Shown piece after piece: positions 1 to 64,000 of a DNA stretch of 64,000 nucleotides. The stretch's first letter is position 1, and every line of letters begins with the position of its first letter. Source of the DNA: Streptomyces sp. SCL15-4 (lineage in GTDB: Bacteria > Actinomycetota > Actinomycetes > Streptomycetales > Streptomycetaceae); contig NZ_JAOBTQ010000001.1 of assembly GCF_033366695.1 (NCBI RefSeq), positions 124,001 through 188,000 on the forward strand, read 5' to 3'. A model generated the notes under the pieces. That model worked only from the letters and a program-made list of their open reading frames with translations, ran no database searches and was not told where the DNA came from. The translations under genes were made by a program, and so were the position numbers.

Positions 1-927
1 GCCACCGGTACGGGCACCTACCGCAAGGGGCGTCAGGTCGAACAAGCCGGGCCCGACTCGCTGCCGTTCGTCGCCGAGGGCGCCAGCTGGCTGGCCGTGC
101 TGCCCGCGCGGGGGCCGGATCACGACCGCGGACTCGTCGAGCGATTGCGGGCCCTGCCGGCGCCGGGCGGCGGAGCGCGCGTCACCGGTCGGCCCGCCCG
201 TGTCCTCGACACCCAGGACGCCGTGCTCGGCACACTGCCTCTCGCGGGCTCCCTGATCGTGGCCAGTGTGCTGTTGCTGCTTTTCCTGTTCACCGGCTCC
301 GTCCTCGTCCCGCTCAAGGCCGTACTGACCGGCGTGGTGAGCCTCGGAGCCTCCTTCGGGGCCATGGTGTTCGTGTTCCAGGACGGCCATCTACGCGGCC
401 TGCTGGGCGATTTCACCGTCACCGGAGAGCTGGAGACATCGGTGCCGGTGCTCATGTTCGCGGTGGCCTTCGCGCTGTCGGTCGACTACGAACTCTTCCT
501 GGTGTCCCGGATCGAGGAGGGCTACCGCCGGCACGGCGACCACCGCGCCGCCGTGCTCGGCGCGGTCGCCTCCACCGGCCGGGTGGTCACCGCCGCGGCG
601 GCCGTGGTCGCGGTCGCCCTGGTGCCGCTGGCCGGTTCCGGCATCACCCTGCTCAAGCTCCTGGGCTGCGGCCTGGCCTTGGCGGTCCTGGTCGACGCGA
701 CCGTGGTGCGCGGCGTCCTGGTACCGGCCCTGATGGTCCTGACCGGAGCGGCCAACTGGTGGGCCCCACGCGGATTGGCGCGTCTGCGAGGGCGGCTGGG
801 CCTGGACGCATGGCACCGGACCGCGGCCCCTGACGCGTCGCTGCCGCCGCAGCCGTCCCCACCCGCGTCCGCACCCGAGCGGGCCGGCACCACCGGGCAG
901 GGGCCTTACGCTCCGCCGACCAGGTGA
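1..927 (+). CDS. MMPL-family transporter, C-terminal part (5' end outside window)
   Basis: The reading frame is open from the first base, so this is the 3' portion (308 codons) of a larger gene. It shows the second half of an RND/MMPL permease: an extracytoplasmic stretch, then hydrophobic segments around LIVASVLLLLFLF, the family motif AVAFALSVDYELFLVSR followed by an acidic/basic loop (IEEGYRRHGD), and three further membrane segments, ending in a Pro-rich tail. MMPL proteins use the proton gradient to move lipids or lipid-like polyketides across the membrane. The stop lies 135 bp before the large synthase in the same direction, so export of that product is a reasonable inference. Function is assigned by family only. 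Confidence 0.9.
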   Translation, partial: ATGTGTYRKGRQVEQAGPDSLPFVAEGASWLAVLPARGPDHDRGLVERLRALPAPGGGARVTGRPARVLDTQDAVLGTLPLAGSLIVASVLLLLFLFTGSVLVPLKAVLTGVVSLGASFGAMVFVFQDGHLRGLLGDFTVTGELETSVPVLMFAVAFALSVDYELFLVSRIEEGYRRHGDHRAAVLGAVASTGRVVTAAAAVVAVALVPLAGSGITLLKLLGCGLALAVLVDATVVRGVLVPALMVLTGAANWWAPRGLARLRGRLGLDAWHRTAAPDASLPPQPSPPASAPERAGTTGQGPYAPPTR

Positions 928-1062
928 TTCGCGCCCTCACTAGCCCCCACCGCGCGTGATCGGCGACGGGAATCGTCGTTGAAGGCAGCGGTACCGAACG
1001 GCCTTGTCGCCCGGGCCGACCCGTCCCCGCACTCGACGCCGCGAAGCGAGGTACACCCGGTC

Positions 1063-4000
1063 ATGACCGATACCGACCGCCGTATGGCGAACGATCCCCT
1101 GGCCGTCATCGGCCTGGGCTGCATGTTCCCCGGCTCGGACGATCTGCGGGGCTTCTGGCGCTCGGTGGTGGCCGGCCGGGACTGCATCGGCGAAGTGCCC
1201 GATGCCTGGTGGGACGCCGAGGAGAACTACGACCCGGACATCTTCGCCCCGGACAAGGTCTACGCGCGGCGCGGCGGCTTCCTCGCCCCGCAGCGGTTCG
1301 ACCCCCTCGCCTCCGGAATGCCACCGCGCAGCGTGGACTCCGTGGGCCTGGTGCAACTGCTGGGACTGCGGGTCGCCCAGGAGGCACTGCGCGACGCCGC
1401 CCGCGGACGCGACCGGTGGCACGACCCCGCCCGCACCGGTGTCGTCCTCGGCGTGTGCGGCGTCAACTCCACCCTCATCCCGCTCGCCGCCCGGCTCTGG
1501 GTCCCCCATGTACGGGAGGTGGCGCTGCGCTGCGGTCTGACCCCGGGTGATGTCGACACTCTCACCACCGCGTTCCTCGAGAGCCTGCCGCAGTGGACCG
1601 AGGACTCCTTTCCCGGCACCCTCGGCAACATCGTCTCCGGCCGTATCGCCAACCGTTTCGACCTGGGCGCGGTCAACCACACCGTGGACGCCGCGTGCGC
1701 CAGTTCCCTGGCCGCCGTGCGCGCCGCCGCCGACGAACTCCTCGCACGCCGCGCCGATGTGATGATCACCGGCGGCGCCGACGCCGACAACAGCCTGCTG
1801 ACCTTCATGTGCTTCAGCAAGACTCCGGCGCTGTCCCCGAGCGGCCGGGTGCGCCCGTTCGACGCCGACGGTGACGGCACCCTGCTGGGTGAGGGCCTGG
1901 GCATGCTGGTCCTCAAGCGGCTCGCCGACGCCGAACGCGACGGCGACCGGATCTACGCCGTACTGCGGGGCCTGGGCAGTTCCAGCGACGGACGCGCCAA
2001 GAGCATCTACGCGCCCTGCGGCCAGGGCCAGTTGCGGGCCCTGCACGCCGCCTACGAGGACGCCGGCTGCCCGCCGCACAGCGTCGGCCTCATCGAGGCC
2101 CACGGGACCGGAACCCCGGTCGGGGACGCCGTCGAGATCGAGGCGCTCGACACCCTCATGTCCTCCGGCGCCCGCCCCGCCAGCGTCGCCCTCGGCAGCG
2201 TCAAGTCCCAGATGGGACACACCAAGGCGGCGGCCGGCGCGGCCGGCCTCATCAAGGCGGCGCTCGCCCTGCACCACAAGGTGCTGCCCCCCACCATCGG
2301 GGTCACCACCCCCACGGCCGCCCTGACCCGCGCGGACACCCCGCTGTACCTCAGCACCCGTGCCCGGCCCTGGATCCGTGACCCCGGCCGGCCCGCCCGA
2401 CGTGCCGGTGTCTCCGCGTTCGGCTTCGGCGGCATCAACTACCACGCCGTGCTGGAGGAGCACCTCCCCGACGGAGCCCCGCGGCCTGCCCCGGCCGCCC
2501 ACGAACTGCCCGTCGCCCACCTGTGGCACGCACCCACCCCCGGGCAGCTGCTCGCCGACCTGATGTCCGGCCGACCGGCGAGCCAGGAACCCGCACCCGC
2601 CGGGCACGCCCGTGCCGGCTTCGTCTGCCCCACCGAGGACCGCTACGGCGACCTGCTCGACGCCACGGTACGACACCTGCGCGCCGTGCCCGAGCAGGAC
2701 GAGTGGGAGCACCCGGAGGGCATCTGGTACCGGCGCCGCGCGCTGCCCGACACCACGCGCGTCGCCGCCCTGTTCGCCGGGCAGGGCAGCCAGTACGTCG
2801 GCATGGGCGCCGCCGCCGCCCTCGCCGTTCCCCCGGTGCGCCGCGCCTTCGACGACGCCAACGCCGTGTGCGCCGCCGACGACACCCTGGCGGACGCCGT
2901 CTTCCCACCGCCCACCGCCGAACGCGAACGCGCCGCCGGGAACCGCCTGTGCCGCCCCGACCACGCACAACTGGCCGTGGGTGCCCTGTCGCTGGGCCAG
3001 TGGGACTACCTGAACGAGCTGGGCTTCACCCCGCACGCCGTCCTCGGTCACAGCTTCGGCGAGGTCACCGCCCTGCATACCGCGGGTGTCCTGGACCGCG
3101 CCGGATTCCTTGCCGTCGCCCATGCGCGCGGCACCGCCCTGGCCGCGATCGCGGGCAAAGACACCGACGCCGGTGCCATGGCCGCCGTCCACGCTTGCCC
3201 GCAGCGCGTACGGGACCTGCTCGACGGCCACCCGGACGTGCGGATCGCCAACGCCAACGCACCCGACGAGCAGGTGGTGGCCGGTCCCACTCCCGCCGTC
3301 GAGGCGTTCCTGGACTCCTGCCGGACCGCCGGCGTCGGGGCGCTGCGCCTGCCGGTGGCCGCCGCCTTTCACACCCCGCTCGTCGCCCGGGCCCGGGCGC
3401 CCTTCGCCGACGCCTGCGCCGCGGTTCCGTTCGCCGCTCCCACCGTCACCGTCCGCGCCGGGGCGGACGGGGCGCGGTACGGCGAGAACGGCGACGCCGA
3501 TCGCGCGACCCTGGTGGACCAGCTCACCGCGCCCGTCGACTTCGCGGCCCGCCTGCGCGAGCTGCATGACGACGGTGTCACGGTGTTCGTGGAGTTCGGG
3601 CCCCGGCGCATCCTCGCCGGACTGGTCCGGCGCACCCTGGCCGGGCAGCCCGTCCGGATCGTCTCCTGCGACGCGGCCGACCGCACCGGCGACTCGGCGG
3701 CCGCCCTGAAGTCCGCGGCCCTGAGCCTGGCCGTGTTCGGTCTGCCCCTGGCCGGGATCAACCGCTACGACGCGCCGCCGCCCCCGGCCCCCGACGCCGA
3801 GTCCACGGTCGCCCGTACCCTGCACGGCCCCAACTTCGCCTTCCAGGCCACCCGCCAGGCCGGCCTCGAGGGCCTGCCGGGCCGGGCAGCCGCGGCCCCC
3901 TCACCGGTCGCGCCGCCGGCCCCGCCCGCGCTTCCAGCCGCGCCCGCCGATCCGCCGTCGCCATCCCTCACGCCGGCGCCGGGCACGCATGCCGCGCTCG

Positions 4001-7000
4001 CCGAGGCGGCGGCCTCACACCTCAACGCCCATGTGCGCTTCCTCGACGGCCAGTTGCACACCGCGCGGGAACTCACCCGGCTGCTGGACACCGCGGTCCG
4101 CGGCGGCGGCGAGACGGCACCCCTCGTCGAAGCCGTCCAGGCCCTCTCCCGGCACGGCCTGGCCGTCGGGGAGGCGCACACCCGGGCGGGTGAGGTGGTC
4201 ACCGCCCTGCTCACCCCGGCCGCCGGCGCCCCGCCCACCGCGCTGCCGCCGACCGCCGCCGGCCCCGGCGTCCCGGCTGCCGCACCAGGCACCACCGCAC
4301 CGGAGGAGCCCCAGGTCTGCCCCACACCCGGTGAACCCACGGCCTCCGCCGCCCCCATCCCGGCGGGCCGCAAACCCGCCGACGGCGGCTCCGGCGACCG
4401 CTGGGCGGCCGTACGCTCCCCGCGCGACGGCACCGGACCGATGGGCCCGGCCGCCACCGGCGCCCCCTCGGACCTGGACGAACTCAGCCCGGCCGAGGTC
4501 GAGCGGACCTTTTTGGACATCATCGCCGAACACACCGGCTACGACGCACACCAACTCGAACCGGACCTCTACATCCAGGAGGACCTGGGCATCGGCTCGC
4601 TCAAGCAGGTCGAGATCGCCTCCGCCGTCTGGCAGCGGTACCCCGTCATCAGCCGGGAGCAGCTGTTCGAGTTCAGCTCGGCGCGCACGGTCGGCGAGAT
4701 GAGTGACAAGTTCCGGTCGGTCCTGGCCGCCAGGGGAGCCAGCGACCTCACCTGGGGCCTCATGCCGGAAAGCGGCGGTCCGCCCCCGGCCGCGCGCACC
4801 TATGTCACCCTGCGCCCCCTGCCCGCACCCGACACGTGCGACACCCTGTTCCCCGACGCCCCCCGCGCCCTGCTCGTCGACGACGGCAGCGCCCTCGCCA
4901 CGACGCTCGGCAACGCGCTGCACCTCCGCGGATGGCGGGTACACCGCCTGGGCCTGCCCGGCACCACCGCCTCGGGCGGCGGGCGCACCCTGGCCGACTG
5001 GGGCGAGACGGCCCTGACCGCCGGACTGCGTGCCGTCAGCCACCCGGACGGCCCGCCGCACCTGGTACTGCAACCTGTCGGCCGGGACACGGACACCACC
5101 GCGGAAATCGTCATCGCGCGGCTCCAGCACAGCGTCCTGCTCGCCAAACACGTCTGCCCGGCGCTGAACGACACCGTCCGCACCGGCAGCCGGGCCGCGT
5201 TCCTCACCGTCACCCGGCTCGACGGCGCCCTGGGACACCGCGGCTCGGGCGGAGACGCCATCGCCGCCCTCGCCGGGGGCCTGGCGGGGCTGGTCAAGAC
5301 CGTGGCGCTGGAAGCGCCCGCGCTGTTCTGCCGCGCCGTCGACCTCGACCCCGCGCTCACCGACGAGGAGGCGACCGCCTCCTTCCTCGCGGAACTCACC
5401 GACACCGCCACCGACGTACGCGAGAGCGGCCACGACCGGGTCGGACGCCGCACCACGGCACTCTCCGCCGAACCGGACGCGAGCATCCTGCCCCAGGACC
5501 CCGCCACCCCCGGCCTGACCGAAAACGACGTCCTGCTGGTGTCCGGCGGCGCCTCCGGGATCACCGCCTGGTGCGTACGGGCCCTCGCCCGGGCCCACCG
5601 CTGCGGCTTCGTCCTCCTGGGCCGTACGGACCCGCCGCCCCCGGCGGACGCCCCCGACGGCGCCGGCACTCCGGGCGACCGCGGCCCGCGTACGCAACAG
5701 ATCGCGGAACTCCTCACGGAGCTGCGCGCCGACGGAATCAGCGTCGACTACGTCGGCGCCGACCTCCTCGACGCCGATGCCGTCGGCCGGGCCCTGGCCC
5801 CGCACCTGCCCCGCATCACCGGACTCGTCCACGGAGCGGGTGTCCTGGGCGACAAACCGCTGAGTGACAAGACCCCGGAGGCCGTGACCCGTGTCGTGGG
5901 CACCAAAGTCACCGGCCTGCACCACCTCATGGGAGTGCTCGACCAGAACCGGCTACGCCATCTGATGGTCTTCTCCTCGATCGCCGGCTACTGGGGCAAC
6001 GTCCGCCAGTCCGACTACGCGCTGGCCAATGAGTCCCTGGTCCGCTACGCCTGCGCCGTCAAGGCCGCCCGGTCCGCCACCCGGGTCACCACCCTGGTCT
6101 GGGGCCCCTGGGAGGGCGGGATGGCCGCCCCCATGGCCGACCTGTTCCGCGGCCAAGGGCTACCCGTCCTCACCCGCGAGGAGGGATGCGGCCATCTCCT
6201 CGACCTCACCCGGCAGGCTTCCGGCGTGGACACCGTGGCCGTGATCGGCCCCACCACCGCCCCCGTCCGGCGCACCGACCGCCTGCCCGGCACCGTCCGT
6301 GCCACCCGGTCCCTGCGCGGCCTGCACCACGAACCCGTCCTGCGCGACCACAGCTTCGGCGGCTTCCCGCTGCTGCCGCTGACGGCCGCCGTCGGCTGGG
6401 GCCTCAACGTCCTGGAACGCTCCCTGGGCGGGCAGACCCGGGTCCGCGCCTGCCACGACTTCCGCGTGCGCCGAGGCCTCTACTTCGACGGCAGCCAGCC
6501 CGGCCTCGCCACCGCCGTCGCCGTCCGGCGGGAGGACGGCACCGGCGCCCGCCTCACCATCGAAGCAGCCCACGGCTCGCCGTACCCCTGCTATGAGGCC
6601 GATTACCTCTGGGGCCCCGAGCCCCCGGCACCACCGGGCCGCCTCGCAATGCCCAGGGGCCGCCTCGACGGGCCCCTCCACTCCGCCTACGAGGAAGGCT
6701 TCTTCTTCCACGGCCCCGCCCTCACCGGCCTGCGCGACGTGCTGGCCGACACTCCCGAGCGACTCGTCCTCGGCGCCCGCATGCCCGACCCCGTACTGGC
6801 CGCCGGCGCCTTCGCCACCCCGTTGTTCAGTCCGGGACTGAGCGACCTGCTCCTGCAAGCCGCGGCACTGCTGGTGCGCTCCCATCACCACCGGGCCTGC
6901 CCCCCGATCAGTGTCCGCGCGGTCGAACTGTTCGCCCCGCTGCCCGACAACGCTCCCTTCCTCGTCGTCGCCGAACTGGAGAGCACCACCCCCGTGGGCG

Positions 7001-7329
7001 CCCACTGCACCGTGACAGCGTGCACACCCCACGGCGACGTCCTTCAGCGCTGGAGCGGAGTGGCTCTCGTCAACCTCACCCCCGACGAGCTGCTGTCCCG
7101 CCTGGGAGAAACCGCGGCACCACCGGCTCCGGCCGACAGCGGCGCGATGCCCCGGTCCTCACGGACCCTCTCCACGGGCTCTTCGGCATCCGGGCCGGCC
7201 GACGGCCAAGCCCCCGCGACAGGGCCCTCGGCCGCCGACCCGTCCGGGCCTCGGGTTTCGGCGCCCACGGCCCCAACACCTACGGTCCCCGATGGAGCTC
7301 GCACCCCGGAAGGCGCCCGCTGTGTCTGA
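1063..7329 (+). CDS. Iterative type I polyketide / PUFA-like synthase, KS-AT-ACP-KR-DH
   Basis: A 2088-residue synthase. The ATG at 1063 is chosen over an upstream in-frame TTG at 979 because homology to KS proteins starts right after it. Domains in order: ketosynthase (about 10-440; DAACASS with Cys212, EAHGTGTPVGD with His347, MGHTKAAAG with His386), acyltransferase (about 565-870; FAGQGSQYVGMG, GHSFGEV with Ser664), a long Ala/Pro linker, one acyl carrier protein (about 1140-1220; DLGIGSL, phosphopantetheine Ser1179), ketoreductase (about 1480-1740; VSGGASGI, Ser1639, Tyr1652) and a hot-dog dehydratase (about 1750-2010; His1763 in LRDHSFGGFPLLPL). The order matches PfaA-type lipid synthases and enediyne synthases, but there is a single ACP and no C-terminal phosphopantetheinyl transferase. 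It is followed by coupled genes including an enoyl reductase. A polyunsaturated or reduced lipid/polyketide chain is the inferred product. Confidence 0.9.
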   Translation: MTDTDRRMANDPLAVIGLGCMFPGSDDLRGFWRSVVAGRDCIGEVPDAWWDAEENYDPDIFAPDKVYARRGGFLAPQRFDPLASGMPPRSVDSVGLVQLLGLRVAQEALRDAARGRDRWHDPARTGVVLGVCGVNSTLIPLAARLWVPHVREVALRCGLTPGDVDTLTTAFLESLPQWTEDSFPGTLGNIVSGRIANRFDLGAVNHTVDAACASSLAAVRAAADELLARRADVMITGGADADNSLLTFMCFSKTPALSPSGRVRPFDADGDGTLLGEGLGMLVLKRLADAERDGDRIYAVLRGLGSSSDGRAKSIYAPCGQGQLRALHAAYEDAGCPPHSVGLIEAHGTGTPVGDAVEIEALDTLMSSGARPASVALGSVKSQMGHTKAAAGAAGLIKAALALHHKVLPPTIGVTTPTAALTRADTPLYLSTRARPWIRDPGRPARRAGVSAFGFGGINYHAVLEEHLPDGAPRPAPAAHELPVAHLWHAPTPGQLLADLMSGRPASQEPAPAGHARAGFVCPTEDRYGDLLDATVRHLRAVPEQDEWEHPEGIWYRRRALPDTTRVAALFAGQGSQYVGMGAAAALAVPPVRRAFDDANAVCAADDTLADAVFPPPTAERERAAGNRLCRPDHAQLAVGALSLGQWDYLNELGFTPHAVLGHSFGEVTALHTAGVLDRAGFLAVAHARGTALAAIAGKDTDAGAMAAVHACPQRVRDLLDGHPDVRIANANAPDEQVVAGPTPAVEAFLDSCRTAGVGALRLPVAAAFHTPLVARARAPFADACAAVPFAAPTVTVRAGADGARYGENGDADRATLVDQLTAPVDFAARLRELHDDGVTVFVEFGPRRILAGLVRRTLAGQPVRIVSCDAADRTGDSAAALKSAALSLAVFGLPLAGINRYDAPPPPAPDAESTVARTLHGPNFAFQATRQAGLEGLPGRAAAAPSPVAPPAPPALPAAPADPPSPSLTPAPGTHAALAEAAASHLNAHVRFLDGQLHTARELTRLLDTAVRGGGETAPLVEAVQALSRHGLAVGEAHTRAGEVVTALLTPAAGAPPTALPPTAAGPGVPAAAPGTTAPEEPQVCPTPGEPTASAAPIPAGRKPADGGSGDRWAAVRSPRDGTGPMGPAATGAPSDLDELSPAEVERTFLDIIAEHTGYDAHQLEPDLYIQEDLGIGSLKQVEIASAVWQRYPVISREQLFEFSSARTVGEMSDKFRSVLAARGASDLTWGLMPESGGPPPAARTYVTLRPLPAPDTCDTLFPDAPRALLVDDGSALATTLGNALHLRGWRVHRLGLPGTTASGGGRTLADWGETALTAGLRAVSHPDGPPHLVLQPVGRDTDTTAEIVIARLQHSVLLAKHVCPALNDTVRTGSRAAFLTVTRLDGALGHRGSGGDAIAALAGGLAGLVKTVALEAPALFCRAVDLDPALTDEEATASFLAELTDTATDVRESGHDRVGRRTTALSAEPDASILPQDPATPGLTENDVLLVSGGASGITAWCVRALARAHRCGFVLLGRTDPPPPADAPDGAGTPGDRGPRTQQIAELLTELRADGISVDYVGADLLDADAVGRALAPHLPRITGLVHGAGVLGDKPLSDKTPEAVTRVVGTKVTGLHHLMGVLDQNRLRHLMVFSSIAGYWGNVRQSDYALANESLVRYACAVKAARSATRVTTLVWGPWEGGMAAPMADLFRGQGLPVLTREEGCGHLLDLTRQASGVDTVAVIGPTTAPVRRTDRLPGTVRATRSLRGLHHEPVLRDHSFGGFPLLPLTAAVGWGLNVLERSLGGQTRVRACHDFRVRRGLYFDGSQPGLATAVAVRREDGTGARLTIEAAHGSPYPCYEADYLWGPEPPAPPGRLAMPRGRLDGPLHSAYEEGFFFHGPALTGLRDVLADTPERLVLGARMPDPVLAAGAFATPLFSPGLSDLLLQAAALLVRSHHHRACPPISVRAVELFAPLPDNAPFLVVAELESTTPVGAHCTVTACTPHGDVLQRWSGVALVNLTPDELLSRLGETAAPPAPADSGAMPRSSRTLSTGSSASGPADGQAPATGPSAADPSGPRVSAPTAPTPTVPDGARTPEGARCV

Positions 7330-7594
7330 GCTGGATTTCGACGGCACGCCACTGCACACCCTGATCGCCTGCGCTCCCGCACCGGCGACCGCTGTGGGCG
7401 CCCCACCCACTGCGCGCGCAGCGCCATATCACGCCGCCGCACAGCCCCCGACGCCGGCGCCGCACACACACGCCCTCCTGCTCGCCGAGCGGATCCAGCA
7501 GGCGCACGCCGCCGTGCTGGCCGCCCATGACGCCATCGCCCGCCACCAGCTACTGCTGGCGGAAGAATCCGCCGGCACCAGACTCGACCGGTGA
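7322..7594 (+). CDS. Small protein between synthase and enoyl reductase
   Basis: A 90-residue protein starting at GTG 7322, inside the last codons of the synthase gene (overlap 8 bp), with GGAAGG eight bases upstream. Its stop shares GTGA with the start of the following reductase gene, so the three genes are translationally coupled. The N-terminal half is Ala/Pro-rich; the C-terminal half (about residues 50-85) is a likely amphipathic helix containing AERIQQAHAAVLAAHDAIAR. Similar Ala-rich helical segments occur as linkers in PUFA synthase subunits, which suggests a docking or scaffold role, but no catalytic motif is visible and I do not recognise a named family. Confidence 0.7.
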   Translation: MSELDFDGTPLHTLIACAPAPATAVGAPPTARAAPYHAAAQPPTPAPHTHALLLAERIQQAHAAVLAAHDAIARHQLLLAEESAGTRLDR

Positions 7595-9186
7595 CCGCGC
7601 CACAGAGCCCAGCCGAGGTACGGGCCGTCCTGGAGGCCCTGCACCGGCCTTGCTACGTCACCGGCCCCCTGGACGACATCCGGCTGACCCACGAGGGGCC
7701 CACCGCGGCACGACCCCTGCTCGCCTGCGCGCCGCCGCTGCCCGCCGAACGCCTCGGCGCCCCCGGCTTCCGCGCCCACCACGGCGTCACCGCCGCCTAC
7801 CTGGCCGGGGCCATGGCCGTGGGCATCGCGTCCGTCGACCTCGTGTGCGCCCTGTCCCGCGCCGGCTACCTCGCCTCCTTCGGCGCCGCGGGCCTGACCT
7901 CCGACCGGCTCGACGACGCCCTGGCCGCACTGCGGCGGTACCTGGGCGACGGGCCGTACGCCTGCAACCTCATCCACAGCCCCACCGCGCCCCGGCTGGA
8001 GCGGCACTGCGTCGACCTCTGCCTGCGCCACGGCGTGCGCTGCGTGGAGGCATCCGCCTTCGTCCAGCTCACACCGGACCTTCTGCGCTACCGGCTCAGC
8101 GGCCTGCGCCAGGACCGGGAAGGGGCGGTGCTCTCCGCTCACCGCCTGATCGCCAAGGTGTCCCGCCCGGAGACCGCCCGGCTCTTCCTGCGCCCCGCGC
8201 CCGCCGCGATGGTGGCCGAGCTGCTCCGGGCCGGGCACATCGACGCCGAACAGGCCGCTCTGGCGGACCGGGTGCCCGTCGCCGACGACATCACCGTGGA
8301 AGCCGACTCCGGCGGTCATACCGACCGCAGACCGCTCACGGTGATCCTGCCCCTGATCGCGGCGCTGCGGGACGACCTCGCGATGCCGGGCCGCCCGCCG
8401 GTACGGATCGGAGCCGCCGGCGGCCTCGGCACCCCGTACGCGGTCGCCGCGGCCTTCGCGGCGGGCGCGGACTACGTGGTGACCGGCTCGGTCAACCAAG
8501 CCTGCGTGGAAGCAGGCACCTCCGCCGAGGTCAAGCTGCTGCTGGCCGAAGCCGGACCCACCGACGTGGCCATGGCCCCGGCCGCGGACCTGTTCGAGCA
8601 AGGCGGCACGGTCCAGGTCCTCACCCGCGGCACCCGCTTCGCCCAGCACGCCGGGTACCTCCACCGCCTCTACCGCGACCACGACGGCCTCGACGCCCTG
8701 CCCGCCCACCACGTGCGCCGCCTCGAAAGAAGCGTCCTGGGCCGACCGGTCAACGAGGTGTGGGAGGAGACCGCCGCGTATCTGCGCGCCCGGGCCCCGC
8801 AAGAACTCGGCCGCGCGGAGGGGGACACCAAACACCGGATGGCGCTCGTGTTCCGCTGGTACCTGGCCACGGCCTCGCGCCGGGCCGTACGGGGCGAGAC
8901 GGAACACACCGCACACTGGCAGATCTGGTGCGGCCCCGCCATGGGCGCCTTCAACGCCTGGACCGCCGGCACCCCACTGAGCCGCCCGGAGCACCGCCAC
9001 GCCGCCACGGTCGCGACCAGCCTGCTGCACGGCGCGGCCTTCCTCACCCGCGTCCACACCCTGCGCGTGAACGGCGTCACCCTGCCCGCCGAGGCGACCC
9101 GCTGCCGCCCCCTGTACGTGCCGCCCCCGCACACCCGGCTTCCGGCACCAGCCGTTCCTGCCGCCTCGCGATCCCCCCGGACATGA
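7591..9186 (+). CDS. PfaD-type trans-acting enoyl reductase
   Basis: A 531-residue FMN-dependent TIM-barrel protein of the PfaD / nitronate monooxygenase-like family that reduces enoyl intermediates in trans on PUFA and trans-AT synthases. Visible family features are the N-terminal GFRAHHGVTAAYLAGAM, the phosphate-binding stretch IGAAGGLGTPYAVAAAFAAG followed by ADYVVTGSVNQA, and the C-terminal helical part with FRWYLATASRRA. The start overlaps the stop of the small upstream gene (GTGA). Its position immediately after the synthase indicates that it supplies the enoyl reduction step missing from that protein. It is the last gene of the operon; the next 480 bp hold only a transposase relic. Confidence 0.88.
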   Translation: MTAPQSPAEVRAVLEALHRPCYVTGPLDDIRLTHEGPTAARPLLACAPPLPAERLGAPGFRAHHGVTAAYLAGAMAVGIASVDLVCALSRAGYLASFGAAGLTSDRLDDALAALRRYLGDGPYACNLIHSPTAPRLERHCVDLCLRHGVRCVEASAFVQLTPDLLRYRLSGLRQDREGAVLSAHRLIAKVSRPETARLFLRPAPAAMVAELLRAGHIDAEQAALADRVPVADDITVEADSGGHTDRRPLTVILPLIAALRDDLAMPGRPPVRIGAAGGLGTPYAVAAAFAAGADYVVTGSVNQACVEAGTSAEVKLLLAEAGPTDVAMAPAADLFEQGGTVQVLTRGTRFAQHAGYLHRLYRDHDGLDALPAHHVRRLERSVLGRPVNEVWEETAAYLRARAPQELGRAEGDTKHRMALVFRWYLATASRRAVRGETEHTAHWQIWCGPAMGAFNAWTAGTPLSRPEHRHAATVATSLLHGAAFLTRVHTLRVNGVTLPAEATRCRPLYVPPPHTRLPAPAVPAASRSPRT

Positions 9187-9399
9187 CCGACCCCGCGACG
9201 ACCGGGCCAGCCCGCGCCCCCGCACCGCCGACCTGATCCCGAACACGCCCCGACCCGAGGGAGTCGACAACTGGGTACCACTCCACCGTGATCCACGGCT
9301 TGACGACCTCTGAAGATGGAGCCCGGCTCGCCGTCGGCACGAGGCCCGCCGGGAGGGGCAGGGGCTCTGGTACCACGCGGGTCCGATCGCCGGGCCGCG

Positions 9400-9660
9400 G
9401 CCTGCGGAACGGTCAGGCCAGTACTGCAACGGTGCTTGTGCCGCCCGCCTGTTCACCCGACCTCAACCCGGTCGAGTGGGGGCGGGCACAACGTGGCAGC
9501 GCTACGCGAGGGTGAACTCATCAGGAGCGCGGATCGCGTGTACTCGGTCCACGCGATCCGCTCCCACCTACTGGGAACGCCATATCCGCGGTCATTCCTC
9601 AGCCGATGGGCCCCGGCGAGAGCAGTCGGCCGGCTCGCAGGGCCGGGCTGGACTTCGCCA
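9400..9660 (+). pseudogene. IS630-type transposase relic
   Basis: The translation around 9438-9485 reads PPACSPDLNPVEW, the hallmark of the C-terminal DDE region of IS630/Tc1-type transposases. The frame is lost directly afterwards and no intact transposase surrounds it. It fills the gap between the synthase operon and the EF-hand gene, where I see no other gene. Confidence 0.6.
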
Positions 9661-9672
9661 TGCCGTTGAGCA

Positions 9673-10197
9673 TCACGCCGGGAGGTCGGAGAGCGGCCTG
9701 CTGTACAGGGCCCTGCCCATGGGGGAGCCTTCGCCGGTGACGTGGGCGCGGATGGACGCGATGTAGTCGTCGCGGCCGATGCGGCCGTCACCGTTGGTGT
9801 CCAGGGCGGTGAACGCTGTTTCGGCGTTGGCGGCCGGATTGTTCAGCGCTGTGCGCAGGGCTGTGAACTCGGAGAGGTCGAGGGCGCCGTCGTGGTCGGT
9901 GTCGGCGAGGTCGAAGAGCGCGCCGAGGACGGGTGCGCAGACGGTGTCGAACGCTTCGGCGCCGGCCCATGCCGCGTACTGGTCGAAGGTCAGCTTTCCG
10001 TCGCCGTCGGCGTCCATCGACGCCCAGGCGCTCTCGCCGAGGGTGCGTGCGGCGACGACGAGCTGGTCGTCTTCCTTCAGTCCCATGGCCCGCGCCACGT
10101 TCCTGGTGCGCGCCATGTATTCGTCCCTGGAAACGATTCCGTCTCCGTCCGCGTCCAGCATGGCGAAGACGAGCTTTTGCGCGGCTTCCTGGTTCAT
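9673..10197 (-). CDS. EF-hand calcium-binding protein (calerythrin-like)
   Basis: A 174-residue acidic cytoplasmic protein with four EF-hand loops at about residues 15-26 (DADGDGIVSRDE), 62-73 (DADGDGKLTFDQ), 99-110 (DTDHDGALDLSE) and 133-144 (DTNGDGRIGRDD). Loops 1 and 3 end in the canonical Glu, loop 2 in Gln and loop 4 in Asp, so affinity probably differs between sites. Length and four-hand layout match actinobacterial calerythrin-like calcium buffers or sensors. No signal peptide or membrane segment. GGAAGGAACC precedes the ATG. No functional link to the neighbours is evident. Confidence 0.92.
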   Translation of the reverse strand: MNQEAAQKLVFAMLDADGDGIVSRDEYMARTRNVARAMGLKEDDQLVVAARTLGESAWASMDADGDGKLTFDQYAAWAGAEAFDTVCAPVLGALFDLADTDHDGALDLSEFTALRTALNNPAANAETAFTALDTNGDGRIGRDDYIASIRAHVTGEGSPMGRALYSRPLSDLPA

Positions 10198-10422
10198 CGT
10201 GGTTCCTTCCGTCGTGGTGTCGAGTGTGAGCGCACTGCATCACGAATTGGTTGTCCTATCCCTTCGCCTGACGAGCAAGGCGCCCATTCGGGGGGCGTGG
10301 AGGCGTTCTCGCACGCGTACTGCGCGTCGTGCGCGGGTGGTGTGCCTCAGGAAGCCGGTGACGGCAGTGACGGGCGGGGGTAGAAGCAATTCTTGTGGAA
10401 GATCGCGATCCGTGGAGGGTGG

Positions 10423-10959
10423 ATGTTCGAAAGACACGGCACAGCAGTGGCAGTGAGTTCCCTGGGCCTGGTGGGCTTGTCGGTGGTGTGGGCTCCGGCT
10501 GGTCAGGCCCATGAGCCCGTGCACAGAGAGAGTGTCGGGTGCACGGGTTCCAGCACCAGTACCTACGACCCGCCGCTGGGCTTGTTGCCCCAGCAGACTC
10601 ACGTCCGGACACAGGCCAGTTACACCTGCGTGGTCGCTGGCCGGACGGTGCCGGCCACCGGCTCCATGGAAGGGACATCGCCCGGGGCATCCTGCGTCAC
10701 GGTGAACAGCCCGCGTCTGACGGAAGTCGTCCACTACGCCGACGGGAAACGGTCATCGATCGCGTACGACAGCAGCACCAGTATCCGTGTCGCCGGCGTC
10801 CTCGTGGTCAGGCTGTCGGGCCGGGTCGTCGAGGGCCGCGGTGCAGGGCAGTCGGCGCATCGGACCGTTGCCGCGCTTCCCGGCGAGCTGCCCACCGCCT
10901 GCCTGTTGTCCGGTCTGCGGGGCAGCGCAGGTGAGGCACAGCTGGAGATCATGCCATGA
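10423..10959 (+). CDS. Secreted protein of unknown function
   Basis: Start placed at ATG 10423, preceded by GGAGGG; an in-frame GTG at 10393 would add ten residues before the signal peptide. The 178-residue product begins with a Sec signal peptide (charged N-terminus, hydrophobic core VAVSSLGLVGLSVVWAP, likely cleavage after GQA). The mature part has several Cys (CTGSS, YTCVV, ASCVT, TACLL) that may form two disulfides and a repeated Thr/Ser-rich beta pattern. I do not recognise a family. Its stop overlaps the next start (ATGA), which couples a secreted protein to a cytosolic methyltransferase-like enzyme. Confidence 0.75.
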   Translation: MFERHGTAVAVSSLGLVGLSVVWAPAGQAHEPVHRESVGCTGSSTSTYDPPLGLLPQQTHVRTQASYTCVVAGRTVPATGSMEGTSPGASCVTVNSPRLTEVVHYADGKRSSIAYDSSTSIRVAGVLVVRLSGRVVEGRGAGQSAHRTVAALPGELPTACLLSGLRGSAGEAQLEIMP

Positions 10960-12035
10960 GCGGGGCTACGGTGGGCCTTCCCACCGAACCGATCGGCAGC
11001 ATCCCTCGGCCCGCCGAGCTGCTCGCCGCCATGGCGGACCACGCCGCGGGCCGGATCGGCGACGACGGCCTCGCCGCCGCCCAGGACCGCGCGGTCGGCG
11101 ACACCGTCCGCCGCCTGGAGAACATCGGCTCCCCGGTCGTCACCGACGGCGAGCAGGCCAAGCCCAGCTTCGCCACCTACCCCCTGACCGGCCTGAAGCA
11201 TCTGGCACCCGATGGCGTGGTCATCCCGTTCGCCGATGGACACCAGCGGCAGCTGCCCCGACTGACGGCCGGACCCCTGCGCTACGGCGTGTACGCCGAC
11301 CACTACCTCAAGGCGGCGCTCCGGCACGCGGCCTCACCGGTGAAGCAGGCCGTCATCGCGCCCTCCGCACTCAGCCTCCTCTACCCGCCCGACGGCATCG
11401 ACGGCTACCCCCGCGAAGCCTTCCTGGACGACCTCACCAGCGAGGCCGAAGCGGACGTACGCCGGTGCCTGGACGCTGGAGCCCACCGCGTCCAGATCGA
11501 CTTCACCGAGGCCCGTCTCGCGCTGAAACTCGACCCGAGCGGAAGCCTGCTCGAACAGTTCATCGACCTCAACAACCAAGTCCTGGAACGCTTCTCCACC
11601 ACCGAACAGACCAGGATCGGCATCCACACCTGCCCCGGCGGCGATCAGGACTCCACCCACAGCCTGGACGTCGACTCCACGACGCTGCTGCCGGCACTCA
11701 TGAAGCTCAAGGCCGGCGCCTTCTACGTCCAGCTGGCCAGCGAGCCGGACCCGGACAAGGTCCTCGCCGTCCTCGCCGAACATCTCCCTGACAGCGCACA
11801 CGTGTTCATCGGCGTGATCGACCCGATCGACCCACGGATCGAAACGCCCGAGGAGGTACGCGACCGCGTCCTGGCCGCCGCCCGCTACCTGCCACTGGAC
11901 CGTCTGGGCACCTGCGACGACTGCGGATTCTCCCCCTTCGCCGACGACACCTCCACATCCCGCGACACCGCCTTCGCCAAGATCAGAGCCCGCATCGAAG
12001 GCACCGCCCTGGCGAGCCACGCACTCGGCGGCTGA
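10956..12035 (+). CDS. MetE-like (cobalamin-independent methionine synthase C-terminal type) enzyme
   Basis: A 359-residue single-domain protein resembling the catalytic half of cobalamin-independent methionine synthase and the short MetE-like/epoxyalkane-transferase-like proteins. It opens with PTEPIGSIPRPAELL, typical of this group, and has candidate zinc ligands His224 and Cys226 (IHTCPGGD) and Cys320/Cys323 (CDDCGFSPF). It lacks the N-terminal folate domain of true MetE (about 750 residues), so the methyl or alkyl donor and the thiol acceptor are unknown. It begins four bases inside the stop of the secreted-protein gene. Confidence 0.85.
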   Translation: MSGATVGLPTEPIGSIPRPAELLAAMADHAAGRIGDDGLAAAQDRAVGDTVRRLENIGSPVVTDGEQAKPSFATYPLTGLKHLAPDGVVIPFADGHQRQLPRLTAGPLRYGVYADHYLKAALRHAASPVKQAVIAPSALSLLYPPDGIDGYPREAFLDDLTSEAEADVRRCLDAGAHRVQIDFTEARLALKLDPSGSLLEQFIDLNNQVLERFSTTEQTRIGIHTCPGGDQDSTHSLDVDSTTLLPALMKLKAGAFYVQLASEPDPDKVLAVLAEHLPDSAHVFIGVIDPIDPRIETPEEVRDRVLAAARYLPLDRLGTCDDCGFSPFADDTSTSRDTAFAKIRARIEGTALASHALGG

Positions 12036-12369
12036 GAGAAGGCCCCCCGGCAACACCGAAGCCTGCCGGTGACCTGGAGCCGTCGTCGCATCGAGAAGCC
12101 GGAGCGAGAGGTGCTCCTGCCGTCTGCTCGGACACCGCCCGGCCCTGCTGTCCTGCGGCACCGCCCAGTGCCGTGAGTGGCGGATGACCGCGCTTACCCA
12201 CGTCGGTTCTTCACCATGGCGTTGGGCTGTCGGAGGTTCGGGCCGGTGCCGGCTATATCGCTGTTGAGGGCATCTGACCGTTGCAGCAGGTTTGATTCGG
12301 TCGCGGACGGGCGTCTCCAGGCAGTCGAGGGTGACGACGGCAAGACTGGCCAGGCTGCGTTTGACGTGT

Positions 12370-12502
12370 GCCCGTACTTAGACCGTCTCCTGTGGTGAGG
12401 CGGATCAGTCGCTTGTAGCAGCACAGGGCGGCGGCAAGTCAGGCCAGGGTAGTTGCGGGGATCGCGTTCGTAGCGGGGGCTGAGTCTGCGATAGCCGGAG
12501 GG
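12370..12502 (-). pseudogene. IS5-type transposase relic, C-terminal end
   Basis: Read on the minus strand, this piece encodes GYRRLSPRYERDPRNY and, after a frameshift, AAALCCYKRLIRLTT-like sequence ending near a GAGACGGTCTAA terminus. This is the C-terminal end of a common streptomycete IS5-type transposase. It lies next to, and in opposite orientation to, the central part of the same kind of transposase at 12545-12755. Confidence 0.6.
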
Positions 12503-12544
12503 CACCGAGCTCGTCCAAGATCAGGCGGTGGAGCTTCCATGACA

Positions 12545-12755
12545 GCCAGGCCCTCATCCCGCTCGTCCGTGGCATCCCGCCCATCCGCTCGCGCCCTGGT
12601 CCTCGCCGCCGACGGCCCGGCAAGCCGCATGGAGACAAGGGCTACGACTACCAGCACCTGCGGCGCTGGCTGGCCTTCCGCGGCATCCGGCACCGTCTCG
12701 CCCGCAAGGGCATCGAGTCCTCACAACGCCTGGGCAGAAGCGGATCCAGGGCGTG
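12545..12755 (+). pseudogene. IS5-type transposase relic, central part
   Basis: The plus strand encodes ALIPLVRGIPPIRSRPGPRR followed by GDKGYDYQHLRRWL, FRGIRHRLARKGIE and SSQRLGR, the conserved region around the second and third catalytic positions of IS5-type transposases. It ends abruptly where WVVERT should follow and abuts a decayed GAF-ANTAR gene. No start codon or N-terminal domain is present. Confidence 0.65.
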
Positions 12756-12756
12756 T

Positions 12757-13158
12757 CGGGCGGGTCGCGCAAAATATCCGCGGTGATGTCCACGAGGGTC
12801 TTGCCGGTGCGAAGGGTTTCCGCCCGCATGGCGGCCAAGGCGTCCTCGTGGCTCAATCGCTGGCGCGCGGCCGGCGCCACGACCGCACGTGCGGTGCCGA
12901 ACCAGTGGGCGCGCACACCGGCTCCGGGTCCCGGGCGGGCGGCCGGGACCCGGTGATGATCGCTTCCCGCACGGGCAGGAGCGCGGCTGCCACGGCATCG
13001 GCCACGACGGACGCCCGCCCCAGCCCCTCCTCGTCCAAGGCGCGGGGCCGTGGCCCCGGCAGGTCGATCGATCCCCGTACGTAGTCGCCGCAGAAGGGGG
13101 GAAGCGCGTACACCGATCCGACCCGCGGCAGGTTCTCGCGCATGGCCGCCCCCAACAT
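12757..13158 (-). pseudogene. Decayed GAF-ANTAR RNA-binding regulator
   Basis: Minus-strand fragments in two frames. The upstream piece (13158 down to about 12900) looks like the end of a GAF domain (VYALPPFCGDYVRGSIDL, then RASVVADAVAAALLPVRE). After a frameshift the downstream piece reads LSHEDALAAMRAETLRTGK and LVDITADILRDPP, the C-terminal half of an ANTAR antitermination domain. The 3' end is cut by the IS5 relic. Intact members regulate transcription termination; this copy is not functional. Confidence 0.55.
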
Positions 13159-13247
13159 GCGGGAGCCGAAAGCTCGTTACCGGGTAGCGTGTGCACTTGA
13201 CCGGCTCGGCACGGCTGAGTCCGGCGGGACAGGGGAGGTCTCACGGG

Positions 13248-15086
13248 ATGGCAGGCGACTCTTCGGTTCACGGCGGTGGGCTGTCGCGACGCGAACTGCT
13301 CGCGTCGTCGGCCGCCGCGGGTGGCGCGGTGTGGCTGTTGCGCGGTCTGGTCCGCCCGGACGGCGCGCACGCCGCCGACGCGGCCTCGGCGCCGCCGGGT
13401 TTCCCGGCCGGACCCGACGTCTACCGGCGCGTCTACGAGAACTGGGCCGGCGAGATTCACACAGACCAGTTGTGGACGTGCGCCCCGCGCCACCCCCAGG
13501 ACGTGCTCGATGTCGTCAACTGGGCGCACGGCGCGGGCTGGACGGTGCGCGCGCAAGGCAAACGGCACGGCTGGGCCCCGCTCACGGTGGCCGACGGCAC
13601 ACCCGCCGCGACCCAGGTCATCCTGCTGGACACCACCGCACACCTCACCGCCATGTCGCTGGAGCGGCGGTCCGCCGACGGCTCGGCCGAGGTCCGGGTC
13701 CAGACCGGGGCCACCCTGGAGGATCTGCTGGCGTTCGCCGGCGCCGCCGGTCACGGCGTCACCGCGGCGCCGGCGCCCGGACAGCTGTCGGTCGGCGGCG
13801 CGCTCGCCATCGGTGCGCACGGTACGGCCGTCCCCGCCGCCGGCGAGAGCCCACCGCCCGGCCACGGCTACGGCTCGCTGAGCAACCTGGTCACCGAACT
13901 GACCGCGGTCGTCTGGGACGAGGGCGCCGGCCGCTACGTCCTGCGGACCGTCGGCCGGGCGGAACCCGACTGCGACGCGCTCCTCACCCACCTGGGCCGT
14001 TCACTCGTCACCGAGGCCGTCCTGCGCGTGGCCGCCGATCAGAACCTGCGCTGCCAGTCCTTCCTGGACATCCCGGCCACCGAACTGTTCGCGGCCCCGG
14101 GCACCGCGGACGGGAAGCGGACCCTGGCCGACTTCGTGGACCGGACCGGCCGGGTGGAGGCGATCTGGTTCGCTTTCACCGACAAGCCCTGGCTGAAGGT
14201 CTGGAGCGTCGCTCCGCGACGCCCGCTGGGCTCGCGCGCGGTCGACGAGCCGTACAACTATCCGTTCTCCGACTCCCTCCCCGAGCCGGTGGCCCGGCTG
14301 GCCGGTTCCCTGGTCTCGGGGGCCTGGGCGAGCGCGCCACTCTTCGGCCGGGTGCAGTACCTGCTGGCCAAAGTGGCGCTGACCGGCGACATCACCGACG
14401 TCCTGCTCTCCGACGACCTCGTGCGGGAGGTGCTGACCGGTGACGTCCTGACCCATCTGCTGGCGGGGGGGCTGCGGTCGGACCTGTGGGGTGCCTCCCG
14501 CAACCTGTTGGAGTACGTTCGGCCCACCACGCTGCGGGAGACGGCCAACGGCTATGCCGTCCTTGTCCGTCGCGCCGATCTGCAATGGGTGGTCAGCCGG
14601 TTCGCCGACTTCTACCGCACGCTGCTCGCCGAGTACGCGGCGCGCGGCGAGTACCCGGTCAACGGCCAGGTGGAGATCCGCGTGACCGGCCTGGAGGACC
14701 CGTCCGTCTGCGGCGTACCCGGCGCGCGGCCCCCCCTGCTGTCCGCGCTGCGACCGCGCCCCGACCGGCCGGACGCCGACACCGCAGTGTGGATCGACAT
14801 CCTCTCCCTGCCGACCACACCCGCCCTGCACCGCTTCTACCGGGAAGTCGAGCAGTTCCTGTTCGCCCTGGACGGGGACAGGGCGACGGTCCGGGCGGAG
14901 TGGTCCAAGGGCTGGGCCTACACCGACACCGCCGCGTGGTCCGATCCGGACGTCCTCTCCCGCACCGTCCCCGCCGGCCTGCGCGCCGGGGGCGGCCCGG
15001 GCTGGGACGAGGCCGTCACGGTCCTGGACCGGCTCGACCCCCACCATGTGATGTCGAGCCCGTTCCTCGACACCCTGCTGCGCTGA
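13248..15086 (+). CDS. Tat-exported FAD-linked oxidase, cholesterol-oxidase (type II)-like
   Basis: 612 residues from ATG 13248, with AGGGGAGG nine bases upstream. The N-terminus carries a twin-arginine signal (LSRRELLASSAAAGG) and a hydrophobic run ending in AHAAD, so it is secreted folded with its flavin. A PCMH-type FAD-binding domain follows (VRAQGKRHGWAPL with His107 as candidate covalent flavin anchor; LSVGGALAIGAHGTAV). The C-terminal two thirds resemble the cholesterol-oxidase substrate-binding domain of the vanillyl-alcohol-oxidase-fold enzymes (RVEAIWFAFTDKPWLKVWS; VWIDILSLPTTPALHRFYRE). It would oxidise a sterol or other alcohol with O2, giving H2O2. It is monocistronic, and the substrate is not proven by sequence. 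Confidence 0.82.
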   Translation: MAGDSSVHGGGLSRRELLASSAAAGGAVWLLRGLVRPDGAHAADAASAPPGFPAGPDVYRRVYENWAGEIHTDQLWTCAPRHPQDVLDVVNWAHGAGWTVRAQGKRHGWAPLTVADGTPAATQVILLDTTAHLTAMSLERRSADGSAEVRVQTGATLEDLLAFAGAAGHGVTAAPAPGQLSVGGALAIGAHGTAVPAAGESPPPGHGYGSLSNLVTELTAVVWDEGAGRYVLRTVGRAEPDCDALLTHLGRSLVTEAVLRVAADQNLRCQSFLDIPATELFAAPGTADGKRTLADFVDRTGRVEAIWFAFTDKPWLKVWSVAPRRPLGSRAVDEPYNYPFSDSLPEPVARLAGSLVSGAWASAPLFGRVQYLLAKVALTGDITDVLLSDDLVREVLTGDVLTHLLAGGLRSDLWGASRNLLEYVRPTTLRETANGYAVLVRRADLQWVVSRFADFYRTLLAEYAARGEYPVNGQVEIRVTGLEDPSVCGVPGARPPLLSALRPRPDRPDADTAVWIDILSLPTTPALHRFYREVEQFLFALDGDRATVRAEWSKGWAYTDTAAWSDPDVLSRTVPAGLRAGGGPGWDEAVTVLDRLDPHHVMSSPFLDTLLR

Positions 15087-15218
15087 TCCGCGAGCGTGCC
15101 GGGCCCGGGCCGACGAATGCGGCCTCACCGGCGAGCGGGTGCGCTCCGCTGGGCGCGGCCGCGTCCGATCCCCCGGCGGGCCGGGCCGGGCCGGGCCTTC
15201 GGGCCGACTCCCCGTCCT

Positions 15219-15467
15219 TCAGGCGGCCGGGGTGGTTTCCCCCACCGTCCTACCTCGGCGACGACGACGCGGGCTGGAGGGCGTTCCGCAGGCCAGGCCC
15301 CACAGCTCGTCCCCCGTCTCGGCGAAGCCGCCGTTCTCGGCCCGGTTGTGCTTGCGCGTATCGGAGCATGCGCCGAGGTGCCCGGTCTTCTGCTCGGACG
15401 GGTCTTCTTGCCCGGTGCGCCGAAAGCTCAGGCGCGTAGTGCCGATCCGCTGGATCCGATCAGCCAT
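15219..15467 (-). CDS. Possible small protein, unknown
   Basis: An 82-residue frame beginning at ATG 15467 with AAGGTGG just upstream and codon use close to that of its neighbours for the first 60 codons (MADRIQRIGTTRLSFRRTG start). The C-terminal part becomes Arg-rich and less convincing. No family recognised. It lies in an otherwise empty 785-bp interval between two plus-strand genes. Confidence 0.3.
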   Translation of the reverse strand: MADRIQRIGTTRLSFRRTGQEDPSEQKTGHLGACSDTRKHNRAENGGFAETGDELWGLACGTPSSPRRRRRGRTVGETTPAA

Positions 15468-15871
15468 GACCACCTTCGACACCGCGAGCACGCGCAGCCG
15501 TGACCGCGGCAGCGGTTCGTCGACCCCGCCGGGGCGGTCTTCCGCTCCCCCACCGTCGCCTCGGGCCGTTGCCGCGGTGGCGAGCAGGTCGCCCAGGCCG
15601 CCGAAGAAGGCCATCGCCGGGACGATCACCGCGCCTGCCTGCCGGGCCCGGCATTCCGAACCTGCGGAAACATCGTGTTCACGTCAAGTGGAATCGCCGG
15701 TAACACCCGCTTTCTAGTGTGACCGGCCGTGGGATCAGAGTCGTATACAGGGCCGCCGGAACGACTCACGACGGCCCGCACGGCTCCCCCGTTTCGCCGA
15801 TGACGCCGCTCGGGGCTCTCCACCGCTTCACCTCACCCGCACCCGCACCCAGCCCCACCGGGAGACGTGGC
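15468..15871. other. Intergenic region upstream of NCS1 permease
   Basis: About 400 bp with no convincing gene. The last 150 bp should hold the promoter of the permease, but I see no clear -35/-10 pair or riboswitch-like structure. Confidence 0.5.
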
Positions 15872-17521
15872 ATGAGTACAACCGAGTCACGACAGACGAC
15901 GCCGGAACCGACGAAGAGCGCCGCCGGCAAGGCGGCCAACGAGACACTGGAGGACTACACCCTCCGTTTCGCGCCCCGCAGTTACCGCCGCTGGACCCCG
16001 ATGGTCGTCGCCACGACGGCGCTGGGCGGCATCGCCTACATGGCCGACTTCTCCATCGGCGCCGGTATCGGCCTGGCGCACGGCACCGGCAACGCGCTCG
16101 TGGCGATCGCGGTCGCCGCCGTCGTCATCTTCGTGACCGGCTTCCCACTGGCGTACTACGGCGCGCGCTACAACATCGACCTGGACCTGATCACCCGCGG
16201 CTCCGGCTTCGGCTACTACGGCTCGGTCCTCACCAGCGTCATCTTCGCCAGCTTCACCTTCATCTTCTTCGCCCTCGAAGGCTCGATCATGGCGCAGGGT
16301 CTGAAGCTCGGCCTCGGACTCCCGCTCTGGCTGGGCTACCTGGTCTCCACCCTGATGGTCATCCCCCTGGTGGTCTACGGCATGAAGGCGCTCAGCAAGC
16401 TCCAGGTGTGGACGACCCCGATCTGGCTGCTGCTGATGGTCGGCCCGCTGGTCTACCTGATCGCCACCGACCCGGGCACGGTCGACCGCTTCCTCGCCTA
16501 CGCCGGCACCAACGGCGACGGCGGCGTCAATACCGCCTCCGTGCTCCTCGGCGCGGGCGTGTGCCTGTCCCTCATCGCACAGATCGGCGAGCAGATCGAC
16601 TATCTGCGCTTCATGCCTCCCAAGACCGAGGCGAACAAGCGCACCTGGTGGACCGCGGTCGTCATGGCCGGTCCCGGCTGGGTGGTGCTCGGCGCGTTCA
16701 AACAGGCCATCGGCGTCTTCCTCGCCGTGTACATCCTCGCCGAGGTCGGGCCGGACGTCGCTCCCGAGCCGATCCAGCAGTTCAAGGCCGCCTTCGACGC
16801 GATGATGCCGTCCTGGCTGGTGCTCCCGCTGGCCGTGGTCCTGGTCGTGATCAGCCAGATCAAGATCAACGTGACCAACGCCTACTCGGGTTCCCTCGCC
16901 TGGACAAACTCCTTCACCCGCATCACCAAGCACTACCCCGGCCGCATGGTCTTCGTCCTGGTCAACCTCGGTTTCGCGCTCGCCCTGATGGAGGCCGACA
17001 TGTTCAGCTTCCTCAACAGCATCCTGGGCTTCTACTCCAACTGTGCCATCGCCTGGGTCGTCACCGTGGCCACCGACATCGGCATCAACAAGTACCTGCT
17101 CAAACTCTCCCCGCACGCCCCCGAGTTCCGCCGCGGCATGCTCTATGCCGTCAACCCGGTCGGTGTCGTGGCCTTCGTCGCCGCGTCCGGCCTGTCCATC
17201 GCCATGTACTTCCACGCCCTCGGCGACACCCTCCAGCCCTACTCCCCCGTCGCCGCCGCCGTCATCGCCTTCGTCCTCACCCCGTTCATCGCGATCGTCA
17301 CCAAGGGCAAGTACTACCTACGCCGCACGGACGACGGCATCGACGAGCCCATGCTCGACCCGGACGGCAACCCCAGCGTCCTCACCCTCGACTGCCACGT
17401 CTGCCACCAGCCCTACGAGCGCCCCGACCTGGCCGCCTGCGCCACCCACGACGCCGTGATCTGCTCGCTGTGCCTCAGCACGGACAAGGTCGGCGACCAC
17501 GTACTGCCCGCCACCGCGTAG
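15872..17521 (+). CDS. NCS1-family purine/pyrimidine permease with C-terminal Cys-rich tail
   Basis: 549 residues from ATG 15872, with GGGAGA upstream. About twelve transmembrane segments and family motifs (TALGGIAYMADFSIGAGIGL; ITRGSGFGYYGSVLTS; NVTNAYSGSLAWTNSF) identify a nucleobase:cation symporter of the NCS1 family (cytosine, purine, hydantoin or thiamine-precursor uptake). After the last membrane helix there is an unusual cytoplasmic extension of about 60 residues with CHVCHQ and, further on, CATHDAVICSLC, a zinc-ribbon-like Cys/His pattern that most NCS1 proteins lack. It is monocistronic; the substrate is not determinable from sequence. Confidence 0.85.
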   Translation: MSTTESRQTTPEPTKSAAGKAANETLEDYTLRFAPRSYRRWTPMVVATTALGGIAYMADFSIGAGIGLAHGTGNALVAIAVAAVVIFVTGFPLAYYGARYNIDLDLITRGSGFGYYGSVLTSVIFASFTFIFFALEGSIMAQGLKLGLGLPLWLGYLVSTLMVIPLVVYGMKALSKLQVWTTPIWLLLMVGPLVYLIATDPGTVDRFLAYAGTNGDGGVNTASVLLGAGVCLSLIAQIGEQIDYLRFMPPKTEANKRTWWTAVVMAGPGWVVLGAFKQAIGVFLAVYILAEVGPDVAPEPIQQFKAAFDAMMPSWLVLPLAVVLVVISQIKINVTNAYSGSLAWTNSFTRITKHYPGRMVFVLVNLGFALALMEADMFSFLNSILGFYSNCAIAWVVTVATDIGINKYLLKLSPHAPEFRRGMLYAVNPVGVVAFVAASGLSIAMYFHALGDTLQPYSPVAAAVIAFVLTPFIAIVTKGKYYLRRTDDGIDEPMLDPDGNPSVLTLDCHVCHQPYERPDLAACATHDAVICSLCLSTDKVGDHVLPATA

Positions 17522-17760
17522 ACCCGCTTCCGCATCCGTACGGGAGGCGCCTTGCGACTGGCGGCCGACTGCTCCTCGCGGTCGTCCTCGCCCTGGTGTG
17601 GGTGCTGGGGGAAACGGAGCCGCTGCACGTCCGGACGCCGGCCGATCGCAGGGTCGCGCCGGTCCCGAACCCTACTGGAACAACAAGATCAGTTCGGTGC
17701 GGCCTGGCGCCTGCCGACGGCTTCCGCCGAGTGACCGCGGCTGTGGTCCGCCGGCCCGGC
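17522..17760 (+). pseudogene. Fragment of a small secreted protein (possible)
   Basis: Downstream of the permease a hydrophobic stretch (LLLAVVLALVWVLGETEP) resembling a signal peptide is followed, in another frame, by EPYWNNKISSVRPG, like the C-terminal motif of small secreted crystallin/I36-inhibitor-type proteins. Frame changes make a functional gene unlikely. Confidence 0.25.
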
Positions 17761-18426
17761 GGGCCGCAGCCGCGTACACCTGTGCTCCCAGAGCATGCGT
17801 GCCGACGGCTTTCCCCCGAGCCTGCCGCGCCCAAGGCGCGGGAGCCCCGCGGGGGTGATACCGGGACGGCGCAGGCGCTCGCCGACGCGACGATCAACTG
17901 GGCGGGGCCCTCCGGCGTCCGGGAGGCCAGCGGCCGCACCGGCCGACACGGGGAGGCGCGCCATCGGCTCGGCCCTGTTCCCGCTGCACTCCCGCGTCGT
18001 CCCCCCGCCGCCCCGGCCTTCCGGGCGGCCGACGGGGAGACGACGTACGCACACGACAGCCGCACGGTCGTCCGCTTCGGCAGCGCCACGCCCCCAGATC
18101 CCGCAACGCGGGACGACGACGTCGGTGTCCGGGACGTACACGGTGCCCGACGGCGCGGCGACGAGCAGCTGGTCGATGCGCTCCCACTCCGCCAGCGCCG
18201 CCCGGCCGCGGGCGTCGTCGACCAGGTCTTCGTGCCGCGAGTTCTGCCGCACGTCGAACCGGGCGTCCTCGAGGGCCGCCGCGACGGCGCCGGCGTCCAT
18301 GCCCTTCGCCCGACGCCGTACGACACGGCGGCCGATCCGGGCCGGGTCGACCGGCTCGCGGGGCGTGGCGACGCGCGGGGCGAGCGGACGGCGCGCGGGG
18401 CGCCGGGGCGGCCGGGGCGTGGTCAT
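17689..18426 (-). CDS. Doubtful hypothetical ORF
   Basis: A frame starting at ATG 18426 (MTTPRPPRRPARR). The first 110 codons have strong G/C third positions and plausible protein content (ALEDARFDVRQNSRHEDL; PSGTVYVPDTDVVVPRC); beyond that the sequence becomes Arg/Gly-rich and reads like a frameshifted or non-coding tail. It may be the intact N-terminal half of a broken gene. No family recognised, no operon partner. Confidence 0.3.
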   Translation of the reverse strand: MTTPRPPRRPARRPLAPRVATPREPVDPARIGRRVVRRRAKGMDAGAVAAALEDARFDVRQNSRHEDLVDDARGRAALAEWERIDQLLVAAPSGTVYVPDTDVVVPRCGIWGRGAAEADDRAAVVCVRRLPVGRPEGRGGGGTTRECSGNRAEPMARLPVSAGAAAGLPDAGGPRPVDRRVGERLRRPGITPAGLPRLGRGRLGGKPSARMLWEHRCTRLRPAGPADHSRGHSAEAVGRRQAAPN

Positions 18427-18488
18427 CGTAGGCCTCAATTCGTGGTGCTGATTCGGGAGCGGGCCGCCGTCAGAGCGCTGTGCGGCGG

Positions 18489-18690
18489 CCCGCCGGATTG
18501 AGCCGAAGCTCAGGAGTCGTCACCAGCGGCACCAGCTGAGCTGGCGAATGGGGACGGTCGAGGCAGCCTGGTTGTCACACACGAGCCATCCGACTTGTCA
18601 CAGACGCTCATTCAGCACTACGAAGTCCTCAAGCCACTGCTCGAAGACCACGTCGAGCGCCTGGCCAAGGCGATCGACCACTGTCAGTGA
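18489..18690 (+). pseudogene. Small open frame, probable C-terminal remnant
   Basis: A frame bounded upstream by TGA and ending at TGA 18688-18690 encodes VVTHEPSDLSQTLIQHYEVL and KPLLEDHVERLAKAIDHCQ, helical and protein-like, but with no good start codon. It ends five bases before the first possible start of the next gene, so it could be a truncated operon partner. Confidence 0.3.
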
Positions 18691-18709
18691 CGGCATGCAC
18701 AATGCGTTC

Positions 18710-19420
18710 ATGAGCCACGACTACAGGCCCGGCGACGTGCTGTTGCTGGAGTGCCAGTTCACTGAGACCGCCGTCACCGGGGTCACCCGCTACCACGTGT
18801 CCGTGCGGTGGCCGTGGCTGGAAGTGGACCCACAGGCCGAGAACATCAGGTGGAACGGCCAGAGGGCGCTTCCAACGCCCGCGGCCCGCGAGTGGGAGAT
18901 CTTCCGAACGCAACCGGCGGAGACCGCACTGAAGCCGGGCGATACCTGCCTGGTGGGAGTCCCAGCGACCATGGTGCACGTCCAGGCAGTCCACCGCTTC
19001 GATCCGCCCCTGGTCACCGGCATGCTGCCCCGGCCCGCATCCTACCTCGAGGTCCTGCCGCAGGGTGAAACCCACGACCCTTCCCTCGAGGACCAGGGCT
19101 ACACGATTGATCCGGCCGGCGGCGAACCCATACGCATCGAGCTGTTCTTCCGTCCGTACGCCTTCCTCGAACTGGGTGATGAGGTTGCCGACCGGAACGG
19201 GCGCGCCTGGCGGTTCGATGCGGCCTGGCATTGGCACCCCTTCGACGGCGAACAGTCGGGCACTCCGACCTGGCCGCTGAAGTTGATCAGCCGCCATGGT
19301 GAGCCGACACCGAAGGAAGCCGGAGAGGTCGCCCGGGCAACAGCAGTCGACAGCCACTCGGACGAACTGGAGCGGTGGAGCGCACTCACTCACGCGCGAC
19401 CAGCCGCCCATCAGCAGTAG
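18710..19420 (+). CDS. Hypothetical protein
   Basis: 236 residues from ATG 18710 (an in-frame ATG at 18695 is equally possible; neither has a strong ribosome binding site). It is a soluble, acidic, probably beta-rich protein with no signal peptide. Landmarks are YRPGDVLLLECQFTETAVTG, a Trp-rich stretch (VRWPWLEVDP; WRFDAAWHWHPFDGEQ) and FRPYAFLELGDEV. No recognised family. Third-position G/C is lower than in core genes nearby, hinting at recent acquisition along with the following nuclease-like gene. Confidence 0.6.
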   Translation: MSHDYRPGDVLLLECQFTETAVTGVTRYHVSVRWPWLEVDPQAENIRWNGQRALPTPAAREWEIFRTQPAETALKPGDTCLVGVPATMVHVQAVHRFDPPLVTGMLPRPASYLEVLPQGETHDPSLEDQGYTIDPAGGEPIRIELFFRPYAFLELGDEVADRNGRAWRFDAAWHWHPFDGEQSGTPTWPLKLISRHGEPTPKEAGEVARATAVDSHSDELERWSALTHARPAAHQQ

Positions 19421-19446
19421 CCCCCGCCGGTGACAAGAAGCCTGCC

Positions 19447-19471
19447 TAAGACCGTGTCCTACATGGTCTTA
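19447..19471. repeat. Inverted repeat, possible IS end or terminator
   Basis: TAAGACC and GGTCTTA form perfect 7-bp arms separated by 11 bp, just downstream of the hypothetical gene. The left part resembles the CTTAGACCGTCTCCT end of the IS5 relic near 12380, so it may be a leftover IS terminus. Confidence 0.35.
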
Positions 19472-19637
19472 ATCTCCTCTCCTTGGAGAACGCCGCTCTC
19501 TCCGGCCGCGAGGCAGACGCCCGCGTCATCCCCATGCACCGGACATAGAACGCACCGTCCGTCTGTCAGTGCCCCGGGGCACACTGTTGGGCGCAGTGCG
19601 CTCACGGTCGTACTGGTGACAGGGGAGGTCACATCGG

Positions 19638-20078
19638 ATGCAGTCGGCAGCGGAAAAGGCTCGGGTGGGCGCGGCGGCTGAAGCGGCAGTCGAGGCAGCT
19701 CTCGCTGCCGCAGGCTGGGAAGTGATTAACCTCAACGGGTTGGCGAAGAACTTCCGATTTGCCGACCTGCTCGCGAAGCAGGACTCCGCACGGCTCTTTG
19801 TCCAGGTCAAGGGGACAACGACTAGCGAGGGGAAGTTCGGGGCCCTGCCTGAACGCGCGCAGGGCTTGGACAGTCTTGCTGAGCATCTCGACGCTATCGC
19901 GCTCTATGCACTCGTCCATCTGACACCGGAGGGGCCAGTCATCCGTTTCGGCCATGCCCAGCAAGTCGCCTCACTCGCGGTCGAGCGGATCGCCGCCTAC
20001 CACGGCAAACTCCGCTACCACCTTTTCATCACGGACTTCATCTTTGAGGCTGTGGACCTTGCTGAGCTCGTCAAGTGA
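19638..20078 (+). CDS. Small PD-(D/E)XK nuclease-like protein
   Basis: 146 residues from ATG 19638, with GGGGAGG ten bases upstream. The layout alpha helix (Glu15), Asp43 in NFRFADLLAK and the beta strand LFVQVKG (Gln56-x-Lys58) matches the catalytic core of the PD-(D/E)XK restriction-endonuclease-like fold. It is about the size of the core alone. Such proteins cut or process DNA, or act in defence; here there is no methylase, helicase or recognition-domain partner. The flanks are relics, so it is plausibly part of a decayed mobile region. Confidence 0.6.
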   Translation: MQSAAEKARVGAAAEAAVEAALAAAGWEVINLNGLAKNFRFADLLAKQDSARLFVQVKGTTTSEGKFGALPERAQGLDSLAEHLDAIALYALVHLTPEGPVIRFGHAQQVASLAVERIAAYHGKLRYHLFITDFIFEAVDLAELVK

Positions 20079-20372
20079 CCGATAGCCAGGGCAGCAGCAC
20101 AAAATCGGACTTGTTGCCTTGGAGAGTCACCGCGACGGGCGCCTGGCCTGCCGGTCTCCAGCCTGATGCAGGAGGTTAAGCAACAGGCAAAATGCGAGGT
20201 AACCGCCGAGCTCGACCCCGTGCTTCGCGGGTTCGATGGGGGCTTCGACAGCTGACGGGCGCCTGCGGCCTTCAAAGCCCCACCAGGATCGTGCTGCGCC
20301 CTGACCGGTTGCCGACTGGTTCCGCCCGACCACGCGCCAGCTGCTGCCGTGCCGTCGCCGACGTCTGGCGGG

Positions 20373-20768
20373 TCACGCGCCCTTCGCCCACGCCCAGGCC
20401 GTGAGCCGCCACTCTCTGTCCACTTTGCGAAGCGCCACCGTGAACACCGAGCCGGTTTGCGTGACCTGCTTGTCCTGCAGGTCGAATGTCATGGTCGCGG
20501 GAACGACGACGTAGGCATGATCGCCGGACACATCGACATGCCGTGGCTCATCGAGGGAGATGCGATACGCCGAAGCCCCTACGTGCTCACCCTCGGTAAG
20601 CACGTCCCTCCACCAGTCGTCGCTGGCGGTCGGCCCCTGCCATACATGCGGTGCCATCCCGTCGAGAATCTGCATGGAGTCAGCGCATGCTGCTCCCATC
20701 GCCTTCGCATCACCGCGGTTGAAGGCATCGACGTACTGGACCACCGCCGCCATGGGATCGTTCGACAC
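20373..20768 (-). CDS. SnoaL-like / NTF2-fold protein
   Basis: 131 residues with the NTF2-like pattern: N-terminal helix AVVQYVDAFNRGDAKAMGAA, then curved beta sheet strands ending with SVFTVALRKVDREWRLTAWAW. This fold covers SnoaL-type cyclases, ketosteroid isomerases and many stress proteins of unknown substrate. No signal peptide. The gene stands alone between relics, so no pathway can be assigned. Confidence 0.8.
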   Translation of the reverse strand: MSNDPMAAVVQYVDAFNRGDAKAMGAACADSMQILDGMAPHVWQGPTASDDWWRDVLTEGEHVGASAYRISLDEPRHVDVSGDHAYVVVPATMTFDLQDKQVTQTGSVFTVALRKVDREWRLTAWAWAKGA

Positions 20769-20850
20769 CGCAGGTCTCCTCTTCTCGCATTACTCGGACC
20801 CTCCAGGGAGGCCCTTCTTCATCGTCGCTGGGAGTCGGGACCTCCGCCCA

Positions 20851-21045
20851 CTACGCGTGGGCGTCTTTGGAGAGGCCGGAGCCGGCCAGGAAGGCGCGGG
20901 ATCCGGCATTTCCGACGAAGGGGTAGTCGACCGAGTAGATCATGCGGTCGGTACCGAGGAGGTCGGTGCAGAAGCGCGGGTGGGGGCGGTGAACATGCCA
21001 CTGGGCGTGTAGTAGGTGTTCTGGCGGACGTACTCGCCGGCACCC
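20851..21045 (-). pseudogene. C-terminal fragment of an amidohydrolase-family protein
   Basis: Minus-strand sequence encodes RQNTYYTPSGMFTAP and, after a +1 shift, FCTDLLGTDRMIYSVDYPF followed by AFLAGSGLSKDA and a stop at 20851. This is the end of an amidohydrolase of the decarboxylase (ACMSD-like) group, which carries its last metal-site Asp in SVDYPF. About 80% of the gene is missing. Confidence 0.65.
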
Positions 21046-21751
21046 CGGCGGGCGGTACCGACCCGCGGTTCGGGAACGGGCCGCTCGCGGTCGTCGATGT
21101 CGAGGACGGCAAGGTGCTGGCGTACTGCGTCGGCGGCCTGGTCCTGGACGTGCCCGCCAAGAGCATCCCGGCCATGGTCGACTGGACGCTGCGCGAGGCC
21201 AAGCTCGGTCAGCCGAAGCTGTCCGGTCCGGGCAAGGACGCCGACCCGCTCATCGTGCTCACCGAGGCCGCGCTGGAGCGCTACGGCCTGCCATGAACTG
21301 GCCGCCGTGCGAGGTTCCCGACGGTCACCCGGTCCTCAAGGACCTGCCCCGTTTCCACATGCGGGGCCCCGGCGAGAAGCTGTTCGAGGAGGCGTTCGAC
21401 TGAGCGCGGCCGATGACGGATGCCGAGTGCACCCTGCGGCACCTGGTCGGCATCGACGTGAACATGGCCTTCGCGGCCGGCGCGAACGGTCTGACCGTCG
21501 GCCTGGGCGAGGCGACGCACGTCAAGGCCCCCGCGTTCGACCCGAAGCTGCCCGGCTCCTGGCTGGTCGACCTTTCCCACGTCGACCTGTCCCGCGTGAA
21601 GGCCGGCAAGGAGTGGAAGGGCCAGACCGCCAGGCACGGTCGCAGAACCCGACTCGGTTCGAGAGCCAGCGCGAGGCCGAGATTGCCGTGCACCTGGCTG
21701 CCACCCTTGTGCAGTGGTTCGCCGCCGGCCTGGTCCAGCGGACGCCTTAAG
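21046..21751 (+). pseudogene. Decayed large actinobacterial accessory gene (plasmid/telomere-region type)
   Basis: Three consecutive pieces in different frames share a protein-like style: FGNGPLAVVDVEDGKVLAYC to LTEAALERYGLP (to 21296); then PDGHPVLKDLPRFHMRGPGE with FEEAFD, a TGA, and ARPMTDAECTLRHLVGIDVN through LPGSWLVDLSHVDLSRVKAG (21293-21628); then FESQREAEIAVHLAATL to the stop at 21751. The TGA at 21401 sits where a Trp codon would keep the frame open. The parts resemble a large hypothetical protein common on streptomycete plasmids and chromosome arms; its function is unknown to me. Confidence 0.5.
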
Positions 21752-21917
21752 TAACGATCAGCCACCCTCCGCCGGTGGCTCACCGAATAAGCTGGCCGGC
21801 CTCCGCCTCTGCGGCCGGCAGCGTATCCCACAGCCCCTCCCGCTCCGGCGGGCGCGTCCAGCCGTCCGGTGCCACGCTGAATGTGGGTTCCGGCCTGTGA
21901 AATGCGGAGGAGCGGAC

Positions 21918-22451
21918 ATGGAGATCAAGCCGCAGGCGGTCGCCATCCCCAAGGAGACGGACCATCTGGAACAGGGGAAGTATGGCCCCGTCTTTCCGAG
22001 GACTCCGGCCTGTTACGGGTTCACGATCATCGCCGACGTCAAGCCGGGCAGGGCCGAGGCGATACGGGAGCACGGCCGCACCCTGGCCAAGGCGCTGGAA
22101 CAGGACCCCCACCTTCTCGCCCCGTTGAAGCTGCACTACCTGCGCTGGGTCCTCTTCGATAACGACACCCGGTTCATGTACCAGGGAATCTTCGACACCG
22201 ACTTCGACAAGTACACCGAGGACGCCGTCGCCCTGTTCAGCAAGGCGGGCGTGAGCACCACCTTCGAGAACCTCGAAGGATTTCCCGAGGACTGGCGCAC
22301 GAACCCCGAGGCGTTCGTGCGCTTTGTACGGGAGCACCACTGTCCGAGCTTCATAGAGTACGGAGAGTATCCGTACGTGACGGCGGACGAGATCAAGAAG
22401 GCTCTGCGGATCAAGAGCGCCCTGTCGGAGATGCTCGACCAGATGCAGTGA
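21918..22451 (+). CDS. DyP-cassette protein A (predicted alpha/beta-barrel protein)
   Basis: 177 residues from ATG 21918, behind GGAGGAG. No signal peptide. The segment YGFTIIADVKPGRAEAIREH and the later strand FMYQGIFDTDFDKYTEDAV look like a ferredoxin-like alpha/beta repeat of the dimeric alpha/beta-barrel fold, which DyP peroxidases themselves use. No heme ligand motif is visible. It starts the operon; the next gene begins 12 bp after its stop. Working idea: an accessory or substrate-binding partner of the peroxidase encoded two genes downstream. Function otherwise unknown. Confidence 0.72.
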   Translation: MEIKPQAVAIPKETDHLEQGKYGPVFPRTPACYGFTIIADVKPGRAEAIREHGRTLAKALEQDPHLLAPLKLHYLRWVLFDNDTRFMYQGIFDTDFDKYTEDAVALFSKAGVSTTFENLEGFPEDWRTNPEAFVRFVREHHCPSFIEYGEYPYVTADEIKKALRIKSALSEMLDQMQ

Positions 22452-22462
22452 GGCTGGACGAC

Positions 22463-23476
22463 ATGAGCGAGGTCAAGACCGCACGCACGTACAACCAGCG
22501 GCACATCCCGCGCAAGTACACCCCTGGCGGGCGGCGGGTGAGCATCTACGTGTCCTGGAGCTATCCGGCGGAGGCCGGTCGCAACGCGGCCGAGCTGGAC
22601 AACCGTTTTTCCACGATGACCGAGGTCAGGCGGGTGGCCTGGCCCGCGTACGAGGACCCGAAGTGGTCGGACCCGTACCGGTTCCAGCAGGGTATCGCCG
22701 GGTCACTGGAGCTGTTCTTCTGGGCCTGGGTACCGTTCCAGGAGTACGTCGAGGAGGTCACGGGACATCCCGTCCCGGTGTACCAGCGCATCGACCAGGC
22801 GGGCTTTTTCACCCCGCTCGACGAGCGGGTGCTCGGCGACACGGACGTGATGTTCGTGTTCGGGCTGGACCACGCGGTCACCGAGCAGGAGGCCCAGCCC
22901 GGGGAGATCGATGCCCTGCGGGAGTTCCTCGGCCGGGAGGACGCCTGCCTCGTCCTGGGCCCGCACCACGATGTCGGTTCCTCGGACGACCTGAAGGTCC
23001 GGGAGATGGAGTACCGCCACCACGGCGATCCCCTGGTGCCCCGGCAGCAGCGGTTCGCCACCTATGTGAGGGACTTGATGAAGGGCCTCGACGTGCCGGT
23101 CATCAACCGGTACGGGCTGCGTCCGGCGACGCGCGAGGGCGACCGGATCGCCCCGCTGTCCACGGTCCGGGACCTGGATTCGAAGGGCTGGCTGGAGGGG
23201 GTGACGAACTTCAACTTCCACATGCATCTGCCGCACTACGACGTGACGACCGACGATCCGGACGCCATCCGGGTGCTGGCCAGGCAGCCGATCGACATGT
23301 CTCGGCCGCATCCGTTCACCGAGGCCGGAAACGCGGAGTTCAACATGCTCCTGTGGATGCCGCCGAGCGGTGACCGCGTGGCCGATCTGCTGCTGGCGGA
23401 CTCGACCATCTTCAGCTCCTTGTTCGGCGGGGACGACAGCCTGCGGAACTTCTGGCGGAACGTCGTCTCCAAGTAG
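22463..23476 (+). CDS. DyP-cassette protein B (unknown)
   Basis: 337 residues from ATG 22463 (GAGG nine bases upstream; an in-frame GTG at 22448 overlapping the previous stop has no ribosome binding site). Soluble, no signal peptide. Distinct stretches are FFWAWVPFQEYVEEVTGHPV, VMFVFGLDHAV, DACLVLGPHHDVGSSDDLKV, and a His-rich segment NFHMHLPHYDVTTDD. The His clusters could bind metal or heme, but no known domain is recognised. It is followed after 20 bp by the DyP peroxidase in the same direction, so it is probably co-expressed with it. Confidence 0.72.
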   Translation: MSEVKTARTYNQRHIPRKYTPGGRRVSIYVSWSYPAEAGRNAAELDNRFSTMTEVRRVAWPAYEDPKWSDPYRFQQGIAGSLELFFWAWVPFQEYVEEVTGHPVPVYQRIDQAGFFTPLDERVLGDTDVMFVFGLDHAVTEQEAQPGEIDALREFLGREDACLVLGPHHDVGSSDDLKVREMEYRHHGDPLVPRQQRFATYVRDLMKGLDVPVINRYGLRPATREGDRIAPLSTVRDLDSKGWLEGVTNFNFHMHLPHYDVTTDDPDAIRVLARQPIDMSRPHPFTEAGNAEFNMLLWMPPSGDRVADLLLADSTIFSSLFGGDDSLRNFWRNVVSK

Positions 23477-23496
23477 AAACGGCGCGGAGGTGAGCG

Positions 23497-24831
23497 GTGA
23501 GCACGCACACGGACGTCTCGTTGGAGCTCGACGACATCCAGCGCGGGGTTCTCAGCCCCCGGCCGACGCCCTACGCGGCGACCTATGTCGCCTTCCGCAT
23601 CGATGACCGTGGAGACGGCCGGGAGTTGATGCGGCGGGCGAGCACGGCGGTGACCTCCGCGGCGGACTCGGTCAGCCCCCTGGGCGAGACCTGGGTGAGT
23701 GTGGCCGTCACCTGCCGCGGTCTTGAGACGCTGGGAGTGCCGCGCGCCTCGCTTGAGACGTTCGCCTGGGAGTTCCAGCAGGGGATGGCGGCGCGTGCCA
23801 GGGCGCTGGGCGATGTGGGCGAGAGCAGCCCGGAACACTGGGAGGCACCGCTGGGCAGTCCCGGTGTTCATGTGGTCCTCACAGCGGTCGCACCCGACGC
23901 CGCACAGCTGGAGGCGGCCGTCGACCGGGCCCGCCCCGCGTACGACCGGCTCTCCGGCGTGACGGCGGTATGGCGGCAGGACTGCTACGCGCTGCCCACC
24001 GAGACCGAGCACTTCGGCTATCGGGACGGGGTCAGCCATCCGGCTGTCGAAGGCAGCAACATACCAGGATCCAACCAGCTGGAAGTACCGCTGAAAGCCG
24101 GTGACTTCCTCCTCGGCTACCGGGACGAGCTCGGCGGGATCCAGTCCCCGCAGCCGACCGTGCTGGGGCGCAACGGCAGCTACGCCGTCTTCCGCAAGCT
24201 TCACCAGGACGTCGCCGCGTTCCGCCGCTGTCTGAAGGACAATTCCACCGGACCCCAGGACGAGGAACTGATCGCCGCGAAGATCATGGGGCGTTGGCGC
24301 AGCGGCGCTCCCCTGGCGCTGGCACCGGACCACGACGATCCCTCGCTCGGCGCCGACCCGTACCGCCGTAACACCTTCCTGTACGAGAGCGACGACCCGG
24401 CGGGGTTCACGACACCCGGCGGCTGCCACATCCGCCGCGCCAACCCCCGCGACGCCGCGGTGGCGGGAGAGGTGCGGCTGCACCGCATGATCCGGCGCGG
24501 CGCCGTCTACGGCCCGCCTCTGCCCGAGGGAGTACTGGAGGACGACGGAGCCAACCGCGGTCTGATGTTCGCGTTCATCGGCGCGCATCTGGGGCGGCAG
24601 TTCGAGTTCGTCCAGTCCCAGTGGATGAACGACGGTGTCTTCTTCGGCGCGAACAACGCCCAGGACCCCGTGACCGGATCCCGCGACGGCTCGACCGACT
24701 TCACCATTCCCCGCAGGCCACTGCGCCGACGCCTCGCCGCACTGCCGCGGTTCGTCGTCACCCGAGGAGGCGAGTACTGCTTCCTGCCCAGCCTGACCGC
24801 CCTGCGTTGGCTCGGCGACCTGCGCGACTGA
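23497..24831 (+). CDS. DyP-type heme peroxidase
   Basis: 444 residues from GTG 23497, with GGAGGTGA six bases upstream. It has the dye-decolorizing peroxidase signature GYRDG (Asp177, distal acid), the proximal heme ligand His311 in GGCHIRRANPRD, and a distal Arg (about 333) in LHRMIRRG. It uses H2O2 to oxidise bulky phenols and dyes. There is no Tat or Sec signal, and the C-terminus (LRWLGDLRD) lacks an encapsulin cargo peptide, so the enzyme should be cytosolic and free unless the two upstream proteins recruit it. The sequence is of the longer C/D-like style rather than the short A/B types. Confidence 0.93.
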   Translation: MSTHTDVSLELDDIQRGVLSPRPTPYAATYVAFRIDDRGDGRELMRRASTAVTSAADSVSPLGETWVSVAVTCRGLETLGVPRASLETFAWEFQQGMAARARALGDVGESSPEHWEAPLGSPGVHVVLTAVAPDAAQLEAAVDRARPAYDRLSGVTAVWRQDCYALPTETEHFGYRDGVSHPAVEGSNIPGSNQLEVPLKAGDFLLGYRDELGGIQSPQPTVLGRNGSYAVFRKLHQDVAAFRRCLKDNSTGPQDEELIAAKIMGRWRSGAPLALAPDHDDPSLGADPYRRNTFLYESDDPAGFTTPGGCHIRRANPRDAAVAGEVRLHRMIRRGAVYGPPLPEGVLEDDGANRGLMFAFIGAHLGRQFEFVQSQWMNDGVFFGANNAQDPVTGSRDGSTDFTIPRRPLRRRLAALPRFVVTRGGEYCFLPSLTALRWLGDLRD

Positions 24832-24839
24832 CAGCGTGG

Positions 24840-25300
24840 CGACGAGCCACCGGTCGAGTTCCCGCCGCCACGCTTGCGTGTTCTCGCCGGTCAGGGCCAC
24901 GCGTTCCGGCAGGCCAGCGGCAGGCAGCCGCCGTACTCCGGGAGATTTTCGCCTCGGTCGCGCCGCGCCTTCTCGCAGAGAGCTTTCGCAGGGTCGTGGA
25001 CGCAAGTCATGTAGGTGCCGGGATAGACGCCGGCAGCGTGGCGCTTCACGATCCGCAACAGTCGGTTCTTGGAGGGCGCGAGCTGTCCTTGGAACCGGGC
25101 GCGTGCCCCGAAGCCCTGGAGCCGTGCTGCGGCTTCCTCAGCTGCAGGGCCCTGGAAGTCCATGTGCTCGTGGGCCTCGATCTTCTCGGTATAGAACTCG
25201 CCGCGGCTGAGCGCCCTGCTCGCTTCCCACCTCTGCTCGGAAGCCGGAATCACCGGTGCCGGCATAGCCCAGATGGAAGACCATCTTGTTTGACTGTCGG
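24840..25300 (-). pseudogene. Relic of a Cys-rich mobile-element protein (C-terminal part)
   Basis: Minus-strand sequence encodes FGARARFQGQLAPSKNRLLR, then AGVYPGTYMTCVHDPAKALC, EKARRDRGENLPEYGGC and LPLACRN; a frameshift follows and the frame continues as VALTGENTQAWRRELDRWL. The Cys pattern and style match a protein I associate with streptomycete integrative elements and plasmids. No start and several frame breaks, so it is not functional. Confidence 0.45.
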
Positions 25301-25381
25301 GACGAAGTCCGATCGCCCCCTGCTGGAGCATCGGCAGCGGCACCGTCACGGGCATATCCCGCCAGGTCACCGAACAGCCCA

Positions 25382-25495
25382 TCAAGGGCCCCGCCCGGAA
25401 CGCGCCCCGGCGAAGTCGGGGGCCGAGGCGGTGGCGGCATGGGCGGCGGCGGGAACGAGCAGGGCCGCGAGGGCGGAGGTGCGGACGAAGCGCAC
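25382..25495 (-). pseudogene. Signal-peptide fragment of a secreted protein
   Basis: A 37-codon frame from GTG 25495 encodes VRFVRTSALAALLVPAAAHA, a convincing Sec signal peptide with an AHA cleavage site, followed by ATASAPDFAGARSG and then a stop. A frame change beyond it suggests a truncated secreted protein rather than a peptide gene. Confidence 0.35.
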
Positions 25496-25605
25496 GACGG
25501 ATGCCGGGCTCTGGCCGGTCACGGGCGTCGGCTTCGGCCACCTCACGGCGGGATTGCCAATCGCTTTCCGTAGGGCTGCATGCGGACACGGCCGAAGCGG
25601 AGGAA

Positions 25606-25674
25606 CACCGGTCCGGCCGGGCCGGGCTCACCGGTCCGGCCGGGCCGGGCTCACCGGTCCGGCCGGGCCGGGCT
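25606..25674. repeat. Three perfect 23-bp tandem repeats
   Basis: The unit starts CACCGGTCCGGCCGGGCC and ends GGGCT; copies occupy 25606-25628, 25629-25651 and 25652-25674 without mismatch. The unit is G/C-only apart from three positions and lies in a relic region, so slippage is the likely origin. Confidence 0.9.
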
Positions 25675-25982
25675 CGCGTAGCTGTTTCAGGCCAGTGGCG
25701 ATGCTGCCGTCGGGCAGGCATGAACGGAATCCGGAGCTGGCGTTCGTCCTGCTGCGGCCGGCGAGGACGTAGTCTGGCCCGCCGCTGCCGTGGACGGGGG
25801 GCATGCGTGGGCTTCTCCGCGCTGGACGAGGTGGGGGACGTGCTGCTGTCCGCGCCGCGGGACTGGGCGCAGGACTCCCCGACCACGGCGGCGACGGGAA
25901 TCGCCCGCAGCATGATCCGGTTCACGGCCAACGTCATCCCGGATCAGCGGGCCGGCCGGGGACGGCGCCGGGCAAGGGGCAG

Positions 25983-26153
25983 TCAGGCAGGCGGACGGCC
26001 GGTGACAGTCGGCACAGTCGTTGTCCTGATCCGGCGGTAGGTCCTGAAGCCGTACGCGGTCAGTCCTGCCCAGATGACGGTACTGACCAGAGGCCACCAC
26101 AGATCCCGTCCTGGTCCGACCGGCCAAACGTTGCTCCAGGGCTTCGGCGACAC
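25983..26153 (-). CDS. Possible small membrane protein
   Basis: A 56-codon frame from GTG 26153 encodes MSPKPWSNVWPVGPGRDLWW and one hydrophobic segment PLVSTVIWAGLTAYGFRTYR with a basic tail, the shape of a single-pass membrane peptide. Codon third positions are about three-quarters G/C, below neighbouring genes, and no ribosome binding site is obvious. It lies between relics and the acetyltransferase gene. Confidence 0.3.
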   Translation of the reverse strand: MSPKPWSNVWPVGPGRDLWWPLVSTVIWAGLTAYGFRTYRRIRTTTVPTVTGRPPA

Positions 26154-26203
26154 CTTGCAGACGGCCGAGGCGGGCCGCGCGGATCACCCGGTTCGGGACT
26201 CGG

Positions 26204-26689
26204 CTACGGCCGGCCGCCCTGGCCCCCCAGGGCGTTCAGCGCTTCGTCCGTGAGCCGGTACACCGCCCACTCGTCCTGGGGGCGGGCGCCCAGTGCTTCG
26301 TAGAAGTCGATCGCGGAGCGGTTCCAGTTCAGGACCGACCATTCCAGGCGCTCGTAGCCGCGTGCGACACAGATGCGAGCGAGTTCCGTCAACAAGGCCT
26401 TGCCGTGGCCGCCGCCGCGGGCCTCGGGACGGACGTACAGGTCCTCCAGGTAGATGCCGTGCACGCCTCGCCAGGTGGAGAAGTTGAGGAACCACAGCGC
26501 GAAGCCCACGACCTCGCCGTCGGCGTCCTCGGCCACGTGCGCGTAGGCGGCCGGGCGCTCGCCGAACAGGGCCTCGGTGAGTTGTTCCTTCGTCGCCCTG
26601 ACCTCGTCGAGTGCCTTTTCGTACTCGGCGAGCTCGCGAATCAGGGTGTGGAGGACGGGAATGTCGGCGGGGGCCGCGGTACGGATCAT
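26204..26689 (-). CDS. GNAT-family N-acetyltransferase (diamine acetyltransferase-like)
   Basis: 161 residues from ATG 26689. It shows the full GNAT fold: N-terminal MIRTAAPADIPVLHTLIREL, the central strand GFALWFLNFSTWRG, the YLEDLYVRPEARGGGHGKAL segment carrying the acetyl-CoA pyrophosphate loop, and WSVLNWNRSAIDFYEALGA. The YLEDLYV and NWN motifs resemble the spermidine/spermine acetyltransferase branch, so a polyamine or other small amine is a likely acceptor. It is a single gene. Confidence 0.9.
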   Translation of the reverse strand: MIRTAAPADIPVLHTLIRELAEYEKALDEVRATKEQLTEALFGERPAAYAHVAEDADGEVVGFALWFLNFSTWRGVHGIYLEDLYVRPEARGGGHGKALLTELARICVARGYERLEWSVLNWNRSAIDFYEALGARPQDEWAVYRLTDEALNALGGQGGRP

Positions 26690-26961
26690 GCCCTGAGTCT
26701 CACACGCGGTGCCCACCGGGTGCCGGGACGGGGGGGCGGGTGCCCGACCGGCACATCGGCTCGGTCCTGCCACCGACGGGTATCGTCATCCCCGGCCTGG
26801 CCTGCGGCACCGACACCGCGACGCTCCACACCCCGGCCGCACTCGTGCCGCTGCGGTCGTACGAGCGCCTGCTGCGGTCGAGGTGTCCCGTACCCAATGC
26901 CGGACAGCATGCGGCAGGTGACGTGCGGAGATCCTGGACGCCGCGGTGTGCTCCGTGCCGG
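26690..26961. other. Intergenic region
   Basis: No gene supported. A plus-strand stretch (GIVIPGLACGTDTATLHTPA) is protein-like but has no start, no continuation and no recognised relative. Confidence 0.4.
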
Positions 26962-27333
26962 TCACGCGCGGGAGGCGAGGTGCTGCCATTCGTTCCACGA
27001 GTCGAGCCGCTTCCGGTAGGCCGCCTCGACGACCGGATAGGGGTAGGTGCCGAGGAAGAGCCGCAGGGGTGGTTCGTCGGTGGCGACGAGTTCGCAGGCG
27101 ACGGCCGGGGGTCCGTCCGAAGCGGCCCTGGCACGTCTTCCGTGACGCACCGGGTATGTGCCGTCGGCCAAGGCGTCCCGCCTCCGGCCGCCGCTCGGGG
27201 GCACGCCGTGTGACACGGTGAGCGTGCCGGCCCACGAGATCATCGGCGCCGTCGCATCCTCCCTCGGCATACGGAACGCAACCGCCTCGGTCGGTCCAGG
27301 GTGCTGCCGGGAACAGCCGGCCTCCGCCGACAC
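26962..27333 (-). pseudogene. C-terminal fragment of a short-chain dehydrogenase
   Basis: The last 40 codons (DEPPLRLFLGTYPYPVVEAA, then YRKRLDSWNEWQHLASRA and stop) match the C-terminal end of streptomycete SDR oxidoreductases. Upstream sequence in the same frame has no Rossmann motif and looks unrelated, so this is a truncated gene fused to non-coding sequence. Confidence 0.55.
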
Positions 27334-27469
27334 CGCCCGGCAGCAGTTGGACCCCGCGGCCGCCGACGCCGTACGCGCGTACGCCGCGCCCGGATCGCCT
27401 TCTCGCCGCCGGGGCAGGTGGGGAACGAGCCGTGCAGCCGTACGGTGCCGTCAGGAGGGTGTCCGTGGA

Positions 27470-28078
27470 TCACTCCGTGCGGTGCGGCGGGTGGCGGGCG
27501 ACCTTCAGGCGGACCTCGGTGGGCATGTCGGGCAGGCCGGTGGACCGGTGAGCGGTCCGCAGCGGGCCCTCGCACAGGGCGCCGAGGGTGGCGCCGGGGG
27601 CGCCGTGCGGGGTGAGGGTGATCCCGACACGGACGTGCGGGTGGGCGGGCCGGCCGGTGATGCGTACGGCCGCGTGCCGGACCTCCGGCAGGGCTCCGGC
27701 CTCGGCCGCGATCGCGTCGCTGAGCGCGCGGTCGCGCAGTTCGACGCCCTCCCGCGGGGGCGTGCCGCCGACGGGCAGCGCGCCGGGGCGGCGCCGGCTC
27801 AGCTGGGTGAGCAGCCACCACAGGGCGAGCAGGGCGACGACCGCGAGCGCGGCGATGACCGCGGGCCACCACCACCAGCCCTGGCCGCTCCAGCGTTCCC
27901 GGTCGGCGGAGCCGAGCAGGACGTCGTCGGGGCCGGTCAGGGGCCAGCCGACGGGCGGGCCCAGACCGTGTCGCCGGTAGAGGTCGAACCCGGCGAAGAG
28001 GATCAGCAGTCCACCGCCGAGCAGGAGCAGTCCGACGAGGGCCAGCAGAGTGCGGTTGAGTGCGGATCGCGGGGTCAT
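27470..28078 (-). CDS. Membrane-anchored AmaP/DUF6286-like protein
   Basis: 202 residues with an N-terminal transmembrane helix (LLALVGLLLLGGGLLILFAG) and a second (WWWWPAVIAALAVVALLALW), followed by a cytoplasmic domain of about 100 residues with HVRVGITLTPHGAP and TEVRLKVARHPPHR. This two-helix plus soluble-domain layout is that of alkaline-shock membrane anchors (AmaP) that tether Asp23-family proteins to the membrane. It is the last gene of a minus-strand operon in which 29975 to 27470 encodes Asp23-like, small membrane, Asp23-like and two anchor-like proteins. Confidence 0.8.
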   Translation of the reverse strand: MTPRSALNRTLLALVGLLLLGGGLLILFAGFDLYRRHGLGPPVGWPLTGPDDVLLGSADRERWSGQGWWWWPAVIAALAVVALLALWWLLTQLSRRRPGALPVGGTPPREGVELRDRALSDAIAAEAGALPEVRHAAVRITGRPAHPHVRVGITLTPHGAPGATLGALCEGPLRTAHRSTGLPDMPTEVRLKVARHPPHRTE

Positions 28079-28100
28079 GGCGCGGGCTCCGGGTTCTGCG

Positions 28101-28817
28101 TCAGCCGGTGCGTTGCCGCACCCGTACGACGATGCGGGGAGGGGCCGCGAGGGCGAGCCGGTCGCGTTCCTCGTCGAGGACGGCGGTGAGGTCGTCCTCC
28201 ACCTGGCGGGGGTCGCGGAACCGGACGTCCGCGCGGGCTTTGACGCGGTGGCGGCGCACCCGGACGCGCGCCGCGCCGACGCCGGGGACCCGCAGGGCGG
28301 CGTCGCGCAGCAGGCCGGCGGCGCCGTCGCGGTCCAGCGAGGCCCGCAGCCGGGGGCAGCCGGCGGTGGAGCGCAGGGGCAGCCACTGCCGTAGCCCGGG
28401 GGTGAGGGCCAGGGCGATCAGCCAGAGGCCGACGGCTGCGGCCACGGCGGCTCCCGTGAGCATCCACACGTCGTCCAAGGGTCGGGTGGCCAGCGCGTCG
28501 GTCAGGTGCCGCCGCCAGGCCGCCGAGGAGCCTCCGGCCCGTACGGCGACGACGTCGGCCAGCGCCGCGACCGCCGCCACCAGGATCACCGCGGCGACCA
28601 GTGCCGCCGGCAGGCGGCGCGCGGACCACGGGCGGTGTGTCCGGCGCCCTCCGCCGCGCTCTTGGGCCGTGGCATCCGGCTCGGTTCCGGCGCGCCCGGG
28701 CGGGCCGGGCTCCTTCGTCAGCGGCACGGTGGGACGCCCGGACGGCGTGGGGCCACGGCCGGGCGGGCCGGGGTCGGGTGCCGTCTCGCGGCCGGGCGGG
28801 ACCGGGTCGGGTGTCAT
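28101..28817 (-). CDS. DUF6286-type membrane protein, second anchor-like gene
   Basis: 238 residues: about 65 residues of Pro/Gly-rich cytoplasmic N-terminus, two transmembrane helices (ALVAAVILVAAVAALADVVA; GAAVAAAVGLWLIALAL) and a C-terminal soluble domain (LRDAALRVPGVGAARVRVRR; DVRFRDPRQVEDDLTAVLDE). It has the same fold plan as the downstream gene 23 bp away, suggesting an old duplication. The likely role is envelope anchoring of Asp23-family proteins; no enzymatic motif. Confidence 0.8.
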   Translation of the reverse strand: MTPDPVPPGRETAPDPGPPGRGPTPSGRPTVPLTKEPGPPGRAGTEPDATAQERGGGRRTHRPWSARRLPAALVAAVILVAAVAALADVVAVRAGGSSAAWRRHLTDALATRPLDDVWMLTGAAVAAAVGLWLIALALTPGLRQWLPLRSTAGCPRLRASLDRDGAAGLLRDAALRVPGVGAARVRVRRHRVKARADVRFRDPRQVEDDLTAVLDEERDRLALAAPPRIVVRVRQRTG

Positions 28818-28869
28818 CGCGGGCTCCCTTCCCGTGCGGAGGGCCGGGCGGTCCGGGTCGCGTGGCCGT

Positions 28870-29274
28870 TCACCGGACCCGCCCCCGGCCCGGGTCGGCG
28901 GCGGTCACCAGCCGCCGGACGGTAAGGGTGACCTCTCCCACCCGCAGGCCGGTCAGGTGGGCCACCCGTTCGGCCACGTCCCGCTGGATGCGCTCGCAGA
29001 CGTAGGCGAGGTCGGCCGGGTAGGGCAGGTCCATGGCCAGGTGCAGGCGCACCGATCCGGTGCGCACCGCGGCGGTGGCGCTCGGCGCCGCCGCCGTACC
29101 CGGGCCGGGCGGCACGGCCGCGCGCCGCGCCTGCGCCGTGCGGGCGGCCCGGGCGGCGATGCGCGCGACCACCCGGTCCGGGATGACGGTGGCGCCCCGC
29201 TCGGCTGGGGGCGGCAGGCCGGTGGCCTGGGCCGGGCCCGGCCCCTCGCCCGCGGAGCCTGACCGGCTCCTCAC
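28870..29274 (-). CDS. Asp23/Gls24-family protein
   Basis: 134 residues from GTG 29274, behind GGAGG; the start overlaps the preceding gene's stop (GTGA). The core matches the Asp23 fold: IPDRVVARIAARAARTAQAR, then SVRLHLAMDLPYPADLAYVC, ERIQRDVAERVAHLTGLRVG and EVTLTVRRLV. These small proteins assemble on the inner face of the membrane and support envelope homeostasis. Confidence 0.85.
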   Translation of the reverse strand: MRSRSGSAGEGPGPAQATGLPPPAERGATVIPDRVVARIAARAARTAQARRAAVPPGPGTAAAPSATAAVRTGSVRLHLAMDLPYPADLAYVCERIQRDVAERVAHLTGLRVGEVTLTVRRLVTAADPGRGRVR

Positions 29275-29438
29275 CGCTGCCTCCGTGACCCGAGGCCGAG
29301 GTCGCCCTGCACGGCGAGGCCGGCGATCAGCCCCGCCGCACCGAGGACCAGGACCAGCAGGAAGGCCCAGAAGCCGCCGAAGTAACCGGCGAAGCCCAGG
29401 GCCATGCCGGCCATGAGGCCCGTCGTCGCTGTGTTCAT
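29271..29438 (-). CDS. Small membrane protein (DUF2273-like)
   Basis: A 55-residue gene with ATG at 29438 and GGGTGAG upstream. It encodes MNTATTGLMAGMALGFAGYF then GGFWAFLLVLVLGAAGLIAG, a glycine-rich pair of short hydrophobic helices, with a basic tail ending SRRQR. Small two-helix proteins of this kind (DUF2273) accompany Asp23 genes in many Gram-positive bacteria. Both ends support it: its stop shares GTGA with the next start, and the codon bias is strong. Confidence 0.8.
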   Translation of the reverse strand: MNTATTGLMAGMALGFAGYFGGFWAFLLVLVLGAAGLIAGLAVQGDLGLGSRRQR

Positions 29439-29486
29439 GTCGCACTCACCCGTCTCGCCCGCGCCCGCCCGGGACGCGGGGGTGGA

Positions 29487-29975
29487 TCACCGCACGCGGC
29501 TCTCGTCCGGTTCGGCTTCTTCTTCCTCGTCGGGCAGGTGGACGTCGTCGACGGCGATGTTCACCTCGACGACCTCCAGGCCCGTCATCCGCTCCACGGC
29601 GCCGATCACGTTGGTACGCACGTCACCGGCGACGTCGACGATGGAGACGCCGTACTCGACGACGACGTCCAGGTCCACGGCGGCCTGCCGCTCGCCGACC
29701 TCGACCTTCACCCCCCGGGTGACCCCCGCGCCGCCGCCTGTGCCGGGCACGCGGTCCCGCACGGCGCCGAAGGCGCGGGCCATGCCCGCCCCGAGGTTGT
29801 GGATGCCCGGTACCTCGCGGGCGGCCATGCCCGCGATCTTGGCCACCACGCCGTCCGCGATGGTGGTCTTCCCCCGCGTCTCGGCCGGGGCCCCGGCCCC
29901 GGTACGGCCTTTCAGCGCGCTCACGCCCGCGTCGGACCGGCTGCCCCCGCCGACGCTGGTGATGTTCTCCGTCAT
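29487..29975 (-). CDS. Asp23/Gls24-family envelope stress protein
   Basis: 162 residues from ATG 29975. Full Asp23 domain: GKTTIADGVVAKIAGMAARE, VPGIHNLGAGMAR, then VKVEVGERQAAVDLDVVVEY, GVSIVDVAGDVRTNVIGAVE and RMTGLEVVEVNIAVDDV, with an acidic C-terminal tail. It is the first gene of the minus-strand operon and lies divergent to the ECF sigma gene, with about 150 bp between them. Role by family: membrane-associated scaffold induced by envelope or alkaline stress. Confidence 0.92.
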   Translation of the reverse strand: MTENITSVGGGSRSDAGVSALKGRTGAGAPAETRGKTTIADGVVAKIAGMAAREVPGIHNLGAGMARAFGAVRDRVPGTGGGAGVTRGVKVEVGERQAAVDLDVVVEYGVSIVDVAGDVRTNVIGAVERMTGLEVVEVNIAVDDVHLPDEEEEAEPDESRVR

Positions 29976-30065
29976 GGCGGTCGCCTCGATCGGTAGGTCG
30001 GACACCGGTGTGGCGCCCTCGAAAGGTTCGATACGGCAGGCCGGGCATTTCTCACACGCATCCGA

Positions 30066-30081
30066 TGTGATGTGCATCACA
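30066..30081. promoter_or_regulatory. CRP-like dyad between Asp23 operon and sigma gene
   Basis: TGTGATGTGCATCACA has arms TGTGATG and CATCACA around a 2-bp centre and fits TGTGA-N6-TCACA exactly. It sits 49 bp before the sigma-factor start and 90 bp before the Asp23 start, so a Crp/FNR-type regulator could act on either promoter. Confidence 0.55.
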
Positions 30082-30129
30082 GAACAGTGCCCGGGTACCC
30101 GGACGGTCCGAGCGCTGCGCGGGAGCGCC

Positions 30130-30708
30130 ATGACCGAACGCACTGCTTACCCACCGCCGGGATACGGCCTGCCGGACGGATTCCTGGCCGTGCGGGCTGC
30201 CGAGGGCGACGAGGACGCCTTCGCCGTTCTCGTCCAGCGGCACGGCCGGCCCCTCCTCGCCCTCGCCCGCGGCCTGCTCGGCAACCCGCAGGACGCCGAG
30301 GAGGCCGTTCAGGACGCCTTCGTCAGCGCCTGGCGGCGGTTGCCGGAGTTCCGCCACACCGCGGAGTTCCGCACCTGGATGTACCGGATCACCGTCAACC
30401 GCTGCCTGGCCGTGCGGCGCCGGCGCCGGCCGCCGCCCCTCCCGCTGGACACGGCCGCCGAACCCGCGGCGCGGGACGCCCGGAGCCAGCCCGCCCGCTG
30501 CGCCGAGCAGGACGCGGCCGTCGCCGCCCTGTCCCACGCGCTCGGCGGTCTCCAGACCGGGCAGCGGCTGTGCTGGATCCTGCGCGAGGTGCAGGGCCTG
30601 TCCTACAAGGAGATCGCCCAGATGACGCGGACCAGCGAACAGACCGTGCGCGGCAGACTCTTCCGGGCACGCCGATCCCTCCAGGAGGCGATGGGCCCAT
30701 GGCGCTAG
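30130..30708 (+). CDS. ECF-type RNA polymerase sigma factor
   Basis: 192 residues from ATG 30130. Region 2 (about residues 25-90) contains FAVLVQRHGRPLLALARGLL, NPQDAEEAVQDAFVSAWRRL and FRTWMYRITVNRCLAVRRRR; region 4 (about 135-190) contains LRCWILREVQGLSYKEIAQM-like sequence (here QRLCWILREVQGLSYKEIA) and TSEQTVRGRLFRARRSLQE. No extra C-terminal domain. It overlaps by 10 bp a gene with a CPHC motif that may encode its anti-sigma or partner, and it is divergent from the Asp23 operon, which it probably controls. Confidence 0.95.
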   Translation: MTERTAYPPPGYGLPDGFLAVRAAEGDEDAFAVLVQRHGRPLLALARGLLGNPQDAEEAVQDAFVSAWRRLPEFRHTAEFRTWMYRITVNRCLAVRRRRRPPPLPLDTAAEPAARDARSQPARCAEQDAAVAALSHALGGLQTGQRLCWILREVQGLSYKEIAQMTRTSEQTVRGRLFRARRSLQEAMGPWR

Positions 30709-31379
30709 ACGACGCGCGGGCGCGCCCCGCAGCATCCGCCCGACCTGCCGGGCCTTCCGGGGCCGCCGGCCCCCTCACCGGCGCGCCGCCGTTCGCGGGT
30801 GACGAGGTGCTGCCCTGCGGCCGGCTGCTCAGCCGGGTCTGGGAGCAGGCGCGGGACGCGGCGTCGGCCGCCGACCCGCACACCGTCTCCTGCCCGCACT
30901 GCCGCGAGGCCGTCGAGGGGCTGGCCACGGTGGACGCGGCCACCCGGGCGCTGCGCGCCGAGGACGCCGCCGCCCACCACGCGCTCGCCGGCCGCGTCAT
31001 GGACACCGTCAGGGCGGAGGTACGGCTGGGACGGCTGCTGCCCCTGACGGACCCGGACCGGGACCTGCGGATCACCGAGCACGCCGCCGCCCGGGTGCTG
31101 CGCCAGGCGGCGGACGCGGTTCCCGGTGCGCGGACCGCGTCCTGCCGGCTCGCGCCCGAGGGCGAAGCCGGCGTGCGAGTGACCATGACCCTGGCCGTCG
31201 CCGCGGACCGCCCGCTGCCCGACCGGGCCGGTGAGGTGCGCCGGTCGGTCCTCCACTCGGCCGGACAGGACCTGGGACTCGCGCTGACGGCCGTCGACAT
31301 CACCGTCGTCGACCTCCTGGCGCCCGAGCCGCCCCCACCCCCGCGCCCGGGACCGGTGAGCAGCGGCGGTGTGCGATGA
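30699..31379 (+). CDS. Asp23-like protein with zinc-finger-like CxxC segment
   Basis: 226 residues from ATG 30699, behind AGGAGG, overlapping the sigma gene by 10 bp. The N-terminal half has a short Cys segment (HTVSCPHCREAVEGLATVDA) recalling the zinc-binding motif of ECF anti-sigma proteins. The C-terminal half (DLRITEHAAARVLRQAADAV; GVRVTMTLAVAADRPLPDRA; LALTAVDITVVDLL) looks like an Asp23/Gls24 domain. There is no membrane helix. A protein joining an anti-sigma-like motif to an Asp23 domain would link sigma activity to the Asp23 network; this is inference. Confidence 0.7.
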   Translation: MALDDARARPAASARPAGPSGAAGPLTGAPPFAGDEVLPCGRLLSRVWEQARDAASAADPHTVSCPHCREAVEGLATVDAATRALRAEDAAAHHALAGRVMDTVRAEVRLGRLLPLTDPDRDLRITEHAAARVLRQAADAVPGARTASCRLAPEGEAGVRVTMTLAVAADRPLPDRAGEVRRSVLHSAGQDLGLALTAVDITVVDLLAPEPPPPPRPGPVSSGGVR

Positions 31380-31762
31380 CCACCGTCCGGCCGGCCGCGT
31401 TCCTCGGTGTCGCGGCGGAGGCGGCCCTCGCGGTTCCCGGCGTGGCGGCCCTGCACCCCCGCTTCTCCCACCGCCTGGCGGTGGCCGCCGCGCCCGCCCG
31501 GACGGGCGCCGTGCCGCACCGGGCGGCGCCCGAGGCCGGCATCCGCGCCGACCGCGCCCCGGACGGTTCGGGGTGGCGCATCGAGGTGCGATGCGTCCTG
31601 GCCGAGAGCCGGCGGGCGCTGGACACCGCCCGAGAGGTCCACGACCGGGTCGGCGCCGCCGTCCTTTCCCACCTCGCGGCCCACGACGCGGTGGAGCGGG
31701 TCACCGTCGAGGTCACCGTGACCCGTACCGTCCCCCGGCCGGACGCGGTGGCGGGCGGGTGA
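31376..31762 (+). CDS. Small Asp23-like protein
   Basis: 128 residues beginning in the ATGA overlap with the previous stop. Segments LGVAAEAALAVPGVAALHPR, GWRIEVRCVLAESRRALDTA and VHDRVGAAVLSHLAAHDAVE, then RVTVEVTVTRTV, follow the strand-helix-strand order of Asp23 domains, although the Gls24 core is diverged. It closes the sigma-led operon. Confidence 0.75.
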   Translation: MTTVRPAAFLGVAAEAALAVPGVAALHPRFSHRLAVAAAPARTGAVPHRAAPEAGIRADRAPDGSGWRIEVRCVLAESRRALDTAREVHDRVGAAVLSHLAAHDAVERVTVEVTVTRTVPRPDAVAGG

Positions 31763-31807
31763 GGGATGCGGCCGTTCGGTGCCGGGTAGCGGGACAGGCC
31801 GCGGTCG

Positions 31808-32366
31808 GTGTGGTGGGCCGGGCTCGTGCCCCTGCGGCCCGATCCCGTACGCCGGCCCGCCGCCCGGTGCGTCGTGCTGCCGCTCGTCGCCGCGGCGGGC
31901 TGGATCGGGCTGCGGCCGTGCGGGGAGCTGCGCGCGGCCGTCGCCCCGGTGCTGCTCGCCCTGCTCGGCACCGCGCCGCTCGGGCCGCTGTACCGGCGGC
32001 TGGGACGGGCGGTGCGCAGCCCTCCGTCGCGGCCGGGCTCACCTGTGTGGCGTGGCCGTCGTCGGCGGTGCCGTGTACACCGTCGTCGCCGTGCTCGTCG
32101 ACACCGGCAGACAACTCCTCTCCTGCGGGACGCCGCCGGGGCCGTCTCGCGGCGCTTCGGAGCCGCCGCCGGGCGGGACGGCCTCGCCAGGAACGCCCGC
32201 GAACCACTCGGGAAGTTCGGCGGGATGGCCGCGTCCAACGTCGTCCACGGGGTCAGCGTGGTCACCGAGTGCATCGCCACGGCCGTACTCGCGCTGCTGC
32301 TCGTCTTCTTCCTGCGCGACTCCCGGCGGGCCGTCGCGGCCCGCGCTTCCCAGCGCTCTCGGCTAG
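31808..32366 (+). pseudogene. Broken AI-2E-type transporter
   Basis: Pieces of one protein appear in alternating frames: ARCVVLPLVAAAGWIGLRPC and VLLALLGTAPLGPLYRRLGR, then GGAVYTVVAVLVDTGRQLL, then GLARNAREPLGKFGGMAASN with VVTECIATAVLALLLVFFLR. This is the N-terminal half of an AI-2E/PerM-type permease with at least two frameshifts and no C-terminal half. Confidence 0.6.
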
Positions 32367-32814
32367 GCGGCAGCGCACGGCGTCCGCCGCCGCTGCCCGG
32401 CCGTGGTGGCGGCCGCACGGGACCACTCTCGGCTCTCGCCGACCACCCGCTGCTCACTTTCGTGGCCCTTTCGCGGCGGTCACCGGCTCGGACTCCATCA
32501 GGTCACGGGTACCACCTCCGTGTTCTCTCGCACGGCCTCCGGCAACGCAGCAGCGGTCACGGTGGCCCGCCAGACGGGTTCCCTGGCCGGAAGTCAAAGT
32601 CCGGAACAGCGCGGGCAGTTGCTTGGGACCTCGCCGCGCAGCGCCCTGCCGCGCGCACCGCGGGGACGTACCAGGGCCGTCGCCGAACCGCCCGGGCACC
32701 CGCCCCGGCAGGCCGTCGCCGCCGGCCACTCCCCACACCGCACCGGCACGGTCATCATGGGAGCGCTCCCGCACGACCGCACGCGCAGATCTCCCGACCC
32801 AGGAAGGACCGCTC
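32367..32814. other. Intergenic region
   Basis: No gene or repeat supported; presumably contains the promoter of the esterase gene downstream. Confidence 0.5.
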
Positions 32815-33957
32815 ATGCGCACCGCTCCCTCTCTGTCCCGGCGGGCACTGCTCACGGCCGCCGCCGCGAGCGTCACCGCGGGCCTCACCGCCGCCGCTCC
32901 CTCCCAGGCGTCCGCCGCCCACCGCCCCTCGCCGTCCGCCGCCTTCGCCGGGTTCCGGACGGCGGGCCGGGTCAAGAAGGCAGCCGATGGCTCGGTGCAG
33001 TACACCTGGCCCGGCATCGCCTTCGAAGGCCGGTTCCACGGCACCGGCGTCGGGATCGTGCTCGACGACTCCGCCAATGACTACGACGTCCAGATCGACG
33101 GAACGACCGTCAGTACCCTGGTCACTCCCGGGCGCACCACGTCCTGGGTCAGGGGCCTCGCCGACACCGAGCACACCGTGCGGCTCGTCAAGCGGACGGA
33201 GAGCCCGTGGGCCGCCGGCCGATTCGGCGGGTTCGCCGCCGCCCGGGGAGGAAGGATACTCGCCGCCCCCGCCGCCCGGAGCAGGCAGATCGAGTTCATC
33301 GGCGATTCCTTCACCGCCGGGTACGGCAACGCCTCGGGCATGCGCGACTGCTCGGCCAACGGAGGAGTCGACCGGAACAGCAACGCGGACCTCGCCTTCG
33401 GGGCCCTCACCGCCCGGAAGTTGGGCGCCGACTACCAGCAGAACGCCTTCTCCGGCCGCGGCATGGTCCGCAACTACAACGGCGGCGACCCCGGCACCGA
33501 CTACCGCACCTACTACGACCGGGCCCTGCTGAACGTCGTCGGCGACGTCTGGCACAAGCCGCGCGACTGGCAGCCGCAGGTCGTCGTCATCGGCCTCGGC
33601 ATCAACGACTTCTCGACCCCGCTCCATTCCGGCGAGCCGTGGGCCACCCAGAGCGAGCTGATCGCCGCCTACACGAGCGCCTACCACGGCTTCCTCGACA
33701 AACTGCGGGTCCGCTACGGAAGCAGGACGTTCCTGGTGGTCAGCGCCACCCCGGTGGCCGGCACCGCCTTCGCCGACACCGCACGGGCCATCGTCGGCGA
33801 CCGCAACGCGCGAGGGGACGACCGGGTCGGTTACTGGTACTACGACGATCCCGGCCTGGACCGGCTCGGCTGCGACTGGCACCCCTCGCTCCACGACCAC
33901 CAGATCATCTCCGGTCTGCTCGACCAGCACCTCGCCACCCTGCCGCTGGACTGGTGA
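32815..33957 (+). CDS. Tat-exported SGNH esterase, carbohydrate esterase family 2-like
   Basis: 380 residues from ATG 32815, with AGGAAGGA upstream. The signal peptide carries twin arginines (SLSRRALLTAAAASVTAG) and an ASA cleavage site. A jelly-roll domain (about 45-150; YTWPGIAFEGRFHGTGVGIV) precedes the SGNH hydrolase domain: nucleophile Ser in IEFIGDSFTAGYGN, Gly in the block around NAFSGRGM, Asn in VVIGLGINDFS, and the C-terminal DWHPSLHDHQ with the catalytic Asp/His. The domain order is that of CE2 deacetylases acting on acetylated xylan or mannan. It stands alone. Confidence 0.88.
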   Translation: MRTAPSLSRRALLTAAAASVTAGLTAAAPSQASAAHRPSPSAAFAGFRTAGRVKKAADGSVQYTWPGIAFEGRFHGTGVGIVLDDSANDYDVQIDGTTVSTLVTPGRTTSWVRGLADTEHTVRLVKRTESPWAAGRFGGFAAARGGRILAAPAARSRQIEFIGDSFTAGYGNASGMRDCSANGGVDRNSNADLAFGALTARKLGADYQQNAFSGRGMVRNYNGGDPGTDYRTYYDRALLNVVGDVWHKPRDWQPQVVVIGLGINDFSTPLHSGEPWATQSELIAAYTSAYHGFLDKLRVRYGSRTFLVVSATPVAGTAFADTARAIVGDRNARGDDRVGYWYYDDPGLDRLGCDWHPSLHDHQIISGLLDQHLATLPLDW

Positions 33958-34439
33958 CCGGGGCGGCGGTCCGGGCCGGACCGTCCGCCGCGGCACGACA
34001 CGACGACTGTCCGCCCGCGTGGTCGGCGGGGTTCGAACAGCGGCTGACCCGGGCGGGTTCGCCGGTACGGACGCGTGCCCCAAGGGCCTCTCGCTCTTCG
34101 GACCACGGCCGTGAAACGGGAGAGGGGAGGAGGCCCGCGCTGTCGTTCTCCAGCCCTTACACCGCCGGGCCGCGCCGTGCTCGCCGGCCCCGGCCGCTCC
34201 GCCGGGCTCCCGCGCCGCTTCGCGGCCGCGCTCCGCACGCGCGCGGCGCCCCTCCCGCCCCCTCGGGGCCGCCCACGCGCCGCCGGCCCGCCGTGACTCG
34301 CCCGCACCGCCGGAGGCCGCCGTGCCGCGCCGCCCGCCCCGCGTGTCCGTTGCCGGGGCGGTGCCGGTGGAGGTCACGCGTGGGCGGCGGGCACAGCCTC
34401 CGGTCGGCCTGCGCCGGCGACGGCACCCGCCGAAGGCCC
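33958..34439. other. Intergenic region
   Basis: Very G/C-rich, without a supported gene. A run of nine G occurs near 34451, at the border of the relic downstream. Confidence 0.4.
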
Positions 34440-34660
34440 GCCGTAAAGCCGGGGGGGGGAAGGTCGCCCAGGTTCACCTGGGCGCTGTCGGTACGCAGGA
34501 TGATCCAGGCGCCGCAGGCCAGGAGGTTGGCGCGGATCGCCTGCTCTCCGCCCAGCTGGTCCAGGTTCACGGTCTGGTTGATCAGGACCCAGGGCATGCC
34601 CATGGAGCGCGGGTCAGGGAGGCACCGTCCTTGACGATCTTCACCGCTTCCTTGCGGTTC
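34440..34660 (-). pseudogene. FtsK/TraB-like conjugation ATPase relic
   Basis: Minus-strand sequence GMPWVLINQTVNLDQLGGEQ, AIRANLLACGAWIILRTDSA and QVNLGDLPP matches the C-terminal ATPase region (arginine-finger side) of FtsK/Tra-type proteins of streptomycete plasmids and integrative elements. No Walker motifs remain. It marks a lost mobile element. Confidence 0.55.
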
Positions 34661-34712
34661 GGCGGTGCGCCCGGGGCCAGTCTGGGCGGCCTCGGCCGGT
34701 GGCGGCCGCCGG

Positions 34713-37328
34713 TCATGTGCCCGGCGGGGCGGGACGCAGGGCGAGGAGGGCGATGTCGTCGGTGCTGCCGGCGCCGAGGCCGAGGATCAGTTCGTCGCAG
34801 AAGACGTCGAGGGGTGCCCGGGCGAGGGCGGCGGTGTGCCGGCGCAGGCGGGTCATGGCGTCGCTGAGGGATTCCCCCGGGCGTTCGATCAGGCCGTCGG
34901 TGAACAGGAGCAGGGTGGAGTGGGCTGGCAGCGGGTCGCGGGCGGTGGGTCTGGGAAGGCTGCTGTCCACGCCGATGAGGAGGCCGGAGGCGGTGTCCAG
35001 GTAGCGGGTGTCGCCATTGGGGCAGGTCAGCAGCAGGGGGAGGTGTCCGGCGGAGGAATGATGCACTTCCCATGGGCCGTTGCGGGGGCCTTTGACGACG
35101 GCGTAGGCGCAGGTCGCGGTGGAGTGCGGGTAAAGGGTGAGGGTCGCGAGGTCGAGGCGGCGCAGTACCTCCGAGGGGCGGTCCTGGCAGTCGACGGCGA
35201 TGCCGCGGAGCATGTTACGTAGTTGGCTCATCGTGACGGCGGCGTTCAGGTCATGCCCGGACACGTCTCCGATGACCAGTGCCGTGTCGGTGTCGGACAG
35301 GGGGAATGCGTCGAACCAGTCGCCGCCGACCTGGGCGGTGGTACTGGACGGGGCGTAGCGGGCGGTGATCTCCATGGACGGGATGTTCGGGAGGCGGGGC
35401 AGCAGGGAACGCTGAAGGCGCTCGGCCGCGGTACGGGTGTGCTGGTGCAGACGGGCGTTGTCGACACTGAGCGAGATGCCTTTCACGAGGTCGGCGACGA
35501 GGAGCGCGTCGTTTTCGGTGAAAGGGTTGTCATGGCCGGTGCGTACGACGATCAGTGCGCCCAGCACCTCGCGGTGGGCCCGCAGTGGGGCCATGATCGT
35601 GCTGCTGGCGCCCAGTTGCTCGAACAGCTCCAGCTGCCGGGCGTCCAGGGCGCTTTCCGCCTGGCCCGGTGACGGGATATCGGTGATCAGCAGGGGGCCC
35701 GCGCCGTGCAGTACCCGGGCCAGCGGTCCTCGCGCGTTGTCGGACACCGGGGGCAGCCTGCCGAGGTCCACCCCGACGCTCAGTGCCCGAGGCTCACGGT
35801 GGACGACGCAGACCCGTTCGGCATCCCCGTGCTCGTCGAGCAGGTCGACCACGCACCAGTCGGCCATCTGCTGGGTGAGGACGTGGCACACTCGGCGCAG
35901 TCCCTCGCGCAAGTCGAGTGTGCTCGACAGCGCACTGGTGGTGTCGGCCAGCAGACTCAACCGCTCCCACGCCGGTGTCGCCTCCGCGCCGCCGGCCCAC
36001 GATGCCGCTGCCGCACCGGTATGCAGCCGCACCGAAGGACCGGCGTCGGGACGCGATACCGGCCGCTCCTCCCCGGGAGCCGTCGCTCTGGGCATGAACT
36101 GGCCCACCCGCACCGTACGGCCGTCCACCGCCTCCTGACTCTGAACGCGCAGACGCACAGGCACCAGGCTCCCGTCGTGGTGCAGCGCCGGCAGCGGGAT
36201 GGACCGGCCCATGATGCGCGACCGGCCGGTCAGCCGGAGCGCGGTGAACCCAGCCCGATGACGCTCCCGCAGATGCTCGGGAATCAGCACCGTCAAAGGC
36301 CGGCCGATCAGCTCGTCGGTCTGCCATCCCAGCAGGTCGGCCAGAGCGCCATTAGCCGCGATGATCCGGCCGTCGTCGTCGGCCGCGACAGTCGGGACAC
36401 TGCTGTCCTCCACCTCGCCGGCGTCCCACGGCGTGACTTCGACGAAGGTCGCGTCCGGCACGCCGGGCAGCAGCGTCCACGCGGTGGGCGGACCTCCGGA
36501 GAGCTGAGTGACCAGTTGGTCGAGCACCCACTGGTAGGTGCTCCGCACGTGCGGCGGAGCCGGGAGGGTGAGCAGAGCGCCCAGCTGCGCCGCAGCGTCG
36601 CCGTGTTCGAATACGTGCCGCAAGATGTCCACGGCCGGCGCGGCGTCCAAGGGAAACGCGATGTCCAGGGTCACCGTGGCGCCGCCGATGACCGTCTCCT
36701 CCAGCGCGGACGCCATGCACGCATTAATCACGTTGGCCACATCGCCGGCGACCAGCAGCTCGGGGTCCGACACCCCGGCGCGTTCCTCGACGCAGGTGGT
36801 CAGAGTCAGCTCGCGCAGCATCTCGTCACCGTGCTGCTGTGCCGCGCGGAACACGATGTAGGGCAGGTCAATCAGTGTCACGGTCGCGGTTCGCCCGTAC
36901 ACCGGCACGGAGTCCCATCCGGACGTCGGCGGCGCCGGGGTCTGGGGCCACAGCTCGAACCATGCCGTCTTGCGGCCCTCCCCGACATGGGCTCCATGAC
37001 TGGAAGCCAGCGCCTCGACCACGGCAAGGCCCCGTCCGGCACCGGAGTACGGCCTGGGCTCCCGCGGCACGAGCGGGCGGTCCGGCCGGCTGTCGCCGAC
37101 TCGCACCCGCACTTGGCTCTCGTGCGACCAGACCCGCACCTCTACCTCGGTACGCGCGTGCAGCACCGCGTTGGTCACCAGCTCACTGGCCAGCAGTTCG
37201 GCGGTGTCCACCACCTCCGGCGCGACACCACGCAACGCCGAGCGCACGAACCGCCGAGCCAGCGGCACGCTGCGCGCCTCCGGAGGAAAACGCCGGAAAA
37301 GAACTCCGGGAGGACTAGAGCTATCCAT
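34713..37328 (-). CDS. Multidomain PP2C-type phosphatase (HATPase-PAS-GAF-SpoIIE)
   Basis: 871 residues. In order: a serine-kinase-like ATPase domain (about 15-130; ELVTNAVLHA, GAGRGLAVVEALASSHG); a middle region of about 150 residues (VTLIDLPYIVFRAAQQHGDE); a PAS domain (about 300-405; DGRIIAANGALADLLGWQTD, then HHDGSLVPV); a GAF domain (about 455-620); and a C-terminal SpoIIE phosphatase (about 640-865; QVGGDWFDAFPL, VIGDVSGHDLNAA, LLFTDGLIE, TDDIALLAL with metal-binding Asp). Such proteins set anti-sigma/anti-anti-sigma phosphorylation in response to small ligands or redox cues. The kinase-like and phosphatase activities in one chain suggest a self-contained partner switch. No partner genes adjoin it. 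Confidence 0.93.
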   Translation of the reverse strand: MDSSSPPGVLFRRFPPEARSVPLARRFVRSALRGVAPEVVDTAELLASELVTNAVLHARTEVEVRVWSHESQVRVRVGDSRPDRPLVPREPRPYSGAGRGLAVVEALASSHGAHVGEGRKTAWFELWPQTPAPPTSGWDSVPVYGRTATVTLIDLPYIVFRAAQQHGDEMLRELTLTTCVEERAGVSDPELLVAGDVANVINACMASALEETVIGGATVTLDIAFPLDAAPAVDILRHVFEHGDAAAQLGALLTLPAPPHVRSTYQWVLDQLVTQLSGGPPTAWTLLPGVPDATFVEVTPWDAGEVEDSSVPTVAADDDGRIIAANGALADLLGWQTDELIGRPLTVLIPEHLRERHRAGFTALRLTGRSRIMGRSIPLPALHHDGSLVPVRLRVQSQEAVDGRTVRVGQFMPRATAPGEERPVSRPDAGPSVRLHTGAAAASWAGGAEATPAWERLSLLADTTSALSSTLDLREGLRRVCHVLTQQMADWCVVDLLDEHGDAERVCVVHREPRALSVGVDLGRLPPVSDNARGPLARVLHGAGPLLITDIPSPGQAESALDARQLELFEQLGASSTIMAPLRAHREVLGALIVVRTGHDNPFTENDALLVADLVKGISLSVDNARLHQHTRTAAERLQRSLLPRLPNIPSMEITARYAPSSTTAQVGGDWFDAFPLSDTDTALVIGDVSGHDLNAAVTMSQLRNMLRGIAVDCQDRPSEVLRRLDLATLTLYPHSTATCAYAVVKGPRNGPWEVHHSSAGHLPLLLTCPNGDTRYLDTASGLLIGVDSSLPRPTARDPLPAHSTLLLFTDGLIERPGESLSDAMTRLRRHTAALARAPLDVFCDELILGLGAGSTDDIALLALRPAPPGT

Positions 37329-37424
37329 AGCACGATAAATGCCTCTGAAGAGTGAAAACCTAACAGGACGTTCTTTTCGCTGGGCCGCGGCGGCGAGAAC
37401 CGACCCGGCCTTCCTCCGCGGTGC

Positions 37425-37574
37425 CTACCGCGCCGGCGTCTTTCCCGGCGTACCGGCCGTCGACGCTCTGGCAGCCGCCTTGCCCGGCGCGGCCTTCGCC
37501 TGCCCCTGGTCGGCCGGCTCCTTGCCGTCGCGGCCGGAGCGGGCGGCCTCGAGGCCGCCTTCGAGGACCTTCAT
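37425..37574 (-). pseudogene. Possible Ku C-terminal tail fragment
   Basis: A 49-codon minus-strand frame reads GLMKVLEGGLEAARSGRDGK followed by an Ala/Lys/Pro-rich basic tail and stop. This resembles the end of bacterial Ku proteins (DLM-x-L helix plus basic tail). Too short for certainty. Confidence 0.3.
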
Positions 37575-37589
37575 CAGGCCGCAGGAGTC

Positions 37590-37880
37590 GGCGGGCTTCT
37601 ACCGCGGTGTCTTCGACGGCGGCAACCCCGCCCACGAGTGGTGCGTACTGGGCCGTCGCAGCCTGGCCCGACCGGACGAGATCGCCTACTACCTCGCCTA
37701 CTCCCCCAACGGCAACGTCGCCGACCTGGTGCGGATCGCCGGCTCGCGCCGGCGATCAAGGAAGCCCTCCAGGCTGCCAAGAACGAAAGCGGCCTGGACC
37801 AATACGAGGTCCGCCGATATCCGGGTTGTACCGGCACATCACCTTGGCCGTTTTCGCGGCCGAGTCTCAGCCTGACATAC
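37590..37880 (+). pseudogene. IS701-type transposase relic
   Basis: The plus strand encodes WCVLGRRSLARPDEIAYYLA and YSPNGNVADLVRIAG, then in another frame AIKEALQAAKNESGLDQYEV and, after a further shift, YRHITLAVFAAES. This is the C-terminal DDE region of an IS701-type transposase with two frameshifts. Confidence 0.6.
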
Positions 37881-37909
37881 GGTTGCCGCTGAGCTGTTGG
37901 AGTCGGCTG

Positions 37910-38240
37910 CCCCACGGCGCACTCTCCGCTGGCACACGAGACAGAGGCACACTCCGGCGCCTACTGGCCTGCGACGGTGCGTGACCATGTGATCCACGAG
38001 TCGCGCCTGGAATTGGAGTCACTGTTCGCCGATTTCGACGGTGCCGTGCGGTCCGTCTCGGCTCAGCCCTTCCTGCTGCAAGCCGGAGTGAAGCGAAAGC
38101 TCCGGACACACATCCCGGACTTCCGCTGATCGCAGGCCAGAGGCCCGCGGTCGTGGACGCCAAGCCGCTGCACCGGTTGTCCAGGCCCGAGGTGGTCTTC
38201 ACCTTCGAGCGGACTCGACGGGTGGCGGAGTCGCGGTGAT
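37910..38240 (+). pseudogene. TnsA-like endonuclease relic
   Basis: Encodes AYWPATVRDHVIHESRLELE, SLFADFDGAVRSVSAQPFLL and RKLRTHIPDF, then after a one-base shift LIAGQRPAVVDAKPLHRL and PEVVFTFERTRRVAES before a stop at 38240. Order and motifs (E-S-x-LE, Q-P, H-x-PDF, VVDAKP) follow the TnsA PD-(D/E)XK nuclease that makes 5' nicks in Tn7-like transposition. No TnsB/TnsC follows; the gene is truncated and frameshifted. Confidence 0.6.
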
Positions 38241-38306
38241 GGCCCGGGCGTGCGGAAGCGAGAGGCGCACCCTTCTGGGGCTTGCCGCACCGCACGGCGG
38301 TTCCGG

Positions 38307-38867
38307 TCAGTCGGTGGCCTTCAGCGCCTCGCGTGCGGCGGTGAGGATCTCCTCGGAGAGCGGGGAGCCTTTGGTGGCCCGGGAAAGAACGAGTGCGCCG
38401 AGCATGGTGCACAGCCGGGTGATGCCGTCCTGGTCCTTGGTGCCGAGCAAGTCGGCGAAGTCGCCCACTCCCTGGATGTAGACGCGGCGGGCCTCGCTTT
38501 CCCCGCCGTCGCGGGCCATGTCGGTGGCGAGTGCGGCGACGGGGCACCCGTCTGCCGCGCTGTCGCGGTGCTCGGCGGAGAGGTAGGTGTCGATCAGCGC
38601 CCGCTGGGCGGCGTCGCGCTGCCCGGCGTACTGATCGAGCCCGTCCTTGTGGTGCCGGGCGAGTTCGCCGAACGCATGGGCGGTGGCTTCGTCGATGAGT
38701 GCCTCCTTGGAGGCGAACTGCTTGTAGAAGCCGCCGTGGGTCATACCGGCCGCCTTCATGAGGTCGGCAACGCTGACGTGGGTCCCCTGTTCCCGGAACA
38801 GGCGGGACGCGGTTTCAACGACTCGCCGGCGGTTCTCCTGCGCCTGCGCCTGCGATACACGGCCCAT
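38307..38867 (-). CDS. TetR-family transcriptional regulator
   Basis: 186 residues from ATG 38867, with GGGAGGTGG upstream. N-terminal TetR DNA-binding domain (NRRRVVETASRLFREQGTHV; SVADLMKAAGMTHGGFYKQF; SKEALIDEA) and a ligand-binding domain with one Cys (DGCPVAALATDMAR) typical of the subgroup that controls short-chain dehydrogenase genes. It is divergent to the SDR gene across 115 bp containing a perfect inverted repeat, so autoregulation plus control of the SDR gene is likely. Confidence 0.93.
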   Translation of the reverse strand: MGRVSQAQAQENRRRVVETASRLFREQGTHVSVADLMKAAGMTHGGFYKQFASKEALIDEATAHAFGELARHHKDGLDQYAGQRDAAQRALIDTYLSAEHRDSAADGCPVAALATDMARDGGESEARRVYIQGVGDFADLLGTKDQDGITRLCTMLGALVLSRATKGSPLSEEILTAAREALKATD

Positions 38868-38916
38868 CCGCCACCTCCCGATTGGATGTCGACTGGCATC
38901 TATCTTAGACCAGTGC

Positions 38917-38938
38917 TTAGATTGAGGTCGTAATCTAA
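38917..38938. promoter_or_regulatory. Inverted repeat, probable TetR operator
   Basis: TTAGATT and AATCTAA are perfect 7-bp arms separated by 8 bp, in an AT-rich patch of the divergent intergenic region between the TetR and SDR genes. A second, partial copy of the half-site (TCTTAGA) lies at about 38912. Confidence 0.6.
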
Positions 38939-38982
38939 TTGACGCGGGCCGCTTGCCGGCGGCCGTGACGCTGGGAGCGGGC

Positions 38983-39669
38983 ATGGAACTGAAGGACGCG
39001 GTAGCAGTGGTCACCGGGGCCAACCGGGGGCTGGGGCGGCATCTGGCCGCCCAGCTCGTGGAACGCGGGGCGAAGGTGTACGCGGCGGCCCGTCGCCCCG
39101 AAGAGGTGGACCTTCCGGGTGTCATCCCGCTGCGGCTCGACGTGACGGACGAGGAGTCGATCCGGGCGGCGGCTCGCACGGCCTCCGAGGTGACGCTGCT
39201 GGTCAACAACGCGGGCATCTCCACCGGTACGCCCCTGGTGGCGGGCAGCCCGGACGCGGTGCGCCTGGAGATGGAGGTGAACTTCTTCGGCCCGCTCGCC
39301 GTGACGCGGGCTTTCGCCCCGGTCATCGAGTCCAACGGCGGCGGCGCCGTTCTCAACGTGCTGTCGGTCCTGTCCTGGCTGCACCCCGCCGGCCTCGGCG
39401 CCTACGCCGCGGCGAAGGCCGCGGCATGGGCGCTGACCGACGCGACCCGGGAGGAACTGGCGCCCCGCGGCATCACCGTCACGGCGCTGCACGTCGGATA
39501 CATGGACACCGACATGGCCGCCGGCGTTCCCGCCGACCAGAAGACCGATCCCGCCGAGGTCGCCGCCCAGGCCCTGTCCGGCATCGAGCGGCAACTGCCC
39601 GAAATCCTCGCCGACGAGACCACCCGGCACGTGAAGCGGAACCTGGCCGCATCGCCGAACGCGGCGTGA
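38983..39669 (+). CDS. Short-chain dehydrogenase/reductase
   Basis: 228 residues from ATG 38983. Classical SDR: nucleotide-binding TGANRGLG at residues 11-18, LRLDVTD, NNAG at about 77-80, catalytic Ser (in NVLSVLSW), Tyr-x3-Lys in YAAAKAAAW (Tyr about 147, Lys 151). NAD(P)-dependent reduction of a carbonyl; substrate unknown. Expected to be repressed by the divergent TetR protein. Confidence 0.93.
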   Translation: MELKDAVAVVTGANRGLGRHLAAQLVERGAKVYAAARRPEEVDLPGVIPLRLDVTDEESIRAAARTASEVTLLVNNAGISTGTPLVAGSPDAVRLEMEVNFFGPLAVTRAFAPVIESNGGGAVLNVLSVLSWLHPAGLGAYAAAKAAAWALTDATREELAPRGITVTALHVGYMDTDMAAGVPADQKTDPAEVAAQALSGIERQLPEILADETTRHVKRNLAASPNAA

Positions 39670-39795
39670 GGCGCGCCCGCCGCATCGGTGTGGGGCGTCA
39701 TGAACCAGAAGTAGTCACCAGTAAGCAGCTCGTACCGGGGCGGCCCTAAGCGAGCGGAGATCCCGTCCCTGTGCGGACGAGACGGAAAGACGGCG

Positions 39796-40800
39796 ATGAA
39801 GACCTACTTGATCGAGAAGTACGGTGACCAGTCCGCGGTGCGCGCCGCCGAGATGCCCGATCCGGAGCCGGGCGCCGACGACGTGCTGGTCAAGATCCAT
39901 GCGGCGAGCGTCAACCCGCTGGACTTCAAGATCCGCGACGGCGACTTCAAGGTGATCCTCCCGTACCGCCTGCCTCTCGTGCTGGGCAACGACCTCGCCG
40001 GAGTGGTGGTCCAGGTCGGCTCGGCCGTCACCCGGTTCGCAGTGGGCGACGAGGTCTACGCCCGGCCCGACAAGGACCGCATCGGCACCTTCGCCGAACT
40101 CATCGCCGTCCACCAGAACGACCTGGCCCACAAGCCGGCCACCCTCACCATGGCGGAGGCCGCCTCCCTCCCCCTGGTCGCCCTCACCTCATGGCAGGCG
40201 CTGGTCGAGAGGGCACAGATCCAGCCGGGCCAGAAAGTCCTGATCCACGCAGGATCCGGTGGAGTGGGCACCACCGCCCTCCAACTGGCCAGGCACCTGG
40301 GCGCACAGGTGGCCACCACCGCGAGCGCGGCCAACGCCGCCCTGGTCAAGGAACTCGGCGCGGACGTCGTCATCGACTACCGCACCCAGGACTTCGAGGA
40401 GCTCCTGGACGGCTACGACGTCGTCCTGGACTCCCTCGGCGGCAAGACCCTGGAGAAGTCCCTGCGGGTCCTCAAGCCAGGCGGGAAGGTCATCAGCATC
40501 GCCGGGCCGCCCGACGCGGACTTCGCCCGCGAGCTCGGCGCGAACCCGTTCCTGCGGCAGGTGACGAACGCGCTGAGCTTCAAGACCCGACGCCACGCCA
40601 AGCGCCGGGGCGTGACCTACTCCTTCCTGTTCATGAAGGCCGACGGCGACCAGCTGCGCGAACTCACCCGGCTCGTCGACGCCGGAGCAATCCGCCCCGT
40701 CGTCGACCGTGTCTTCCCCTTCGAGCAGACCCGCGAGGCCATGGAGTACGCCGAGAAGGGCCGCGCCAAGGCCGGCAAGGTCGTCATCGCGATGGCGTGA
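39796..40800 (+). CDS. NADP-dependent quinone-oxidoreductase-like enzyme (MDR superfamily)
   Basis: 334 residues from ATG 39796. GroES-like N-terminal domain (DDVLVKIHAASVNPLDFKIR; GNDLAGVVVQVG; FAVGDEVYARP) and a Rossmann domain with GSGGVGTTALQLARHLGAQV. The Cys/His/Asp zinc ligands of alcohol dehydrogenases are absent, as in zeta-crystallin-type quinone reductases. It lies 126 bp after the SDR gene in the same direction and may share its TetR control. Confidence 0.92.
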   Translation: MKTYLIEKYGDQSAVRAAEMPDPEPGADDVLVKIHAASVNPLDFKIRDGDFKVILPYRLPLVLGNDLAGVVVQVGSAVTRFAVGDEVYARPDKDRIGTFAELIAVHQNDLAHKPATLTMAEAASLPLVALTSWQALVERAQIQPGQKVLIHAGSGGVGTTALQLARHLGAQVATTASAANAALVKELGADVVIDYRTQDFEELLDGYDVVLDSLGGKTLEKSLRVLKPGGKVISIAGPPDADFARELGANPFLRQVTNALSFKTRRHAKRRGVTYSFLFMKADGDQLRELTRLVDAGAIRPVVDRVFPFEQTREAMEYAEKGRAKAGKVVIAMA

Positions 40801-41094
40801 GGACCGGCACGCGCCACACCACCGACAGGCCCCGTCAGCGAGAGGAACCCGCTACCCCCCACCCCTGTCTCCCACCTCCAGGAACCGATCACGAGCCCAC
40901 CGAGCAGCGCTCACCGGGTCGTCGTACAAGGACGTGCCGACCGAGCAGGTCGACCCGCTCGACCTGTCGATGGGCGGCTTCACCGCCCTGCAACGGCTGA
41001 AGGGGCGCACGGACCGTCGAGCGACCGGATGGTGCCGAGTGAGAACACCCTCGACCTCGCCGCACGCCTGCCCCGGGGCCAACTCGTCGGCGCA

Positions 41095-42552
41095 TCACGG
41101 CGCCGCTGAGGTGCTGGACTTGAGGGACCCGGACGGCAGTCGTTTGCGCCGGTCGTCTTCCGCGGGCGTCCGGGCTCCCCGGCTCTCGGTGAGCCCGGCT
41201 CGGTGGCCTCGCGCGAACAGGCGGTCCGGGTCGTACGTCTCCTCCAGCCGTCGGAGGGTGTTGCCGAGCCTCCGGTCGCCGCCGGCCACGCCCGCGTGGG
41301 AGTCGGACGCGTCGGAGTAGTTGGAGTAAGCCCGCACGCTGTCGTGCCCGGACCGCAGCCGTTCGGTCCAGGTGCGCCCCCAGCGGACGTGTGTGTCGTC
41401 CTCCGCCCGGTCCGGCCACCTCGCCGACAGCAGGACGCCCATCCGTGACTCCCGCAGGGGGTAGGCGGATCCCTCGGCGTGGGCCCGCAGGGTGTCGGTG
41501 TTGAAGTACTCGACGAGTACCGAGCACCTGGCGGTGGGCGCGGCGCGGAGCGCACCGGTCATCAGGTCAGGGTCGAAGGCCAGACGGGTGGAGTGGCTGG
41601 ATTTCCAGTACCCGCGCATGGGCGGCAGGAAGGACGAGTCGAAGTGTGCTTGCCATCGCGGGTATTCCCGCTCCCCGACATCCGACCAGTCACCCCCGAT
41701 CCTCTCTCTGAGCCGGGCGGTCTCCATGGCCGTATCCCGGGCGTCGCCGTGGCAGCACAGGTCGACGGAGAGCTCGGGCACGCCGTCGCGGTGTACGAGG
41801 GCCGGGGCAAGTGTCAGTGAGGTGGGTGTGCGTTCCTCCAGCAGTCCGTGGATTCGGTGGAGCACGTCGGCTGCCCGGTCCAGTGGGAAGCGTACGGAGC
41901 CGGCGGTGATGCGGGGCAGCGGGAGGGTCCGGAAGCGCAGTTCCAGGATGATGCCGAAGGCGCCGGCCCCGCCGCCGCGCAGCGCGTGGAAGAGATCGGG
42001 ATGATGGTCGCGCGACACTTCCAGGATCCGGCCGTCGGCGAGCAGCACGCGAGCTCCGCTCAGGTGATCGCAGGTCAGTCCGTGACCGGCCACCAGCCAT
42101 CCGATCCCGCCGCCCAGGGTGAGGCCGGTGATTCCGGTGTCGCTGACCGTGCCCGAGGGAACGCAGCGGCCGTAGGCGGCGAGCCGTGCGTCGAGGTCTC
42201 CGAGGCGCGCTCCGGGCCGTACCCGGGCCGTCCGGGTGTCCGGGTCGTAGGCAACGTCCCGGAACACCGAGAAGTCGATCACCAGGCCGCCGTCGACGGT
42301 CGAGAACCCGCCGATGTGATGGCCGCCGCCGCGCACCGCGAGGGGGACTCCGAGCGTGGCCGCGCCGGTGAGGGCCTTGCGCAGCACGGTTTCGTCCAGG
42401 GTGCGCAGGATCGCGGCGGGCCGGTGGTCGTGCATCCGGTTGTACACCTGCCGGGCCGCGTCGTACCGCGGTGACGACGGCAGGACCAGGCAGCCGTCCG
42501 GCACGACGGTTTTCAGCTGTTCGACCAGGGCCCGGGCCGCCTCGCCGCTCAC
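41095..42552 (-). CDS. FAD-linked oxidase (berberine-bridge-like)
   Basis: 485 residues from GTG 42552, whose GTGA overlaps the stop of the upstream gene. PCMH-type FAD domain with VRGGGHHIGGFSTVDGG (the first His is the usual covalent 8-alpha anchor), LTLGGGIGWLVAGHGLTCDH and GAGAFGIILELRF, and a C-terminal BBE segment with RAYSNYSDASDSH and RLEETYDPDRLFA. No signal peptide, so it is cytosolic. Such enzymes oxidise alcohols, amines or C-C bonds with O2, often as the last tailoring step. It is the 3'-most gene of the six-gene operon 48833-41095. Confidence 0.9.
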   Translation of the reverse strand: MSGEAARALVEQLKTVVPDGCLVLPSSPRYDAARQVYNRMHDHRPAAILRTLDETVLRKALTGAATLGVPLAVRGGGHHIGGFSTVDGGLVIDFSVFRDVAYDPDTRTARVRPGARLGDLDARLAAYGRCVPSGTVSDTGITGLTLGGGIGWLVAGHGLTCDHLSGARVLLADGRILEVSRDHHPDLFHALRGGGAGAFGIILELRFRTLPLPRITAGSVRFPLDRAADVLHRIHGLLEERTPTSLTLAPALVHRDGVPELSVDLCCHGDARDTAMETARLRERIGGDWSDVGEREYPRWQAHFDSSFLPPMRGYWKSSHSTRLAFDPDLMTGALRAAPTARCSVLVEYFNTDTLRAHAEGSAYPLRESRMGVLLSARWPDRAEDDTHVRWGRTWTERLRSGHDSVRAYSNYSDASDSHAGVAGGDRRLGNTLRRLEETYDPDRLFARGHRAGLTESRGARTPAEDDRRKRLPSGSLKSSTSAAP

Positions 42553-43487
42553 GGCGTCTCCTCGTCGAGGACGGCGAGCAGGTTGTCGACCGCCGCGTTC
42601 TCCATACGGCTCCAGGACGTCGCGGAGGACGCGGCGATGTGGCTGGTGACGAAGAGCGAGGTGCCGTGCAGATGCAGCAGTCCGTGGGGGTCGTCAGCCG
42701 GGTCCGGGACGGGTTCCCGGTAGTAGCCGTCCAGCGCGGCGCCGGTCAGGGCGCCCGTCTCCAGGGCGCGGCGCAGGGCGCCGGGGTCGATCACCCGGGG
42801 ATCGGCAGTGCTGACGAGGTAGCGTGGTGCGGGCCCCATGCCGAGGAGCCGCTCGTCCACCAGACTCGTCGTCTCGTCGTTCAGAGAGCAGCAGACGAAC
42901 ACCGTGGTGCTGCGCGTGAACAGTTCCGTCAGGCCGACGCGGGTCAGTGCGAGCGCCTTCTCCTCCCGCTCCTTACGGGTACGGGAGTGGTAGAGGACCT
43001 GGCAGGAGAACCCGCGGGCCAGCATCCCGGCCAGCGCCCCGCCGGTCGCGCCGAGGCCCAGGATGCCGACCGTCGCCCCGGCGAGTTCGGTGGAGGTCCG
43101 GGACGGCTGCTCGCGGTCGTGCAGGTCGGGAAGGGCCCGGCGCATCATGCCGACGGCCAGTCCGAGGGCGAACTCCGCGACCGCGACGCCGTTCACCCCT
43201 GGTGTGGTGAGGACTCGTACTCCTGTGTCGCGCGCCGCGTCGAGGTCGACGAACGAGCCGGCGCCGGTGCCCGTGAAGGAGATGCAGCCAAGGGAGCGCG
43301 CGGACTCCAGGACGGCTCTCGACAGCCGCTCGTCACCACCGAGGAGGTAGTGGTCGGCGTCCCGGACGCGCCGGCACAGTTCCTGTTCCGTGGGCGGCGC
43401 GTCCACGTGGTCGACGACGATGCCCCGTCGGCGGCAGTACTCGGCCAGTCGTTCGGGTACGGACCGGCCGGACACCACGATCTTCAC
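42549..43487 (-). CDS. D-2-hydroxyacid-dehydrogenase-like protein with altered active site
   Basis: 312 residues from GTG 43487 (GTGA overlap with the aminotransferase stop). Rossmann motif VGILGLGATGGALAGML and the C-terminal REP and SHIAAS segments place it in the D-2-hydroxyacid/phosphoglycerate dehydrogenase family. In place of the usual ARG-x-x-(V/I)D motif it has ADPRVID: Asp229 stands at the catalytic Arg position and the only Arg (231) is two residues later. The Glu in YYREP and His in SHIAA remain. It may therefore have changed activity or act on an unusual oxo acid or imine. Neighbouring enzymes act on amino acids. Confidence 0.85.
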   Translation of the reverse strand: MKIVVSGRSVPERLAEYCRRRGIVVDHVDAPPTEQELCRRVRDADHYLLGGDERLSRAVLESARSLGCISFTGTGAGSFVDLDAARDTGVRVLTTPGVNGVAVAEFALGLAVGMMRRALPDLHDREQPSRTSTELAGATVGILGLGATGGALAGMLARGFSCQVLYHSRTRKEREEKALALTRVGLTELFTRSTTVFVCCSLNDETTSLVDERLLGMGPAPRYLVSTADPRVIDPGALRRALETGALTGAALDGYYREPVPDPADDPHGLLHLHGTSLFVTSHIAASSATSWSRMENAAVDNLLAVLDEETP

Positions 43488-44623
43488 CGGCGTACCGCCT
43501 TGTCGAAGTACTCGGCCATGAGGGCGAGCCCGCGCTCGAACTCGCTGTCCGGTTTCATGAGGCTGACCCGCACGTTGCGAGTGCTGTCCGGGGCGTGCGG
43601 GCTGTCCCAGAAGAACCCGCGTCCGGGCAGCACGCCCACGCCGTGGCCGCGCAGCTCCCGTACGACGGTCCGGTCGTCGAGGCCGGTGCCCGCCGTGGAC
43701 AGCCACTCCACGCTGATGCGGCTCGACCGGGCCGCCCGCTCGACGAGGTCCTCGCCCAGCATTTGCCTCAGTCGGGTGCGTCGCCGTGCGACGAGGGAGT
43801 GGAGGGACCGGTGGAGGCCGGTGACACGTGCCTCCTCGAAGAAGTCTCCGAGGACCCGCAGGGTGAACTTGGAGACGCAGAGGTAGATCTCGTTGTAGAT
43901 CTCCCGCAGCGGGGCGCGGTGGTCGGCCGAGCAGGACAGGAGGCTGGCCTTCATGTCCTGGGTCGGGAAGATCTTGCCGGTGTCCTCGAAGACGATGTAC
44001 GAGGCGCCGAGGTCCTGGAGCACGCGGTAGGCGTCCCAGGTCTGCGGGTAGAACAGCCTGAAACTCGCGTCGATGACGAGCGTGACGCCGTGCTCGACGC
44101 ACGCGCGCACGAGCGCGGTGAAGGCATCCTCGGACAGGTTGGTGCCGGTGGGGTTGTTCGGGTTCACCAGGAACAGGACGTCCGTGCCGGGGAGTCGGCG
44201 GGCGAGTGACTCGCCGTCGGAGATCTCCCGTTCGGAGACGGGAGAAGGGCGCGCGCCGCGCCGGCGCAGGATCAGGGCGAGATTGTCGAAAGTGGGACAG
44301 GTCAGCAGGACGCGCTTGCCGGCGAGGGTCAGATACGCGGCGACGAGGTCGATCGAGTTCGATGCGGTCGGCAGGATCAGGTGCTCCGGGGCCGCCTGGA
44401 GTCCGGCCGACCCGATCAGTTGCGCGTACCGGTCGATGTAGCGGTGCTCCGATTCGGGGATCGACTCCGCCTCGGACTTCCGCCAGGCGTTGCCGAGCCG
44501 GTCGACGATCACCTCCTGGCTGGCGGTGAGCCCCTGGTAGGCGTGGCCGTCGGCGAGGTTCGCCTCGGTGAGGAAACCTATCTGCTCGTAGTCCGTGAGT
44601 GTCTTCACGCGTTGGTCCCCCAT
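43484..44623 (-). CDS. PLP-dependent aminotransferase, class I/II
   Basis: 379 residues from ATG 44623, sharing TGATG with the previous stop. Fold-type I features: ILPTASNSIDLVAAYLTLAG, the NPNNPTG loop, DASF (PLP pyridine-N Asp) and Lys in VFEDTGKIFPTQD (Schiff base), plus the C-terminal NVRVSLMKP carrying the carboxylate-binding Arg. It transaminates an amino acid or oxo acid, or acts as a beta-eliminating lyase. The surroundings suggest it makes or consumes the amino intermediate handled by the SHMT-like enzyme. Confidence 0.9.
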   Translation of the reverse strand: MGDQRVKTLTDYEQIGFLTEANLADGHAYQGLTASQEVIVDRLGNAWRKSEAESIPESEHRYIDRYAQLIGSAGLQAAPEHLILPTASNSIDLVAAYLTLAGKRVLLTCPTFDNLALILRRRGARPSPVSEREISDGESLARRLPGTDVLFLVNPNNPTGTNLSEDAFTALVRACVEHGVTLVIDASFRLFYPQTWDAYRVLQDLGASYIVFEDTGKIFPTQDMKASLLSCSADHRAPLREIYNEIYLCVSKFTLRVLGDFFEEARVTGLHRSLHSLVARRRTRLRQMLGEDLVERAARSSRISVEWLSTAGTGLDDRTVVRELRGHGVGVLPGRGFFWDSPHAPDSTRNVRVSLMKPDSEFERGLALMAEYFDKAVRR

Positions 44624-45927
44624 CAGTTCGCCGCCGGGAAGAGTTCCGTCATGCCGCGCACATCGCCCGGCCTGTCCCGGCCGGTCAGCTCGCGGAACGC
44701 GGCGGCACACGTTTCGCGGTCCCGGCCGGAGAGTGCGTGCACCACCAGTGCGCCCAGCTCCTCCGCATCCGCGACGGTGTAGCCGCAGGAGGAGAGCCAG
44801 GCCGTGCCCAGCCGCAGTCCCCCGGCGTCCCTGAACCGGTCGGAGGGGTCGTGCGGCAGCGACTGGCGGTTGGTGAGGACGCCCAGGTCTTCCAGCAGCG
44901 CCTCCGCGCCGCGCCCGTCGTGCCCGAAGACCTGTCGGGTGTCCAGGAGCAGGTAGTGCTTGTCGGTGCCGCCGCCGACGACGGCCCGTGTGTCGTGCGC
45001 CAGCAGCCGACGGCCGAGCGCCCGGGCCAGCGCGACGCTCCGGTCCGCGTACTCGGCGAAGGCGGCCGTCCGGCTCTCCAGGAGCGCCGTCGCCGCGTCG
45101 GTGAGCCGGCGGATGGGGAAGCTCGACTGGGTTCCGGGATGGACTGCGGCGTCCATGCGGTCGGCCAGCTCGGCACGGCACAGCAGGGCGGCTCCGTGCG
45201 GTCCTCTGAGTGTCTTGTCGAGCGACATCGTCACCACGTCGGCGGCCCGCAGGTCGCACGCGAAGGCGCCGCCCGCGATCAGACCCGCCTCGTGCGACAG
45301 GTCGAGGTGCAGATAGGCGCCGACCTCGTCGCAGAGGGAACGCAGTTCGCCGAGGTCGTAGCTCCACGGGTACGACGACGAACCGCAGATGACCAGCCGC
45401 GGGCGGAACTCCTTCGCGATGCGGCGTGCTTCCTCGTAGTCGATACGTCCGTCCGGTCCGACCCCGTAGAACTCGAACTCGTAGTCGCGGCCGGAGAAGT
45501 TCGCCCGCATACCGTGCGTGAGGTGCCCGCCCGCGCGGAACCGCAGGGCGAGCACGCGGTCCCCGGGCCTCAGCAGGCCCTGGTAGACGGCCTGGTTCGC
45601 CTGGCTGCACGAATGGGACTGGAGGATCGCGTGATCCACGCCGAGGACCTCGCACGCGATCTCCGCTGCGACGCGCTCCAGTTCGTTGTGCAGGGCCGCG
45701 CCGGCGAAGGGCCGCTTGCCGACGATTCCCTCCTGGATCATGTCGCCCGCGTAGGGGAGCGAGCGGGCCCGCCATCCCGGCACGGCGTTGTCACTGGCGA
45801 TCAGGTTGATGACGGAGCGTTCGTACGCCTCTTGTCGGGCGCCGAGCTCGAAGAGTTCGGTCCGGAACCTCGCCCACTTGTCCGGCGCCCCTGCCGTGTG
45901 GAGGGCATTCCTGTCCGTGTCAGTCAC
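44623..45927 (-). CDS. Diverged serine hydroxymethyltransferase-like PLP enzyme
   Basis: 434 residues from GTG 45927, overlapping the upstream gene by 8 bp. Clear SHMT relationship: INLIASDNAVP, EGIVGKRPFAG, SHSCSQANQAVYQGLL, GGHLTHGMRANFSG, LDLSHEAGL, and the PLP-lysine segment MSLDKTLRGPHG (Lys238). Several catalytic residues differ from true SHMT: Asp46 replaces the catalytic Glu, Asp237 replaces the His before the PLP Lys, and SSCGY (379-383) replaces TRRGF, removing the Arg that binds the substrate carboxylate. It is unlikely to be housekeeping glyA; a transaldolase-like or other C-C bond reaction on an unusual substrate is inferred. Confidence 0.85.
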   Translation of the reverse strand: MTDTDRNALHTAGAPDKWARFRTELFELGARQEAYERSVINLIASDNAVPGWRARSLPYAGDMIQEGIVGKRPFAGAALHNELERVAAEIACEVLGVDHAILQSHSCSQANQAVYQGLLRPGDRVLALRFRAGGHLTHGMRANFSGRDYEFEFYGVGPDGRIDYEEARRIAKEFRPRLVICGSSSYPWSYDLGELRSLCDEVGAYLHLDLSHEAGLIAGGAFACDLRAADVVTMSLDKTLRGPHGAALLCRAELADRMDAAVHPGTQSSFPIRRLTDAATALLESRTAAFAEYADRSVALARALGRRLLAHDTRAVVGGGTDKHYLLLDTRQVFGHDGRGAEALLEDLGVLTNRQSLPHDPSDRFRDAGGLRLGTAWLSSCGYTVADAEELGALVVHALSGRDRETCAAAFRELTGRDRPGDVRGMTELFPAAN

Positions 45928-47362
45928 GCGCCCAGGCCCCTTCGACGTAGATGAGGCGTCGTTTCCCGGAGACGAACGTGTCGAAGGTGCCGGCATGGAC
46001 GACGTCGACCCGCATCTTCTCGTGGAGGAACAGCGACGAGAGTTCGCGGACGAACTCGGTGAGGAGCAGGTTGTCCTCGATGTCCTTCCGTGGGTCCGAC
46101 AACCGGAGGCGTACCTCGATGCGGTCCGGTGCCACCTGGACGATCTGGTATTGCAGTACGTTCGACTCCTCGACGACCAGGGTCCGGTCGCACAGGCCGA
46201 GAACGGCGTCGGCCGGCACCGTTCGGCTCCGTCCGTCGCGCAGTTTCTCGTCCTCACGGCCCCGGAACGCGTCGATCATCCGGAAGCGGGAGCCGCACGC
46301 GCAGGTGGCGTCGGGGTTCGCGAGGCGGACGATGTCCCCTTGGTCGTACCGGATGAACGGCATGAACGCGTTGCCGAGCGAGGTGCCGACCATGTGCCCG
46401 AATCCGGTCTCGTCGGCCAGGGCGACCTCCATGTACGCGCTGTCCTCGACGAGGTGGTAGTGGCGCTCCCGGCACTCGTAGGCGATGAGCGAGAACTCCT
46501 CCGACGAGTACTCGTCGAGCACCGGGACCCGGAAGATCCGGGAGTACTTCTCCCGCTCTTCCCGGCTGCTGCGCTCCGAGTTGGTGATGATCGTCTCCAC
46601 GCCGAGCGCGTCGAGTGCGACGTTCTCCTCCGCGAGCCGCTGTAGATAGCTCGGGAAGCAGAGCATGACCTGGGGACGGATCTGGGCCAGGTTCTCCAGG
46701 AGGATGTCGGTGGGACACTCCTGGGCGACGGTGACGTAGGGGTAGGCGCCCAGCAGCGAGGTGAGCCGCTCGGCGGCGAAGTACACCTGATAGCGCCAGT
46801 CGTCCGGCTTCAGGGCGCGGCCGAGGGCGAGTTCGGCGTGGCGCATGTTGAGCAGCACCCGGTAGTCGGTGCTCGCGTTGTCCTGAAGGATCGTCAGGTT
46901 GAGTCCGCTGGACCCGGAGGTGCGGGCCGAGTGGACGGTCCGTGTCCCGGCCGTCTTCCTCGCTTCCTCGCTCACACCCGCCTCGATGAGCATGCGTTTG
47001 TCGATGACGGGCAGCTGCTCGAAGTCGGACCAGGTGACGACGTCCCCCGGTTCGAACCCAACGGCCGCATACAGTTCCCGGTAGAACGGAATCGTCGCGT
47101 AGGCCCCGTCGACGAGGGCGCGCAGCCGGTCGAGCTGCCAGGTCCTGACCTCGGACGGGTTCATGCGGGGACGTTCACGCAGCCGGGAGTTCTCCAGCTC
47201 CCACTTACGTTTGATGCGTAATTGCTGCCTCGGGGTTTCCGGCACCAGCCGGTCACTCCTGCGGATGTATGCGGCGATTCTGTCATTCGTTGTGATGTCA
47301 CTCTCGACATCACGTATTTCGATGCCCACGCCGGCCAGGTCCGAGAATCTCGGGTTCAGCAT
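45920..47362 (-). CDS. PaaK-like adenylate-forming enzyme
   Basis: 480 residues from ATG 47362 (AAGGGA upstream). Resembles phenylacetate-CoA ligase-type adenylating enzymes: ATIPFYRELYAAVGFEPGDV, the P-loop HSARTSGSSGLNLTIL, CFPSYLQRLAEEN, the adenine-binding TNSERSSREEREKY, VLDEYSSEEFSLIAYEC, and IRYDQGDIVRL, with a Cys-x-Cys insert (DATCACGSRFRM) typical of this branch. It would activate a carboxylic acid as acyl-AMP, for CoA or direct transfer to an amine. No carrier protein is encoded nearby, so direct amidation or CoA formation is more likely than carrier loading. Confidence 0.88.
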   Translation of the reverse strand: MLNPRFSDLAGVGIEIRDVESDITTNDRIAAYIRRSDRLVPETPRQQLRIKRKWELENSRLRERPRMNPSEVRTWQLDRLRALVDGAYATIPFYRELYAAVGFEPGDVVTWSDFEQLPVIDKRMLIEAGVSEEARKTAGTRTVHSARTSGSSGLNLTILQDNASTDYRVLLNMRHAELALGRALKPDDWRYQVYFAAERLTSLLGAYPYVTVAQECPTDILLENLAQIRPQVMLCFPSYLQRLAEENVALDALGVETIITNSERSSREEREKYSRIFRVPVLDEYSSEEFSLIAYECRERHYHLVEDSAYMEVALADETGFGHMVGTSLGNAFMPFIRYDQGDIVRLANPDATCACGSRFRMIDAFRGREDEKLRDGRSRTVPADAVLGLCDRTLVVEESNVLQYQIVQVAPDRIEVRLRLSDPRKDIEDNLLLTEFVRELSSLFLHEKMRVDVVHAGTFDTFVSGKRRLIYVEGAWARD

Positions 47363-48833
47363 TTGAATGTCCCTTTTCTCGCGTGCTTTTGGTGATGGCG
47401 ATGTGCCATCCGGTCCGCGCGAAAACAAATACCCCGATTCCGCAACCGCCGATGATGACACCGAGCCACAGGCCGTAGAATCCGAGGGGTGTCAGTTCAC
47501 TGAGGAGGACGCCGGTTCCGAGACCGATGATCCAGTAGCCGACACCCACCACGATCGTGGGAGTTCTGGTGTCCGACAGGCCCACCAGATATCCCATCGA
47601 CATGGTGATGAGCGTGTCGACGACGAAATAGGCGATCACGAGCGGGAGAAGTTCGTGTACCAGGCTCTCCGCCCTTGGGTCGTGCAGTCCGAAGAGCACC
47701 CGGGTGATGAAGCCCGACGAGGCCAGGATGACCACCGACAGGCCGCCGGAGTAGCCGAGCCCGATCGTCAGTAGCGCGGACCGCAGGTCCCGAAGGGCCC
47801 GCCAGTCGCCGTCCTCCCGGGCCCACGCGGCCACGGTAGTCGCCGCGCCGGAGAAGCCGAGAGCGAAGACGACCACCAGGGTCTCCAGCCGCAGACCGAT
47901 GGCGTGGGCGGCGGTCGCGTCGGCTCCGAAGCGGCCCACGAAGAACGCGAGTACGGGGAGGAATCCCTCTCCGAGCAGGACGCGCACGCCGATCCAGGAG
48001 CCCACTCGCAGCAGTTCGCCGAGCAGGGGCAGGCGGGGGGCGAGTGGTGCGTTCCTGAGCCCCAGTTCGCGGAGCCGGCCGGTGAGGAGCAGGGCCGTCA
48101 CGGCGAGGACGATGAAGGCCCGGACGAGTGTGCTCGCGAGCCCGGCTCCGAACACTCCCAGGTCAGGTATCGGCCCGGCGCCGAAGGTCAGTGCGTAGCC
48201 GAGGGCCAGGTTCAGGGGGACGGCCGCCAGCATCACCCAGGTCGCCGGCCTGGGCCGGCCGATGCCGGTCAGCAGGCATCGGGCGTCGACGTAGAGGAGG
48301 AACAGGGGCAGACCGACGGCGGCGCCCTCGTTGTAGTCCTGTGCGATATCCGCTGTCCGCGGGCTCTGTCCGATGAGGGTCAGGATGTTCCCGGTGTTCA
48401 GCAGTACCGCCGTGCCGAGGATCCCGACGAGTACCGCGAGCCACGCGCCCTGAACGAACCAGGCGCGGACGGCGCCTGTGTCGGCCGCGCGATGGCCGGC
48501 CGCCAGTCTGGGGGTGACCGCTGTGACGATTCCCAGACCGAAGAGCATGGTTGCGCTGAAAATACTCAGCGCGAGTGTGACTCCCGCCAACTCGTCCGGT
48601 CCGAGCCTGCTCACCAGCGCGGCGTCGGTGAAGGAGATGGCGAGTTGTGCGACGAAGCCGATGGCGAGGGGAAGACCCAGGGGCAGTATCCTGCGCACCA
48701 TTCCCCGTCCGGAATTCTGGACTGTCGATACCGGCTCCGTCACCGCCGCATCACCGTGGGCTGCTTTTTCAGGCGCGTGCGGGCCGAGATGGTCGAGATG
48801 TTGGATCGACAGGAGCGAGTCAGCATGATGCAT
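47310..48833 (-). CDS. MATE-family efflux transporter
   Basis: 507 residues from ATG 48833 (ribosome binding site weak and very close; a downstream GTG before TEPVSTVQ is possible). Twelve transmembrane segments in two related halves (LPLAIGFVAQLAISFTDAAL; LVSRLGPDELAGVTLALSIF; ARCLLTGIGRPRPATWVMLA) define a multidrug and toxic-compound extrusion protein driven by H+ or Na+. It is the first gene of the operon and overlaps the next by 53 bp, which ties export to biosynthesis. Confidence 0.93.
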   Translation of the reverse strand: MHHADSLLSIQHLDHLGPHAPEKAAHGDAAVTEPVSTVQNSGRGMVRRILPLGLPLAIGFVAQLAISFTDAALVSRLGPDELAGVTLALSIFSATMLFGLGIVTAVTPRLAAGHRAADTGAVRAWFVQGAWLAVLVGILGTAVLLNTGNILTLIGQSPRTADIAQDYNEGAAVGLPLFLLYVDARCLLTGIGRPRPATWVMLAAVPLNLALGYALTFGAGPIPDLGVFGAGLASTLVRAFIVLAVTALLLTGRLRELGLRNAPLAPRLPLLGELLRVGSWIGVRVLLGEGFLPVLAFFVGRFGADATAAHAIGLRLETLVVVFALGFSGAATTVAAWAREDGDWRALRDLRSALLTIGLGYSGGLSVVILASSGFITRVLFGLHDPRAESLVHELLPLVIAYFVVDTLITMSMGYLVGLSDTRTPTIVVGVGYWIIGLGTGVLLSELTPLGFYGLWLGVIIGGCGIGVFVFARTGWHIAITKSTREKGHSNAEPEILGPGRRGHRNT

Positions 48834-48839
48834 CCCCTC

Positions 48840-48859
48840 ATTGAAAATTAAATTTCAAT
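48840..48859. promoter_or_regulatory. AT-rich palindrome upstream of the MATE-led operon
   Basis: ATTGAAA and TTTCAAT are perfect 7-bp arms around ATTAAA, only 6 bp upstream of the first start codon and 85% A/T in DNA that is otherwise about 70% G/C. It probably overlaps the core promoter or 5' leader and is a good operator candidate. Confidence 0.55.
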
Positions 48860-49030
48860 TCCGAGCGTAGATCACGGCGGCTTCCCCGGCCAAGGCCCAG
48901 TGGTGAACTTGGCCGGAAGTCCATGCCCTGCGGTACTGGCTCGACTTCTGCGGCCAGTGACAGTGAGTTACTGTGCTCGCCTCACCGAGTCGAGCACATC
49001 ACCCTTGGCCCTCGGGATTAGCATGTCCGA

Positions 49031-49357
49031 ATGCCATCCGTGAACCTACGCCATTCAGTCAGGACCGACCCGCCGCACGTGTGGCATCAGGAAGTCGTGG
49101 CACCTGGACGTGCCGCGGGCTACGACGGCGTCGTCAACGACTATTTCCTCGTACGCACTGCCAGGTTCGAGCCACGCGGGCCGCTGTCCGACGACGAGCT
49201 GACCGCGGAGAACATCCGCGGTCTCAAGTGGTGGCACCCACGTGAAGTCGCCAGTCATGACGGCCCCCACCTGTTCTCCCCCCGCGGCCTTGGGGCTCCT
49301 GCGACGGCATTGATCACCTGTGGTGTTCCGGCCGGGCCGGTGCTGCTCGGCCTCTGA
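49031..49357 (+). pseudogene. N-terminally truncated Nudix hydrolase
   Basis: The 108-codon frame encodes HVWHQEVVAPGRAAGYDGVV, NDYFLVRTARFEPRG, ENIRGLKWWHPREV and LFSPRGLG, the C-terminal half of streptomycete Nudix proteins. The Nudix box itself (GX5EX7REUXEEXGU) would lie upstream and is absent, so hydrolysis is not expected. Confidence 0.6.
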
Positions 49358-49369
49358 GCAGACATACCG

Positions 49370-49560
49370 CGTCGTGGCGCTGGCAGGACTCGCTTCCGCA
49401 GGAGAGTGAAGCCCGGGCGGCGGCGTGTAAGCATCCATCTTGATGCGGTTGACGTGTCCTTCGACGGCGCCCGAGTTCCAAGGCAGTGTCAACCCGGCGA
49501 CAACGGCGTCCCGGTCGCGGTCCAGCGGCCCTCAGCGCCGCTCGTTTTCGGGCGACTCCG
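49370..49560 (-). pseudogene. ISL3-type transposase relic
   Basis: Minus strand encodes DRDAVVAGLTLPWNSGAVEG and HVNRIKM, then after a frameshift RPGFTLLRKRVLPAP, the C-terminal end of ISL3-family transposases. No catalytic domain remains. Confidence 0.65.
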
Positions 49561-49939
49561 GATGCCTCCCAGCGACGCTGTGTCGTCACTCCGAGTGCCC
49601 GCGTCACAGAGGTTGAGCCAGAACCTGCCCTGTGACAGCAGGTGGAAAAGGGGAACGGACGCAGTGCCGAGGGTGTCGGGCCCTGCCGGTCCGCTCCGCC
49701 GGGACCGGGTTCCGGTCGGCTCCATGGTTCCCGCCGCCGTGTGTTGGCGCCACGCGGAAGGCGGGTCGTGTGCCGCTGGGTGACTGGGCCGGTCAGAGGG
49801 GCAGTTCCTGGCTATAGGCGTCCGCGTCGTACTCCGGCGTGCGCCTGCACTTTCGTGTGACCTTTGGATTGCTGTGAGCTGGGTGTGGCATTAAGCGGGT
49901 GTCAGCACTGCTCTCTTCCTCCGGAAGGACGAACAATCC
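49561..49939. other. Intergenic region
   Basis: No gene supported; the 3' 80 bp likely hold the promoter of the SH3-protein gene. Confidence 0.4.
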
Positions 49940-50269
49940 ATGCTCAAGTCCATGCGCGCTGCCGTTGTCACTGCGGTGACGGTTCTCACCCTCGTCGGGG
50001 GCGTGACGGCAACCACCGCTTCGGCGAACACCGCTTCGGCGGCGGCCCCTGGCGTCGGCGCCCCGGCTGCGGTCAAGGACATTGTCTGCACGGTCAATGA
50101 CAACGGTGTCAACTACCGCGGAGGACCGGGCACCAACTACCCGGTCCTGGGGAAGGTGAACAGGGGCCAGAAGATCAACGCGAAGGGCAGGGAGGGCTCC
50201 TGGGTCATGGGGGACCTCTGGGGCGGCCGGACCGGGGTGTGGATCCACGTCGCCTATCTGGACTGCTGA
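49940..50269 (+). CDS. Small secreted SH3-domain protein
   Basis: 109 residues from ATG 49940, with GGAAGGAC upstream. Sec signal peptide (MRAAVVTAVTVLTLVGGVTA; cleavage near ASA), an Ala-rich linker, then one bacterial SH3 domain: VNYRGGPGTNYPVLGKVNRG, INAKGREGSWVMGDL and GVWIHVAYLDC. The domain has two Cys (start and end) that could pair. Such domains bind cell-wall peptides or act as small extracellular effectors. No partner enzyme adjoins it. Confidence 0.88.
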   Translation: MLKSMRAAVVTAVTVLTLVGGVTATTASANTASAAAPGVGAPAAVKDIVCTVNDNGVNYRGGPGTNYPVLGKVNRGQKINAKGREGSWVMGDLWGGRTGVWIHVAYLDC

Positions 50270-50630
50270 TTGACGACAGACGGGTTGCCGTGAGCGGATC
50301 CGGCACGGATCTGTGCGCCCAGCCGCTCTCACCAGCCCGCGGACGGCGAACGCAGCGGGAGTCCGTCTGCCAGCCGCCCGTTCATCCCTGTTGGCCCCTG
50401 CGAGCACCCCGCCTCGCGGGGGCCGCCGTCGTACTCCAGGCACTCCCGGCCGCCTCGCCCTGGGGCACCGAGCGACCGAGAGCGGGCATTGCTCGCGGCC
50501 GGGCCGGCTACCTGCCCGAGCGGGCGCGCCCGCAGACGGCTCTCATCCGGTCGTCGGCGTCCCAGCGCGAAGGAGGCGGCTCCCGCGCCCTGAAGGTGGC
50601 TGCGGGGGCCGCCTCGTTTTGTCGCCGTGG
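50270..50630. other. Intergenic region
   Basis: No gene supported on either strand. Confidence 0.45.
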
Positions 50631-50930
50631 TCAGGGCGTGTCGCCGGAGTGGTAGAAGCGGCAGCTCACTCCGGGGCCGGGAGAGCGCGGCTCGCCTGGG
50701 CGCGGGTCGTACAGGGCGCGACCGCCGGGCCACCGCACAAGCTCGGTGGACAGGGCGGCGCCGTCGTCGACTTCCTCGGCCCGCCAGCCGGTGATGTCCA
50801 GCAGCAGACCGTCCAGCGGGCCGCCGACCAGTTCGGCGTACGTGCGGTGCGGGAGCGGGCCGGGGTCGGGATCGTCGTGGTCGGCGCCGTAGACGCGGCG
50901 GCGCAGCAGCTGTTCGTCTTCACGGTCCAT
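50631..50930 (-). CDS. Conserved hypothetical protein, about 100 residues
   Basis: 99 residues from ATG 50930. The core YAELVGGPLDGLLLDITGW followed by VRWPGGRALYDPRPGEP and CRFYHSGDTP has the look of a small conserved actinobacterial protein often encoded on mobile or phage-derived segments. No catalytic motif. It begins three bases after the stop of a decayed zinc-ribbon gene, suggesting a former operon. Confidence 0.65.
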   Translation of the reverse strand: MDREDEQLLRRRVYGADHDDPDPGPLPHRTYAELVGGPLDGLLLDITGWRAEEVDDGAALSTELVRWPGGRALYDPRPGEPRSPGPGVSCRFYHSGDTP

Positions 50931-50933
50931 CCG

Positions 50934-51185
50934 TCAAGCCTGGCAGCCGGCACTGACAGCGAGCCAGGTCCCGCAGGCCTTCCACTCGGGCACGGCCTGC
51001 TCCAGGTCGATGACGGCCTGACGGTCGCAGTCCCCGCACAGAGACGGCCGGGGCTCCTGCGCGGTGCCCCAGCCGCCGCGCTCGACCGCCCTTCACCGTT
51101 CGTCGGTGCACTCGGCACCGCAGCCCGTGCAGACGGGACGACGCGCATACCGCTGAAAGCGCTGCCACGCCCCGTCCCATGTTCA
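50934..51185 (-). pseudogene. Decayed zinc-ribbon protein gene
   Basis: Minus-strand frame reads RFQRYARRPVCTGCGAECTD, ER, then TGA, then RAVERGGWGTAQEPRPSLCG, DCDRQAVIDLEQAVPEW and a stop at 50934. The paired CxxC and CxxC (VCTGCG; LCGDCD) form a zinc-ribbon pattern. The internal TGA looks like a TGG-to-TGA change, and there is no start codon. Confidence 0.5.
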
Positions 51186-51267
51186 ACACTTCGGGAGGCG
51201 CCCGGGTGAGCCCCGGATCGAACTGCTTGCGCCTCGTGACATCGTCGCGGCGCCTTCGCGGCAGGCG

Positions 51268-52563
51268 TCACAAGACGTCAGACGCACTCTTCTGGGCGGG
51301 CTCCTTGGATGCCGGGTGATCCGGACCGTCGGCCGGGGCGGCGGCACGCAGCGCCGCTTCGACACGGCGGTTGCCGGTCATGGATGCCGTGACGGCCGTC
51401 ATCGCCAGGAGGAGGACGGCGGCGGCGTAGAGCGGGGTGCGGATGTCGTAGGCGGTGGCCAGCCAGCCGCCGAGGAAGGCCCCGGTGGGGGCGGCGCACA
51501 TGGCCAGCATGCGGGAGGTGGAGGCGACGCGGCCCATGAGGTGGGCCGGGACGATCGCCTGCCGGAGGGAGGGACCGAGCACCATCGTGGCGCCCATGCC
51601 GGCCCCGCAGACGGCGAGCGCCAGCCCTGCCACGTACGGGTTCGGGGCAGCGGCCAGGCCCAGGATGGCGAGCCCTTCGACCGCGGCCGTGCAGGTCAGT
51701 GCGGTGCCGGTGCCGAGTCGTCGGCCAAGGTAGGAGGCGATGCCCGCACCGAGCAGACCGCCGGTGGCCTCCGCGGTGAGGAGCAGGCCGAAGCCGTAGG
51801 TGCCGATGCCGAGGCGGTCGTGCGCGAAGAGGGCCAGGACGGTCTCCACGGCGAGGAAGGCGATGTTCCCGACCGCCGGGCGGAGCGCGAGCCCGAGCAG
51901 CAACCGGTCCCGGAAGACGTACGAGGCCCCGGTCCGCGCTTGCCGGAGCAGCGACTCGCGGATCTCCGGCACGGGCCGGGGCATGCCGGGAAGCGACCGT
52001 ACGAGCAGTGCGGAGAACAGGAACGACACCGCGTCGACGAGCAGCGGAACCGCCCGCCCGAGCGCGAGCAGCGCACTGCCCGCAGGCGGCCCCGCGAAGC
52101 CGGACATGGCGGTCTGCGCTCCGCGCAAGCGGGCATTGGCGCGCTCCAGGAGGGCGGGGTCGCGGCGGAGCAGATCCGGTAGATAGGCCGTGGCGGCCGT
52201 GTCGAAGAAGAGTCCGCCGAGGCCGAGCAGGAAGGCGACGGCCGCGAGCAATGGGATGCTCAGGCCGTCGAGCGCGGCCGCTGCCGCCGGTATCGCGAGC
52301 AGCACCGCACGCGCCGCGTCCGCGACCCACATCGTGCGCCGGCGGTCCCAGCGGTCCACCAGTGCACCGCCGAGTACCCCGAAGAGCAGCCACGGCAGCG
52401 TCCCGGCGGCCGTGACGACGGCGAGCGCCATCGGCTCGCGCGTCAAGGTCAAGGCGAGCAGGGGCAGGGCGGCATGCGACACCCCGTCGCCGAGCGAGGA
52501 CACCGTCTGCGCAGTCCACAGCCGTCCGAAGCCGGTCGGCAACTTACATCTGCTCGAGGTCAC
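51268..52563 (-). CDS. MFS transporter (EntS/MFS_3-like)
   Basis: 431 residues from GTG 52563, overlapping the regulator stop (GTGA). Twelve transmembrane segments; the A-motif-like loop GALVDRWDRRRTMWVADAAR and VLGPSLRQAIVPAHLMGRVA are typical of the EntS-type exporter group for siderophores, macrolides or drugs. Coupled translation with a winged-helix regulator suggests an inducible export system. Confidence 0.93.
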   Translation of the reverse strand: MTSSRCKLPTGFGRLWTAQTVSSLGDGVSHAALPLLALTLTREPMALAVVTAAGTLPWLLFGVLGGALVDRWDRRRTMWVADAARAVLLAIPAAAAALDGLSIPLLAAVAFLLGLGGLFFDTAATAYLPDLLRRDPALLERANARLRGAQTAMSGFAGPPAGSALLALGRAVPLLVDAVSFLFSALLVRSLPGMPRPVPEIRESLLRQARTGASYVFRDRLLLGLALRPAVGNIAFLAVETVLALFAHDRLGIGTYGFGLLLTAEATGGLLGAGIASYLGRRLGTGTALTCTAAVEGLAILGLAAAPNPYVAGLALAVCGAGMGATMVLGPSLRQAIVPAHLMGRVASTSRMLAMCAAPTGAFLGGWLATAYDIRTPLYAAAVLLLAMTAVTASMTGNRRVEAALRAAAPADGPDHPASKEPAQKSASDVL

Positions 52564-53099
52564 TTGGCGTCTCCCTCGGCCTGCTCGCGCGGTGCCGGGT
52601 GGAACAGTGCGAAGACGAGTGACGCGTCCGGCAGCGACGGATCGGACAGCTCCCGGTACTCGTCCGCCAGTGCCTGCAGCCGCGCCCCCAGCTGCGCGAA
52701 CTGCTCCTCGGTGAGCCGCAGATGCGCCATCCGTACATGCCGCTCGCCGTCCGCCGGCGACGCCTCCAGGTCCGCCACCGCATGCCGCATCAGCACGTCG
52801 GGCTGCCCCGCCTCGGGGTCCGGCAGCACGATCGACCGTGCGGCCATCGCGTAGTACCGCTCGGTGACCCCCCGCACCTTCCGCGTCCGTACCACCTTCA
52901 CCAGGCCGGCCCGCTCCAGCAGTCGCACGTGGTAGCTGGAACTCCCCTTCGCAAGGCCCAGCCGCTCGGCGATCTGCGTGATCGTCGCCGGCTCGAAGCG
53001 GAGCACGGCCATGATCCGGTGGCGCGTGAGGTTGGAAACGGCGCGCAGCTGCTCGTCCGTGGTGACGTGAAACGTCTCGGGAGGATCATCGGTAGGCAT
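52560..53099 (-). CDS. ArsR-type winged-helix transcriptional regulator
   Basis: 179 residues from ATG 53099. Winged-helix domain: RAVSNLTRHRIMAVLRFEPA, TITQIAERLGLAKGSSSYHV, RLLERAGLVKVVRTRKVRGV; the C-terminal part (EEQFAQLGARLQALADEYRE) is helical, as in the subgroup that controls MFS exporters. The ribosome binding site is weak, but a perfect inverted repeat lies seven bases upstream of the start. Probable autorepressor of itself and the exporter. Confidence 0.9.
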   Translation of the reverse strand: MPTDDPPETFHVTTDEQLRAVSNLTRHRIMAVLRFEPATITQIAERLGLAKGSSSYHVRLLERAGLVKVVRTRKVRGVTERYYAMAARSIVLPDPEAGQPDVLMRHAVADLEASPADGERHVRMAHLRLTEEQFAQLGARLQALADEYRELSDPSLPDASLVFALFHPAPREQAEGDAK

Positions 53100-53105
53100 G
53101 CGAGC

Positions 53106-53129
53106 AATGGTCAACGACTCTTGACCATT
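53106..53129. promoter_or_regulatory. Inverted repeat, probable operator of the regulator-exporter operon
   Basis: AATGGTCAA and TTGACCATT are perfect 9-bp arms with a 6-bp spacer, ending 7 bp before the regulator ATG. Position and symmetry fit a dimeric winged-helix repressor blocking transcription or translation initiation. Confidence 0.7.
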
Positions 53130-53369
53130 GAGCAAGGGAATTCCGCGCGGACCTCTCTCGGGACTCGTGGACAAGGCCACGAGGACTACCAGGACATCGC
53201 TGACGAAGAGGTTGATCAGGGACCGGAGGCACCGCACCGGCACTCGGCCTCGTCCACGTGGACTACGCCACGCAGAAGCGGACCGCCAAGGCGAGCGGAC
53301 GGCGCTACGCGGAGATCGTCCGCACGCACCGGCCAGGGTGCCGTCACCGGCTGATCCGGCCCGTACGCG
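53130..53369. other. Intergenic region between regulator and GH3 genes
   Basis: No supported gene; contains the promoter side of the regulator operon. Confidence 0.4.
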
Positions 53370-53414
53370 CCGAGGCCCCGCCCGCCGGAGCACGTCCGGC
53401 GGGCGGGGCCTCGG
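53370..53414 (-). terminator. Strong hairpin terminator after GH3 gene
   Basis: Perfect 20-bp G/C-rich stem (53370-53389 with 53395-53414) and a 5-base loop, about 60 bp past the GH3 stop. No U-tract, as is usual in actinobacteria. It could work in both directions. Confidence 0.85.
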
Positions 53415-53475
53415 TCGCGGTGCCGGCCGAAGGACTCCCGGCGGACCGGGCCGCCCCTCGCCGGGACCGGTCGGC

Positions 53476-55944
53476 TCAGCGGGCTTCCGTGACCGTCAGC
53501 GGGTCGTCCCACCGCAGGTCTCCCGCCGAGCGCCCGACCATGAGCCGATACGCACCGGTCTCCGTGCGCCAGCACCGGTCCGTCTCGCACCAGTGCCGCA
53601 GCGCACGGGGCCGCACGATCACCTCGGCGGTCACCGTCCCGCCCGCCTCGGCGCGGACGGCCGCGTAGCCGGCGAACCAGCGCTCCGGGCGCTCCACGGC
53701 GGACCCGGGACGTGCCAGGTACACCTGGACCACCTCGCGTCCCGCCCGCCGCCCCGTGTTGCGCAGCCCGACCCGGACCGTGAACGCGGAGCCCGCGGCG
53801 ACCCGTGCCGGCGCCTCTACGCTTTCGTACCGCCAGGTCGTGTAGCCGAGACCGTGCCCGAACCAGTACGCGGGCGCACGCCCGGACCGCAGCCAGGCCC
53901 GGTACCCGATGTGCAGGCCCTCGGCGTAGTCCAGCCGGCCTGCGACCGGCCGGGTGTCCGTGACGGGGGCGTCCGCCAGGCACGCCGCCCATGTGGTGGG
54001 CAGCCGGCCCTCCGGTTCAGCGTGGCCGAAGAGGACATCGGTGATGCCCGCGCCCGCCTCCTGCCCGGGGAACCAGACGAGCAGCAGGGCACCCACTTCC
54101 TCGCGCCAGGGCAGCTCGACCGGACCCCCGCTGTTGACGACCACGACCGTGCGCGGGTTGGCCGCGGCCACGGCACGCACGAGGTCGTCCTGCCGGCCGC
54201 CGAGAGCCAGACCGGTGCGGTCCTGTCCCTCGGTCTCGCTGTGCTCGGTGGTGCCCACGAACACGACCGCCGCGTCCGTCCGTCCGGCGGCGTCGACCGC
54301 CGCGGCGAGTGCCGTGGCAGCGTCCTCCTCGGGCGGCGCCGCGGCGAGGACCGTCGCTCGCCCGGTGCCGGCCGCGAGCCGCCGACTCGCCACAAGGTGC
54401 ACCGGCCGCTTCGACACCAGATCCGCCCGGACGATGTGCAGCGGCGGGTTGACGTGTACGACCGCCGGATCGTCCGTCCGGCACGGGAAGTCGTCGTCCA
54501 GGAGCACTTGCCCGTCGAGGCTCAGCGTCATGCGGCCGAACCCGCCCACGCCGAAGCTCCACTCCCCCGTGCGTTCGGGCCGGAGCAGTGCGCTGATCTC
54601 CACGGTGTGCGCACCCGGTACGAGCGTGGGCTCCAACTGGCGTCCGGACAGCCGTCGTTCGGAGTGCAGCTCCCGGCCCTGCGCGTCCAGCAGCCGCACC
54701 AGCACTCCCGGCGCACCCGAGCGGGGCTCCGTGCACCGGTTCGCGTCGACGGGAGACGGAGGGAGGCCGAGTGACGGACCGGGCACGTGGACCACGCGTG
54801 CCCGGCCGCGCAGCCGGCTGCGGATGCCGTCGAGAGGTGTGACGACACCCGAGGGATGGACACCCGCACTGCCACCGCCCTGGACCCGCGGCGTATCCGC
54901 ATGGGTTCCGATCACGGCGATGGTCGACAGTCCGGCCGGATCCAGCGGCAGCACGTCGTCAGCGTTGCCGACCAGTACCGATCCGGCGGCGACGGCCCGG
55001 CGCAGCAGCGCCCGGGTCGCGCGCGCCTGCACGGCCGGTCTCCGGGGCGCCGGGCCCGGGGCCAGGGCACCGACGCGGTGGGCCAGCCGGAGCAGGCGCC
55101 GGACTTTGTCATCGACGGCCTTCTCCGGCACCCGGCCGTCTTCCAGCGCGCCGGTCAGACATGTCTCCCACGGGCTGTGCGGGCCGGGCATCGCCAGGTC
55201 GAGCGCGGCGCGGGCCGGCTCCTCGGCGGTCCGTACGGCTGCCCAGTCGGAGACCACGGCGCCGTCGAAGTCCCATTCCTCCTTGAGGACGTCCCAGAGA
55301 AGGGGGCTGGCGGTCATGGTCGTTCCGTTGACCTTGTTGTAGGCGGCCATGACGAGCCACACGCCGGCCTCGACGGCCGCCTCGAACGGCGCGAGGTACA
55401 CCTCTCGCAGCACCCGCTCGGACATACGGACGTCGACCGTGAGACGTCCGGTCTCGGAGTCGTTGCCCACGAAGTGTTTGGCCGTGGCCGCGACGCCCTG
55501 ACCCTGGATGCCCCGGATCAGCGCGGTGGCGGCGCGCCCGGTCAGTTCCGGGTCCTCCGAGAAGCACTCGAAGTGGCGGCCGGCCAGCGGACTGCGGTGC
55601 AGGTTGAGTGTGGGCGCGAGGAGAACGTCCACCCCTTTGCGCACGGCCTCGGAGGCCAGCAGGCGCCCCAGCTCCTCCAGCAGGTCGTCGTTCCAGAGCG
55701 CGCCGAGGGCCGAGGCGGAGGGCAGCAGTGCGGACGTGCGCCGTTCGTCCCAGCTCTCCCCGCGCACCCCCGCCGGGCCGTCGGAGCAGACCATCTCCCG
55801 GAGCCCGATGTCCGGCTCCGCGGCCGTTCGCCACGTCGTGGCACCGGTGAGCAGACGCACCTTCCGCGCCGGACCGAGTTTGTGGATCAACCGGTCGATC
55901 AAGTCGTCGTTCATGCGGTCGTTCGCGTGGTCGTTCATCCCCAC
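53476..55944 (-). CDS. Glycoside hydrolase family 3 beta-glycosidase
   Basis: 822 residues from GTG 55944 (ATG 55938 is possible). N-terminal GH3 barrel: [49 protein letters not shown] (conserved KHF), and nucleophile Asp233 in [12 protein letters not shown]. Second alpha/beta domain ([20 protein letters not shown]), an inserted PA14-like segment (about 380-510), and a C-terminal fibronectin-like domain ([20 protein letters not shown]). No signal peptide, so it is a cytosolic enzyme cleaving imported oligosaccharides. The domain set matches PA14-containing beta-glucosidases. It may belong with the other carbohydrate genes downstream. Confidence 0.93.
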
Positions 55945-55978
55945 CCCATGGTGTGTCGGTGACGGCTGTCCCCCGCGG

Positions 55979-56010
55979 CTGGGGCAGGCCGAGGGCCCGG
56001 CCTGCCCCAG
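55979..56010 (-). terminator. Hairpin terminator after DUF1996 gene
   Basis: 13-bp stem (55979-55991 with 55998-56010; arm CTGGGGCAGGCCG) with a 6-base loop, about 48 bp past the DUF1996 stop and 35 bp upstream of the GH3 start. Confidence 0.75.
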
Positions 56011-56057
56011 CGCGTGGCGCGCGGGAGCGGGCCGGGCCCGGTGGAACGGGCCGGCGG

Positions 56058-57140
56058 TCAGGGCAGTCGGTAGTCCTGGCCCAGGGTCGCGCCCGCTTCC
56101 GGGTGTGTCTGGTCGTAGCCGCGGGCGTCACACTGGAGACCGCCGACGATGCAGTGGTCGACCATGGCCTTGAGGGTGCGTTCCTCCCAGGCGTTGAAGA
56201 AGTCGTAGTGGAAGGAGTAGCCGCGGCCGCTGGCCAGGTGTACCCGGCTCATGTCGCCGTTGACCGGGAAGGCCATCTTGAACTCGATCATCGGCACGGC
56301 GACCGGGTGGTCGGCGGGACACATGTTGTCGTTGGTGCCGGGCTTGACGACCGGGTAGGCCATGTGGCTCTTGTGGTCCGGGGTGTCGAGGTACTTGCCG
56401 TCCCAGCAACTGGGTGCCTGGAAGCGGATGTTGAGCTGTACGTCGGCCCGGTCCGGGCAGCTCGCGGGGAAGTCGGTGTTGAAGTAGCTGTCGCCGCATT
56501 CCCAGCCCTCGACGAAGCCGCGGTGGTGACGGAACTGATCGGCGCTCTGCATCGGGTCGCCGACGACGAACCGCAGCCCCTTGGGGAAGGGCCGCACGCT
56601 GGTGTAGTCGGTGACGCCGGACTTGTAGTAGATCGTCTGGGGGCCCACGGGCAGGATCTTCTGGTCGCCCTTGTACAGCGAGGGCATCCAGTATCCCGAG
56701 GCGTCGGCGGGCGCCTTGCAGGTGGTGGCGCCGCCGTAGAGGGAGGCGGTGGTGCTGCCCGCGTTCGTCGACGTGTTGCCCATGAAGGTGTGGTCGTGGG
56801 ACTTGCCGGGCTGGCCCGGGTAGACGATCGGGTCGTCCGCGGCGGTGTGTGTGACCGAGCAGTTCGCCTGGAACTCGTGGAAGTAGCGCGACGGCGGGGT
56901 GGCCGTGGACGGTGTGACGCCCGTGACCTGCGGTACGGCCGGGATGTAGCCGTCGCCGTCCGGGTCGTCGCCGGACGCCTGTGCGGAGGCGGCCATGGTG
57001 TGCCCGGTCTGGGCGACGGTGGCGGCCGTCGTGCCGCCGGTGTCGGTGGCGGCGGAGGCGATGGTGCCCACGCCGAGGACACTGGCGAGCATGGCGGTGC
57101 CGAGGAGGAGTGCGGGGAGCCGTTTCGGACTCGATCTCAT
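56058..57140 (-). CDS. Secreted DUF1996 protein
   Basis: 360 residues from ATG 57140, with GGAGA upstream. Sec signal peptide (LPALLLGTAMLASVLGVGTI; ASA). The mature protein has the DUF1996 core: REFQ-like start (YFHEFQANCSVTHTAADDPI), SHDHTFMGN, YWMPSLYKGDQKILPVGP, and WDGKYLDTPDHKSHMAYPV with SCWDG. The many conserved His and Cys (HDH; GWECGD; MCPADHPV) suggest a metal or carbohydrate site, but no activity is established. Related proteins are abundant in secretomes of biomass-degrading fungi and actinomycetes. Confidence 0.9.
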   Translation of the reverse strand: MRSSPKRLPALLLGTAMLASVLGVGTIASAATDTGGTTAATVAQTGHTMAASAQASGDDPDGDGYIPAVPQVTGVTPSTATPPSRYFHEFQANCSVTHTAADDPIVYPGQPGKSHDHTFMGNTSTNAGSTTASLYGGATTCKAPADASGYWMPSLYKGDQKILPVGPQTIYYKSGVTDYTSVRPFPKGLRFVVGDPMQSADQFRHHRGFVEGWECGDSYFNTDFPASCPDRADVQLNIRFQAPSCWDGKYLDTPDHKSHMAYPVVKPGTNDNMCPADHPVAVPMIEFKMAFPVNGDMSRVHLASGRGYSFHYDFFNAWEERTLKAMVDHCIVGGLQCDARGYDQTHPEAGATLGQDYRLP

Positions 57141-57271
57141 GGGGGTCTCCTGCCCGTGGGGTGGGAAGAGGGCCCGCGCACACGCGCACGTGTCACGCGG
57201 GTGGTGCGATCGGTGGTGCGGTGGTGACGAGACCCTCCGGGGCCGCGTCACCGTCGTCCGGGGCACAGCCG

Positions 57272-59446
57272 TCAGCCGTAGATCCCCAGCTCGTGCAGGG
57301 AGTAGCCCCAGCTCGTGCCGCGCGCCGTCAGCTGCAGGCGCACATAGCGGGCGGAGGCGGTGACGTCGATGGTGTCCACGTCGCCGTCACCGGCGGTCGT
57401 GGAGTACACCGGACGCCAGTCGGTGCCGTCGTCGGAGACCCGCACCTCGTAGGACTTGGCGTAGGCCGGGTCCCAGACCAGTTGCAGCTTGCGCAGGGTC
57501 CTCGACGTGCCGAGGTCCACCTGGAACCACTGCGGGTCGCTCCAGTCGCTGGCCCAGCGGGTCTCGGCGCGGCCGTCGACGGCCAGCGCCGGAGCGCAGG
57601 GGCAGTCACCGTAGGACTGCTGGAAGGAGGAGGCGGTCGCCGGCCGGTTCAGCGCCAGGTCGGTCCCGTTCACCGGCGGGGCGACGACCCGGACGGACCT
57701 GGTCTCGATGCCGGCGTTGCCGTGCCCGTCCTCGGCCTGGACGTACACCTTCCACACGCCGAGTTTCTGCGGCGCGGTGACGGCGAAGTTCCCGTTGCCG
57801 GTCGAGCGCCACTGCGCCTCGACGAGCCGCTTGTCACCGCTCGCGTAGTTGCCGCTGAGGAAGACCTTGTACGTGAGCGGGTCGCCTTCGGGGTCACGGA
57901 CGTCGGCGTGCACGGTGAACTCGCCGCCGGCCGGCGCCGAGGAGGCCGGGGACACGGTCATGCCGCTGATGACCGGGCTGGTGTCGGAACCGGCCGTCGA
58001 ACCGGTGTACGCCTTCTTGACGGCGTAGTACGACAGGCGCTTCAGTCCGTCGGGCACCAGGTTGAACCAGACACCGCCGAAGTCGTGCTCGGTTCCGTAG
58101 TGGAAGAGGGTGGCACCCAGCGCCACGCCCTGGTGGCCGGTCACGCAGTTCCACGCCTTGGTGTACCCGTCCGCCTTCTGCACGTCGGTCGGCTCGTCGG
58201 GGATGCCGTTGGCGTCGTCGGGCACCTCCCACTCGCCGGCCGGACCGGTCTCGGTGATGATGTACGGCTTGGTGTAGCCCCCGTCGATCCAGTCCTGGCG
58301 GACCTTGCACACGTTGCTGTAGGAGTTCATCGCGTACAGGTCGAGGTCGGGCGCGTTGCGCTTGTAGTACGGCCAGGCACCGGTCCACGCGTCGGTGGAG
58401 GTGACCGGGTGGTCGGGGTCGATGCCGTGGATCTTCTTGGCGACGTCGTTGACGAAGCTGGTGTAGGCGTTGCGCTGGGCCTCCAGCTCGCTGCCGCTGT
58501 AGCAGTTCTGCAGTCCGAGGACCGACTCGTTGCCCACGTTCCACATCAGCGTCGCCGGATGACTCTTGTACGCGTCCACCCACTTGGCGAACTCGGCGAG
58601 CGAGTTGTTCTTGTACGTCGTGTCGGTCACGTAGTTCACGCAGCCGCCGGCCCCCGGCCCGCCGCCCGGCTGCAGCCAGAAGCCGTTGATCACGTGGATG
58701 CCGTTGGCCGCCGCGGAGTCCAGGAGCGCCTTGCTCGACGCGTCGGTGCCCCAGGTGCGGATCGTGTTGGCGCCCATGGCCTTCACGTCCGGCAGGTATT
58801 TGGGCGCGTCGGAGACCGCCGGGCCCCAGGTCACACCCTTGACGGTGTACGGCTGGCCGCCCACGGTCAGACGCCAGTCGCCCTGGGTGCCCTCGACCTT
58901 CACGGCACCCGTCGCGGGCGGCGGTGTGGTGTCACCGGCATGGCCGTAGACCTGGAACTCCCACAGCGAGTAGCCGTATCCGCCGGACCGGGCCAGGCCC
59001 TGCATCCGGACGTAGCGGCCGGTCCCGGACACGGCGATGTCGTCGGTGCCGCCGTCACCGCCGGTCACCTTCTTCAGGGTGCGCCAGTCGGAGCCGTTGT
59101 CGGACGCCTGGATCTCGTAGTCCTTGCCGTAGGCCGACTCCCACGTCAGGACGACGCGGCTGAGGTCCGACACCTGGCCCAGATCGACCTGGAGCCACTG
59201 CTGATCGCTCCACTGGCTGGCCCACCGGGTCCCGGTCGGATTGCCGTCCACCGCCGCGGCGGCCGAGTAACCATCGCCCTCCTGCGAGGACGCGGTGGCC
59301 GTCCTGCCCTGCGACAGCAGGGTATCGGCCGCGTGCGCGCCCGGCGCGACGGCGACGGTGAGCGAGGACGCGAGCAGTGCGCCCAGGACGAGAAGAGGCA
59401 CGCCGGCTCTGCGCCGGCGAAGGATGCTGGAGAGCGGTCTGGACAA
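57272..59446 (-). CDS. Secreted clan GH-A glycoside hydrolase flanked by two F5/8-type C domains
   Basis: 724 residues from TTG 59446 (GGAG six bases upstream; earlier in-frame starts would place 52 residues before the signal peptide). Signal peptide VPLLVLGALLASSLTVAVAP; discoidin-like carbohydrate-binding domain 1 (about 45-180; TRWASQWSDQQWLQVDLGQV); a TIM-barrel catalytic domain (about 200-500) with acid/base Glu307 in WNVGNESVLG and nucleophile Glu399 in YIITETGPAGEWE; an Ig-like linker; discoidin domain 2 (about 590-724; TRWASDWSDPQWFQVDLGTS). Likely a retaining beta-glucanase/glucanosyltransferase-type enzyme on extracellular glucan. A LacI-type palindrome lies in the leader at 59580. 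Confidence 0.9.
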   Translation of the reverse strand: MSRPLSSILRRRRAGVPLLVLGALLASSLTVAVAPGAHAADTLLSQGRTATASSQEGDGYSAAAAVDGNPTGTRWASQWSDQQWLQVDLGQVSDLSRVVLTWESAYGKDYEIQASDNGSDWRTLKKVTGGDGGTDDIAVSGTGRYVRMQGLARSGGYGYSLWEFQVYGHAGDTTPPPATGAVKVEGTQGDWRLTVGGQPYTVKGVTWGPAVSDAPKYLPDVKAMGANTIRTWGTDASSKALLDSAAANGIHVINGFWLQPGGGPGAGGCVNYVTDTTYKNNSLAEFAKWVDAYKSHPATLMWNVGNESVLGLQNCYSGSELEAQRNAYTSFVNDVAKKIHGIDPDHPVTSTDAWTGAWPYYKRNAPDLDLYAMNSYSNVCKVRQDWIDGGYTKPYIITETGPAGEWEVPDDANGIPDEPTDVQKADGYTKAWNCVTGHQGVALGATLFHYGTEHDFGGVWFNLVPDGLKRLSYYAVKKAYTGSTAGSDTSPVISGMTVSPASSAPAGGEFTVHADVRDPEGDPLTYKVFLSGNYASGDKRLVEAQWRSTGNGNFAVTAPQKLGVWKVYVQAEDGHGNAGIETRSVRVVAPPVNGTDLALNRPATASSFQQSYGDCPCAPALAVDGRAETRWASDWSDPQWFQVDLGTSRTLRKLQLVWDPAYAKSYEVRVSDDGTDWRPVYSTTAGDGDVDTIDVTASARYVRLQLTARGTSWGYSLHELGIYG

Positions 59447-59579
59447 GGAGTGCTCCTGACAGGTCGGTTCGGTGCGGGTGAGACCTTTCCGGGCCTGGTT
59501 CGGTGCGTCGCAGGCCTTGTCGTTCTGAAAGAGAAAACACGCGGTCGTCTCCTTGTAGGGGGATGGCAACAGGCAAGGT

Positions 59580-59595
59580 GGGAGAGCGCTCTCCC
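59580..59595. promoter_or_regulatory. LacI-family operator-like palindrome
   Basis: GGGAGAGCGCTCTCCC is a perfect 16-bp palindrome 134 bp upstream of the glycosidase start. The GAGCGCTC centre is that of CebR/LacI-family sugar repressor sites in streptomycetes (compare TGGGAGCGCTCCCA). Confidence 0.75.
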
Positions 59596-59602
59596 GCACC
59601 AT

Positions 59603-60103
59603 GCCCGGCCGTCATGTCTCGGTCAATAAGGCGGGCACGCTTTTCTTTGAGCTTGACTTAAGGTCTGGTGACTGTGCGGTGCCCCACGAGGACGAATCAC
59701 CGCCTCGGCCTGACAGTCACGTATCCACCTGACCCGAAGCCCGGCGACAGCCGCGGTCAAGGAGGCCGGGGCGGAGACACCGTCCAGCACGCATGGGCCG
59801 AGTTCGCCCGCACCGCACCGTCAGGTGGCGCGCGGCACCTGCCAGTGCGCGGGCGACGGGCCCTTGGCCGGGGAGGGCGTCGGTGCCCGACGGACCGCGA
59901 ACGCCGTGGAAGTTGATGCTGCCGTCCTGGGCCGTGTATAGGGAGCCGGCAGCGGATCGGAGCGGGTCGATGCGCGGCGCGGTGGTGTGTCGGCCTGGCG
60001 GTCGGACAGCGCCTGCCGCGGATGCCGAGCGTTACAAGCAGAGGTTGCCGGTGGCGCGCTGCCCGCGTTGCCTCGGGCGGATTCCTGGTTGCGGGCGTCC
60101 CGG
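59603..60103. other. Intergenic region upstream of the glycosidase gene
   Basis: No supported gene. An AT-rich patch at about 59640-59670 (TTGACTTAAGG) could hold the glycosidase promoter. Confidence 0.4.
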
Positions 60104-61405
60104 TCAGAGTTCGGGGTGATGGATGGGGCGGGGGTAGACGCGGTCGCCGTGTGCGTCGAAGAGCATCAGAGCCCTCATGTCCACGAGGAGAGAGAAGCGA
60201 TCACCCGGTCGGCAGTGCAGGTCCTGTTGTACGCGCAGGACGAGTTCGCCGACTCCGTAGTTGTCCGGCAGGGGTGGAGCGGGCCGGGGTGGTGCGGACG
60301 GGCGGTGGTGGAGCCCTTCGCGCAGGCGTGTGCCCACGTTGCGCAGGAGTCGGAGCGGAGAGTTCTCCTGGTGACGGTTCTGATCATGAGCGGGGGTGGA
60401 GTGGGGGACGTCCGCGCGTCGGGAGCCGATGGTGACGTGCAGCAGGGACTCGTGGCCTTGATGCTCGACGTGGGTGACCATGGCGTGCAGTCGGCGTTCG
60501 TAGGGTGCCGGGTCTGCTTCGACGCGCAGTGCTTCGGGACGCAGACCGATGAGGAGTGGCTGGCCTTGCAGGACTCGCAGCATCTGGTGGGTCGGCGCCT
60601 GGGCCAGTGGTAGCTCCTGAGCACCGAGGCTGATGGTCATGTCGCCGTTGACGGGCGCGCGGAGGGTGCCGTGCAGCAGGTTGATCTGGGGCGTGCCGAG
60701 GAAGGAGGCGACGAAGGCGTTGTCGGGGAGGCGGTAGAGGTCGGCCGGGCTGCCGACCTGCTGGAGGACACCGTCGCGCAGGACGGCGATGCGGTCGCCC
60801 AGAGCCATGGCTTCGGTCTGGTCGTGGGTGACGTAGACGGTGGTGGCTCCCGTGCGGCGTACGACGGAGAGGATCTCGGTACGCAGCCGGATGCGCAGAC
60901 GTGCGTCGAGGCTGGAAAGAGGTTCGTCCATGAGGAAGATCGAAGGGCGGCGGATGACCGCGCGGCCCATGGCGACGCGTTGGCGTTCTCCTCCGGAGAG
61001 CTGGGCGGGGGTCCGCTCCAGGAGGGAGCGGATGCCGAGGCGGTCGGCGACGGTGTCGACGGACCGGGCGATGTGTGCTTCGTCTTCGCCGCGTGCGGTG
61101 AGGGGGAAGCCGATGTTGGCGGCGGCGGTCATGGTGGGGTACAGGGCGAAGTTCTGGAAGACCATGGCCACGTTGCGTTCGCTGGCGGGCAGATCGTTGA
61201 CGGGCCGCTGATCGAGAAGCAGTTCGCCGCTGGTGATGTCCTCAAGGCCGGCGATCAGGCGGAGCAGAGTGGATTTCCCGCATCCGGAGGGACCCAGGAG
61301 GACGAGGAACTCGCCGGGGTGCAAGTGCAGTGAGACGTCGTGTACGGCCCTGTGGCCACCGGGGTAGGTCTTGCCGAGTCGCTTCAGGGTGATGGTGCTG
61401 CCCAC
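60104..61405 (-). CDS. MsiK/MalK-like ABC transporter ATP-binding protein
   Basis: 433 residues from GTG 61405, with AGGAGCC upstream. ABC ATPase: Walker A GPSGCGKST, Q-loop MVFQNFALYP, signature LSGGERQR, Walker B SIFLMDEPLSS, H-loop VTHDQTEAMAL, followed by a MalK-type regulatory OB/TOBE domain (PVNGDMTISLGAQ; LIGLRPEALRVE) that is longer than in MalK (about 370). In streptomycetes one such ATPase (MsiK) energises many sugar importers. No permease or binding protein adjoins it, so a shared ATPase role is plausible. Confidence 0.9.
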   Translation of the reverse strand: MGSTITLKRLGKTYPGGHRAVHDVSLHLHPGEFLVLLGPSGCGKSTLLRLIAGLEDITSGELLLDQRPVNDLPASERNVAMVFQNFALYPTMTAAANIGFPLTARGEDEAHIARSVDTVADRLGIRSLLERTPAQLSGGERQRVAMGRAVIRRPSIFLMDEPLSSLDARLRIRLRTEILSVVRRTGATTVYVTHDQTEAMALGDRIAVLRDGVLQQVGSPADLYRLPDNAFVASFLGTPQINLLHGTLRAPVNGDMTISLGAQELPLAQAPTHQMLRVLQGQPLLIGLRPEALRVEADPAPYERRLHAMVTHVEHQGHESLLHVTIGSRRADVPHSTPAHDQNRHQENSPLRLLRNVGTRLREGLHHRPSAPPRPAPPLPDNYGVGELVLRVQQDLHCRPGDRFSLLVDMRALMLFDAHGDRVYPRPIHHPEL

Positions 61406-61449
61406 GGGGCTGGCTCCTGGGGTGTGGTGGGGCTGCGAGCGGGCGTCGG

Positions 61450-61971
61450 TCAGCTGGTGAGTTCGTCGGCTGTGACGGCCAGGCAGGCGGCGATCAGGAC
61501 GAGGTTCTTCAGGACGTACTGACCGTCGAGGGTGGGGATGCCGTGATGCCACATGGCGTCGGGGAGCAGGATCAGGGAGGAGAGCACACCGCTCATGTGG
61601 GCGTAGAAGGCGGCGAGGGCGTGGCGTAGGAGGATGCCCGTGATCAGGGCCAGGCCGATCAGGGTCTCGGCTGTGCCCAGCAGCGGCAGGGACGCCTGGG
61701 CGGGCACCAGGCCGCCGGTCAGCTTGGTCATGGTCCGGATGGCGATGTGCTCGGCGGGGCTGGTGGCGGGAAAGAGTTTGAGGATGCCGAACCAGCAGTA
61801 GATGACGCCTACGCTGACGCGCAGGATGGTGAGGCTGCCGGGCCGGTAGCGCTCGGCTGCCCGGTGCAGCGCGGCTGCATACCGGTGGCGGTGCGGGGGC
61901 GGCGGCAGGGAACGGGGACGGCGCGGGTGTGGGTGACGGGCGCGGGTGGGCGGTGTGCCTCGGCGGGCCAT
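61450..61971 (-). CDS. DoxX-family membrane protein
   Basis: 173 residues from ATG 61971, behind GGAGGCG. A basic N-terminus of about 45 residues precedes four transmembrane helices (LTILRVSVGVIYCWFGILKL; LIGLALITGILLRHALAAFY; SGVLSSLILLPDAMW; VLKNLVLIAACLAVTA) in the DoxX/DoxD pattern, a small quinone-linked redox membrane family. It is transcribed 45 bp before the ATPase gene in the same direction. It flanks the lytic polysaccharide monooxygenase gene on one side. Confidence 0.82.
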   Translation of the reverse strand: MARRGTPPTRARHPHPRRPRSLPPPPHRHRYAAALHRAAERYRPGSLTILRVSVGVIYCWFGILKLFPATSPAEHIAIRTMTKLTGGLVPAQASLPLLGTAETLIGLALITGILLRHALAAFYAHMSGVLSSLILLPDAMWHHGIPTLDGQYVLKNLVLIAACLAVTADELTS

Positions 61972-62032
61972 CCGGCGCCTCCAGACCGGTTACCGGCGCA
62001 GCACTGGCTGCGGGTGGTGGAAGTGTGGGGAA

Positions 62033-62072
62033 GGCCCCGCGAGGAGCGATTGCTCGGTGCGCTCGCGGGGCC
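62033..62072 (-). terminator. Hairpin terminator after the LPMO gene
   Basis: 11-bp stem GGCCCCGCGAG (62033-62043) with CTCGCGGGGCC (62062-62072); the 18-base loop contains a smaller GAGC-GATT-GCTC hairpin. It lies 36 bp past the LPMO stop. Confidence 0.75.
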
Positions 62073-62107
62073 GGCGTGCGGGTGTTGCGAGGTGCGGGTC
62101 GGCTGGG

Positions 62108-62764
62108 TCAGCCGAAGTCGACGTCACTGCACAGGAAGTACTTCTGGTCCATGTGCGATGCCTTCCAGACGGTCACCACGACGTGGCGTCCGCTGTAGCC
62201 GGAGGTGCTGACGTCGGTGGTGTAGTGCGCCTGGTAGGGGTAGCGGCCGGTCTTCTTGACCTGGTCGAGGTCGTTCCAGCCGATGAGCTGGGTGGTCGGG
62301 TCGAAGCCTTGCTTGGTGACGTAGATCTCCAGCCAGTCGGCGCCGTGCCGGGCCTCGTCGTAGAGGTCGACGGTGAAGTCGGAGCCGATGCCGGTGGTGA
62401 TCCACGGTCCGGGGCGGTCGAGCGCCCCGTAGTTGGTCTCGCCCTGGCCGCCGGCGCTGCAGATCTGGCCGTTCGGGATGACCTGCCGGTAGTTGTCGCC
62501 GGTGTTGTTGGCGTAGACGGCCTTCCACGCGGTGATCGCGTTCGGGTTCTCGTGGTAGGTGCGGTAGCACATGGGGTCCTGCGCCTCGTCGGGCTCGCTG
62601 GAGCCCCAGCGCTGCAGGCAGCCGTAGTTGCGGGTCTGGGGAGCGATGACCGTGCCGTGGGCGGAGGCGGTCGGCGCTTGGGCCATCAGGCCCAGCAGGG
62701 TGGCGGCCAGTGCGGCGGCGGCCAGCGCGGTGCGGCGGGACCCGGTTGCGGGTACGCGGTTCAT
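62108..62764 (-). CDS. Lytic polysaccharide monooxygenase, family AA10
   Basis: 218 residues from ATG 62764. Signal peptide (LAAAALAATLLGLMAQAPTA) cleaved at SA|H so that mature His1 (His36) is N-terminal, as required for the copper histidine brace; the second brace residue is His204 in WKASHMDQKYF, and Phe217 (DVDF) is the likely axial residue. Other family features: HGTVIAPQTRNYGCLQRWG and QICSAGGQGETNYGALD. The single AA10 domain, without a binding module, matches cellulose/chitin-oxidising enzymes of streptomycetes. It needs an electron donor and H2O2 or O2. Confidence 0.95.
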   Translation of the reverse strand: MNRVPATGSRRTALAAAALAATLLGLMAQAPTASAHGTVIAPQTRNYGCLQRWGSSEPDEAQDPMCYRTYHENPNAITAWKAVYANNTGDNYRQVIPNGQICSAGGQGETNYGALDRPGPWITTGIGSDFTVDLYDEARHGADWLEIYVTKQGFDPTTQLIGWNDLDQVKKTGRYPYQAHYTTDVSTSGYSGRHVVVTVWKASHMDQKYFLCSDVDFG

Positions 62765-62856
62765 GATCGGTTTTCCTCCGTGGTTTCGGGAAGGGCACCG
62801 GTCGGCGGTGCCGGCCGGTCAGAGCCTTGCGCGTGCTCGGGAGGGTGCTGTTCAGG

Positions 62857-63297
62857 TCAGTTGTCGGGCCGGCTCACCTCCTTTCGCCTCGGGGTGGGTG
62901 CCGTCGTGGGGCGGATCAGCGCGTTCGCCGACCAGGCGCCGGGGCCGAGGGCGGCTATGAGCAGGAAGGCCCAGCAGAACAGGGCGGCGGGTTCGCCGCC
63001 GTTCTGGAGGGGGAACAGGGCGTGGGGCTGGTGCTGGGTGAAGTAGGCGTAGGCCATGGATCCGGAGCAGATGACCGCCGCCGGGCGGGTGCCGGCGCCG
63101 AGGGCGACCAGGAGCCCTCCGGCCAGCTGGATGACGGCGGCCCACCATCCCGGCCACTCGCCGAGAGCCGGTGCCGGTCCGTGGGGGCCGCCGAGGACGT
63201 CGAACACGGTGGCGGCACCGTGGCAGGCGAACAGGAAGCCCACCACGATGCGGTAGAGCGCGAGTGCGACGGGAGCGCTGTCCGCTTCGAGGTTCAC
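62857..63297 (-). CDS. DoxX-family membrane protein
   Basis: 146 residues from GTG 63297 (AAAGGA upstream). Four helices: ALALYRIVVGFLFACHGAAT, WAAVIQLAGGLLVALGAGT, PAAVICSGSMAYAYFTQHQP, ALFCWAFLLIAALGPGAW. The HG in FACHGAATVF and the YFTQHQPHALFPLQNGGEPA loop are typical of the DoxX/DUF4870-like redox group. It is upstream of the LPMO gene in the same direction, 92 bp away. Confidence 0.85.
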   Translation of the reverse strand: MNLEADSAPVALALYRIVVGFLFACHGAATVFDVLGGPHGPAPALGEWPGWWAAVIQLAGGLLVALGAGTRPAAVICSGSMAYAYFTQHQPHALFPLQNGGEPAALFCWAFLLIAALGPGAWSANALIRPTTAPTPRRKEVSRPDN

Positions 63298-63372
63298 AGG
63301 AGGTGTCCTTTCGCGAGGTGAGCGTCCTGCCGCGCCACTGGTGCCGGCGCCGCGGCCGGAGGCCGCTGGGGA

Positions 63373-63410
63373 GGCCGGCACCCCCGCACCCTCAAGCGGG
63401 GGTGCCGGCC
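63373..63410 (-). terminator. Hairpin terminator between ricin-lectin and DoxX genes
   Basis: Perfect 15-bp stem GGCCGGCACCCCCGC (63373-63387) with its complement (63396-63410) and an 8-base loop, 75 bp after the lectin-enzyme stop. Confidence 0.85.
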
Positions 63411-63484
63411 GTTCGGGGACCGTATGGGCTCGGGGCCCGTACGGATTCGCGGCTGCGCCTTGGGACGCGGCCGAGGTGGCTGGT

Positions 63485-64000
63485 TCAGCTGGTCAGAGAC
63501 CACTTCTGGCTGTTCCAGCCGCCGCAGTCCCACAGGTGGAGCCGTGCTCCGTCCGCTGTGCTCTGGCTCTCGATGTCGAGGCAGCGTCCGGACTTGAGGT
63601 TTTTCAGGGTGCCGTTGGACTGGAAGGCCCACTTCTGGCTGTCGTAACCGCCGCAGTCCCACAGGTGGGCCTTGGTGCCGTTGGCGGTGTAGCCACCCTC
63701 GACGTCCAGGCACTTGCCCAGCACGCGCAGCTCGGTGCCGCTGAGGGTCCACTTCTGCCGGTCGCCGCCGGTGCAGGTGCCCAGCTGGGCCGGGGTGCCG
63801 TTGGCGCTGGCTCCGTCCTTGGCCTCGGCGCACTTGCCGCCTGCGTTGACCAGCTGCTTGCCGGTGCCGGACCCGTTGCCCGGGTCGGTGCCGCCGTCAC
63901 CGGGGTCGTCGGTGTTGGCGGTGTGGTCGAAGTAGACGAAGTCCCAGTTCTTCAGTTCGGGGACGGTGAACTTCAGGTAGGTGCCCGCGGAGTCGCTGCC
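63485..64000 (-). CDS. C-terminal ricin B lectin (CBM13) part of a secreted glycosidase (5' end outside window)
   Basis: The frame is open to the window edge (171 residues seen). First comes the end of a catalytic or beta-sandwich domain (GTYLKFTVPELKNWDFVYFD), a Gly/Asp-rich linker (DDPGDGGTDPGNGSG), then a beta-trefoil with three QxW repeats: GGDRQKWTLSG, GGYDSQKWAFQS and GGWNSQKWSLTS, each with a preceding CLD or CAE motif (KCAEAKDG; KCLDVEGG; RCLDIESQ). CBM13 binds xylan, galactose or arabinan ends. The enzyme family cannot be fixed from this part. Confidence 0.88.
   Translation of the reverse strand, partial: GSDSAGTYLKFTVPELKNWDFVYFDHTANTDDPGDGGTDPGNGSGTGKQLVNAGGKCAEAKDGASANGTPAQLGTCTGGDRQKWTLSGTELRVLGKCLDVEGGYTANGTKAHLWDCGGYDSQKWAFQSNGTLKNLKSGRCLDIESQSTADGARLHLWDCGGWNSQKWSLTS

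What the first reader, a model, noticed from the sequence alone, without database searches (positions are those of the whole stretch)
41095..48833. Compact six-gene biosynthesis-and-export operon of unknown product
Six minus-strand genes (MATE, PaaK-like adenylating enzyme, SHMT-like enzyme, aminotransferase, 2-hydroxyacid-dehydrogenase-like protein, FAD oxidase) overlap at every junction (53 bp, 8 bp, TGATG, GTGA, GTGA). Every step needed to build, activate, tailor and export a small amino-acid-derived metabolite is present, yet there is no carrier protein, NRPS or PKS. I do not recognise this set as a described pathway.
Basis: partly seen in the sequence, partly recalled or inferred. Interest (0 to 1): 0.78.

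Follow-up and report, generated by a model that had tools for sequence, protein, structure and literature searches.

The report
Mobile operon for an arginine-derived metabolite
Six tightly packed genes in a Streptomyces genome look like a small, probably mobile pathway that oxidises the amino acid arginine with part of the toolkit of the antibiotic indolmycin, but with different partner enzymes, so it may make and export a related compound that has not been identified.

Summary
The six-gene operon is real; its labels need correcting. The 'aminotransferase' belongs to the PLP/O2-dependent arginine oxidases (Plu4/Ind4, MppP, RohP) and falls on the indolmycin (Plu4) side of a tree, apart from 29 Streptomyces homologues. 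The 'hydroxyacid dehydrogenase' lacks the catalytic arginine, as do all ten aligned cluster members including the indolmycin one; five of five own-genome paralogues keep it. The PaaK-like protein is nearer the indolmycin cluster's PaaK than either paralogue found in its own genome. The three genes occur together in 8 of 20 near full-length AT loci, from Streptomyces to Pseudomonas and Bartonella. So half the operon is the indolmycin dehydroarginine/ligase core. The rest is not: an SHMT-fold enzyme without folate-type residues, an EncM-like flavoenzyme, a MATE exporter. The block is 94% identical in another Streptomyces with unshared flanks, every gene under purifying selection; in sampled genomes the PaaK was found only in the window's own (1 of 392). 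Relatives carry longer versions with ATP-grasp and epimerase genes. Best reading: an NRPS-free pathway to a 4,5-dehydroarginine-derived guanidino metabolite, perhaps with a ring like indolmycin's. The product, the acid partner and the late steps are inferred, not shown.

The parts
47310..48833 (-). MATE-family exporter, likely product export
   Evidence: PF01554 2.7e-41, TIGR00797 above cut-off; 46-53% identical MATE in the L008, L009 and L010 clusters
45920..47362 (-). PaaK-like adenylate-forming ligase (Ind3-type, inferred); motif segments RTSGSSG from 147, DEYSSEE from 283, D343, K467
   Evidence: No Pfam hit; 142 bits to the indolmycin-cluster PaaK vs 67 and 47 to two own-genome paralogues; tree; AF2 model pLDDT 91.6, nearest PDB folds PaaK-type ligases
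44623..45927 (-). SHMT-fold PLP enzyme without folate-type active-site residues (PLP Lys K238)
   Evidence: PF00464 2.9e-70; D46, P73, F74, D237, Q355 in place of E/Y/Y/H/N
43484..44623 (-). PLP/O2-dependent arginine oxidase family member, Plu4/Ind4 side (PLP Lys K217 by motif)
   Evidence: 7n79 E 1.3e-76, MppP 2e-59, RohP 1.1e-44; tree
42549..43487 (-). Ind5-type imine reductase (inferred) of the 2-hydroxyacid dehydrogenase fold; catalytic Arg replaced (D229), E258 and H283 kept
   Evidence: PF02826 2.2e-29; alignment of 10 cluster members and 5 own paralogues
41095..42552 (-). EncM-like FAD enzyme (H78, V136 and T139 at EncM's numbers)
   Evidence: EncM best PDB hit E 5.6e-50; H78 and T139 kept in 7 of 7 aligned cluster members
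41161..48930 (-). Block shared at 94% DNA identity with L007; flanks within L007's 21 kb not shared
   Evidence: blastn

Best explanation
The operon is a probably mobile NRPS-free pathway that starts from L-arginine. Step 1 (family shown, activity inferred): the AT-like protein uses PLP and O2 to desaturate L-arginine to a 4,5-dehydro-2-imine. Step 2 (signature shown, activity inferred): the dehydrogenase-fold protein, lacking the catalytic arginine like its indolmycin-cluster homologue, reduces that imine to 4,5-dehydro-D-arginine. Step 3 (inferred): the PaaK-like ligase adenylates a second carboxylic acid and condenses it with dehydroarginine, probably on the guanidine as recalled for Ind3, giving either an N-acyl dehydroarginine or an aminooxazolinone/aminoimidazolinone ring. 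Step 4 (inferred): the folate-free SHMT-fold enzyme makes or alters the amino-acid partner by an aldol-type or other C-alpha reaction; the EncM-like flavoenzyme oxidises a late intermediate; MATE exports the cationic product.
For: AT: best PDB relative 7n79 (recalled as Plu4), then MppP and RohP; a 100% SH-aLRT branch puts it with Plu4 and all trio loci, away from 29 Streptomyces homologues (quick method). HADH: Arg absent in 10 of 10 cluster members, present in 5 of 5 own paralogues; 160 bits to the indolmycin-cluster homologue vs 77 to the best own paralogue. PaaK: 142 vs 67 bits; 98/96 support with the indolmycin PaaK against 8 outgroup rows. Trio together in 8 of 20 near full-length AT loci; all 8 loci with HADH have PaaK; 0 of 7 fetched Streptomyces AT regions have PaaK. 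L012 is taken as an indolmycin cluster: luxI, W/Y-type tRNA synthetase, methyltransferases. SHMT and OX signatures.
Against: No enzyme was assayed. By percent identity the AT is slightly nearer two Streptomyces homologues without PaaK (41% and 38%, 236 and 220 bits) than Plu4 (38%, 264 bits). The Plu4 side of the AT tree also holds 11 rows without the full trio, and the window's and Plu4's own groups are separate within it. The indolmycin PaaK is a long branch and fits general PaaK models nearly as well (135 bits). The window has no homologue (E 1e-4) of seven other L012 proteins, including the 308-aa protein next to PaaK, so ring formation may not follow. The Ind3/Ind5/Ind6 chemistry is recalled; the paper was not held. 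Only 16 PaaK hits shared a contig with one of the 119 SHMT-like hits compared, so the SHMT's role is open.
Confidence: 0.6

Rival explanations
1. The AT-like enzyme is a hydroxylase like MppP/RohP and the pathway makes a hydroxylated or cyclic arginine (enduracididine-like) building block that the ligase then acylates.
For: MppP (2e-59) and RohP (1.1e-44) are also strong relatives; NCBIfam's best model is MppP, 160 bits against a cut-off of 450; 41% identity to a Streptomyces homologue against 38% to Plu4; hydroxylases and desaturases are recalled to share a mechanism.
Against: More bits to 7n79 (261) than to MppP (205) or RohP (156); groups with the indolmycin enzyme and away from 29 Streptomyces homologues; HADH lies beside it in 8 of the 10 PaaK-bearing loci.
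Confidence: 0.15
2. The PaaK-like protein is an ordinary aryl/acyl ligase and the product is a plain N-acyl amide of dehydroarginine or of another amino acid, without a guanidine-derived ring.
For: Fold and motifs are those of PaaK ligases, nearest PDB acyl-CoA ligase 4r1m and PaaK1/2; no homologue of the 308-aa L012 protein in the window.
Against: None of the other five proteins of the operon is an acyltransferase, thioesterase or ketosynthase by Pfam; the ligase is nearer the indolmycin PaaK than the own paralogues found.
Confidence: 0.2
3. The window operon is a trimmed remnant of the longer ATP-grasp/epimerase cluster and no longer makes a complete product.
For: L008 and L010 have ATP-grasp, enolase-type and unknown-family genes that the window lacks; no match at E 1e-3 to the latter two in the own genome (neither search had a positive control).
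Against: All six ORFs are intact; dN/dS 0.17-0.39 against L007, which has the same six genes.
Confidence: 0.08

Closest known systems
Indolmycin biosynthetic cluster (Pseudoalteromonas luteoviolacea, L012; Streptomyces griseus ind, not compared here)
   Same: PLP arginine oxidase, Arg-less dehydrogenase-fold protein and PaaK-like ligase in one cluster
   Different: Window lacks homologues (E 1e-4) of L012's two methyltransferases, SDH-like protein, 308-aa protein, 132-aa protein, second aminotransferase and W/Y-type tRNA synthetase; it has SHMT-like, EncM-like and MATE genes instead
MppP / RohP arginine hydroxylases (enduracididine, azomycin)
   Same: Same enzyme family, conserved PLP Lys segment EDTGK
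   Different: Fewer bits than to 7n79; other partner genes. MppP and RohP themselves were not in the tree
Serine hydroxymethyltransferase and L-threonine transaldolases
   Same: Fold, PLP Lys, carboxylate-binding Arg
   Different: H228D, N347Q, Y64P and E57D/A in 121 of 121 examined members; LTTAs share 25-35% identity with SHMTs (passage of PMC8072733) but were not compared here, apart from an 85-bit match to the fluorothreonine transaldolase model
EncM (enterocin) flavin-N5-oxide enzyme
   Same: H78, V136, T139 (residues from passages of PMC7662398)
   Different: T at position 135, where the passage names V135; N5-oxide untested

Membership tests
Indolmycin-type dehydroarginine/oxazolinone pathway | Arginine-oxidase relative + Ind5-type reductase + PaaK-like ligase encoded together | tested here: met
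Indolmycin-type dehydroarginine/oxazolinone pathway | Remaining cluster proteins (methyltransferases, second aminotransferase, 308-aa protein, tRNA synthetase) | tested here: not met
   No hit at E 1e-4 in the 64-kb window for seven L012 proteins; the rest of the genome was not searched for them
Indolmycin-type dehydroarginine/oxazolinone pathway | Oxazolinone product | not testable with these tools
   Needs enzymes or metabolomics
PLP-dependent arginine oxidases (Plu4/Ind4/MppP/RohP) | Whole-length sequence kinship and PLP lysine in EDTGK | tested here: met
   K217
PLP-dependent arginine oxidases (Plu4/Ind4/MppP/RohP) | O2-dependent oxidation of L-Arg | not testable with these tools
   Needs an enzyme assay
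D-2-hydroxyacid dehydrogenase (catalytically canonical) | Catalytic Arg in the ARG/SRG segment (role recalled) | tested here: not met
   D229 in the window; Arg absent in 10 of 10 cluster members, present in 5 of 5 own paralogues
Serine hydroxymethyltransferase (folate-dependent) | Residues E57, Y64, Y65, H228, N347 (E. coli numbers, recalled) | tested here: not met
   own SHMT L062 keeps all five, L063 keeps E57 and H228, L064 keeps all but Y64
EncM-type flavin-N5-oxide enzymes | His78 flavin attachment and O2-pocket residues | tested here: inconclusive
   H78 and T139 in 7 of 7, V136 in the window; position 135 is T, not V
EncM-type flavin-N5-oxide enzymes | N5-oxide cofactor formed | not testable with these tools
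   Needs spectroscopy of the protein
PaaK phenylacetate-CoA ligase | NCBIfam TIGR02155 cut-off (646 bits) | tested here: not met
   55 bits

The most novel reading that the evidence does not exclude
A new, widely scattered class of NRPS-free pathway builds a guanidine-derived heterocycle by joining 4,5-dehydroarginine to an amino acid shaped by an unrecognised folate-free SHMT subfamily, and finishes it with a second flavin-N5-oxide enzyme; it travels between actinobacteria and Bartonella plasmids as a compact mobile operon.
Probability: 0.3. Interest if true: 0.78.

Novelty: new variant of a known kind. Interest (0 to 1): 0.56.

Why it matters
It would turn the indolmycin arginine chemistry from a single pathway into a reusable module found with different tailoring genes in distant phyla, give a ready six-gene target for expression, and point to an SHMT subfamily with a changed active site and to a possible second EncM-type enzyme (a review, seen in passages, says EncM is so far the only BBE-like enzyme using a flavin-N5-oxide; PMC11375781). 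The operon has no carrier-protein, NRPS or PKS gene, so cluster finders built on those are likely to miss it (inference).

Tried and rejected
Considered and rejected: ordinary transaminase; ordinary folate-dependent SHMT, although the genome has three other SHMT genes. A link to the PKS/PfaD genes 32-34 kb away was not pursued: only distance speaks against it, since L007 holds just 21 kb. Tried without gain: promoter/terminator scan (0 promoter-like sites, mean 0.2 in shuffles; 1 terminator-like site, on the other strand inside PaaK, mean 3.2 in shuffles); structure of the unknown 468-aa protein of the longer clusters (pLDDT 66.7, one weak match, BshC, E 2.5e-4); plasmid search with the SHMT-like protein (18 records, all under 60% identity, the 12 listed at 35-39%) and with the AT (1 record, the Bartonella plasmid). 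Nine literature searches, seen as listings of their top hits, showed no described cluster with these six genes; the library is open-licence only. MIBiG could not be searched.

Selections: the PaaK tree used 23 of the 57 hits, chosen by hand, plus ten loci and the window. The AT tree used the 49 loci L007-L026 and L069-L097 plus the window; L069-L097 are 29 of the 53 non-own AT matches. Regions around 7 of those 53 were fetched. SHMT residues cover the 120 listed of 507 hits. Contig sharing used 48 of 57 PaaK hits and 119 of the 120 listed SHMT-like hits. Of 54 loci, L027-L060 (34) were left aside as short or weak matches; tblastn of the six proteins found an OX-like match in one of them, L033.

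Mended after checking: the first own-paralogue control for the HADH Arg was a motif search that showed three paralogues and one wrong frame; it was replaced by an alignment of all five.
Full report
Observation. Six minus-strand genes lie at 41095-48833 of the window (G000:C1:124001-188000, genome of 8.42 Mb). Pfam finds MatE, SHMT, Aminotran_1_2, 2-Hacid_dh and FAD_binding_4; the PaaK-like protein finds no Pfam family and reaches 55 bits on TIGR02155 (cut-off 646).

The operon is a unit. Streptomyces sp. NRRL S-31 (L007) has the same six genes in the same order. Window 41161-48930 matches L007 at 94% DNA identity and the match stops at both ends within L007's 21 kb; only one further piece, 108 columns at 49626-49732 at 82%, is shared, and in L007 it abuts the operon. 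dN/dS is 0.27 (MATE), 0.25 (PaaK), 0.17 (SHMT), 0.31 (AT), 0.33 (HADH), 0.39 (OX). In L007 MATE ends 16 bases before PaaK. In sampled genomes the PaaK-like protein was found only in the window's own: 1 of 392 of the genus at E 1e-60 and 1 of 394 of the class at E 1e-30. Rarity, a near-identical block and unshared flanks point to horizontal movement (inference).

AT. Best solved relatives are 7n79 (E 1.3e-76), MppP 5dj1 (2e-59) and RohP 6c3a (1.1e-44); the next aminotransferase is at 1e-5. 7n79 is recalled as Plu4, the arginine desaturase of the P. luteoviolacea indolmycin pathway, and 6c3a as RohP; the PDB table names them only by domain or as uncharacterized. A review (passages, PMC7497351) says MppP and RohP oxidise L-Arg with O2 to hydroxylated keto acids and Ind4 forms a C=C bond. 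AT relatives are not rare in the genus (49 of 392 genomes at E 1e-20). In a tree of 50 rows a branch with 100% SH-aLRT separates 20 rows, which hold the window, the L012 enzyme (Plu4) and every trio locus, from 30 rows, which hold 29 Streptomyces loci and one Acidimicrobiales. Limits: quick method, long branches flagged, 11 of the 20 rows lack the full trio, the window's five-row group (99) and the L012 group of four (89) are separate, and MppP, RohP and S. griseus Ind4 were not in it. Against: identity to two Streptomyces homologues is 41% and 38%, to Plu4 38%, though Plu4 has more bits (264 vs 236 and 220).

HADH. All ten cluster enzymes aligned, the L012 one included, have Asp or Ser where all five own-genome paralogues have the catalytic Arg; the His is kept in 15 of 15; the Glu in 7 of 10 cluster members and 5 of 5 paralogues. 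BLASTP gives 160 bits to the L012 homologue and at most 77 to own paralogues. Ind5's role as the imine reductase that follows Ind4 is recalled.

PaaK. 142 bits to the L012 PaaK, 67 and 47 to the two own paralogues found. In a 34-row tree the window, L012 and 24 others lie apart from eight weak-hit outgroup rows, 98/96, but L012 and several outgroups are long branches, and the L012 PaaK also reaches 133-135 bits on general PaaK models. Adenylation motifs and the C-terminal Lys are kept (K467 invariant in 36 rows). An AlphaFold2 model (pLDDT 91.6) has PaaK-type ligases as nearest folds. That Ind3 is a PaaK-like enzyme condensing indolmycenic acid with dehydroarginine, with Ind6 as gatekeeper, is recalled from Du et al. 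2015; the paper was not held.

L012 is taken as an indolmycin cluster because it has a LuxI-type gene, a W/Y-type tRNA synthetase, two methyltransferases and a second aminotransferase, which fits what PMC5069768 describes for P. luteoviolacea (passages).

Co-occurrence. Of the 20 loci with near full-length AT matches (L007-L026 of the 54), 10 have PaaK and 8 have HADH, all 8 with PaaK; OX is in 5, SHMT-like in 3. 0 of 7 Streptomyces AT regions fetched at 14-19.5 kb have PaaK; one has a weak HADH match. Bartonella kosoyi plasmid pTLV-1 has ATP-grasp, PaaK, enolase-type, AT, HADH, OX, an unknown protein and MATE. By shared longest-contig length, 16 of 48 PaaK hits lie on a contig with an SHMT-like hit (jitter control mean 0.2, maximum 2).

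Longer relatives. L008 and L010 have, besides homologues of the six, an ATP-grasp ligase, an enolase-superfamily enzyme (best NCBIfam models DgcA and L-Ala-D/L-Glu epimerase, both below cut-off, tested on L008) and a 424-468-aa protein without Pfam or NCBIfam family; L010 also has a second ATP-grasp. The window has none of these within 64 kb; its genome has no match at E 1e-3 to the enolase-type or the unknown protein (without a positive control); the ATP-grasp was not searched genome-wide. So the six-gene form is a shorter version, and the pathway probably differs at the joining steps.

SHMT-like. It has D, P, F, D and Q where own SHMT L062 has E57, Y64, Y65, H228 and N347 (E. coli numbers, recalled), and keeps the PLP Lys, D200, H203 and the carboxylate Arg. 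Across the window protein and 120 listed relatives: D at 228, Q at 347 and P at 64 in 121 of 121; at 57 D in 98 and A in 23; at 65 F in 96 and Y in 25. Of the other own SHMTs, L063 has H, H and C at 64, 65 and 347 and L064 has F at 64, so those are not universal in SHMTs; E57 and H228 are kept in all three. Named relatives include Alpha- and Gammaproteobacteria and Bacteroidetes. Loss of folate use is inferred.

OX. EncM is the best solved relative (5.6e-50). H78, V136 and T139 coincide in number and kind with EncM's flavin-attaching His and two of the three O2-pocket residues named in PMC7662398 (passages); position 135 is T where the passage names V. H78 and T139 are kept in 7 of 7 aligned cluster enzymes. 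An N5-oxide is possible, not shown.

Mechanism. Shown: families, signatures, synteny, selection. Inferred: L-Arg to 4,5-dehydro-D-Arg by AT and HADH; adenylation and condensation by PaaK; partner acid by the SHMT-like enzyme; late oxidation by OX; export by MATE. The acid is unknown.

Novelty. Half is the indolmycin core, half is not in L012; no described cluster with these six genes was seen in the listings of nine paper searches of an open-licence library. Hence a new variant of a known kind.

Noticed in passing
window 979-9186: PKS gene (KS, AT, KR and DH-type domains by Pfam) beside a PfaD-family gene (TIGR02814, 581 bits), 32-34 kb from the operon; looks like a PUFA/PKS-type locus.
   Followed up: no
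window 48931-49732: The piece at 49626-49732 abuts the operon in L007 but lies about 700 bases away here, so about 0.7 kb differs between the two lineages just upstream of MATE.
   Followed up: no
L067 (Bartonella kosoyi plasmid pTLV-1) 4354-14393; L009 6097-16142: Eight-gene version of the cluster on a Bartonella plasmid typed as mobilizable and in B. doshiae; no SHMT-like match in either locus.
   Followed up: partly
L013, L014, L016, L018, L020, L022, L024: Arginine-oxidase relative with a divergent LysR-type gene in 7 loci (5 named Obscuribacterales/Obscuribacter) and a methyltransferase directly downstream in 6 of them; Pfam was run on L014 only, the others by BLAST kinship.
   Followed up: no
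L021 10004-17409; L026 9995-17377: Pseudomonas clusters with the arginine-oxidase relative, asparagine-synthase-like, MATE, saccharopine-dehydrogenase-like and PaaK-like genes but no HADH match (Pfam run on L021).
   Followed up: no
L008 13418-14824: Protein of the longer clusters without Pfam or NCBIfam family; its low-confidence model weakly resembles BshC (bacillithiol cysteine ligase), E 2.5e-4.
   Followed up: partly
window 44623-45927 and P0058-P0177: A widespread SHMT-fold subfamily named as SHMT but with Asp before the PLP Lys and without folate-type residues.
   Followed up: partly
P0021: A PaaK-like homologue (56% identity) is named from Rathayibacter toxicus; its neighbourhood was not looked at.
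   Followed up: no
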